Virus record (IMG/VR): IMGVR_UViG_3300034112_002540
Coordinates: 1 to 24,560 of that record
Reading direction: 5' to 3' (one strand)
DNA: 24,560 nt
Source: a virus
Position numbers and translations under genes: made by a program
Part shown: piece after piece, positions 1-24,560 of the stretch
Layout of the letters: each line of letters starts with the position of its first letter
Position numbering within the stretch: the stretch's first letter is position 1
Notes under the pieces: model-generated
Told to the model about the DNA's origin: nothing
What the model saw: only the letters and a program-made list of their open reading frames with translations
Databases searched by the model: none

Positions 1-223
1 TTCCATCATTTATATCATAACTAGCAAGCAATAAAACGCCAGATCCTATTTCGTAATTTGAGCCATCTGTAGCAGCATATATAACAGTATCATTATGAGA
101 ATAAACAGAGCCAAAAGAGCTAAAGCCAACTGCTGCTCCAGCTAATCCAAGATTGCCAGTTCCAACAGTATAACTTAATTCTTTAATTCTATCATAAAGA
201 TTTATGAGATTTTGATTTGGCAC
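1..223 (-). CDS. Fibre-like structural protein, 3' end outside window
   Basis: The reading frame starts at a GTG (221-223) and stays open to the left edge, giving 74 codons. A GGAG ribosome binding site lies at 231-234, seven bases upstream, which supports this non-ATG start; it overlaps the end of the preceding gene's territory. The visible protein begins VPNQNLINLYDRIKELSYTV and is rich in Gly, Ser and aromatic residues (GFSSFGSVYS, NYEIGSG). This pattern resembles the N-terminal domain of the 1683-aa fibre encoded at 3293-8344 (DRVKQTS, FQSFSDG, FEVGIGTYT). That domain is common at the start of phage fibre proteins, where it is thought to attach the fibre to the virion. I infer another fibre or tail-surface protein; its receptor-binding part lies outside the window. 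Confidence 0.75.
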   Translation of the reverse strand, partial: MPNQNLINLYDRIKELSYTVGTGNLGLAGAAVGFSSFGSVYSHNDTVIYAATDGSNYEIGSGVLLLASYDINDG

Positions 224-238
224 TTTATTTCTCCGTTA

Positions 239-1171
239 TTATAGAATTTCTATGGTGACTCCACTAGATGGAGTTACTCCACTAGCATTGCCAAATACTA
301 TAAGATCATTTACAGCAGCATTTATGTAATTGTTTGCTGTATCCTGCACATAAAAAGTTAAATAAGTTGGATCTCTCTCAACTATCGCTACTGTATTTTG
401 TGTAAAATCTTCTCCAGTATCATTATCACCACGGGCGTTGCTAGAACCAACAGCTACATAGTTAGCGTCAGAAAATGTGTTTGTATTAAAAAAGATTTTG
501 AATTTTCCAGCGCCACCGGCAGTTCTTTGTAGTTTACTAACATTGTATGAAGATAATACTTGCATAGTACCAGAACCATTAAATCTAATCCAAGCCTGTG
601 CGCAACCTTTTGCTGAAGACATTTTGCTATTATCAATATCAAAATTTGCAGATGTACCACTAGCAACGTGCATTAACTCTCCAGTAGCGCTTACATATTC
701 AAACGAAATACCATGCATGTTGTTTGTCATAGTAATGCCGCTAGAATTAATCCAATTTGTTTTTGGACCCATTCCAAGATTAGCATCCATGTTCCTATTG
801 CCGGTTAACTTAAGATATTGGGGGTGTGGATCTCCAGCGGTTAATCCCTGCAAACCGCTATGCTGTATGCCGGTTGCGCCGGGGTATGGAACTACTTGAA
901 TTCCATTATTTCCAATAGGATTAGAAAATACTATACCGGATTCTACTATTAGTGATCCGCCGGTAGTATTGTCAGAACTAATTTTTAATTTTACATCATT
1001 TGTAAATGGGTGTGATGTATCAAAACGCCCACTAGCAACAATTTGATTGATTGAATCAACAATATCCAACATATTTTCTCTAACATCTGCTGCCGAAATT
1101 AATCCAGCATTGTTATCTGCTAAATCTGCTACTATATTTGCTCTGATGCCAGTAGCGGGTAGAACACTCAT
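239..1171 (-). CDS. Tail fibre / receptor-binding protein (310 aa)
   Basis: The protein is probably a trimeric fibre on the virion surface. Residues 1-50 form an adaptor (VRENMLDIVDSINQIV) also found at the start of the 1127-aa protein at 12812-16195. Residues 110-120 carry GLTAGDPHPQYL, the G-D-x-H-x-QYL motif frequent in phage tail fibre shafts. The part from about residue 188 (AWIRFNGSGTMQVLSSYNVS) matches a C-terminal beta-rich module found in many phage fibre proteins, usually with the pattern KAWxxFNGTGT. The start codon is ATG with an AAAAGGAGAAG ribosome binding site just upstream, and the connector-like gene ends 12 bases before it. The fold and trimer state are inferred from known relatives. 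The exact receptor cannot be told. Confidence 0.8.
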   Translation of the reverse strand: MSVLPATGIRANIVADLADNNAGLISAADVRENMLDIVDSINQIVASGRFDTSHPFTNDVKLKISSDNTTGGSLIVESGIVFSNPIGNNGIQVVPYPGATGIQHSGLQGLTAGDPHPQYLKLTGNRNMDANLGMGPKTNWINSSGITMTNNMHGISFEYVSATGELMHVASGTSANFDIDNSKMSSAKGCAQAWIRFNGSGTMQVLSSYNVSKLQRTAGGAGKFKIFFNTNTFSDANYVAVGSSNARGDNDTGEDFTQNTVAIVERDPTYLTFYVQDTANNYINAAVNDLIVFGNASGVTPSSGVTIEIL

Positions 1172-1183
1172 ATTCTTCTCCTT

Positions 1184-1705
1184 TTAATATCTAAAGTAGC
1201 CACCACGAAGGTCGCTATCACTGTAATTTCTAGTAATAAAGTCACTTGCTGGACTATAGGGTCCGAGTATTGCTGCGCCGAACATGCTGTTACCGGCTTG
1301 ATGGCTAGTTAATGCTTGTTCGTATTTTTCACTTAAGTCTTTGTATAAAGTCAATAAAGTACCTGAGACTCCACGCAAATCAATTGCTGAAGGTCCGTCT
1401 TTTATTGATATAGCATTGCCAGATTCTGTTCTAGCCTCGCTGCCCAAAATTATACAAGCTGATTTAATAGCAACTAAAGTAATGAATGGATTGTCTTTTG
1501 TTTCTAAGTCGGTTGGATCTGGAGATAGTTGGCAGCTTTCAACATTTATAGAATAAGTATTAATAAAATCAGTATCAAGTATAACCAATTGTGCCGCAAC
1601 AAGGATAGTAGTTTCTAAACGCTTTGAAGCATATTTATAGTTAGTATGATCAACGTCATTTAGTAGGTGTCGCACAATCGTTGATAATTGACCTTGCCAT
1701 GACAT
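1184..1705 (-). CDS. Phage structural protein, connector/neck-like (173 aa)
   Basis: The mostly helical protein begins MSWQGQLSTIVRHLLNDVD and contains the stretches RLETTILVAAQLV, SPDPTDLETKDNPFITLVA and GPSAIDLRGVSGTLLTLYKD. This arrangement (short N-terminal helix, a central 'SPDPT...FI.LV..KAA' block, then a DG.SSID-like element) is one I associate with a conserved phage virion protein often placed near head-tail connector genes. I cannot assign it to a named family with certainty. It ends 12 bases upstream of the fibre gene at 239-1171 and follows the BppU-like gene, so it is co-transcribed with surface-structure genes. The ribosome binding site is weak (AGGT region). A connector or neck role is inference from helical character and length. 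Confidence 0.55.
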   Translation of the reverse strand: MSWQGQLSTIVRHLLNDVDHTNYKYASKRLETTILVAAQLVILDTDFINTYSINVESCQLSPDPTDLETKDNPFITLVAIKSACIILGSEARTESGNAISIKDGPSAIDLRGVSGTLLTLYKDLSEKYEQALTSHQAGNSMFGAAILGPYSPASDFITRNYSDSDLRGGYFRY

Positions 1706-1715
1706 AATTTATACC

Positions 1716-2021
1716 TTATAGGTTACAGTTTACTTCGAAAGAATAAATATCTGTGTAGTAGGTGCCACTTGCTAAAGCCACTTGGCCTTGTAATTTGTAT
1801 AGTCCAGCTTGGTCTAAATCTCCAGCCACCGTATCATAATAAATCTTTCCATCTAAACCATTAGTATAAATATTAGCGGTTCTGTTAAATGAGGAATCGT
1901 CTGGCTTTTTGAAAGTAAATAGGAGATAGGGCGCTCCAGAAACATTAACAACCTCGTCGCAATCTTTAATGGTTGCTAAAAATCTAGTGCCAACATCATC
2001 AACGTGGATTTCACATGCCAT
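1716..2021 (-). CDS. BppU N-terminal-like beta-sandwich protein (101 aa)
   Basis: The protein starts MACEIHVDDVGTRFLATIKD and contains APYLLFTFKKPDDSSFNRTA, a charged turn NGLDGKIYYD, and GLYKLQGQVALASGTYYTD before a final SFEVNCNL strand. The pattern 'TF.KPDG...F.R.A...DG...Y......L...G.Y..QG.V....G..Y.....SF.V' is that of the N-terminal immunoglobulin-like domain of the lactococcal phage baseplate protein BppU and its relatives. That domain anchors receptor-binding proteins to the baseplate. Here the domain stands alone with no C-terminal extension. The ATG at 2019-2021 follows an AGGTG that overlaps the stop of the 56-aa gene, so the two are probably translationally coupled. The anchoring role is inference from the family. 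Confidence 0.65.
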   Translation of the reverse strand: MACEIHVDDVGTRFLATIKDCDEVVNVSGAPYLLFTFKKPDDSSFNRTANIYTNGLDGKIYYDTVAGDLDQAGLYKLQGQVALASGTYYTDIYSFEVNCNL

Positions 2022-2028
2022 TTTACAC

Positions 2029-2199
2029 CTATAATATTATTGTATTATTTTGTTCTATATTTAGTGATAATTCCACTAGCTTGGTTATTTGGGCTGAATA
2101 TTCATATGTATTACTAATACTCAGATTTACACTATATATACCACCATTAAAATACTGTGTATTTGAGGTAGAAAATGGCAAAATACTAAATTCAAACAT
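2029..2199 (-). CDS. Small hypothetical protein (56 aa)
   Basis: This short gene fills the space between 2021 and 2233, which would otherwise be empty. Reading from the ATG at 2197-2199 gives MFEFSILPFSTSNTQYFNGG and ends with NIEQNNTIIL before a TAG at 2029-2031. AAAGGGTG lies about four bases upstream of the ATG and is a plausible ribosome binding site. The stop codon overlaps the ribosome binding site of the next gene, as expected in a compact operon. The sequence alternates hydrophobic and polar residues (YSVNLSISNTYEYSAQITKL), suggesting a small beta-rich structural protein. I do not recognise the family. Its size and tight fit between two virion genes argue that it is real, but no function can be given. 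Confidence 0.6.
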   Translation of the reverse strand: MFEFSILPFSTSNTQYFNGGIYSVNLSISNTYEYSAQITKLVELSLNIEQNNTIIL

Positions 2200-2232
2200 A
2201 TTTCACCCTTTACTCTATCTAGTTATACACTA

Positions 2233-2652
2233 TTATATGGTAGAGGCTTCTCTAAAAGCTTGGTCTATTTGTTCCTCGTTAAGTCCTAAAGATTGTGCCA
2301 GCGGTATTAGCCAAGGATGACTTCTTTCAACGTATGGAGCATACTCCCATTCTATTCTTACCGTTTCACGAATTAGGAGATCTTCTATATTGTTAATAGC
2401 TAGCTCAATTTGAGATAATGAAAAATTATGATTAATTAGCCATAATCTAATTTGTCTAGCCGAAATAGTTTGTGGTATTTCTATTTGTGGTATTAACCAA
2501 GAACCGTTATTCCATATTGCATTTTCTTGTGGTTTAATAGGCGCTAGAATCCATTCATTTTTTTTTGGATTATCTGCTTGTTCCCATGCAGATATTAATT
2601 CTGATGGTAAATCTTTTAATTGATAAGTGTTTTTATTATAATACAAAGTCAT
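2233..2652 (-). CDS. Conserved phage tail-associated protein (139 aa)
   Basis: The N-terminal part (MTLYYNKNTYQLKDLPSELI) is followed by Trp-rich stretches, and the second half has the pattern 'SARQIRLWLI...IE.AI........R...IEWEYA...ER.HP....LA.SLGL...QID..FR.A'. That second half matches a small helical domain repeatedly found in proteins next to phage tail fibre genes, usually annotated as hypothetical. The ATG at 2650-2652 overlaps the TGA of the LamG gene (ATGA, 2649-2652), so translation is probably coupled. The gene ends at a TAA at 2233-2235. By position it may help assemble or attach the LamG or fibre proteins just upstream, but this is inference from context only. Confidence 0.65.
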   Translation of the reverse strand: MTLYYNKNTYQLKDLPSELISAWEQADNPKKNEWILAPIKPQENAIWNNGSWLIPQIEIPQTISARQIRLWLINHNFSLSQIELAINNIEDLLIRETVRIEWEYAPYVERSHPWLIPLAQSLGLNEEQIDQAFREASTI

Positions 2653-3293
2653 GAATAAATCCTTGGATGATTTGAGACTGTTGCCGAATTAATATTGGAT
2701 ATAGAGATACCTCTTGCTATATCATTTATAGCACGAATAAGTGGAGCATAAAAAACAAGAGATTGCGGACGCACCTGATAGCAGGACACGCCCCTGCCAA
2801 GGCTGGCAACCTCTTCGGGTGTCAGGGCCACATTCCACACGCCGACCTCCGCCAGATCGCCTGCCCAAAAGTTTTCGTATGTGCTTGCAGTGTTTGACTG
2901 CTGCGCCCCGATGCCCATTTCAGTGAACGTGTTGTACGCGCCGATAGTCGCCGTGCTGGTCACTGCGTTGCCGCCGTTCATGTAGATGGTGCGGCCACTG
3001 AGCGATGTCACAACTCCCGCAGCGTGAACCCACTGATTCACAGACGCGGTCGCCGTGGTGTCGACTGTGGCTGTGGATGACGACACGCCAGCTAGCCGGA
3101 GCGCGCCGGTCGACAGCATGACAATCTGATTTCTGTGTCTCGTCGCCGCTGGCGTCTGCCCTACAGCCATCACCGTGCGCGTGCCTGTCATGGATGTCGG
3201 CCTGCACCACGCCGCGAGCGTCATCGGAAATCCGGTCGCAGGCGCGGAGGAGACGAGCAGATATTGGCTACTTCCGTTGAAGCTTCTTGCCAT
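2649..3293 (-). CDS. LamG / concanavalin-like lectin surface protein (214 aa)
   Basis: The protein begins MARSFNGSSQYLLVSSAP and continues with FPMTLAAWCRPTSMTGTRTV, NQWVHAAGVV, GRTIYMNGG and FWAGDLAEVGVWNVALTPEE. This is the classic order of a laminin-G-like jelly roll (Laminin_G_3 type): FDG..YV, WV.P, W.H.A..Y, YVNG, G.I.EV.IWN.ALT..E. Such domains usually bind glycans. After residue about 175 a short tail (SLVFYAPLIR, SATVSNHPRIYS) follows, seen in other phage LamG proteins. The ATG shares one base with the TAA of the 1683-aa fibre (TAATG). The DNA of the LamG domain is far more GC-rich than its surroundings, pointing to transfer from a high-GC source. It is probably a receptor-binding accessory of the neighbouring fibre. 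Confidence 0.85.
   Translation of the reverse strand: MARSFNGSSQYLLVSSAPATGFPMTLAAWCRPTSMTGTRTVMAVGQTPAATRHRNQIVMLSTGALRLAGVSSSTATVDTTATASVNQWVHAAGVVTSLSGRTIYMNGGNAVTSTATIGAYNTFTEMGIGAQQSNTASTYENFWAGDLAEVGVWNVALTPEEVASLGRGVSCYQVRPQSLVFYAPLIRAINDIARGISISNINSATVSNHPRIYS
2760..3290. other. GC-rich island covering the LamG domain
   Basis: Base composition changes sharply here. For example, 37 of 60 bases at 3001-3060 are G or C, against 15 of 60 at 2101-2160. The island begins at the start codon of the LamG gene and ends near codon 178, so the last 35 or so codons of the gene are AT-rich again. The boundaries coincide with the domain rather than with the gene, suggesting a domain-sized acquisition. 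No insertion sequence ends or transposase are visible. Confidence 0.75.
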
Positions 3294-6200
3294 TATGTCG
3301 CCCTCACTTCTATTGCTGTAAGTTGAGCATCGCCGGTCATAGTATCATTAGTTGCGTCTGCCGCAACTCTATACACACGCAATCTAAATCTATCACCAGC
3401 GGCCAATGAATCTATTGTAGTAATAGTAATTTCAGCAACACTTTCTATACCGCTAGTACCATTTGCTGCACTAGTAACTTGAGCATTAGTATCAAAAGAA
3501 TCAGCATCTAAGTCTGTTCCATATTTTTCAAATTGTACACCCCAACGAACATTTCCGCTTGTTGCTGCATCAGCCATCCACCATATTCTTACCACTAAGC
3601 CATTTGTTAAAGTAGCTGCCTCATCAACTATTCCAACAAAATAAGAACTTTCTTCTGTGGCGGCATCAAAATCTAGAACAAGTATACTATTTCTAGTGTC
3701 CAGAGTTGCAAAATTAGATGATGGCGGATGATTATCTCTCGGTGTAAATTTTTGAATAGTTTTACTATTATTGATAGTATATGTGCCACTAGTCGATGTT
3801 ACTCCAATATTAGTTCCAGCAACTATATTATTTACTGGAATCAAGCCGCTGACAGAGCTACTAAAATCTGTAATATTCGAACTAGTATGAGTATGTGATA
3901 TTGTTGCGTATGTTCCACTAGATAGAGTAGCTATACTACCAAGACCCAATGATGTTCTTTGTGCTGAAGCGTCTGCGCCAGTGAGCAATGCTCGTCCAGC
4001 GGTAGTGCTATCGCTAATTTGGCTAGCAGTATGGGTATGTCCGCTGATACTTACGCCAGTTCCATTAACTTGTAAAGATTGAGTAAAATTACCACTATTG
4101 GAAGATATCAATCCATTACTGGTTAAACCATTACTAAAGGTGTGAACTGCGCTTATAGTTCTTGCATTATCTATGTGAATATATTGACTGTGATCATCAT
4201 CACCTAACCCGAACAAATTTCCGTGATCATTCTGAGTAACTCCTGCGATAGTACTAATTACAGATACTCGTATATCAAGAATACTAAGTAAAGTACATTT
4301 AGGAACATTTGTATAATCGCTATCGCCAGCAAATATTAGTCGATAAAGAGGTTTAACTTCGCTTAATGGAAGATTGGTAAGATTAACATCACCCCAAGAG
4401 TTATGACTCTCAGCCGATCCTTGATTACTATCTACCCTCTGACCCATAATACTAATTATAGGATCATCAATCTGATTAGTTGCAAGAATCCATACTGCAA
4501 AGTATCTTGTTGCTCCACCGGGACTAACATCGGGAATTGTCCAAGTTCCATCAGTTAATAAGTTATATTGTGGTCCATTAGCACCATATTTAACAGGATA
4601 ATCTGTGGCGGTATTCTTAACCCACTGACCAGTGCTTCCTTCGTGATAATAAACGGGAATTTGAGCAATCGGACTTAATTCTTGACAGAATGGATCAGTA
4701 CTAGAACTGTCAGTAACATTTATCTGAATATCTTCTTGATAAAGAGTACCATTACCGATTGATATAGTTGCATGAGTATTGCTAGACCCATTTCCACCTA
4801 AAACATAATTACCAATACTCAAGCCATCAACATATTGCATACCAAAAGTATTATGAATCCACTTGTGAGTGCTGGTATCCATCACGATGCCGTGACGCTC
4901 TTCAGCAAAAAAAGTCATTTGTCCACTAGGACCGACTCCACTATTCCATGCTACATAAGCTATTGGAATATCACTACTAAAATCAAAACTTGTGGTTTTA
5001 TTTGATATTTGATTATTTATGGTATCAAAATGAATATAATTAATTTGGGTAAGATTTGGTATAGTTAAACTATCACCACTAGTTTTAACAACTTTGATGC
5101 CTTGATTATAATAACTATATGAACTTCCTGTGGGTTGTATTGTAAATATATTTCCACTAACACTAATTCTACTATCAGTTCTATTAACAAATCCTTGAGG
5201 CTGTTTACTATCAACATGAACAAGATTTGTTGAAGCGATAGAATAAATTCCACTAGTATTAGTAATAGAAATATCATAACCAGAAGTTATATCTTTTACT
5301 GGTATTAGACCACTAACAGCGCTATTAAAATCTGTAATACTTGAACTAGTATGAGTATGAGATGCATTAGCATAATTGCCAGAAGGTTGCTTCCCATCTA
5401 GGACTGTTTGCAATCCGCTTACATCTGCTATGTTGTGGTTGTGACTTGAATTAGCATAATTTCCAGAGGGTTGCTTGCTATCAAGGGCTGTTTGTAGTCC
5501 ACTCACGTTGGATATAGAATGGTCGTGGTTGGCGGAATTTAAAGTTGTATTATCTGGAAATTTAATGTTGCCACTAGTTGCTGGTAATGTTAATGTACCA
5601 TTTCTATTAAATATCCATTCCATCGCATTATTATCGGGCCAACCTACACCAATATAAATTTCATTATTATCGCTTATCTGTATGTATTGTTCACCATCTG
5701 TGCTGGCAAGACCACCAAATGATCCAGATGGCGACACAAACCAGCTTGACCCATCTTGAGTCTGCCCCGGATAACCCTTAGATATTATACTATTTGTAGG
5801 AGTTATTAAATTACCATTTGTATCAAAAATCCAGTGATTATTATTTGAGTCTGTACCAATAATAACATCGCCACCATTTTTTTCAATTTTAACATATTGA
5901 TCATCATCGCCTAAATAAATATCAACAGTTGAAGGATCTCCTGCCACAAGGTGAATATGACTATGTTCTGAATTAGATATTCCACTGTTAGTAACAGTAA
6001 CAAATTGATTAGTTGGCATACCATTTTCTTCAAAATTATAATATAAGGCTGGATCATTTTCAATTTCTGGATCAGTCGATTCTGTTCCATCGACACTTGT
6101 TAATGTGAGAGTAAATTCAGTAATATTACTATTAGCTGGTATGGTCCAAGTAATAGTTTCTGTATCTGGAGCAGAAGTACTAACGAAAGTTAATTTGCCA

Positions 6201-8344
6201 GTTAATGCTCGACCTAGTGATTGTTGGGTTACTCCAGAACCAGAGATTGTATAGTTTACTGTTCCAAAATAATCCCAGCTTTGTAGCGTAACTGAAATTG
6301 TAATAGGGCTACCATATACTATATAGCCACTAGAATTTAAGATCCAGCTTGCTAGTGTTGGTCTAATAACTAAACTTTGTCCAGAAACTGCCGTTGGAGG
6401 CGTTAGAGCTACTGTGTTATTTGTTTCATTGAGAGTGCCACCACGGGGTAATATTAAATTATTATCTGCTGTGTCAAAAGTCCATCCATCAAAAGCTGAA
6501 ATAGAATTGCCATCTAAGGTATTGATGGCTTTGTTTCCGATAAGAATGCCACTACTATTAACTTCAATCTGTTTTCTGCCGGTTAGCGATGAGCTACCAC
6601 CATCTAAGCTATTAATGGTTTGATTTGCCATCACAACCTTACCATCACTTATTTCAACTAGTGATCCTGCTGACAGCTCTGAACCGCCACCTAAACTATT
6701 GGTGGTTTCATTTGAAATAACAGTCTTTGCAACATCTACTTCAATTTTAGATCCGCTTGATAGTAATAATTCCCCATCGTTAATTATGTTTAGATTGCTA
6801 ATAATACTATCATTAATAGTTAAATTATCTGGGAATTGTAAGAATGTAAAAAATCCACTGGGAGATGAAATAGGTCCAGTAAATGTTGCTCCACTTAATG
6901 GCGCATATATACCACTCACTAGCCCACTCACGCTGATATCAAAATCTGTTATTGCAGAACTAGTATGGCTATGATTTGAGTTAGCGTAATTTCCAGACGG
7001 CTGTTTACCATCTAAAGCTGTTTGCAATCCACTAACATTTGATATTGAGTGGGTATGACTTAAAGCGGCATAATTGCCAGATGGTTGTTTTCCATCTAGC
7101 GTAGTTTGCAAATTAGAGATTTCACTAATATTATGACCATGACCACTAACGCTCACATTAGTTCCATTTACTTGTAAACTTGAAAAATTGCCACTTGCTT
7201 GAGTAGTAATTCCAATATTTGTTGCATTAATATTGCCACTTGGTATAGTTACATATCCAGTAAAAGTTGCTCCAGATAAGGCGGCTTTACCAGCTATATT
7301 ATTTGTAATAGTAGTGGCAAAATTAGGATCATTACCTAAAGCTATTGCTAATTCATTTAGTGTGTCTAATGTAGATGGTGCCGAGGCTACCAAATTACTA
7401 ATTTCTGTTCTTACAAATGAAGTAGAAGCTATCTGATTAGTATTAGTTCCGCTAGAAGCGGTTGGAGTAAGAGGAACTCCGGTTAATGTTGGACTACTTA
7501 GTGGAGCATAAATACCGCTTACTAATCCACTAACACTACTGTTGAAATCTGTTATTGCTGAACTTGTGTGACTATGGCTTGAGTTAGCATAATTACCAGA
7601 TGGTTGTTTACCATCTAATGCTGTTTGCAAGCCACTTACTTCTGTTATTCCATGACCATGGCTATAACTAGCATAGTTACCAGAAAGCTGTATCCCATCA
7701 AGAGCTATTTGCAGTCCAGAAACCTCGCTAATAATATGATTATGAGATAAAGGATTTCTGGCATCAGAAAGCCTATTATCATTAGTAAAAACTACATTAG
7801 TAGATAATCTATTATCGCTTAATATTCCGGTTGTTAATAAACTTGCGTCAGTAGTTGGTGGAGCAACAGAACTGACCGCTGTTGCAAAATCTAATATGTC
7901 TGTAGAATAATGACTATGCACACTGGCCGCATAAGAACCGCTTGGCTGTTTATTGTCCAATTGAGACTGTAGATTTACTATACCGGAGATAGGATGGGTG
8001 TGTGGATTTGGGTTTCTATTATCTGATAATCTATAGTCATCATTAAATAAGGCTTTGCTAGCTGGATATGTACAGAATATTAATGATACCCCTAGTAGAT
8101 CTATGTGAGCATTATTATTACTACTAACTAGTATGGTATCTCTAGATAATGAATTAGTAGACTCTGTATATGTACCAATACCAACTTCAAAATTACTATT
8201 ATTCTCTATTACATAATATGTAGAATTGCCATCGCCAATCCCATCAGAAAATGACTGAAAAGCACCAAATGTGCTATTAAATATAATATTACCACTACCC
8301 TGCGTAATGCTGGTCTGTTTTACTCTATCTGCTACTACTAGCAT
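3293..8344 (-). CDS. Giant tail fibre protein with HxH repeats (1683 aa)
   Basis: This is the largest protein in the window and almost certainly a trimeric fibre shaft. Residues 1-110 form an attachment domain (DRVKQTSITQGSGN, NFEVGIGTYT, FCTYPASKAL) common at the start of phage fibres. Seven copies of a 'LQxxLDxKQPSGxYA' repeat and a partial eighth follow, often with SHSHTSSAITDF and SGLVSGIYAPL. Fourteen HxH motifs are spread along the chain; in the T4 gp37 needle such motifs coordinate iron inside the trimer. The middle has 'W.F..NG.L.LP' beta repeats (WIFDTNGNLITP, WIFNRNGTLTLP) and later a GDDDHSQY element. The last 155 residues (PSSNFATLDTRNSILVLDFD ... DSLAAGDRFRLRVYR) are a beta-sandwich module I know from other phage fibre tips. 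AAGGAAG precedes the ATG, which lies 20 bases inside the previous gene. Confidence 0.88.
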   Translation of the reverse strand: MLVVADRVKQTSITQGSGNIIFNSTFGAFQSFSDGIGDGNSTYYVIENNSNFEVGIGTYTESTNSLSRDTILVSSNNNAHIDLLGVSLIFCTYPASKALFNDDYRLSDNRNPNPHTHPISGIVNLQSQLDNKQPSGSYAASVHSHYSTDILDFATAVSSVAPPTTDASLLTTGILSDNRLSTNVVFTNDNRLSDARNPLSHNHIISEVSGLQIALDGIQLSGNYASYSHGHGITEVSGLQTALDGKQPSGNYANSSHSHTSSAITDFNSSVSGLVSGIYAPLSSPTLTGVPLTPTASSGTNTNQIASTSFVRTEISNLVASAPSTLDTLNELAIALGNDPNFATTITNNIAGKAALSGATFTGYVTIPSGNINATNIGITTQASGNFSSLQVNGTNVSVSGHGHNISEISNLQTTLDGKQPSGNYAALSHTHSISNVSGLQTALDGKQPSGNYANSNHSHTSSAITDFDISVSGLVSGIYAPLSGATFTGPISSPSGFFTFLQFPDNLTINDSIISNLNIINDGELLLSSGSKIEVDVAKTVISNETTNSLGGGSELSAGSLVEISDGKVVMANQTINSLDGGSSSLTGRKQIEVNSSGILIGNKAINTLDGNSISAFDGWTFDTADNNLILPRGGTLNETNNTVALTPPTAVSGQSLVIRPTLASWILNSSGYIVYGSPITISVTLQSWDYFGTVNYTISGSGVTQQSLGRALTGKLTFVSTSAPDTETITWTIPANSNITEFTLTLTSVDGTESTDPEIENDPALYYNFEENGMPTNQFVTVTNSGISNSEHSHIHLVAGDPSTVDIYLGDDDQYVKIEKNGGDVIIGTDSNNNHWIFDTNGNLITPTNSIISKGYPGQTQDGSSWFVSPSGSFGGLASTDGEQYIQISDNNEIYIGVGWPDNNAMEWIFNRNGTLTLPATSGNIKFPDNTTLNSANHDHSISNVSGLQTALDSKQPSGNYANSSHNHNIADVSGLQTVLDGKQPSGNYANASHTHTSSSITDFNSAVSGLIPVKDITSGYDISITNTSGIYSIASTNLVHVDSKQPQGFVNRTDSRISVSGNIFTIQPTGSSYSYYNQGIKVVKTSGDSLTIPNLTQINYIHFDTINNQISNKTTSFDFSSDIPIAYVAWNSGVGPSGQMTFFAEERHGIVMDTSTHKWIHNTFGMQYVDGLSIGNYVLGGNGSSNTHATISIGNGTLYQEDIQINVTDSSSTDPFCQELSPIAQIPVYYHEGSTGQWVKNTATDYPVKYGANGPQYNLLTDGTWTIPDVSPGGATRYFAVWILATNQIDDPIISIMGQRVDSNQGSAESHNSWGDVNLTNLPLSEVKPLYRLIFAGDSDYTNVPKCTLLSILDIRVSVISTIAGVTQNDHGNLFGLGDDDHSQYIHIDNARTISAVHTFSNGLTSNGLISSNSGNFTQSLQVNGTGVSISGHTHTASQISDSTTAGRALLTGADASAQRTSLGLGSIATLSSGTYATISHTHTSSNITDFSSSVSGLIPVNNIVAGTNIGVTSTSGTYTINNSKTIQKFTPRDNHPPSSNFATLDTRNSILVLDFDAATEESSYFVGIVDEAATLTNGLVVRIWWMADAATSGNVRWGVQFEKYGTDLDADSFDTNAQVTSAANGTSGIESVAEITITTIDSLAAGDRFRLRVYRVAADATNDTMTGDAQLTAIEVRAT

Positions 8345-8771
8345 ATTTTGCTTCCTTTTCTGCTCTAGAGATAGCGATTTGTATTATTTTTTTGGCAACT
8401 AATGACGAAAAAGGCAAATGGCGTTTGTCAGCTTCTTCTTTAAGCCATGTTATGATTATATCTATATTATCTTTACACCATTCAGTACCCATATGATTCA
8501 TAATTTTAGCCTTTGCGTTACATGAGCAATTTTCTGAGCTTTTAATGCCCATGTATGCTAATATTTTTTTAAGCTCGGTTCCAGCACCATTTTGCATATT
8601 TTTTACTATATTTTCTACGCTTTTTTTGTATTTTGGATATTTTGGGTGGTCAGTGTCTATAGTCCACATATCTTCATTTTTAGATATTATACATTCAGAA
8701 ACTTCTTCTAAAGAATAGTTTCTTTCTGCGCATCTAGCTAGAAAATAATTTTTATGAGTCTCTATTATCAT
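8325..8771 (-). CDS. Conserved Cys-motif phage protein, function unknown (148 aa)
   Basis: The N-terminal half (MIIETHKNYFLARCAERNYS ... MWTIDTDHPKYPKY) is followed by GAGTELKKILAYMGIK and a Cys block, NCSCNAKAKIMNHMGTEWC, with cysteines at residues 82, 84 and 99. A helical tail (NIDIIITWLKEEADKRHLPF, IIQIAISRAEKEA) closes the protein. I recognise this 'CxC...A..M...G..WC' arrangement from proteins scattered across phages and environmental bacteria, but know no established function. Zinc binding is possible but three cysteines plus His-93 is only suggestive. The ATG overlaps the TGA of the poly-Thr gene (ATGA, 8768-8771), and the 3' end overlaps the giant fibre gene by 20 bases, so it is embedded in the fibre operon. 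It could be a non-virion helper for fibre production, by inference only. Confidence 0.65.
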   Translation of the reverse strand: MIIETHKNYFLARCAERNYSLEEVSECIISKNEDMWTIDTDHPKYPKYKKSVENIVKNMQNGAGTELKKILAYMGIKSSENCSCNAKAKIMNHMGTEWCKDNIDIIITWLKEEADKRHLPFSSLVAKKIIQIAISRAEKEAKYASSSR

Positions 8772-9394
8772 AAATCTATATCTTTTTCGATCTCTGTTTC
8801 AGATTGTATATAATATGAATAATATGGTGATTCTGTTGTTGTAGTAGTGGTGGTCGTTGTTACCGCCACGCATGGTTCTGGGGTAGTGGTTGTAGTGGTA
8901 GGGAAAATAATGCTTAATATAGCAACATTACTGATTTTAAGAGTTGGTGAAGATATAATAACTCTATATTTATATCCATTTTTTTCGCTAGATGCTTTAA
9001 TAATATTACTATATACTTGTCTAGATTTTCCATATCTAGGGCGTGATAGTTTTGACCAAGAAGTTCCGTTATTACTAGAATATTCAATCCAATATTTGTA
9101 ATCTATATCATTAGCAGAAATAGCGCTAAAACTTAGCGTAGTATTTGCATTAAGATTAACATTTTGATTAGTTGGATGAGTTAAAAAATCTATAATAAAA
9201 GGGGCAGTAGTTGTAGTTGTTGTAGTAGTTGGCAATTCATAATACTGTTCCAAAGGAACGCATAAAAAACTAGCGCCACCAAAAGGTCTTACAGTATCGT
9301 TAATAATAATATTAGATGGCAATTTATCGCAACAAGGGTCTGTTTCTTGAGCATTGATGCTATGAATTTCTAAGATAATGTGATCATTATTCAA
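8768..9394 (-). CDS. Poly-Thr linked surface protein, 3' part of an interrupted gene
   Basis: The frame shown starts at a TTG at 9392-9394, but it is open for a further 70 codons upstream to a TAA at 9605-9607, with no ATG or GTG and no convincing ribosome binding site. The protein has three threonine runs of 8, 6 and 9 residues (9206-9229, 8882-8899, 8834-8860). Between the first two is a globular domain (DYKYWIEYSSNNGTSWSKLS ... GYKYRVIISS) reading like an Ig or fibronectin-type fold: a 'W..S.DGG.TW..L' strand followed by 'Y.yRv.vs.p'. The C-terminal end is short and Tyr-rich. The poly-Thr runs are probably flexible linkers, as in the two genes upstream. I think this is the body of a 323-residue protein whose first 45 codons are at 9605-9742. 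Its stop overlaps the next ATG. Confidence 0.65.
   Translation of the reverse strand: MNNDHIILEIHSINAQETDPCCDKLPSNIIINDTVRPFGGASFLCVPLEQYYELPTTTTTTTTAPFIIDFLTHPTNQNVNLNANTTLSFSAISANDIDYKYWIEYSSNNGTSWSKLSRPRYGKSRQVYSNIIKASSEKNGYKYRVIISSPTLKISNVAILSIIFPTTTTTTPEPCVAVTTTTTTTTTESPYYSYYIQSETEIEKDIDL
8834..8899 (-). repeat. Poly-threonine tracts (9 and 6 codons)
   Basis: ACN runs at 8834-8860 (9 Thr) and 8882-8899 (6 Thr) are separated by a short Pro-Glu-Pro-Cys spacer near the C-terminus of the interrupted poly-Thr protein. ACC codons are commoner here than in the other tracts. Confidence 0.88.
9206..9229 (-). repeat. Poly-threonine tract, 8 codons
   Basis: Eight ACT or ACA codons precede the Ig/fibronectin-like domain of the interrupted poly-Thr protein. 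The tract begins after Pro and ends with Ala-Pro, the same punctuation as in the neighbouring genes. Confidence 0.88.
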
Positions 9395-9604
9395 GTTATG
9401 TATGTTAGAAGTGCTGAGTTCTATAGTAGAAATTGTAGTAGTAGTATTAATTTGTCCAATATATTTTTCTGCTAGTATGGTTTTGGTATTTTTGTTTTTT
9501 ATTATAACATGAATAATATTATTTATTACAAATGGTGAAGTAAAATAAATAGTAAATTGTTTTGGAATAATAGATTCTTCAATCTCTTCTGTAATTGTTT
9601 TAAA

Positions 9605-9607
9605 TTA
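9605..9607 (-). other. In-frame TAA interrupting a surface-protein gene
   Basis: TAA at this place separates 45 codons that begin with a well-placed ATG from 278 further sense codons in the same frame (9604 down to 8771), for which I see no normal start. The complete stretch 8768-9742 is 325 codons including both stops. TAA is used as the ordinary stop in other genes here (for example at 239, 2233 and 3293), so a whole-genome TAA reassignment is unlikely. A sequencing error, a real nonsense mutation or programmed readthrough remain possible. Confidence 0.65.
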
Positions 9608-9742
9608 ATCGCCAGATTCAAGATACACATCTTGAGAATGTATAAAGGCATAGTGATATATACTATTAATAGCAATAAAAAGTCCACTTGGATTTATAAT
9701 TCCGCCTTTAGGAATAAACATTTTGCCAAATGGACAAGTCAT
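9605..9742 (-). CDS. 45-aa ORF, probable N-terminal part of the interrupted poly-Thr gene
   Basis: The ATG at 9740-9742 overlaps the TGA of the 769-aa gene (ATGA), a good coupled start. The protein begins MTCPFGKMFIPKGGIINPSG and ends with VYLESGD before TAA. It is too short to be a domain on its own. The codons immediately after the TAA, in the same frame, continue FKTITEEIEESIIPKQFTIY and stay open for 278 residues into the poly-Thr protein. The simplest reading is one gene split by a single nonsense codon. If it is a true small protein, no function is evident. The opening TCPFGK resembles nothing I can name. Confidence 0.5.
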   Translation of the reverse strand: MTCPFGKMFIPKGGIINPSGLFIAINSIYHYAFIHSQDVYLESGD

Positions 9743-12048
9743 GGTAGTGGATTTTCTTCTGGTGGAATTAATGAATATGAACATGGTATAGTAATTAGAG
9801 TTTCATAATTAATTATATTACTACAATTACCATTGCTATCTAAAGCGGGGCAATCAGAAAATGCTAGGTCTGGTACTGATGGACAACTAGAGGCAAAGTA
9901 AACAGACGGAGTAGCTCCATATAAATCAACAAATCTGTTTATCATTTGTTGTTGCGTAAGATTACAACAAGAATACAATACTATTTCATTAGAGCTTAAT
10001 GACAAGTTGGGTTGACATGAATTAGATATTTTTGAACAATGAAGGGTTTGTTTGCACAAAACATATATTAAATTATCGCATGGCGCAGGCGTAGTAGTGG
10101 TTGTTGTTGTAGTAGTTGTAGTAGTGGTAGTAGGCACTGCTAAACCGGTTAAAATACCAGTTTGAGATCCGCCACCCTGTGGCATACCATTAATATAAAT
10201 TGCATATCTATTATAGTCAGCTTCTAACGCATACGCTACCGGAGAAGATAACTGTGTCATAGTTGGACTTGATGGAAAGTAATATCCTGCAACTGGAGAA
10301 TAATTAACATATCCAGCAAACGTATTGCTGTTCTGTGGTGCCAATAAGGTTAATTTATTTGGTGAAATAGTTCCATCAGTTATGCTATCTATAAAATCAA
10401 TAGTAAACGTATATGAAGGCAGCGGTGCTGATGTTGTTGTAGTAGTTGTAGTAGTTGGTGCAGCAGTAGTGGTGGTTGTAGTAGTTGTAGTGGTAGTGGT
10501 AGTGCCGATAAAAAATGTAGCATTTACTCTATCATCTCCCTCGCTTCTTTTTTCATCTTTATAATATGCAATGACTAAGAATGTTTTTACGTTGGGGTCA
10601 AGAGGGATAGTTATATTTCTAGAACCAACACTTGATCCAACTCCCGTGATCTGAGAATTTATAAATGATGCATTTTGTAAAGATTTATATTTTAATGAAT
10701 TATTATATTCTGACCAATACTGCTGAGTGTGTTGGGTTGGTTCATTATTGTTTCCGCTAGACACTACTAGCCAGACAGATGCATAGTCTTTTTGAGACTC
10801 GCAAGAAGTATTAATATTAAATTCTAGTGGTCCAGATTTATTAATCTGTAGCCACAAAGCATTAGTATCTCCGTGTTGACCGCCAAGCCAACATACTATT
10901 GGATCTTCTGGAGATCCATCCCCACTTAAATAATAATCATCAAATGGTGATATTATGCCGTATGGCGTTTGTTGTCCCCAAAGAGAAGACATATTGGTAT
11001 TACTAACTATATTACTTCTATAGGAAAAAACTGGACCAGAACCGTCAAGAGGCTTAGATATGGTGGGATCACATCTTCCTAATTCTATAGTGTAATTTTG
11101 TTGTACTGTATCAAATCTTTTTGGGATAAAGTGATCATCTATATTAATATTAACACTATAGATACCAGTTTGTCCGGTATTTTCTGTTAAAAATAATTCA
11201 TTGTTTTCTATTAAAAAGTAATCTGTGTTTGGTCCAGATAGGGTAATGTTATGAGGACCACAGTAGTTTTCTAAAGTAATGTCTGCAAGTTTAAATTTGA
11301 TGTTTCTATTTGGAGCTTGTGTAGTTGTTGTGGTAGTAGTTGTTGTGCCTCTAGCAAACACGTCTGTATATTCAAATATGCTGACTCCATTTTTAATTTG
11401 TGCAATTTGTGATATAGATCCATTATATCCAACAGTAGTTGGAGTAATAGAAAATTGATCTGGTACATTATATGAAATACTATCTTCAATAATATTTTTA
11501 GATAATATAATTTTGTTAGGATTAGAGAAATTTAAATAATCATCTATTTCAAATGGAGATAATGTGTGTAAACCAGAATCATCGTCTGATGATAGTGAAA
11601 AAGATCTTTTCAGCGGCAACGACTGTAGATAATGAAACCATTCACAAATAATCAATCCCATTCCATATGCAACTACTTGATTTATTAATGCTGACTGCCC
11701 ACCGTCTGGCATTCTTGTTCCACCAAGTGGGTTGTATGATGGAAACAATAAAAAAGTAGAGACTGATGGTAAAGAGTCATGACCAGAAAAATTATACCAT
11801 TTATTTACTATAGATGTGGCGTATCCAACTGAATTTAAAGTAGAAATAATTAAATTGTTAAATATAGTATTTTCAGTATCACATAAATAAACTATGTTGT
11901 TGGGTCTTCTTGCTGACCAATGTACTGTATTTATAAAAAGCCTTTTAAAATTTTCGTTTTGCAAATCTGTAGTATTAATAGCTTTAGAAAACGCTGCTAC
12001 ATTTCCATATCCGCGCCTCCATCCAGCTAATCCTATTGAGTTAGCCAT
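9739..12048 (-). CDS. Multidomain poly-Thr linked surface adhesin (769 aa)
   Basis: This is a string of domains joined by threonine linkers. Residues 1-234 look like an alpha/beta domain of the glutamine-amidotransferase-like type (GYGNVAAFS, NENFKRLFINTVHW, NNIVYLCDTEN, VVAYGMGLIICEW), with no catalytic residues I can confirm. A run of 9 Thr follows. Then comes a cadherin-like domain (IKFKLADITLENYCGPHNI, GPNTDYFLIENNELFLTEN, IYSVNINIDDHF) and a beta-rich domain of about 200 residues (LWLQINKSGPLEFNINTSC). Runs of about 13 and 8 Thr, separated by AAP, lead to a further small domain, then 14 Thr and a C-terminal domain with ten cysteines. The ATG has an AGGAAGA ribosome binding site. The likely role is binding a host or particle surface. 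The amidotransferase-like call is weak; the cadherin-like one is firmer. Confidence 0.7.
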   Translation of the reverse strand: MANSIGLAGWRRGYGNVAAFSKAINTTDLQNENFKRLFINTVHWSARRPNNIVYLCDTENTIFNNLIISTLNSVGYATSIVNKWYNFSGHDSLPSVSTFLLFPSYNPLGGTRMPDGGQSALINQVVAYGMGLIICEWFHYLQSLPLKRSFSLSSDDDSGLHTLSPFEIDDYLNFSNPNKIILSKNIIEDSISYNVPDQFSITPTTVGYNGSISQIAQIKNGVSIFEYTDVFARGTTTTTTTTTQAPNRNIKFKLADITLENYCGPHNITLSGPNTDYFLIENNELFLTENTGQTGIYSVNINIDDHFIPKRFDTVQQNYTIELGRCDPTISKPLDGSGPVFSYRSNIVSNTNMSSLWGQQTPYGIISPFDDYYLSGDGSPEDPIVCWLGGQHGDTNALWLQINKSGPLEFNINTSCESQKDYASVWLVVSSGNNNEPTQHTQQYWSEYNNSLKYKSLQNASFINSQITGVGSSVGSRNITIPLDPNVKTFLVIAYYKDEKRSEGDDRVNATFFIGTTTTTTTTTTTTTAAPTTTTTTTTSAPLPSYTFTIDFIDSITDGTISPNKLTLLAPQNSNTFAGYVNYSPVAGYYFPSSPTMTQLSSPVAYALEADYNRYAIYINGMPQGGGSQTGILTGLAVPTTTTTTTTTTTTTTPAPCDNLIYVLCKQTLHCSKISNSCQPNLSLSSNEIVLYSCCNLTQQQMINRFVDLYGATPSVYFASSCPSVPDLAFSDCPALDSNGNCSNIINYETLITIPCSYSLIPPEENPLP
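10090..10131 (-). repeat. Poly-threonine tract, 14 codons
   Basis: Fourteen consecutive ACN codons form the linker before the Cys-rich C-terminal domain of the 769-aa protein. Codons are mixed (mostly ACT and ACA, some ACC and ACG), with no more than three identical in a row. Bases 10102-10125 are identical to bases 10432-10455, a 24-base direct repeat. Confidence 0.9.
10432..10503 (-). repeat. Double poly-threonine tract (8 and 13 codons)
   Basis: Two runs of ACN codons, 10432-10455 (8 Thr) and 10465-10503 (13 Thr), flank a short Ala-Ala-Pro spacer in the 769-aa protein. The first run shares 24 identical bases with the tract at 10102-10125. Confidence 0.9.
11320..11346 (-). repeat. Poly-threonine tract, 9 codons
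   Basis: Nine ACN codons link the N-terminal alpha/beta domain of the 769-aa protein to its cadherin-like domain. The tract is followed by Gln-Ala-Pro, similar to the Gln-Ser-Pro that ends the tract at 12558-12584. Confidence 0.9.
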
Positions 12049-12056
12049 ATATCTTC

Positions 12057-12806
12057 CTATACTTGATAATAAAAGTATTGTGACAAATTAGTTGTTTCTG
12101 GTATATTAGGGCCGCTCCAACTTAATTTTAATGAATCAAATCCAGTTCCTGCACTATATATTAACCTAATTGGATAGTATTTGGTAGCCAATAAAGGTCT
12201 AGAAGCTGAAGCAATTTTTTGGTTTATATTATCTGTACTAGATATTAGAGTATTATATACTATAGCATTAGTTGAATTTCTTCCAGATGTAGAATTTGCT
12301 AAAGTGTCAAACCATATAGCGCTTCTATAATTACTAGTAGTATAAAATCTATAAGGACCATTGATGGGCGGTTTAAAATAACCAAATGCGATAAAGCTAT
12401 AATTGTTCCCCACATTACTATAATCTATATTTGATAAAATTATTCCATTTGTTATTGGTACAGAAATATTAACATCTCCATATTCAAATGTTTCTGATGA
12501 ACTACTAGACATATTAAATTTAGCTTTTAATCCACCAATAGCGTATATAGGGCTTTGAGTAGTTGTTGTAGTTGTTGTAGTTGTTAAAACCACGGGGCAT
12601 GGTTTTCCACTGGTTGGGATATGTATAATATCTAAAATATCTTGTGGATATCCAGTAGTTGTTGTAGGCGTGACCGTAGTGGTGGCTGGAGATGGCGATG
12701 TAGTTAAAGACAAGTATGGCCTGTCTGGTACATCTAGAAATTGATCGTGTTTTTTCCCAGCCGCAACCGGCCTAAAACAACTATCATTTAAACAATCGTC
12801 ACTCAT
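12057..12806 (-). CDS. GLEYA/PA14-like adhesin with poly-Thr linker (249 aa)
   Basis: Residues 1-75 are a low-complexity, Thr- and Pro-rich head with cysteines at positions 5, 10 and 70. A run of nine threonines (residues 75-83) then leads to a beta-rich domain of about 165 residues. Its core, IAFGYFKPPINGPYRFYTTS followed by NYRSAIWFD and later YYPIRLIYSAGTGFDSLKLS, fits the PA14/GLEYA pattern 'GY..aP.tG.Y.F...s.d...lw.....YYPiRi.y....g...l.l.w'. GLEYA and PA14 domains bind sugars in fungal and bacterial adhesins. The ATG lies six bases after the stop of the 1127-aa gene with no obvious Shine-Dalgarno sequence, so translation is probably coupled. A carbohydrate-binding role on the virion surface is inferred from the domain family. 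Confidence 0.72.
   Translation of the reverse strand: MSDDCLNDSCFRPVAAGKKHDQFLDVPDRPYLSLTTSPSPATTTVTPTTTTGYPQDILDIIHIPTSGKPCPVVLTTTTTTTTTQSPIYAIGGLKAKFNMSSSSSETFEYGDVNISVPITNGIILSNIDYSNVGNNYSFIAFGYFKPPINGPYRFYTTSNYRSAIWFDTLANSTSGRNSTNAIVYNTLISSTDNINQKIASASRPLLATKYYPIRLIYSAGTGFDSLKLSWSGPNIPETTNLSQYFYYQV
12558..12584 (-). repeat. Poly-threonine tract, 9 codons
   Basis: Nine ACN codons, all ACT or ACA, separate the N-terminal region of the 249-aa protein from its GLEYA/PA14-like domain. The alternating ACA and ACT pattern gives a near 9-base period. Confidence 0.9.
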
Positions 12807-12811
12807 TATAA

Positions 12812-15800
12812 TTAGCTATAATAGCTTACCCACATTGGTCTATATTCGCCATTTACTCTTATAGCAACTACATAATCATTCTTGTTTATTCTTAGGAATG
12901 GATCTCTATTATAGATGGTTGTGTATGGGTCTTGACCGGGAGGCACTGTTTTGTCTTGCCATGAATTACCAACCTTTACTTTTTGCCTTATTCTTCCAGT
13001 AGCCGCTGTGCTTGCGTTTGGTGGGGCAGATATGTTTTCTTGAGCAAAACCCTCTATAATTAAACTATCAAAATCATTTCTAAGCGTTGTGTTGGCGGCA
13101 GTAGTATTAGATAAAGCTCCAGAAATAGCCACCCCACTATTACTTAAACGGGTAATATCATCTAAGAAACTACCAGACTCAACAGCTTTAGATCCATCAC
13201 TAAATCTTAATGCGCCAAGTAATCTTAAATCTCCTTTTAGTTCGCCATATGGTCTTGCTGTTGCTGGAGATGTGTAAGTTACACTCTTAGAGATTGGATT
13301 TGCAGTGTGATCTAATTTAAATAATTCAGCAGTACTATTTCCAGTAAATTTAAATGATAGAGATACGTCTGGATAGTTTGATCCACCGCCATCTACTACC
13401 TCTATTGTGTTTGCTTGTAATTTTAGACTCTCATTAGAGTTATTAATTAGTGATAATTTACCTTCTGGCAAGAAAGTATTTTTTGTAAGTATATTTCCAG
13501 ACATAAGAACATTACTATCTGATCCAAGCATAAAGATATTGCTTGTTCCACCAGTGTAAGTATTTGCTAAGTTATATCCAATAATAATATTATTAGATCC
13601 AGTAGTTAAAGATTGAGCAGAATTAGAACCTAGTATGACATTATTATTTCCAGTTGTGGTACCGCTTCCGGCGGCATATCCTACAACGGTGTTATTATTG
13701 CCACCATTAACATAAGATAATGCTCTATATCCTAAAGTTGTATTTCTTATACAGGTCGATAAAGCAGATTTAGTATTTGGAGATAATCTCCCACCGAAAG
13801 TATTTCCATTATCATCTGCTAATAAAGGTTTATCTATATTTTGTCCATTTAGATCAACAGAATTCATTACTACTTCAAATAAATTTCCGCTAGAATCTAA
13901 GAAATTTAAAGAAGATGATTTAGCTTCATCATTTTGTGATTTAGTAAATATTTTGGCATATCCAGCGTGTCCAGATGGTATTCCAGATGAATGATATAGA
14001 CTTACAACGGCTTCTGAATTACCGGAACTGCCGACCATTAGCATGGAATGCGGTATGCCACTAGAAAATATGCCAATTTTGTTTCCGCTATTGGAAATTT
14101 TTAGTGCCGTTTGTTTATTTTCATTATTATATGTATTGATATTAAACAGATTGCCAGAAATGCTATATTCAAACTCAACGCCATATTTTAAACAATTTTC
14201 TTTGCCTAATAATTGTAAAGCAGATACTGTATTATCGTTATTTTCTGCCGTGGCTCTAATGATTGCATTGCCAGTACTTCTAATGTTTAATATTGTATCT
14301 GGAAGCATATTATCTGCATATGCAAAATTACTAATTCCAACATATCCATCTGATGCATCTTGTAATAAAGTAAATGACCTTTTTGCATAGGATGAATTAT
14401 TAAAAGATTTAACTAAAAATCTAGAAGGATTTTGACCAACTTGCTCATTGAAGAACATTGGAGCTTCTAAAGTTGAATCAGCAACATAAGATAATTCAAA
14501 TCCTGTTAGATTTTCTTTATTATTATCTTCGTCAATTGTTATGCCAGAGGTATTAGACAAAAATCTTTGATTAATATTAACGCCAGAGTTTGGGCTGACG
14601 TATGATATAGTATACTGATCGGTTTCGCCTGAGTTAGCAATAAAATTTACATCACTAGCTGATAACAAATTTCTAGAGATATTATGTTGATTAGCACAAT
14701 ACAATTTACCACTTATGACATAATAACCAAGACCATCGTCGTATGTTAATAATCCTATTGATGAATTATTTAATACTCTATCTGTTTCTACATGGCATCC
14801 AGCAGAGGTAGATATGCTAATATTAGAACGCCAAGAAGATCTAGAATAGATATTATCTATAGATAGATTATTTAGTAAGCTGTCTTGTGATCTAAAAATA
14901 AATTCATAAGTTCTTTCGTAGTCTATACCTCTTGATCTGGCATTAAATCCAGCGCCATTCAATTCTTCATCCAATAAATATCCACTTGGTATAACAGTTT
15001 CTTCATTTGGGGTGTAATAATCATAAAGACCATTTGGGCCACCACCGTCGATAACATTTAAATAGCCACTGGATGCTAAGTTAATTGTTTTATGTAAATA
15101 GTGCGATTGCTCAACGGCTTCAAATCTTTTGAATCTACCAATACCGCTGACATAAATATTTCCAGTATAAGTATTGAGCCACTGTCTATCTAGTTCGCCT
15201 AAGTCAAATAATTTATGAACTCTTGGCGTTAAATGACCACTGACGCTTGCATCACCACTCACAACAAGATCACCATTTATATTGGCATATGATCCAATAT
15301 TGGCGTGTCCGGTTGCTAATAAATTTCCACTTATTGTAGCGCTGCCACCAATAGATGCTGGGCCAGCTACGACTATATCATTACTAATTAAAAATTTATT
15401 ATTAGTATCATCATAAGTAATATAATCATCGTTAGTAAAGTAAATAGATCTTGATAAATAAATACTTCTCCATCTATATGTGCTATGTCCAATGTCAAAT
15501 GTTTTTAACGAATCTGATGGATGAAAATTACCACTGATCTGTAGAGTTGCTCCTTCATGCAATCCAGAAACAGCAATACCAACTCTTAAATTACCAGAAG
15601 ACATATCTCCTTGAATTAATGGGACCAGACCAAGACCTTCTGGGTTTCCACATAAAAAGGTTTCATCAATAGGATGAGAAGCAATAAATAATCTATTATT
15701 AGTATCTCTATCAACATAGTAACCAGCACCATGTCCGATAGCTATATTGAAATTTCCAATTCTATTATTATGTAGTGCAAAACTTCCAATGCCAACATTA

Positions 15801-16195
15801 CCAAAGCCATTAGTATTGCCAGCTAGAGAATGATAACCTAAAGCGGCATTGTCTTCACCATAGATGTTGCAACTTAATGCGTTCGAACCAATGGCAGTAT
15901 TGTGAACACCTTGATAATTTGCATTGAGTGCATAATATCCTATTGCAGTATTATCTACTGAAAAATATCCATCAAGACCAAGTTTGTCTAGAGCAAAGTT
16001 ACCAACTTTGGTAGATCTAGTATCTGGAGTATCAAAATTTTTTGCTTTTAAATTTTGTGATCCTGTTAATAAATGAACAGAATCAATAATATCTAAAAGA
16101 TTATGGCGAATATCATATGGTGAAATTTGCGATGTTGAATTATCTGATATCTCTCTAACTATATTTTCTACCAGTTGTGGCTTTGATAGAATCAT
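12812..16195 (-). CDS. Large fibre protein with YadA-like beta-roll repeats (1127 aa)
   Basis: Residues 1-50 (LVENIVREISDNSTSQIS, RHNLLDIIDSVHLL) form an adaptor also found in the 310-aa fibre. From about 75 to 165, repeats such as DNTAIGYYALNAN, HNTAIGSNALSC and GNVGIGSFALHNN follow the 'NxAIGxxAL' pattern of YadA-type beta-roll heads. A second block near residues 815-890 (NNNTVVGYAAGSG, NNNVILGSNSAQSL) repeats the pattern. In between are many 'SG.L...G.A.I.G' beta repeats typical of trimeric fibres. The C-terminus (DPFLRINKNDYVVAIRVNGE) shows no peptidase S74 chaperone motif. The protein is probably a trimeric surface fibre. It follows the 226-aa tail protein after 14 bases. The start is an ATG with only a weak upstream purine stretch. 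Confidence 0.82.
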   Translation of the reverse strand: MILSKPQLVENIVREISDNSTSQISPYDIRHNLLDIIDSVHLLTGSQNLKAKNFDTPDTRSTKVGNFALDKLGLDGYFSVDNTAIGYYALNANYQGVHNTAIGSNALSCNIYGEDNAALGYHSLAGNTNGFGNVGIGSFALHNNRIGNFNIAIGHGAGYYVDRDTNNRLFIASHPIDETFLCGNPEGLGLVPLIQGDMSSGNLRVGIAVSGLHEGATLQISGNFHPSDSLKTFDIGHSTYRWRSIYLSRSIYFTNDDYITYDDTNNKFLISNDIVVAGPASIGGSATISGNLLATGHANIGSYANINGDLVVSGDASVSGHLTPRVHKLFDLGELDRQWLNTYTGNIYVSGIGRFKRFEAVEQSHYLHKTINLASSGYLNVIDGGGPNGLYDYYTPNEETVIPSGYLLDEELNGAGFNARSRGIDYERTYEFIFRSQDSLLNNLSIDNIYSRSSWRSNISISTSAGCHVETDRVLNNSSIGLLTYDDGLGYYVISGKLYCANQHNISRNLLSASDVNFIANSGETDQYTISYVSPNSGVNINQRFLSNTSGITIDEDNNKENLTGFELSYVADSTLEAPMFFNEQVGQNPSRFLVKSFNNSSYAKRSFTLLQDASDGYVGISNFAYADNMLPDTILNIRSTGNAIIRATAENNDNTVSALQLLGKENCLKYGVEFEYSISGNLFNINTYNNENKQTALKISNSGNKIGIFSSGIPHSMLMVGSSGNSEAVVSLYHSSGIPSGHAGYAKIFTKSQNDEAKSSSLNFLDSSGNLFEVVMNSVDLNGQNIDKPLLADDNGNTFGGRLSPNTKSALSTCIRNTTLGYRALSYVNGGNNNTVVGYAAGSGTTTGNNNVILGSNSAQSLTTGSNNIIIGYNLANTYTGGTSNIFMLGSDSNVLMSGNILTKNTFLPEGKLSLINNSNESLKLQANTIEVVDGGGSNYPDVSLSFKFTGNSTAELFKLDHTANPISKSVTYTSPATARPYGELKGDLRLLGALRFSDGSKAVESGSFLDDITRLSNSGVAISGALSNTTAANTTLRNDFDSLIIEGFAQENISAPPNASTAATGRIRQKVKVGNSWQDKTVPPGQDPYTTIYNRDPFLRINKNDYVVAIRVNGEYRPMWVSYYS

Positions 16196-16209
16196 TTTTT
16201 AGTACTTTC

Positions 16210-16890
16210 TTACTTAAGGCTAATCTCAAGAGATCTTTGATCAAACTTGAGATTATCGCCAGTGTATATATATCTTGGATTTTTAAGTGCGGCATACATT
16301 AACATATTACCAGTACCATATGTAGAATTATCAATAATAGCAACGCCAGACACCCAACCCCAATCAGACAAAGCTGTACTAAATATTATTTGATTTTGGT
16401 TTTTAATAAATCCATTTCCTTCGTATGTAGCTAAACCGGGATCTGTTGCTCCACCAGATATGGCGGCAGATGGTGCATAGAATGTAACGTTTGGATATGT
16501 TTGTGGGAAACTAAATGTTTTAAAGTTTCCATTTGGATCAGCGGATTGTGCGCTACCCTGAGTTAAATATACTGGATAAAAATAACCACTATTGTTTAGT
16601 TCTTGGCTAAATACAGAGTATTGTGTGGTTGTATCTATGCCAACAGCAAACCATGTCGAATCACCAACGCCGGATGGTGATCCAAGATCTATTCTTGAAT
16701 ATCCAGTACTAACAGTTATAGCGCCCTTGACAACGCCAGTTGGAAGCTCTGGCAATGTAGATCCTGTTTGAGAATCTAATGGCACACTGCTAGTTAATGC
16801 GATTGAAATAGAAGATGGTTTAACAAACTGTTCACTTCTAAAAATATGATTCAATAGTTTAGCTTCAAGATAATCCGATATGGATGCCAT
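16210..16890 (-). CDS. Phage tail fibre-family structural protein (226 aa)
   Basis: The N-terminus, MASISDYLEAKLLNHIFRSE followed by KPSSISIALTSSVP, matches the 'YLE..LL.H.FRg..y..P...yvAL' opening of a short structural protein family often annotated as phage tail fibre protein. The usual C-terminal features are also there: WGWVSGVAIIDNSTYGTGNM and MYAALKNPRYIYTGDNLKFD correspond to 'WG.v.h..i.da.tgGn.l...aL...k.v..Gd...f..g.l.l.l'. The family is normally about 120-130 residues, so this copy is longer, mainly in the middle (about residues 90-150). It is the first gene after the capsid terminator. The ribosome binding site AGGAGA is strong. By its place it could also be a head-surface protein. 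Confidence 0.72.
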   Translation of the reverse strand: MASISDYLEAKLLNHIFRSEQFVKPSSISIALTSSVPLDSQTGSTLPELPTGVVKGAITVSTGYSRIDLGSPSGVGDSTWFAVGIDTTTQYSVFSQELNNSGYFYPVYLTQGSAQSADPNGNFKTFSFPQTYPNVTFYAPSAAISGGATDPGLATYEGNGFIKNQNQIIFSTALSDWGWVSGVAIIDNSTYGTGNMLMYAALKNPRYIYTGDNLKFDQRSLEISLK

Positions 16891-16943
16891 AATTTTCTCC
16901 TAAGAAATAAGTCCAAATCTTACAATCTAATGGTATATACACG

Positions 16944-16975
16944 AAAAAGCCACCCCCAAAGCAATGAGGGTGGCT
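16944..16975 (-). terminator. Rho-independent terminator after the capsid gene
   Basis: On the minus strand an 8-base-pair perfect stem (AGCCACCC pairing with GGGTGGCT, 16948-16975) with a 12-base loop is followed directly by five T residues (16944-16948, the first overlapping the stem end). This is a classic intrinsic terminator and lies about 30 bases past the capsid stop codon. It should end or reduce transcription before the fibre genes. Confidence 0.85.
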
Positions 16976-16982
16976 AGTCGCA

Positions 16983-17001
16983 AAAGCTATAAAATAGCTT
17001 T
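16983..17001 (-). repeat. AT-rich inverted repeat next to the capsid stop codon
   Basis: AAAGCTAT and ATAGCTTT form a perfect 8-base-pair inverted repeat with a 3-base loop, just after the capsid stop codon and before the terminator. It may form a weak hairpin that protects the 3' end of the capsid mRNA. That role is inference. Confidence 0.55.
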
Positions 17002-17006
17002 ATTAA

Positions 17007-18014
17007 TTAGAACGAACCAAGAATTACTCTACGGTTGTCTAGAACACCAAAGCCAAGCTCTGCCCAACCATAGTAACCAGCGCGTTGCTGACGGTGGAGA
17101 CTTGGGTCTTCGTAGACCTGTAGCTGCTCCTTGACGGGCATTACGAAACTATCTCTTGTTGAAAGGTCAAGACCAACAACAAGTTCAAGATCGCTACCCT
17201 GTACAGCACCACTTAGTTGATTGGTGAAGAATGACTGATATTCTTGACCTTCGCCAAGCTCATCAAGATCACGTAGGTTAACACCAAAGATACGTGTGAT
17301 TGGAGCGCCACCGGCTGGAGCGGTGTAGATCTCACGACGAGTTACCTCGTCAACTTGATCAAAACCCCAATTACGAATATCTTCTAGAGCTTCTGGTGAT
17401 ACATACATGTCTGTTAGACGGCCACGACCAATTGAAGCAGAGTTACCACCGCTGTTGCGGCGCATAACGGTCTGCATCAAAGATACTAATCTCTTGCTGA
17501 ATAGACCGGCTGTTGCATCACCGTCATAGACGAGGATGTTGCGGTCAACGCCAGCGGCGAGAAGAGTGTGCCAGCCGTCATCGTTCATCTTCTTTGTAAA
17601 ACCAGCTTCCATTACCTGCATGGCACGACCAACGATGTCCCATCTTGCTTCGCGGGCATAGCGAAGGAGATAGTCAACCGATGAAGCGATTGTGTAGGTT
17701 GGAATCATCACGTAGTCGCCTTCCACACTGCGCTCTGGAATTCTACCGTGGCCGGGATTGGTGTAAGCGACATGCTCACCTTCTAGGCCGGGAGAAACTA
17801 GGTCGAGTGGGAATTCGGTTGTTGAACCGGCTTCCACATTGATGGTTTCGAAAATATCGCCAAGGATATTTCCAACTAGAACGCCTTTACGAAGAGGAAG
17901 TTCTAGAGCTTTAGCAAACTCACGTTGAGCAGCCGCAGCTACGTTGATATCGGCATCCCCTGACTTGCGTAGGAGAGCGATGAATTCGTCACTAGGTCTT
18001 TTATTCTCTGGCAT
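17007..18014 (-). CDS. Major capsid protein (335 aa)
   Basis: The protein forms the icosahedral shell. The length, the position after protease-scaffold and decoration genes, and the sequence all fit an HK97-fold capsid protein. The N-terminal helix (SDEFIALLRKSGDADINVAA) is followed by an extended arm (EFPLDLVSPGLEGEHVAYTN, GDYVMIPTYTIASSVDYLLR), the long spine helix (ARWDIVGRAMQVMEAGFTKK), and an A-domain stretch (GRGRLTDMYVSPEALEDIRN) that is typical of this group. The C-terminus (GYYGWAELGFGVLDNRRVIL) also fits. The ATG follows AAAAGGAGAATT, a strong ribosome binding site. The gene is richer in G+C than the fibre genes (33 of 60 bases at 17041-17100), as expected for a very highly expressed virion gene. 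It is followed by a terminator. The exact capsid family is not certain. Confidence 0.9.
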   Translation of the reverse strand: MPENKRPSDEFIALLRKSGDADINVAAAAQREFAKALELPLRKGVLVGNILGDIFETINVEAGSTTEFPLDLVSPGLEGEHVAYTNPGHGRIPERSVEGDYVMIPTYTIASSVDYLLRYAREARWDIVGRAMQVMEAGFTKKMNDDGWHTLLAAGVDRNILVYDGDATAGLFSKRLVSLMQTVMRRNSGGNSASIGRGRLTDMYVSPEALEDIRNWGFDQVDEVTRREIYTAPAGGAPITRIFGVNLRDLDELGEGQEYQSFFTNQLSGAVQGSDLELVVGLDLSTRDSFVMPVKEQLQVYEDPSLHRQQRAGYYGWAELGFGVLDNRRVILGSF

Positions 18015-18043
18015 GTTTAATTCTCCTTTTATATATATTTAGG

Positions 18044-18520
18044 TCAGGGTAGGTTGACTTCGACTTTGGCATAACCGTCAGCATCCTTAGAAGTAAGGAA
18101 GCGACCAATAAGTAACGCACCCGAAGCTGCGGCACTTGCGGCATCCTTGCGGATGTAACCAGCGGTAGCAGTGCAGGCATAGGCGGGATCACCAGCAGCG
18201 GGACTGCCAGTAACCATATTGGTAACAACGTAACCCTTACGGAGAATAGTGACTTTGCCACCCTTCTGTACTTCATCCTTGTGTTGATTAAGGTGAGTAC
18301 GGGTTAGATCCTTGTTAACAACGTCGTTAAGAAGAATACCAACGGGAACATTTGTAGCTGACACTGTTGTGTACTTCACAAGGTTTACACCTTGATCCAT
18401 TGAAGCGCCAGAACCGGCAGTAGTATCATGAACAACAACGCCGCCGCGAGTAACGGCACCATCATTGTAGAAGAAACTAATGTCTGTTTGAAGTTCGTAT
18501 CTATCTGATTTTAGAGCCAT
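18044..18520 (-). CDS. Head decoration-like protein (158 aa)
   Basis: The protein begins MALKSDRYELQTDISFFYND and contains RGGVVVHDTT, VPVGILLNDVVNKD, KGGKVTILRKGYVVTNMVTG and AAGDPAYACTATAGYIRKD. The scheme 'G.V.........PVG.l...v....G....V...G......v.G....Gd..y....G...' is that of small beta-rich capsid decoration or stabilising proteins, which sit on the outside of the shell. It lies directly before the capsid gene (29 bases between), the usual place for such proteins. The start is ATG after AAGGAGAAATAAATT. GC content is also raised here, in keeping with high expression. Confidence 0.75.
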   Translation of the reverse strand: MALKSDRYELQTDISFFYNDGAVTRGGVVVHDTTAGSGASMDQGVNLVKYTTVSATNVPVGILLNDVVNKDLTRTHLNQHKDEVQKGGKVTILRKGYVVTNMVTGSPAAGDPAYACTATAGYIRKDAASAAASGALLIGRFLTSKDADGYAKVEVNLP

Positions 18521-18541
18521 AATTTATTTCTCCTTGTTAAA

Positions 18542-19189
18542 TCACTTACGTAGTACGTTTTCTGTTAGCCACTGAGCCACACTTGCTCTGGTAGCATGAA
18601 GTTCATCGTTTACATCAGAGGCATCGACTAAAGCAGCTTCGGTTGAATGAACACCATCAAAAAGTGTTTCAGCAACTTCTTCGATCTTTTCTTCTGAAGC
18701 TGTTACTGATGCTTTAGGATTGGCACTTTCATTTTCTTCATCCTTTGTGACATTCTCTTTGACTTCCATCTTCTTGCCACCCTTGCCCATTTTCTTCTTA
18801 TACATGGCAACGATAGCATCGAAAGCAGAATCATCTAGATTATCATAAAATGAAAGAGATTCGTCAGCTTCTGACTCTTCAAAACCAGATGACACAAGCT
18901 TTTCCTTGCGCATACGGTCTTTCTCTTTCTTCTTCATGTTCATCATCTCTGCGTCTTTAGCTGCGATTGCGTCTTGTAGCTCTTTAATAGCAATTTCGTT
19001 AGCTTTTAGTGTCTCTTCAAGAGCCTTAAAAGCTTCTGTTTTTTCTGTGAGACTAGCTTCAAGTGCAGAGATTGTTGCTGCATAGTCCTTCTCTGGCACT
19101 ACTTCAACTTGCGCTGGTGTAGCCTCATTTGTTGTTACAATTGGTGCTGACTCTTCAGCTACCACTGTTTCTACATTGGTATCAGACAT
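18542..19189 (-). CDS. Nested scaffold protein from internal start (215 aa)
   Basis: An ATG at 19187-19189, codon 262 of the protease-scaffold gene and in the same frame, begins MSDTNVETVVAEESAP. Eight bases upstream is AAAGGAG (19198-19204), as strong as the sites in front of the capsid and decoration genes. Such a site is unlikely to be kept by chance inside a coding region. The product would have the acidic head, the coiled coil and the charged C-terminus, but no protease part. The arrangement equals that of lambda C and Nu3, where the scaffold is made in excess from an internal start in the protease gene. That the shorter protein is made is an inference. Confidence 0.68.
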   Translation of the reverse strand: MSDTNVETVVAEESAPIVTTNEATPAQVEVVPEKDYAATISALEASLTEKTEAFKALEETLKANEIAIKELQDAIAAKDAEMMNMKKKEKDRMRKEKLVSSGFEESEADESLSFYDNLDDSAFDAIVAMYKKKMGKGGKKMEVKENVTKDEENESANPKASVTASEEKIEEVAETLFDGVHSTEAALVDASDVNDELHATRASVAQWLTENVLRK

Positions 19190-19972
19190 TTGAATTTCTC
19201 CTTTAGGATTAATATTAACATCGTCTTTTATATTTTCGATGAAAGCTTTACTAGCGTCTAGAATAATACTTCTTGGATTAGCTGGTTTTGAAACTAAACC
19301 TTTGCCAGAAAAAGCAATATCTCTTAAAGCCCTTCCAACTTTATAGCCTTCATATTCTCCAGTTCCACCGTAAGCTCTAAGATGTTTTGTAAGGAACGAG
19401 GATTGCTCGGTTCTTGAAATTACTTTTGGATTACCTTGTGCGTCTATTAGTGCGTAATCAAAACCGGCGAATAAACATTCCATAGATACAAACCACTTAC
19501 CTTGCTCAATTTCATCTATAATATTTGACATTCTATTTCTATTTTCTGGATTAGTCCAGCTATTATATAAAACAGCTTCTGTTATGATATCAAATTCTGG
19601 TGGAACAGTTTCGGTATCAGCTATAGCATTGCCATTTCTATCAACAACATAACTGCCAGTAATATGGCCGATTATATCGTTTTCATTATGCATGAAATTA
19701 AACTGTTTATCTTCTGGAGTTGTTCTAGCTGCCCATGTCTGTTCTGGTGGAAAAACGTCATCATTCTTATTCCAACCAGTAGAAACTAATATAGATTTAA
19801 TATAATAGAGATCAATTTGTTTAGGATTTGCGCTAGCTTTAATTTTATCAATATATTCAGATGAGTGGTTATGTTTTTCACACACCACTGCTGGGGCGCA
19901 ATATGCGACTGTAGTATCAGCCTTGATTTTTTCGGATACGCCGTCTAGTATTTCTTGTTGAAATATTTTCAT
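18542..19972 (-). CDS. Prohead protease fused to scaffold-like tail (476 aa)
   Basis: The first 240 or so residues look like a herpesvirus-type prohead serine protease of the T4 gp21 sort. A candidate catalytic His lies at 95 (FNFMHNENDIIGHITGS), a candidate Ser at 163 (WFVSMECLFAGFDY), and the GLVSKPANPRS block, characteristic of this family, is near 225-235. The second part, from about residue 262, is acidic and highly charged with a predicted coiled coil near 290-350 (ISALEASLTEKTEAFKALEE, then ELQDAIAAKDAEMMNMKKKE), as in scaffolding proteins. The protease would cleave scaffold and capsid proteins inside the prohead. The ATG follows AAAGGTAATAT. The C-terminal 215 residues probably are also made separately from an internal start. 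The catalytic residues are my hand assignment. Confidence 0.82.
   Translation of the reverse strand: MKIFQQEILDGVSEKIKADTTVAYCAPAVVCEKHNHSSEYIDKIKASANPKQIDLYYIKSILVSTGWNKNDDVFPPEQTWAARTTPEDKQFNFMHNENDIIGHITGSYVVDRNGNAIADTETVPPEFDIITEAVLYNSWTNPENRNRMSNIIDEIEQGKWFVSMECLFAGFDYALIDAQGNPKVISRTEQSSFLTKHLRAYGGTGEYEGYKVGRALRDIAFSGKGLVSKPANPRSIILDASKAFIENIKDDVNINPKGEIQMSDTNVETVVAEESAPIVTTNEATPAQVEVVPEKDYAATISALEASLTEKTEAFKALEETLKANEIAIKELQDAIAAKDAEMMNMKKKEKDRMRKEKLVSSGFEESEADESLSFYDNLDDSAFDAIVAMYKKKMGKGGKKMEVKENVTKDEENESANPKASVTASEEKIEEVAETLFDGVHSTEAALVDASDVNDELHATRASVAQWLTENVLRK
19198..19204 (-). promoter_or_regulatory. Internal ribosome binding site for nested scaffold
   Basis: AAAGGAG on the minus strand lies eight bases before an in-frame ATG inside the protease-scaffold gene. 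It matches the core of the sites before the capsid (AAAAGGAG) and decoration (AAGGAG) genes and points to separate translation of the scaffold part. Confidence 0.7.
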
Positions 19973-19989
19973 ATATTACCTTTCAAGAC

Positions 19990-20029
19990 ATTATACACAA
20001 AATGTAATATAACTACGTTTTTATGTCAA
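19990..20029 (-). promoter_or_regulatory. Candidate sigma70-type promoter before the protease gene
   Basis: In the 48-base gap between portal and protease genes, TTGACA (20024-20029) is followed after 17 bases by TACATT and, further on, by a perfect TATAAT at 19990-19995. The first pair has ideal spacing but a poor -10; the TATAAT has no good -35 at 17 bases. TTGACA also encodes the last two residues of the portal, so it may be there by chance. The placing fits a promoter for a protease-decoration-capsid unit that ends at the terminator at 16944. Confidence 0.35.
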
Positions 20030-22108
20030 TTTTTGCTCAATATATAATCCAATGACACTCTTTCTATATGAATCTATAGTCATATCTTCCATAGAAATAT
20101 TGTTCTCTTTTAACAGTAAAGAGAAGTCTTTTGGTGTTGTTGAATTATTAGATAATATAGTTGCTATAGTAGTTTCATCTACATCAGAAAAAAGTTCTAG
20201 GTTTGTTAATACATCTATTTTTAATTGTTCAAGATTATTAAACCCTGCTTTAGTTAGCTGTCTAAGATTTTTTTTATTATTTGATTTTAGATATGCGTTG
20301 GTTAATATATCAGATAATTTATCCCATGCAGTTTCAGACCATACTATTAATTCTGCTACTCCGGGTTTTGATCTAGGATTATCAATGCGTTTCTTTCTTG
20401 GACCTTCATCTTGTTTTAATGGTGGTCTGCCATTCTGGTTTGGTGGTGCTGGCTGTTTTGCTGGAGAGCCGCCACCGAACGGGGATGCGCCTTTAGGCTG
20501 TAATAGAACATCTGTTGGGACGCTAGTTTTTAAACCAACATCTTTTGGTAATAATTTTCCAGACTGTAGGCCAATTTTTTCTAAAGCTTCTTTTTGTTGT
20601 GGGCTGTGATATGGTCCAGCCTTCTTTGGGTAAGATTCATCTGCGCGATCAGAAACCTCTCTCTTAAGCCTAATCTTCTCAATTTCTGGAATCTCTTTAA
20701 ATCTCTCAAGAAGAGTCTCTTGACTAATGATATCGCGGTCAGCAAGTTGTATTAGAAGATTCTTTTCTGCTGCCTCGTCTGATAATGTCATTTGATCAAA
20801 CTGAACGTGGGCGCGATATCTAAATCCCATAGCCTTTCTTACTATTTCTATTTCTTTATCCCAGAACTTAACTAATAGGTCGCGTCCATATTGTAATCTC
20901 TCAACAAGAGTTTTTAGTGATATAAAATTATTTGTGAAACCACCGCCATTAGTTGACATGCCAGTAAGCGTTGGAGGAACGCCTAGTCCAGCATAAATAC
21001 TGTTTAAAACAGCGGTGTATTTCTCTGAGCCTAAAAATTTATATACTTCACTATTTGATTCTTTGAATGTTAATTCTGGACCCCACACAAGTTCCATAGT
21101 TCCTCCACCAACATTGCTAGCTAAAATATCTCTTAATTTATTTATAGCAGCTTTATTTGGGAGAATTTTGTGTTCAAGGCTTCCTAGTGTCCATAAACGA
21201 ATATTTGAAATAGCTCCGTCTAGTGCTGACAAGTCTGCTAATCTCATTTTTTCTAACATGATGATATCGTCAAGAATAGCATAAATCATTGGATTAGCCC
21301 ATTGTAGCCAATCGTCTTTTTTATAATGGAAAACACCTAATCTGGCTGGATCAAGTGGAATTTCTTTTTCTCCACGCTTTAAACTCTGTTTTATAGGCGT
21401 AGGCAATGTCTCTAAGACTGTGCTAGGAATATCACCATTTGGAAACTTGTCGAAAAATGTATTAGTGCTTAAAGTATAGTTCTGAGCGCCCATAAATAGA
21501 GACAAATTACCATCTTTCATCTTCACGGTTAGTGGATTAAAGAAATTATATCTCCAAGGTATTTGATTTTCTGTCACATTTGGCGTTTCTACTCTAATAT
21601 CTTTAGACAAAGACTTCATATAAGTTGTTAATTCTGGAGTCATATTCGCATAACTGCGATACACTATAACATTGCCAGCTTTGTATAAATTATTAAGAAA
21701 TCTTTCTGATCTTTCCTTACCATTTACATTTTTAAACCATTGTTGATAAAATCTTTCAACGCTTTTATTTTGATGAACTATCTCTATACCTTGACTACCA
21801 AAGTCGCCCATAAGATCAATAATATTACGGATTATGCCGACTTTATCGTAGGCATCCATGCACATTTTAATGGCACGGCGTTGCTGCTGTGGAACAGCCT
21901 CGTCTGGTCTAAATGCATAATAATCGCTAGGATTAAAGCCGGGACGAACAGAACGATTTGGCTCAATATCTATAAAATTTCTATAGTGTGTGCCTTGAGC
22001 TTTTGGCAAACCAGCATATGATTCGATATTATCAGAAAACTGTGCAAAAGCCTCTGTTTTGCTGGGTAAATCGTTATCGTTCCAAGTTATCATTTCTTCG
22101 TTGCTCAT
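20021..22108 (-). CDS. Portal protein (695 aa)
   Basis: The protein forms the dodecameric ring at one vertex through which DNA is packaged and the tail attached. Features that fit are the N-terminal region (RRAIKMCMDAYDKVGIIRNI followed by DLMGDFGSQGIEI, residues 77-110), the FLNNLYKAGNVIVYRSY core, the LGVFHYKKDDWLQWANPMIY stretch, and the motif AGLGVPPTLTGMSTNGGGFT followed by SLKTLVERLQYGRDLLVKFW, which is typical of portal wing and stem domains. The C-terminal part (about 520-590) is rich in Pro, Gly and Lys and then becomes helical. At 695 residues it is longer than most portals (about 400-550), because of this tail. It sits between the terminase and the protease genes, the usual order. 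The ATG follows TAGGAAAACC. Confidence 0.88.
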   Translation of the reverse strand: MSNEEMITWNDNDLPSKTEAFAQFSDNIESYAGLPKAQGTHYRNFIDIEPNRSVRPGFNPSDYYAFRPDEAVPQQQRRAIKMCMDAYDKVGIIRNIIDLMGDFGSQGIEIVHQNKSVERFYQQWFKNVNGKERSERFLNNLYKAGNVIVYRSYANMTPELTTYMKSLSKDIRVETPNVTENQIPWRYNFFNPLTVKMKDGNLSLFMGAQNYTLSTNTFFDKFPNGDIPSTVLETLPTPIKQSLKRGEKEIPLDPARLGVFHYKKDDWLQWANPMIYAILDDIIMLEKMRLADLSALDGAISNIRLWTLGSLEHKILPNKAAINKLRDILASNVGGGTMELVWGPELTFKESNSEVYKFLGSEKYTAVLNSIYAGLGVPPTLTGMSTNGGGFTNNFISLKTLVERLQYGRDLLVKFWDKEIEIVRKAMGFRYRAHVQFDQMTLSDEAAEKNLLIQLADRDIISQETLLERFKEIPEIEKIRLKREVSDRADESYPKKAGPYHSPQQKEALEKIGLQSGKLLPKDVGLKTSVPTDVLLQPKGASPFGGGSPAKQPAPPNQNGRPPLKQDEGPRKKRIDNPRSKPGVAELIVWSETAWDKLSDILTNAYLKSNNKKNLRQLTKAGFNNLEQLKIDVLTNLELFSDVDETTIATILSNNSTTPKDFSLLLKENNISMEDMTIDSYRKSVIGLYIEQKLT

Positions 22109-22149
22109 GGTTTTCCTATAGTTGGATTGTTAATTGGATTACCTATTTA

Positions 22150-24147
22150 CTAATACACATCTTTCATTTGATCAGCAAACCAGCTTGGCCCATTGTATAA
22201 CTTTTCATTATCATAAGATTTTTTATCATCTCCACTCCTGCCAGTTGCAAAGCCGCCATAAAAATTGTATGCTTCTTGAGTTGGAGTTCTTTGTAATACT
22301 CTAGCTGCCATGTTTGCCATCAATAATGCAGAATATCGGTCCTTTCTCATCTTGCTCTTTTTACCAGTTCCAACAATAACTTCTGGAGTATCCCATCTAT
22401 CCCTACCATTAGCGGTCTGTGTCATTTGGATCATAGATAATTCATCTTTTAATTCTTCAATATCCATAACGCACTCTTCTAATGTGTCGAACATTCTGTG
22501 TTTTAATGAATCTTCTGATGATGATAGTCCTAGACTAATAGAATCAAAGAATGGAAATAATAATACTTTGTCTTCAAAATCTTTTCTCATACCATGATTA
22601 GACTCTGATAACCATTCATATTTAGCAAACTGGCAAGGCTCTATAATATGTAATCCTCTCTCGCCATCAGTATCTTTTGGTTTTTCATCATCTATAACGG
22701 GCCAGATTGGGAGTTCGCCTTCTTTTATTTTATCTTGATCATGTAGTGATTCTATAATAGCAATACCGCCGCCCTGTGCGTCAATAGAAATATGTATGCA
22801 TGGGAATAATAACATAAGATCTCTAATCTTTCTGGCGCAATATGAATAGAAATCTGTTTCTGACGAGTAGCCCTTTTTAACTTTTTCTTTGTGTTCAGAT
22901 CTAGTTGTTGTCCAGCAATGAACTATTCTTCTGTGGTCTGGATTTACTTCTATAACAACGATGCTAAAATTATCTACTTCAGAAGCGGGGTCAACGCCGA
23001 AGATATATCTCTTGTTTGGATCTCCCATTAAAGTTGCTTCAAAATGTATGGGGCGACCTTGAGAATCCTTTACTTCGTTATTTTGAGATATTACACATGA
23101 CTCTATTAAAGATCTTTTAAAGAACCCTTGACTATCTCTAGTAAAACATGCACCATATTCCATTTGATAAATACCAGTATGCACAGTGGCTTTTGATCTA
23201 GCAACTTGGTCAGCATCCATAAAGCCTTTCGGAAGTAATTCATATGGCATACGAATGATTGAATATTGTGTCCAATCAAAGTCTTCTGGATAATCTTCGC
23301 CACCAAATACTTCTCTTAATTTTGCTGGATTGCCTTTGCTCTTTATTATCGCTTTCCATTTTTTCCAGTATGTTGCGAAGTGATTAAAATCATAATAAGC
23401 TGTTCCAGATATAATAATCTGATTATCTTTCTTTTCACCATTGGCATCTTGAGACACTTCTTCTATTTCAATTCCTAACTCTGCTGCTTTTTTTCTAGCA
23501 GCCAGACGTTTAACATTCTGTACTGGATCTGCACTAACTGCGGCGAAACCAGCAACAACATTTTCAAAAATATCTCTAGGAATAGAAGCAAACTCATCAG
23601 CGATAATATCATTAGCTCTTTGACCTCTTATTTTTTGACCATCACCAAGTGGTAAACAGGTAATTGTGCTATCATTTATTCTCATAACACACCTATCAGT
23701 ATCTCTCCTTGGCCCGCTATCTCCATCGCACATATCTCTTAACATTGGAGAATTGCGCCATATAGTTTCCATGTATTCAAATAAAACTTTTGACTGTCTA
23801 AATGCTGCGCCAACAACTACTATCTTTCTTTTTGGCAACATAATTGCGCGAAGTATTGAGTATAAAGACAGTTTGAATGATTTACCCAGACCTCGACTTC
23901 CTATGAGCATTGGAAATTTTCTATTCCATAACTCATTAAGAATTAAAGACTGAGATGGTAATAGCTGAATATTTAAGATATGATGACAAAAGAAGGAAAG
24001 GTATTCTGGCCTACTCATTAACCATGCTAGACGAATATTAAAATCATCATGTGCTGGACTAGCAAACATCATAGGATTAAAAACATCTGCATCAACAGTG
24101 TCTAAGCCAAGCCAAGCTTCTTCTATGTGTTTTAAATTATTATTCAT
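22150..24147 (-). CDS. terL: Terminase large subunit (665 aa)
   Basis: This is the ATP-driven motor and nuclease that packages DNA into the prohead. The ATPase has a Walker A motif GSRGLGKS (residues 83-90), Walker B IIADEF with the Asp-Glu pair at 184-185, and an IIISGTA coupling motif near 245. The RNase H-like nuclease has candidate metal-binding aspartates at 386 (FGVDPASEVD), 456 (ISIDAQGGG) and 603 (KDRYSALLMANMAA). I chose the ATG at 24145-24147, which overlaps the TGA of the ClpP-like gene (ATGA). A TTG eight codons further upstream is also in frame, which would give 673 residues, but it has no better ribosome binding site. No small terminase gene is in the window. The portal follows after 41 bases. 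Confidence 0.93.
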   Translation of the reverse strand: MNNNLKHIEEAWLGLDTVDADVFNPMMFASPAHDDFNIRLAWLMSRPEYLSFFCHHILNIQLLPSQSLILNELWNRKFPMLIGSRGLGKSFKLSLYSILRAIMLPKRKIVVVGAAFRQSKVLFEYMETIWRNSPMLRDMCDGDSGPRRDTDRCVMRINDSTITCLPLGDGQKIRGQRANDIIADEFASIPRDIFENVVAGFAAVSADPVQNVKRLAARKKAAELGIEIEEVSQDANGEKKDNQIIISGTAYYDFNHFATYWKKWKAIIKSKGNPAKLREVFGGEDYPEDFDWTQYSIIRMPYELLPKGFMDADQVARSKATVHTGIYQMEYGACFTRDSQGFFKRSLIESCVISQNNEVKDSQGRPIHFEATLMGDPNKRYIFGVDPASEVDNFSIVVIEVNPDHRRIVHCWTTTRSEHKEKVKKGYSSETDFYSYCARKIRDLMLLFPCIHISIDAQGGGIAIIESLHDQDKIKEGELPIWPVIDDEKPKDTDGERGLHIIEPCQFAKYEWLSESNHGMRKDFEDKVLLFPFFDSISLGLSSSEDSLKHRMFDTLEECVMDIEELKDELSMIQMTQTANGRDRWDTPEVIVGTGKKSKMRKDRYSALLMANMAARVLQRTPTQEAYNFYGGFATGRSGDDKKSYDNEKLYNGPSWFADQMKDVY

Positions 24148-24560
24148 ATGGCTTTGTTTATTTGCGTCCAATCTTTCAGAATATTATCACAAAAACCATA
24201 ATATACAGCCTCTTCAGAGGTTAGATACCAGTTTCCATCTTTTAATTTTCTTGTTAAGAAATGTTGCACTTGTTTTAATGTTGGTTTTTTGCCAAACTTG
24301 TCTTTGAAATATTGACCATCTACGCATTTAGATACATAGATTTCAATCATTTTTTCAGCACATCGTTTATCGTATGCTGTAAAATTTTGATTATCTAAAT
24401 AACTACCATCAAATCCAGAAGAGCCATAATGACACATAAAATGCGCATTAGCAGTCATAAGCCTCCAATCAGCAGCTTGAAAAATAATACTGCTCATAGA
24501 AGAGGCTTGTCCATACGCTATGATTGTTACATATGATCTACACATAGTAATTGCGTCAAA
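24144..24560 (-). CDS. ClpP-like serine protease, 5' end outside window
   Basis: The frame is open to the right edge, with FDAIT in front of the first Met, so the ATG at 24543-24545 is probably internal. The 138 visible residues follow the ClpP fold: the nucleophile motif GQASSM (Ser-21 of the visible part) and the His motif MCHYGS (His-44), then a long helix and YLTSEEAVYYGFCDNI near the C-terminus, matching FLSAPEAVEYGLVDSI of ClpP. At the place of the third catalytic residue, Asp in ClpP, I read Asn-110 (GNWYLT). ClpP-like proteases serve as prohead proteases in many phages. Here a second, gp21-like protease is encoded after the portal, so this one's job is less clear. It could be a head protease or a host-directed one. 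Confidence 0.8.
   Translation of the reverse strand, partial: FDAITMCRSYVTIIAYGQASSMSSIIFQAADWRLMTANAHFMCHYGSSGFDGSYLDNQNFTAYDKRCAEKMIEIYVSKCVDGQYFKDKFGKKPTLKQVQHFLTRKLKDGNWYLTSEEAVYYGFCDNILKDWTQINKAI

Follow-up and report, generated by a model that had tools for sequence, protein, structure and literature searches.

Animal mucin-type O-glycosylation depends on the polypeptide GalNAc-transferases of family GT27, yeast Epa/Flo adhesins carry Ser/Thr-rich stalks, and calcium lectins of the PA14/GLEYA type have an Asp-Asp pair in the binding loop; the receptor-binding fibers and Gly-rich adhesin tips of tailed phages are modular and fast-changing. Pro at +3 and -1 is said to favor mucin-type O-glycosylation in the available extract of PMC2335299, and Pro context is not treated in the available extract of PMC9996832. 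In mycobacteriophages, phage glycosyltransferases act on virion surface proteins (Freeman 2023, as relayed in excerpts of PMC12619734 and PMC10568470). The literature searched described no role for poly-Thr in phages, and such proteins are common in environmental phage DNA: a DNA pattern of 13 Thr codons retrieved at least 120 environmental stretches.

The window, which is the whole 24,560-nt stretch of DNA analyzed here, belongs to an uncultivated lineage of tailed phages and carries, between its head genes and its tail fiber gene, an array of three near-contiguous genes (A, B, and C), all on the minus strand. Open reading frame (ORF) calling gave three tandem ORFs (12057-12806, 9739-12048, and 8768-9394), as the preliminary description had it, but its third member is broken, and no intact gene starting at TTG exists there. 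The ATG of gene C, at 9742, overlaps the stop codon of B, and the frame of C is interrupted by a TAA at 9605-9607, where relatives read through, so that 8768-9394 is the downstream remainder of gene C, from which the last T-linked module of relatives is missing. The features of the block are as follows, with tracts located by a run scan.

17007-18014, minus: major head protein (phrog_2522, E 4.9e-4), used as lineage marker
12812-16195, minus: virion structural protein, 1127 aa (phrog_6002), upstream of the array
12057-12806, minus: gene A (ORF), 249 aa, with a short N-terminal segment, T4 and T9 tracts, and a PA14/GLEYA-like domain
12654-12665, minus: short T4 tract, then GYP (A)
12558-12584, minus: T9 tract, then QSP (A)
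12093-12461, minus: PA14/GLEYA-like domain, residues 116-238 (Pfam, PDB profile, alignment)
9739-12048, minus: gene B (ORF, alignments, model), 769 aa, with N-terminal alpha/beta, cadherin-like, jelly-roll-like, and third beta domains, a Cys-rich end, and four long tracts
11347-12048, minus: D3, conserved N-terminal domain of B (alignment, model)
11320-11346, minus: T9 tract, then QAP (B)
11071-11307, minus: borderline cadherin-like beta domain of B, about residues 248-326 (model, structural match)
10507-10866, minus: jelly-roll-like beta domain of B, about residues 395-514 (model; weak structural matches)
10465-10503, minus: T13 tract, then AAP (B)
10432-10455, minus: T8 tract, then SAP (B)
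10147-10416, minus: third beta domain of B, about residues 545-634 (model)
10090-10131, minus: T14 tract, then PAP (B)
9742-10083, minus: Cys-rich C-terminal domain of B, kept in relatives (alignments, model)
8768-9742, minus: gene C, broken (ORF, alignment to relatives)
9206-9229, minus: T8 tract, then APF (C), the sole exception in the window to Pro at +3
8900-9202, minus: Ig-like region of C, fold judged from the homologue L010 (alignment, model)
8882-8899, minus: T6 tract, then PEP (C)
8834-8860, minus: T9 tract, then ESP (C), with 21 residues after it in the window
8325-8771, minus: hypothetical 148-aa protein; its reading frame overlaps the stop of C (homologue search)
3293-8344, minus: tail fiber, 1683 aa (PHROG and Pfam PTR), downstream of the array

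Profile searches matched no PHROG family, those of tail fibers included, to gene A, B, or C (0 for each), and gene B used alone as query found no relative in IMG/VR or among named phages. Gene A exceeded the Pfam cutoffs for both GLEYA (5.2e-8, 33.5 bits; cutoff, 26.2) and PA14 (6.7e-8, 32.9 bits; cutoff, 24) and matched yeast Epa1 (1.1e-7) and Flo5 in the PDB, which confirms the GLEYA/PA14-like domain proposed earlier; the Asp-Asp pair of the calcium lectins is absent in the window (SNYRS) and in L216 (SQQGS) and kept in the relatives L010 and L012 (SDDGS), and a Gly_rich_2 domain replaces PA14 at the same place in L222. Predicted structures of the array proteins had modest confidence. The proposed cadherin-like domain of B is borderline (Z 7.8, rmsd 2.7 over 83 residues, on the model), the Cys-rich domain is found at the end of B and is conserved among relatives, and an Ig-like domain is well supported in L010, a homologue of gene C (Z 11.3, rmsd 1.7, 85 residues), where one match was a chain of Shigella phage Moo19 (9d7z_K, Z 10.1). 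D3 had no Pfam or PDB profile match, and fold searches with the whole B model were dominated by matches of the beta domains, so that they barely probed this N-terminal domain. The amidotransferase-like label (class I glutamine amidotransferase) once given to it was rejected as unsupported: no Pfam profile matched any of eight homologues at E up to 2, and no Cys that could be the conserved catalytic one is among the invariant columns of a six-sequence alignment. The Pfam Mucin profile also stayed below its cutoff (24.0 versus 34.7 bits). Of the earlier picture of a modular, mucin-like adhesive coat, the adhesin-type modules, joined by Thr and close to the head genes, are supported. Among poly-Thr proteins (136, reduced to 63 non-redundant, of which 61 were scanned by Pfam, leaving out the ORF upstream of the L055 capsid gene and a 125-aa ORF in L272), the domains were Gly_rich_2 (6), PA14 (4), and GLEYA (4), and more rarely RCC1 (2), FGE-sulfatase (2), fn3 (2), and F5/8 type C (1).

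Exactly the eight Thr runs of 6 to 14 residues described at the outset are present (9 in A; 9, 13, 8, and 14 in B; 8, 6, and 9 in C), far beyond chance, given a mean of 0.0006 to 0.0012 such runs per protein in shuffled-residue copies (5,000 shuffles each). The Pro noted at tract ends proved to have a fixed place, at +3 in seven of the eight. This rule, T(n)-x-x-P, is new here and extends to the lineage: of 147 lineage tracts, 86% have Pro at precisely +3, as do 46 of 58 tract clusters, plus 5 ties, while x1, x2, and the residue after vary and all four Pro codons are used. It follows 98% of runs of at least 9 and 81% of runs of 6 to 8; Pro at -1 precedes 31% of runs of at least 6, and with a Pro background of 6.3% the tracts thus have Pro at both positions, -1 and +3, that characterize mucin-type acceptor Thr. 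DNA patterns, which ignore reading frame and need the following codon to begin with a letter other than A, found 34 T6-x-x-P versus 3 T6-x-x-x-P sites in 16 contigs, and 6 T8-x-x-P sites in the window compared with 5, spread over 5 genomes, among 296 from the phylum to which a Flavobacteriales MAG belongs (reversed control, 7). An independent poly-Thr sample gave Pro at +3 and +2 in 45% and 30% of 216 runs in one count (L104, L106, L168, and L170 left out) and in 57% and 42% in another, of 198 tracts from 73 loci (L104, L106, and five lineage loci omitted). For all other ORFs, a set unusable as a control because it contains redundant copies, the +3 values were 54% after runs of 3 and 43% after runs of 4 to 5, an uneven rise. 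Within the lineage loci collected by head protein (best 80 of 598), runs of at least 6 were mostly of Thr (T 101, G 22, S 2, K 1, R 1), and 52 of the 80 showed no Thr run in the stretch available, in many cases because it ends early.

A second new result is that tract genes are coupled to a single family of glycosyltransferases of GT2 type, marked by DxH and GGEE motifs. Its representative in L076 (18317-19462 of that locus) lies between a poly-Thr gene and the fiber and matches PF00535 above cutoff. All 24 members examined hit this profile at E up to 0.1 (best, 1.6e-14), and in their alignment three elements are invariant, namely, D-x-H, GGE, and a His farther on, which resemble those of GT27. 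The best PDB profile match was the TarP GlcNAc-transferase (1.7e-7 and 8.3e-7); GALNT was not found by these searches, PF02709 was weakly matched by 2 of the 24, PHROGs gave one weak hit among the 24, and three members used as queries found no named phage with the enzyme. The loci retrieved contained nine homologues, and five of these came from the 120 stretches obtained solely by the poly-Thr DNA pattern. An enzyme-based scan gave 532 relatives, of which the best 80 were kept; since the family was found via poly-Thr loci and hits were ranked by likeness to L076, these 80 are non-random. A Thr tract was present in 65 of them and a poly-Thr ORF directly upstream in 59; after removal of redundancy, which left 59 loci, 43 had a poly-Thr gene immediately upstream and in the same orientation, compared with 0 of 56 non-redundant loci of the control GT1 (from the best 80 of 320; Fisher p 1.4e-18). 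Across the best 80, 280 tracts lay on the strand of the enzyme and 0 on the opposite strand, 80% having Pro at +3; homologues of the 148-aa protein were near the enzyme in 12. Pfam scanning of 42 directly upstream poly-Thr ORFs, from 42 of the 59 among the best 80 loci that have one, found Hint (3) and one InlB-type repeat, and no adhesin family.

Large lineage contigs show the same association: the enzyme is encoded in 8 of 12, all 8 being among the 10 that have Thr-rich tracts, and neither of the 2 lacking such tracts encodes it. By a strict DNA pattern for tracts, GT2 occurred in 5 of 7 contigs scored as having them and 3 of 5 scored as lacking them; that pattern misses tracts in G004, G007, and G009, and the reading that glycosyltransferase presence does not track tracts was rejected on this ground. 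None of 11 lineage contigs below 69 kb had the enzyme, nor did any family matched in the scan of the window fragment correspond to it; in loci with the lineage's capsid protein (78 to 81% identical), it lies inside the head-fiber block. Reverse transcriptase (PF00078), sought as a mark of a diversity-generating retroelement target, occurred in 0 of the 12 large contigs, which are possibly fragments, and the 0 of 12 for tail sheath and for photosystem families is weak for that reason.

The T(n)-x-x-P tracts and the glycosyltransferase family adjacent to them in relatives suggest that the tracts are probably sugar-coated spacers. The initial idea of a phage glycosyltransferase acting on them now has strong indirect support from the gene adjacency (43/59 versus 0/56) and from the Pro context at +3 and -1, as far as the extract cited above describes it. 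We regard it as fairly likely, judging from sequence, that these are virion adhesins with Pro-capped Thr spacers O-glycosylated by a phage enzyme. It is unlikely that the tracts are bare spacers, with Pro at +3 keeping each run of Thr from pairing with the domain that follows and the enzyme acting on a different target, for instance the host surface or some other protein of the virion. The variable residues around a Pro that is most constant after long runs, and the contigs with tracts but without the enzyme (G002 and G006), would fit bare spacers, which leave unexplained why tract genes pair so closely with a single enzyme family and why Thr is preferred over Ser or Gly. We also doubt that the enzyme acts on Cys-rich or other modules of the neighboring protein: a gene that is not Thr-rich lies upstream in at least 9 of the best 80 of 532 loci, but the Thr tract is the most widely shared element, while the adjoining domains differ. 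A role of the array proteins at the surface of the infected cell, rather than on the virion, is similarly improbable; the lack of PHROG families for A, B, and C would allow it, and the position inside the morphogenesis block argues against it.

Homology between relatives tends to end near tracts. Breakpoints lay near a tract in both partners in 55 of 296 cases versus 4.9 expected (same-locus pairs skipped), and 87 of 240 unique positions were near a tract versus 29.7 expected, or 45.0 (maximum, 63) when tract interiors are allowed, with the proviso that tract masking biases the ends and that breakpoints at the DNA level are confounded by tract-to-tract matches. The 944 aligned bases of homology between L010 and L012 end in a tract; exchanges off tracts also exist, as in the recent-looking one between L046 and L225 (95% over 379 bases), whose start is not at a tract. 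Such enrichment, and recombination at poly-Ser/poly-Thr, which the accessible part of PMC6821194 raises as a possibility, would suit the idea that the ACN repeats are kept as short shared stretches of DNA for module shuffling. We consider this very improbable, since codon usage in lineage tracts is like that of other Thr codons, identical adjacent codons are not in excess (0.313 observed versus 0.299 expected), and this codon mix and the Pro rule together point to a cause at the protein level; the off-tract start in L046/L225 speaks against it as well. Slippage or misassembly, suggested by low-complexity DNA, tract lengths that differ among relatives, and same-codon runs of 10, 13, and 15 in three tracts of other loci, is already contradicted by mixed codons, tract positions conserved at 63% identity, the +3 Pro rule, and the coupling to the enzyme.

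On the favored reading of glycosylated spacers, the head-to-fiber block would encode surface adhesins of the phage particle, with conserved N-terminal parts as probable anchors bearing strings of mostly beta-rich modules, spaced by Thr tracts closed by Pro at +3. One family of phage-coded GT-A glycosyltransferase would O-glycosylate the tracts, giving extended, protease-resistant spacers at which module swaps between relatives often break, and the phage of the window may encode its enzyme in another part of the genome, in keeping with the several large lineage contigs that carry it. More tentatively, this may be a phage counterpart of mucin-type O-glycosylation, in which a dedicated GT-A enzyme with DxH/GGEE motifs would initiate glycans on the T(n)-x-x-P tracts of virion proteins and the resulting bottlebrush spacers would also be the joints at which phages trade binding modules. 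If so, many uncultured phages would bear mucin-like sugar brushes, with consequences for adsorption, particle protection, and host range, and the enzyme could serve as a new, simple O-glycosylation tool; with so precise an acceptor-like signature and an enzyme genetically coupled to it, the function is open to direct testing in a laboratory strain.

Compared with yeast Epa/Flo adhesins, which the gene A domain matches through Epa1 and Flo5, the array belongs to a phage and has pure Thr tracts with Pro at +3 and, in the window and L216, no DD pair. Phage Ig-like head decoration proteins share the Ig-like module, one match being from Moo19; a capsid location like theirs would be no more than a possibility for the product of gene C. 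Mycobacteriophage virion glycosylation likewise joins phage glycosyltransferases to surface proteins, but the sites reported in the excerpts of PMC12619734 and PMC10568470 are the C termini of capsid and tail tube subunits, in contrast to the Thr linkers here. Animal mucin-type O-glycosylation is alike in its acceptor Pro at -1 and +3 (extract of PMC2335299) and in the D-x-H, GGE, and later His of the 24 enzyme members, and differs in that the system here is a phage one, whose enzyme has TarP as its best PDB profile match and matched no GALNT in those searches. Tailed-phage fibers and Gly-rich tips are similarly modular and fast-changing, as the Gly_rich_2 domain at the place of PA14 in L222 illustrates; the array differs from them in matching no PHROG and in its architecture of Thr tracts with a glycosyltransferase partner.

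Comparative analysis of the window's relatives in IMG/VR, supported by a control family scanned likewise with its own query, showed a coupling between poly-threonine tracts followed by proline at the third position, T(n)-x-x-P, and a single family of phage glycosyltransferases. The family was found as the GT2-type enzyme gene after the poly-Thr gene of locus L076. When every ORF of 150 codons or more in the collected loci was searched, nine members emerged: two (L076 and L085) beside arrays of the window's lineage, five (L132, L133, L135, L182, and L183) in loci chosen by poly-Thr DNA alone, and two in regions of the large lineage contigs G001 and G005. Partner-enzyme genes include the following:

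18317-19462, L076, GT2-type enzyme after the poly-Thr gene
4243-5091, L132, partner enzyme
3895-4755, L135, partner enzyme
11612-12460, L183, partner enzyme
L294 to L373, partner enzymes of the loci from the enzyme scan

Three members searched against named phages gave no match, and 532 relatives were present in IMG/VR. In the best 80 of these 532 loci, 65 had a Thr tract, and in 59 the gene immediately upstream of the enzyme, in the same orientation, was a poly-Thr ORF (43 of the 59 nonredundant loci left once near-identical enzymes were removed); these shares should not be read as those of a random sample, since the family was reached via poly-Thr loci and hits were ranked by likeness to L076. 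For the control, a GT1 family of the same lineage, the counts were 9/80 and 0/80 (nonredundant, 0/56). GT1 genes themselves occur several per contig and are often clustered (G004, G007, G008, G009, G011, and G012). All 280 tracts in the 80 enzyme loci shared the strand of the enzyme. Of these loci, 33 had core genes of the window's lineage nearby, 12 had only a homolog of the window's 148-aa protein, and 35 had neither; a poly-Thr ORF was directly upstream in 24, 10, and 25 of these, respectively. Among the 15 loci without a tract as defined here, the upstream ORF was Thr/Ser/Pro-rich in 6 and not in 9. Poly-Thr proteins beside the enzyme rarely matched named adhesin families. The enzyme was present in 8 of 12 large lineage contigs (8/10 with Thr-rich tracts versus 0/2 without; Fisher P = 0.09) and in none of 11 lineage contigs below 69 kb. 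Tens of kilobases separate it from the capsid gene in G001 and G005, so its absence from the 24.6-kb window is unsurprising.

The window, 24,560 bases of a virus record, has its main genes on the minus strand: a ClpP-type head protease, terminase, head proteins, a 1127-aa structural protein, poly-Thr genes A (12057-12806), B (9739-12048), and C (8768-9742), a 148-aa protein, a 1683-aa tail fiber, a LamG protein, and small genes; portal and scaffold genes were labeled by place and size. The 148-aa protein (8325-8771) contains Cys; a profile search found it in 62 loci, and homologs lie near the enzyme in 12 of the 80 enzyme loci. The capsid protein has relatives in at least 598 IMG/VR stretches (the best 80 at 83 to 100% identity) and no match among 50,697 named phage records; the widest named terminase match was Microcystis phage MaeS (25%). 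Gene B is 63% identical to that of loci L010 to L012, whose capsid proteins are 95 to 97% identical. The nearest array is that of L216, with DNA 79% identical up to position 9240 and 92% identical from position 8771.

The preliminary description had reported eight Thr runs of 6 to 14 residues over three adjoining genes, and all eight were recovered (0.0006 to 0.0012 expected in shuffled copies), but the third gene is not intact. The ATG of gene C, at 9742, overlaps the stop codon of B, and the gene is broken in the window: its frame ends at TAA 9605-9607, where L010 to L013 read through. After its last tract, 21 residues remain versus a 179-aa domain in L010; L012 has a 129-aa domain unlike that of L010. 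The in-frame TAA and the missing last module may reflect decay or an assembly error. Gene A has a PA14/GLEYA domain without the DD pair, and the adhesin role proposed for these proteins is upheld as likely for gene A and its relatives. Gene B begins with an alpha/beta domain for which no known relatives were found, and the amidotransferase-like label once given to it was dropped; a borderline cadherin-like region, a jelly-roll-like domain, a third beta domain, and a Cys-rich end make up its other parts. In gene C, a beta domain called D1, for which sequences of 14 loci were aligned, is accompanied by an Ig-like domain whose fold was judged from the L010 homolog.

Proline at tract ends, also described earlier, proved to be a positional rule. 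It occupied +3 in 78% of 120 runs of at least six Thr (background, 6.3%; +1, 16%; +2, 15%; +4, 7%). With ends set on Thr/Ser runs, the share was 86% of 147 lineage tracts, and 98% for the 46 runs of at least nine. Grouped by similar downstream sequence, 46 of 58 groups followed the rule, with 5 ties and 7 not following. The two intervening residues vary and all four Pro codons are used (CCA, 51; CCT, 23; CCC, 10; CCG, 9); 16 contigs held 34 T6-x-x-P versus 3 T6-x-x-x-P sites. In poly-Thr phages outside the lineage, proline was at +3 in 57% and at +2 in 42%.

Module differences between relatives often begin near tracts. For 55 of 296 breakpoints (expected, 4.9) both partners had a tract no more than 15 aa away, and for 173 (expected, 70.5) at least one partner did; unique positions at tracts numbered 87 of 240 (expected, 29.7, or 45.0 with tract interiors counted; maximum, 63). 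When only pairs sharing 60% identity or more were counted, the breakpoint lay at a tract in both partners in 8 of 15 cases. A 39-aa module flanked by tracts distinguishes L020 from L034, divergence follows a tract in L014/L022 and L010/L012, a Gly-rich domain replaces the PA14 of gene A in L222, and a cupredoxin-like module is joined to D1 in L227. The L046/L225 breakpoint is not at a tract, and neither is an FGE-sulfatase-like insertion in L222 (8001-11228), which lies inside a beta domain of gene B; this module type, presumably C-lectin-like, also occurs in L049 and L057. Cupredoxin-like domains, which we take from their motif to carry an apparent type 1 copper site, stand at the N terminus of poly-Thr proteins in L016 (20258), L030 (20259), L036 (20475), L046, L051, L052, and L227 (10663). 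Pfam Hint/intein-type domains occur in L076, L085, and L088 (2/61 lineage poly-Thr proteins; 3/42 beside the enzyme). Adjoining genes in L237 (7571-8881 and 8892-9974) share 93% identical stretches at tracts, which suggests a recent duplication.

The enzyme coupling makes O-glycosylation of the tracts part of the best explanation: the proteins are probably virion adhesins whose Thr-tract spacers would be O-glycosylated by the phage enzyme. The motifs conserved in 24 aligned members (D-x-H, GGEE, and W-x-H-x-F) presumably resemble those of GT27, a relation not found by profile searches. The coupling also strengthens the case, still tentative and drawn from sequence, that these phages may possess a counterpart of mucin-type O-glycosylation, in which a dedicated enzyme would act on T(n)-x-x-P tracts.

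Follow-up and report, generated by a model that had tools for sequence, protein, structure and literature searches.

A predicted scaffold gene nested in frame within a protease-like gene of an uncultured phage lineage

Results

The window (the whole stretch of DNA that was analysed, 24,560 nucleotides) is a 24.6-kb virus record standing alone, and its minus strand carries head genes in the order portal, 476-aa ORF, cement and major capsid (Table 1). In relatives of the window, a portal homologue is located upstream of the ORF in 283 of the 286 with enough sequence, and the cement and capsid genes follow downstream in 265/265 and 215/215, respectively. Because the stop of the 476-aa ORF and the cement match are only ~22 nt apart, a separate scaffold gene does not fit at this position. 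A structure model of the ORF product was built from 38 homologues. In it, residues 55-242 form a confident folded domain, residues 244-293 are a disordered linker, and helices span 295-361 and, at the C terminus, 454-474. A scaffold role for the C-terminal part is suggested by its coiled coil, by its conserved terminal helix and by the genomic position. Library matches obtained with the coiled coil (ATG16, DivIC, SlyX and the like) were dismissed as composition.

Two further features of the region were recorded. The ClpP-like protein directly before the terminase appears by eye to have a full Ser-His-Asp triad and is a second protease of the head region; its ORF is complete in one relative (L248:1231-1896; PF00574, 4.7e-24), and a match is present in 10 of the 12 long relatives. 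The portal ORF contains the strongest in-frame internal Shine-Dalgarno (SD) sequence with ATG in the window, at 21097 on the minus strand (GGTGGAGG, -9.3).

Table 1. Features of the head-gene region, in coordinates of the window
Feature	Coordinates	Strand	Remarks
ClpP-like protein	24144..24545	-	PF00574; phrog_94 head maturation protease
Portal by position	20021..22108	-	without library match
Promoter-like box TTTTGTGTATAAT	19990..20002	-	just upstream of outer start
Weak SD GAAAGG of outer (full-length) start	19979..19984	-	
476-aa ORF	18542..19972	-	protease-like domain ~55-242, linker 243-293, coiled-coil/scaffold part 295-474
Protease-like part, residues 1-246	19235..19972	-	invariant His95 (FMHNEN) and Ser163 (VSMEC)
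Internal SD AAAGGAG	19198..19204	-	GGAG in 305/305 homologous ORFs
Internal start codon ATG (Met262)	19187..19189	-	in 305/305 homologous ORFs
Nested in-frame gene, predicted 215-aa scaffold protein	18542..19189	-	
Cement/decoration protein, next gene downstream	18044..18520	-	PF22758, 2.9e-11
Major capsid protein	17007..18014	-	phrog_2522; tblastn matches Bacillus phage G major head protein weakly (2e-5)
Terminator-like hairpin after capsid gene	16948..16975	-	closes head unit
Second promoter-like box	16934..16946	-	past capsid hairpin

Within the 476-aa ORF, the minus strand reads CCTAAAGGAGAAATTCAA-ATG, that is, AAAGGAG followed after an 8-base spacing by an ATG in frame with the ORF. This ATG encodes residue 262 of 476, and 215 aa extend from it to the stop. 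A sequence-only reading of the window had proposed exactly this SD, start and 215-aa product, and its coordinates from the SD to the nested stop proved right. The same reading had put the start at the very point where protease gives way to coiled coil; the site does lie between the two parts, but the ATG falls within the predicted disordered linker (~244-293) and not at an exact boundary, as the fold ends at ~242 and the helix begins at ~295.

The anti-SD duplex energy at the internal site is -8.7 kcal/mol, compared with -8.7 at the major capsid start and -8.5 at the cement start; the outer start of the 476-aa ORF, at -3.4 kcal/mol, is far weaker. Among the 105 in-frame internal ATGs in the genes of the window, the Met262 site ranks second by SD strength. 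In synonymous shuffles, an equal SD strength was reached at Met262 in 256 of 2000 (13%) and at some internal Met of the ORF in 708 of 2000 (35%), so that chance is not negligible and the SD has no significance from the window sequence alone. The RNA at the internal SD is predicted to be no more open than the rest of the gene (0.41 versus 0.46, p 0.33).

In the N-terminal half, His95 and Ser163 are invariant in 49 of 49 members and occur in the order of the prohead-protease clan; judged from this pattern, they are likely the catalytic pair. Among the matches to the model in BFVD are several named prohead proteases, at E values from 1e-7 to 1e-4, and Bacillus phage G gp19 (E 2.9e-6), which itself matches phrog_18299, a head maturation protease. 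Aligned as profiles, the ORF family and the gp19 family run collinearly for 155 columns, and H95, S163 and KPANP fall at matching positions (E 0.0029 for the pair), but the hhalign probability of this alignment is low (10.6%). The PDB fold matches are weak and include pseudorabies pUL26N (prob 0.30, E 0.71), and a model of the protease part only (mean pLDDT 59.7) is poorer than the full-length model. Neither Pfam nor PHROGs contains a convincing match for the domain, the prohead protease Pfam models giving a single match in the 49 members (PF04586 at E 0.11), and no direct sequence links to HK97 gp4, T4 gp21, Mu I or lambda C were found. In cultured phages, tblastn returned no match to the whole protein and one match only, at E 4, to the protease part. 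On account of the fold similarity and the motifs, the N-terminal domain is probably a prohead-type protease, an assignment that is moderately supported. The fold matches to named prohead proteases, the invariant pair in clan order and the collinear alignment with the gp19 family weigh against a reading in which the ClpP-like protein, which precedes the terminase as a complete ORF and recurs in the long records, is the maturation protease and the 476-aa gene, whose N-terminal domain no sequence library recognises, encodes a scaffold or core protein in two forms; we consider that reading unlikely and continue with the N-terminal domain as the putative maturation protease.

The conservation of the internal site was assessed in 305 ORFs, comprising the window and 304 loci fetched from viral and genome contigs (some contigs were fetched twice), which represent 234 distinct ORF sequences including the window. 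An ATG with GGAG closely 5' of it, between the protease-like and helical parts, is kept in 305/305 of these ORFs, a count that is non-independent since the ORFs are related. None of the search patterns for the first relative set (six patterns) or for one later set spans the internal site; two other sets are possibly part-biased, as the pattern FNIGEFNM covers the site and MSDNHDKQ starts at it. A search for members without the site, covering relatives from four query lineages, found none. The sequence-only reading had named conservation in relatives as its check, and loss of the SD or ATG with the coding sense kept as its refutation; the site is conserved, and no such loss occurs in the 305 ORFs, despite the variable linker.

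At this site it is the nucleotides that are conserved. In 55 representatives (<90% identity, all from the first relative set, whose patterns do not span the site, plus the window), the Gly258 codon is GGA in 55/55, versus a GGA usage of 26%, and the best of the other Gly columns reaches 84% for one codon. The residue after Gly258 varies between Asp, Glu and Gly, every codon being G-initial. In a second lineage the Gly is absent and GGAG is written across AAG-GAG, encoding Lys-Glu; of 237 scored ORFs, 76 have this phase, as do five further L156-type members. The two lineages thus carry GGAG in two codon phases, AAA-GGA-G.. versus AAG-GAG, and the phase change constitutes an independent re-encoding. 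The spacing between SD and ATG ranges from 3 to 9 bases across relatives and is mostly 8 or 6. Among 107 representatives (<90% identity), the SD energy of the internal site averages -8.2 kcal/mol and is always at or below -6.4, compared with a mean of -1.7 for other internal Mets (2.65% of 1096 reach -6 kcal/mol) and of -6.3 kcal/mol for the outer starts.

The linker around the site is free to vary in sequence and length among homologues. Because GGAG and ATG are nevertheless kept in all 305 ORFs within this hypervariable linker, and GGAG is kept through the codon-phase switch, coding constraint does not explain the site, and selection at the nucleotide level on the internal start appears visible in the alignments. 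It is this conservation in relatives, not the strength of the single sequence, that makes the case for the internal site decisive. In phage P2, the scaffold of gpO is freed by self-cleavage. The same conservation argues strongly against a comparable route here, in which the full-length protein would release the scaffold solely by cutting itself in the linker, and the internal SD would be a coding coincidence: we regard this as very improbable, even though a disordered linker is a natural cleavage site and the SD arises by chance in the proportion of shuffles given above for one sequence. Internal initiation at Met262 is the reading followed below.

A promoter-like box is located just upstream of the outer start. 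Of 304 relatives, 275 have its core, TGTGTA, within 80 nt upstream of the outer start, but only 2 have it before the internal start. Because the box stands before the outer and not the internal start, internal initiation of translation is the expected source of the short product. Transcription of the short product from its own promoter within the protease region, as for herpesvirus UL26.5, is highly improbable in view of this distribution, and the weak sigma70-like match found upstream (19292-19263, 9 of 12) belongs to a class of matches whose number in the region is near chance (14 found versus 8.7 expected). Internal translation from the transcript of the long form is thus preferred. The family-wide box, TTTTTGTGTATAWT, recurs ~3 kb downstream, after the capsid-gene terminator. 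Of 264 box occurrences in 220 unique loci, 154 lie before the protease/scaffold gene and 106 after the capsid terminator, and whole records of 119-167 kb contain few copies of the box (1-7). The protease/scaffold, cement and capsid genes, from box to terminator, are likely carried on one transcript.

Discussion

It is very likely that one mRNA gives rise to two 3'-coterminal proteins, a full-length protease-linker-scaffold of 476 aa and a scaffold alone of 215 aa, both of which are predicted products. If transcription begins ~7 bases past the box, the outer start would be left with a leader of ~10 bases and a weak SD, and this combination may keep the protease form low. The weaker outer start would then yield the 476-aa protein, and the strong internal SD and ATG would yield the 215-aa scaffold. 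The long form would co-assemble with the short form via the coiled coil and C-terminal helix that both contain, carry the protease into the head and later cleave the scaffold away.

The window shows two features of the nested class, namely an in-frame internal start with SD between the two parts and a position beside the genes for portal, decoration and capsid proteins. As in the window, the scaffold of lambda C/Nu3 is nested in frame in the protease gene, and the lambda gene order, portal, C/Nu3, D and E, is the same. In contrast to the 476-aa ORF, in which no S49 domain was found, lambda C is a peptidase S49 (PF01343, 1.5e-44), and no similarity to lambda C or Nu3 was found. Therefore, the proposal of the sequence-only reading that a Nu3-like scaffold lies in the protease gene holds for the layout, the conserved site and the lambda-like order of these predicted genes but not for homology: the gene would work like Nu3 in mechanism, and sequence comparison detects no common ancestry with it. 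In lambda itself (NC_001416), the strongest internal SD of gene C precedes the ATG at codon 309 (AGGAGG, -10.5 kcal/mol); the GenBank nu3 start, codon 239, is not at this SD.

Phage Mu provides a closer formal parallel than lambda. In Mu I/Z, the scaffold start is likewise nested in frame in the protease gene and the capsid gene is next, although no cement gene lies between them as it does in the window. The Mu Z start reads CAGGAGAACAAACCC-ATG, with AGGAG 8 bases before the ATG, which is very like the window site, and in Mu I the top-ranked site of the same SD scan is the annotated start of Z. The 476-aa ORF gave no PF10123 match, and neither of its halves aligned significantly with Mu I or Z. 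A comparable internal site is present in the Mu-like phage PaMx73 (PMC4378225). Herpesvirus UL26/UL26.5 combines a protease of the assemblin type, joined to scaffold through a linker, with a shorter 3'-coterminal product that is scaffold only (PMC4498786); unlike this eukaryotic virus system, the window indicates bacterial internal initiation rather than a promoter for the short form.

The gp19 family of phage G shares the collinear motifs G.N.NxDxF, H.N, SMxC/G and PA with the window, and the capsid proteins are also weakly related. However, gp19 is a free-standing protein of 300 aa with no fused scaffold, and BLAST detected no significant similarity to it. In Eggerthella phage LE2-3, the SMG motif of the gp19-like protease is followed directly by an apparent intein-type insertion, into which the reading frame continues.

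Literature searches returned precedents (PMC4378225, PMC4498786) and no description of this protease/scaffold family. The nested protease/scaffold arrangement is of a kind already known, and the libraries searched appear to contain no description of the family. Its members, spread over hundreds of environmental contigs from tailed phages of a large uncultured group, have no detected sequence similarity to lambda or Mu and extend the range of protease/scaffold families. Nesting of the scaffold thus looks like a repeated solution for making scaffold in excess of protease and for targeting the protease into the head. Going further, and with more doubt than confidence, we can speculate that the nesting of scaffold in protease arose independently in a large uncultured phage lineage, in a family of proteases not recognised by any library. 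The gene would belong to a compact unit of head genes (protease/scaffold, cement and capsid) bounded by two copies of a lineage-specific promoter box, in which a very short outer leader would hold the protease low and the internal SD would make the scaffold high.

For annotation, the gap is systematic, as standard gene callers report a single long ORF and overlook the predicted scaffold. Conservation of a start site in two codon phases offers a clean signature that is transferable to other nested starts. Two of the relatives, L082 and L083, were found in contigs binned to SAR202 and to a Flavobacteriales MAG; these may be host hints or misbinned phage.
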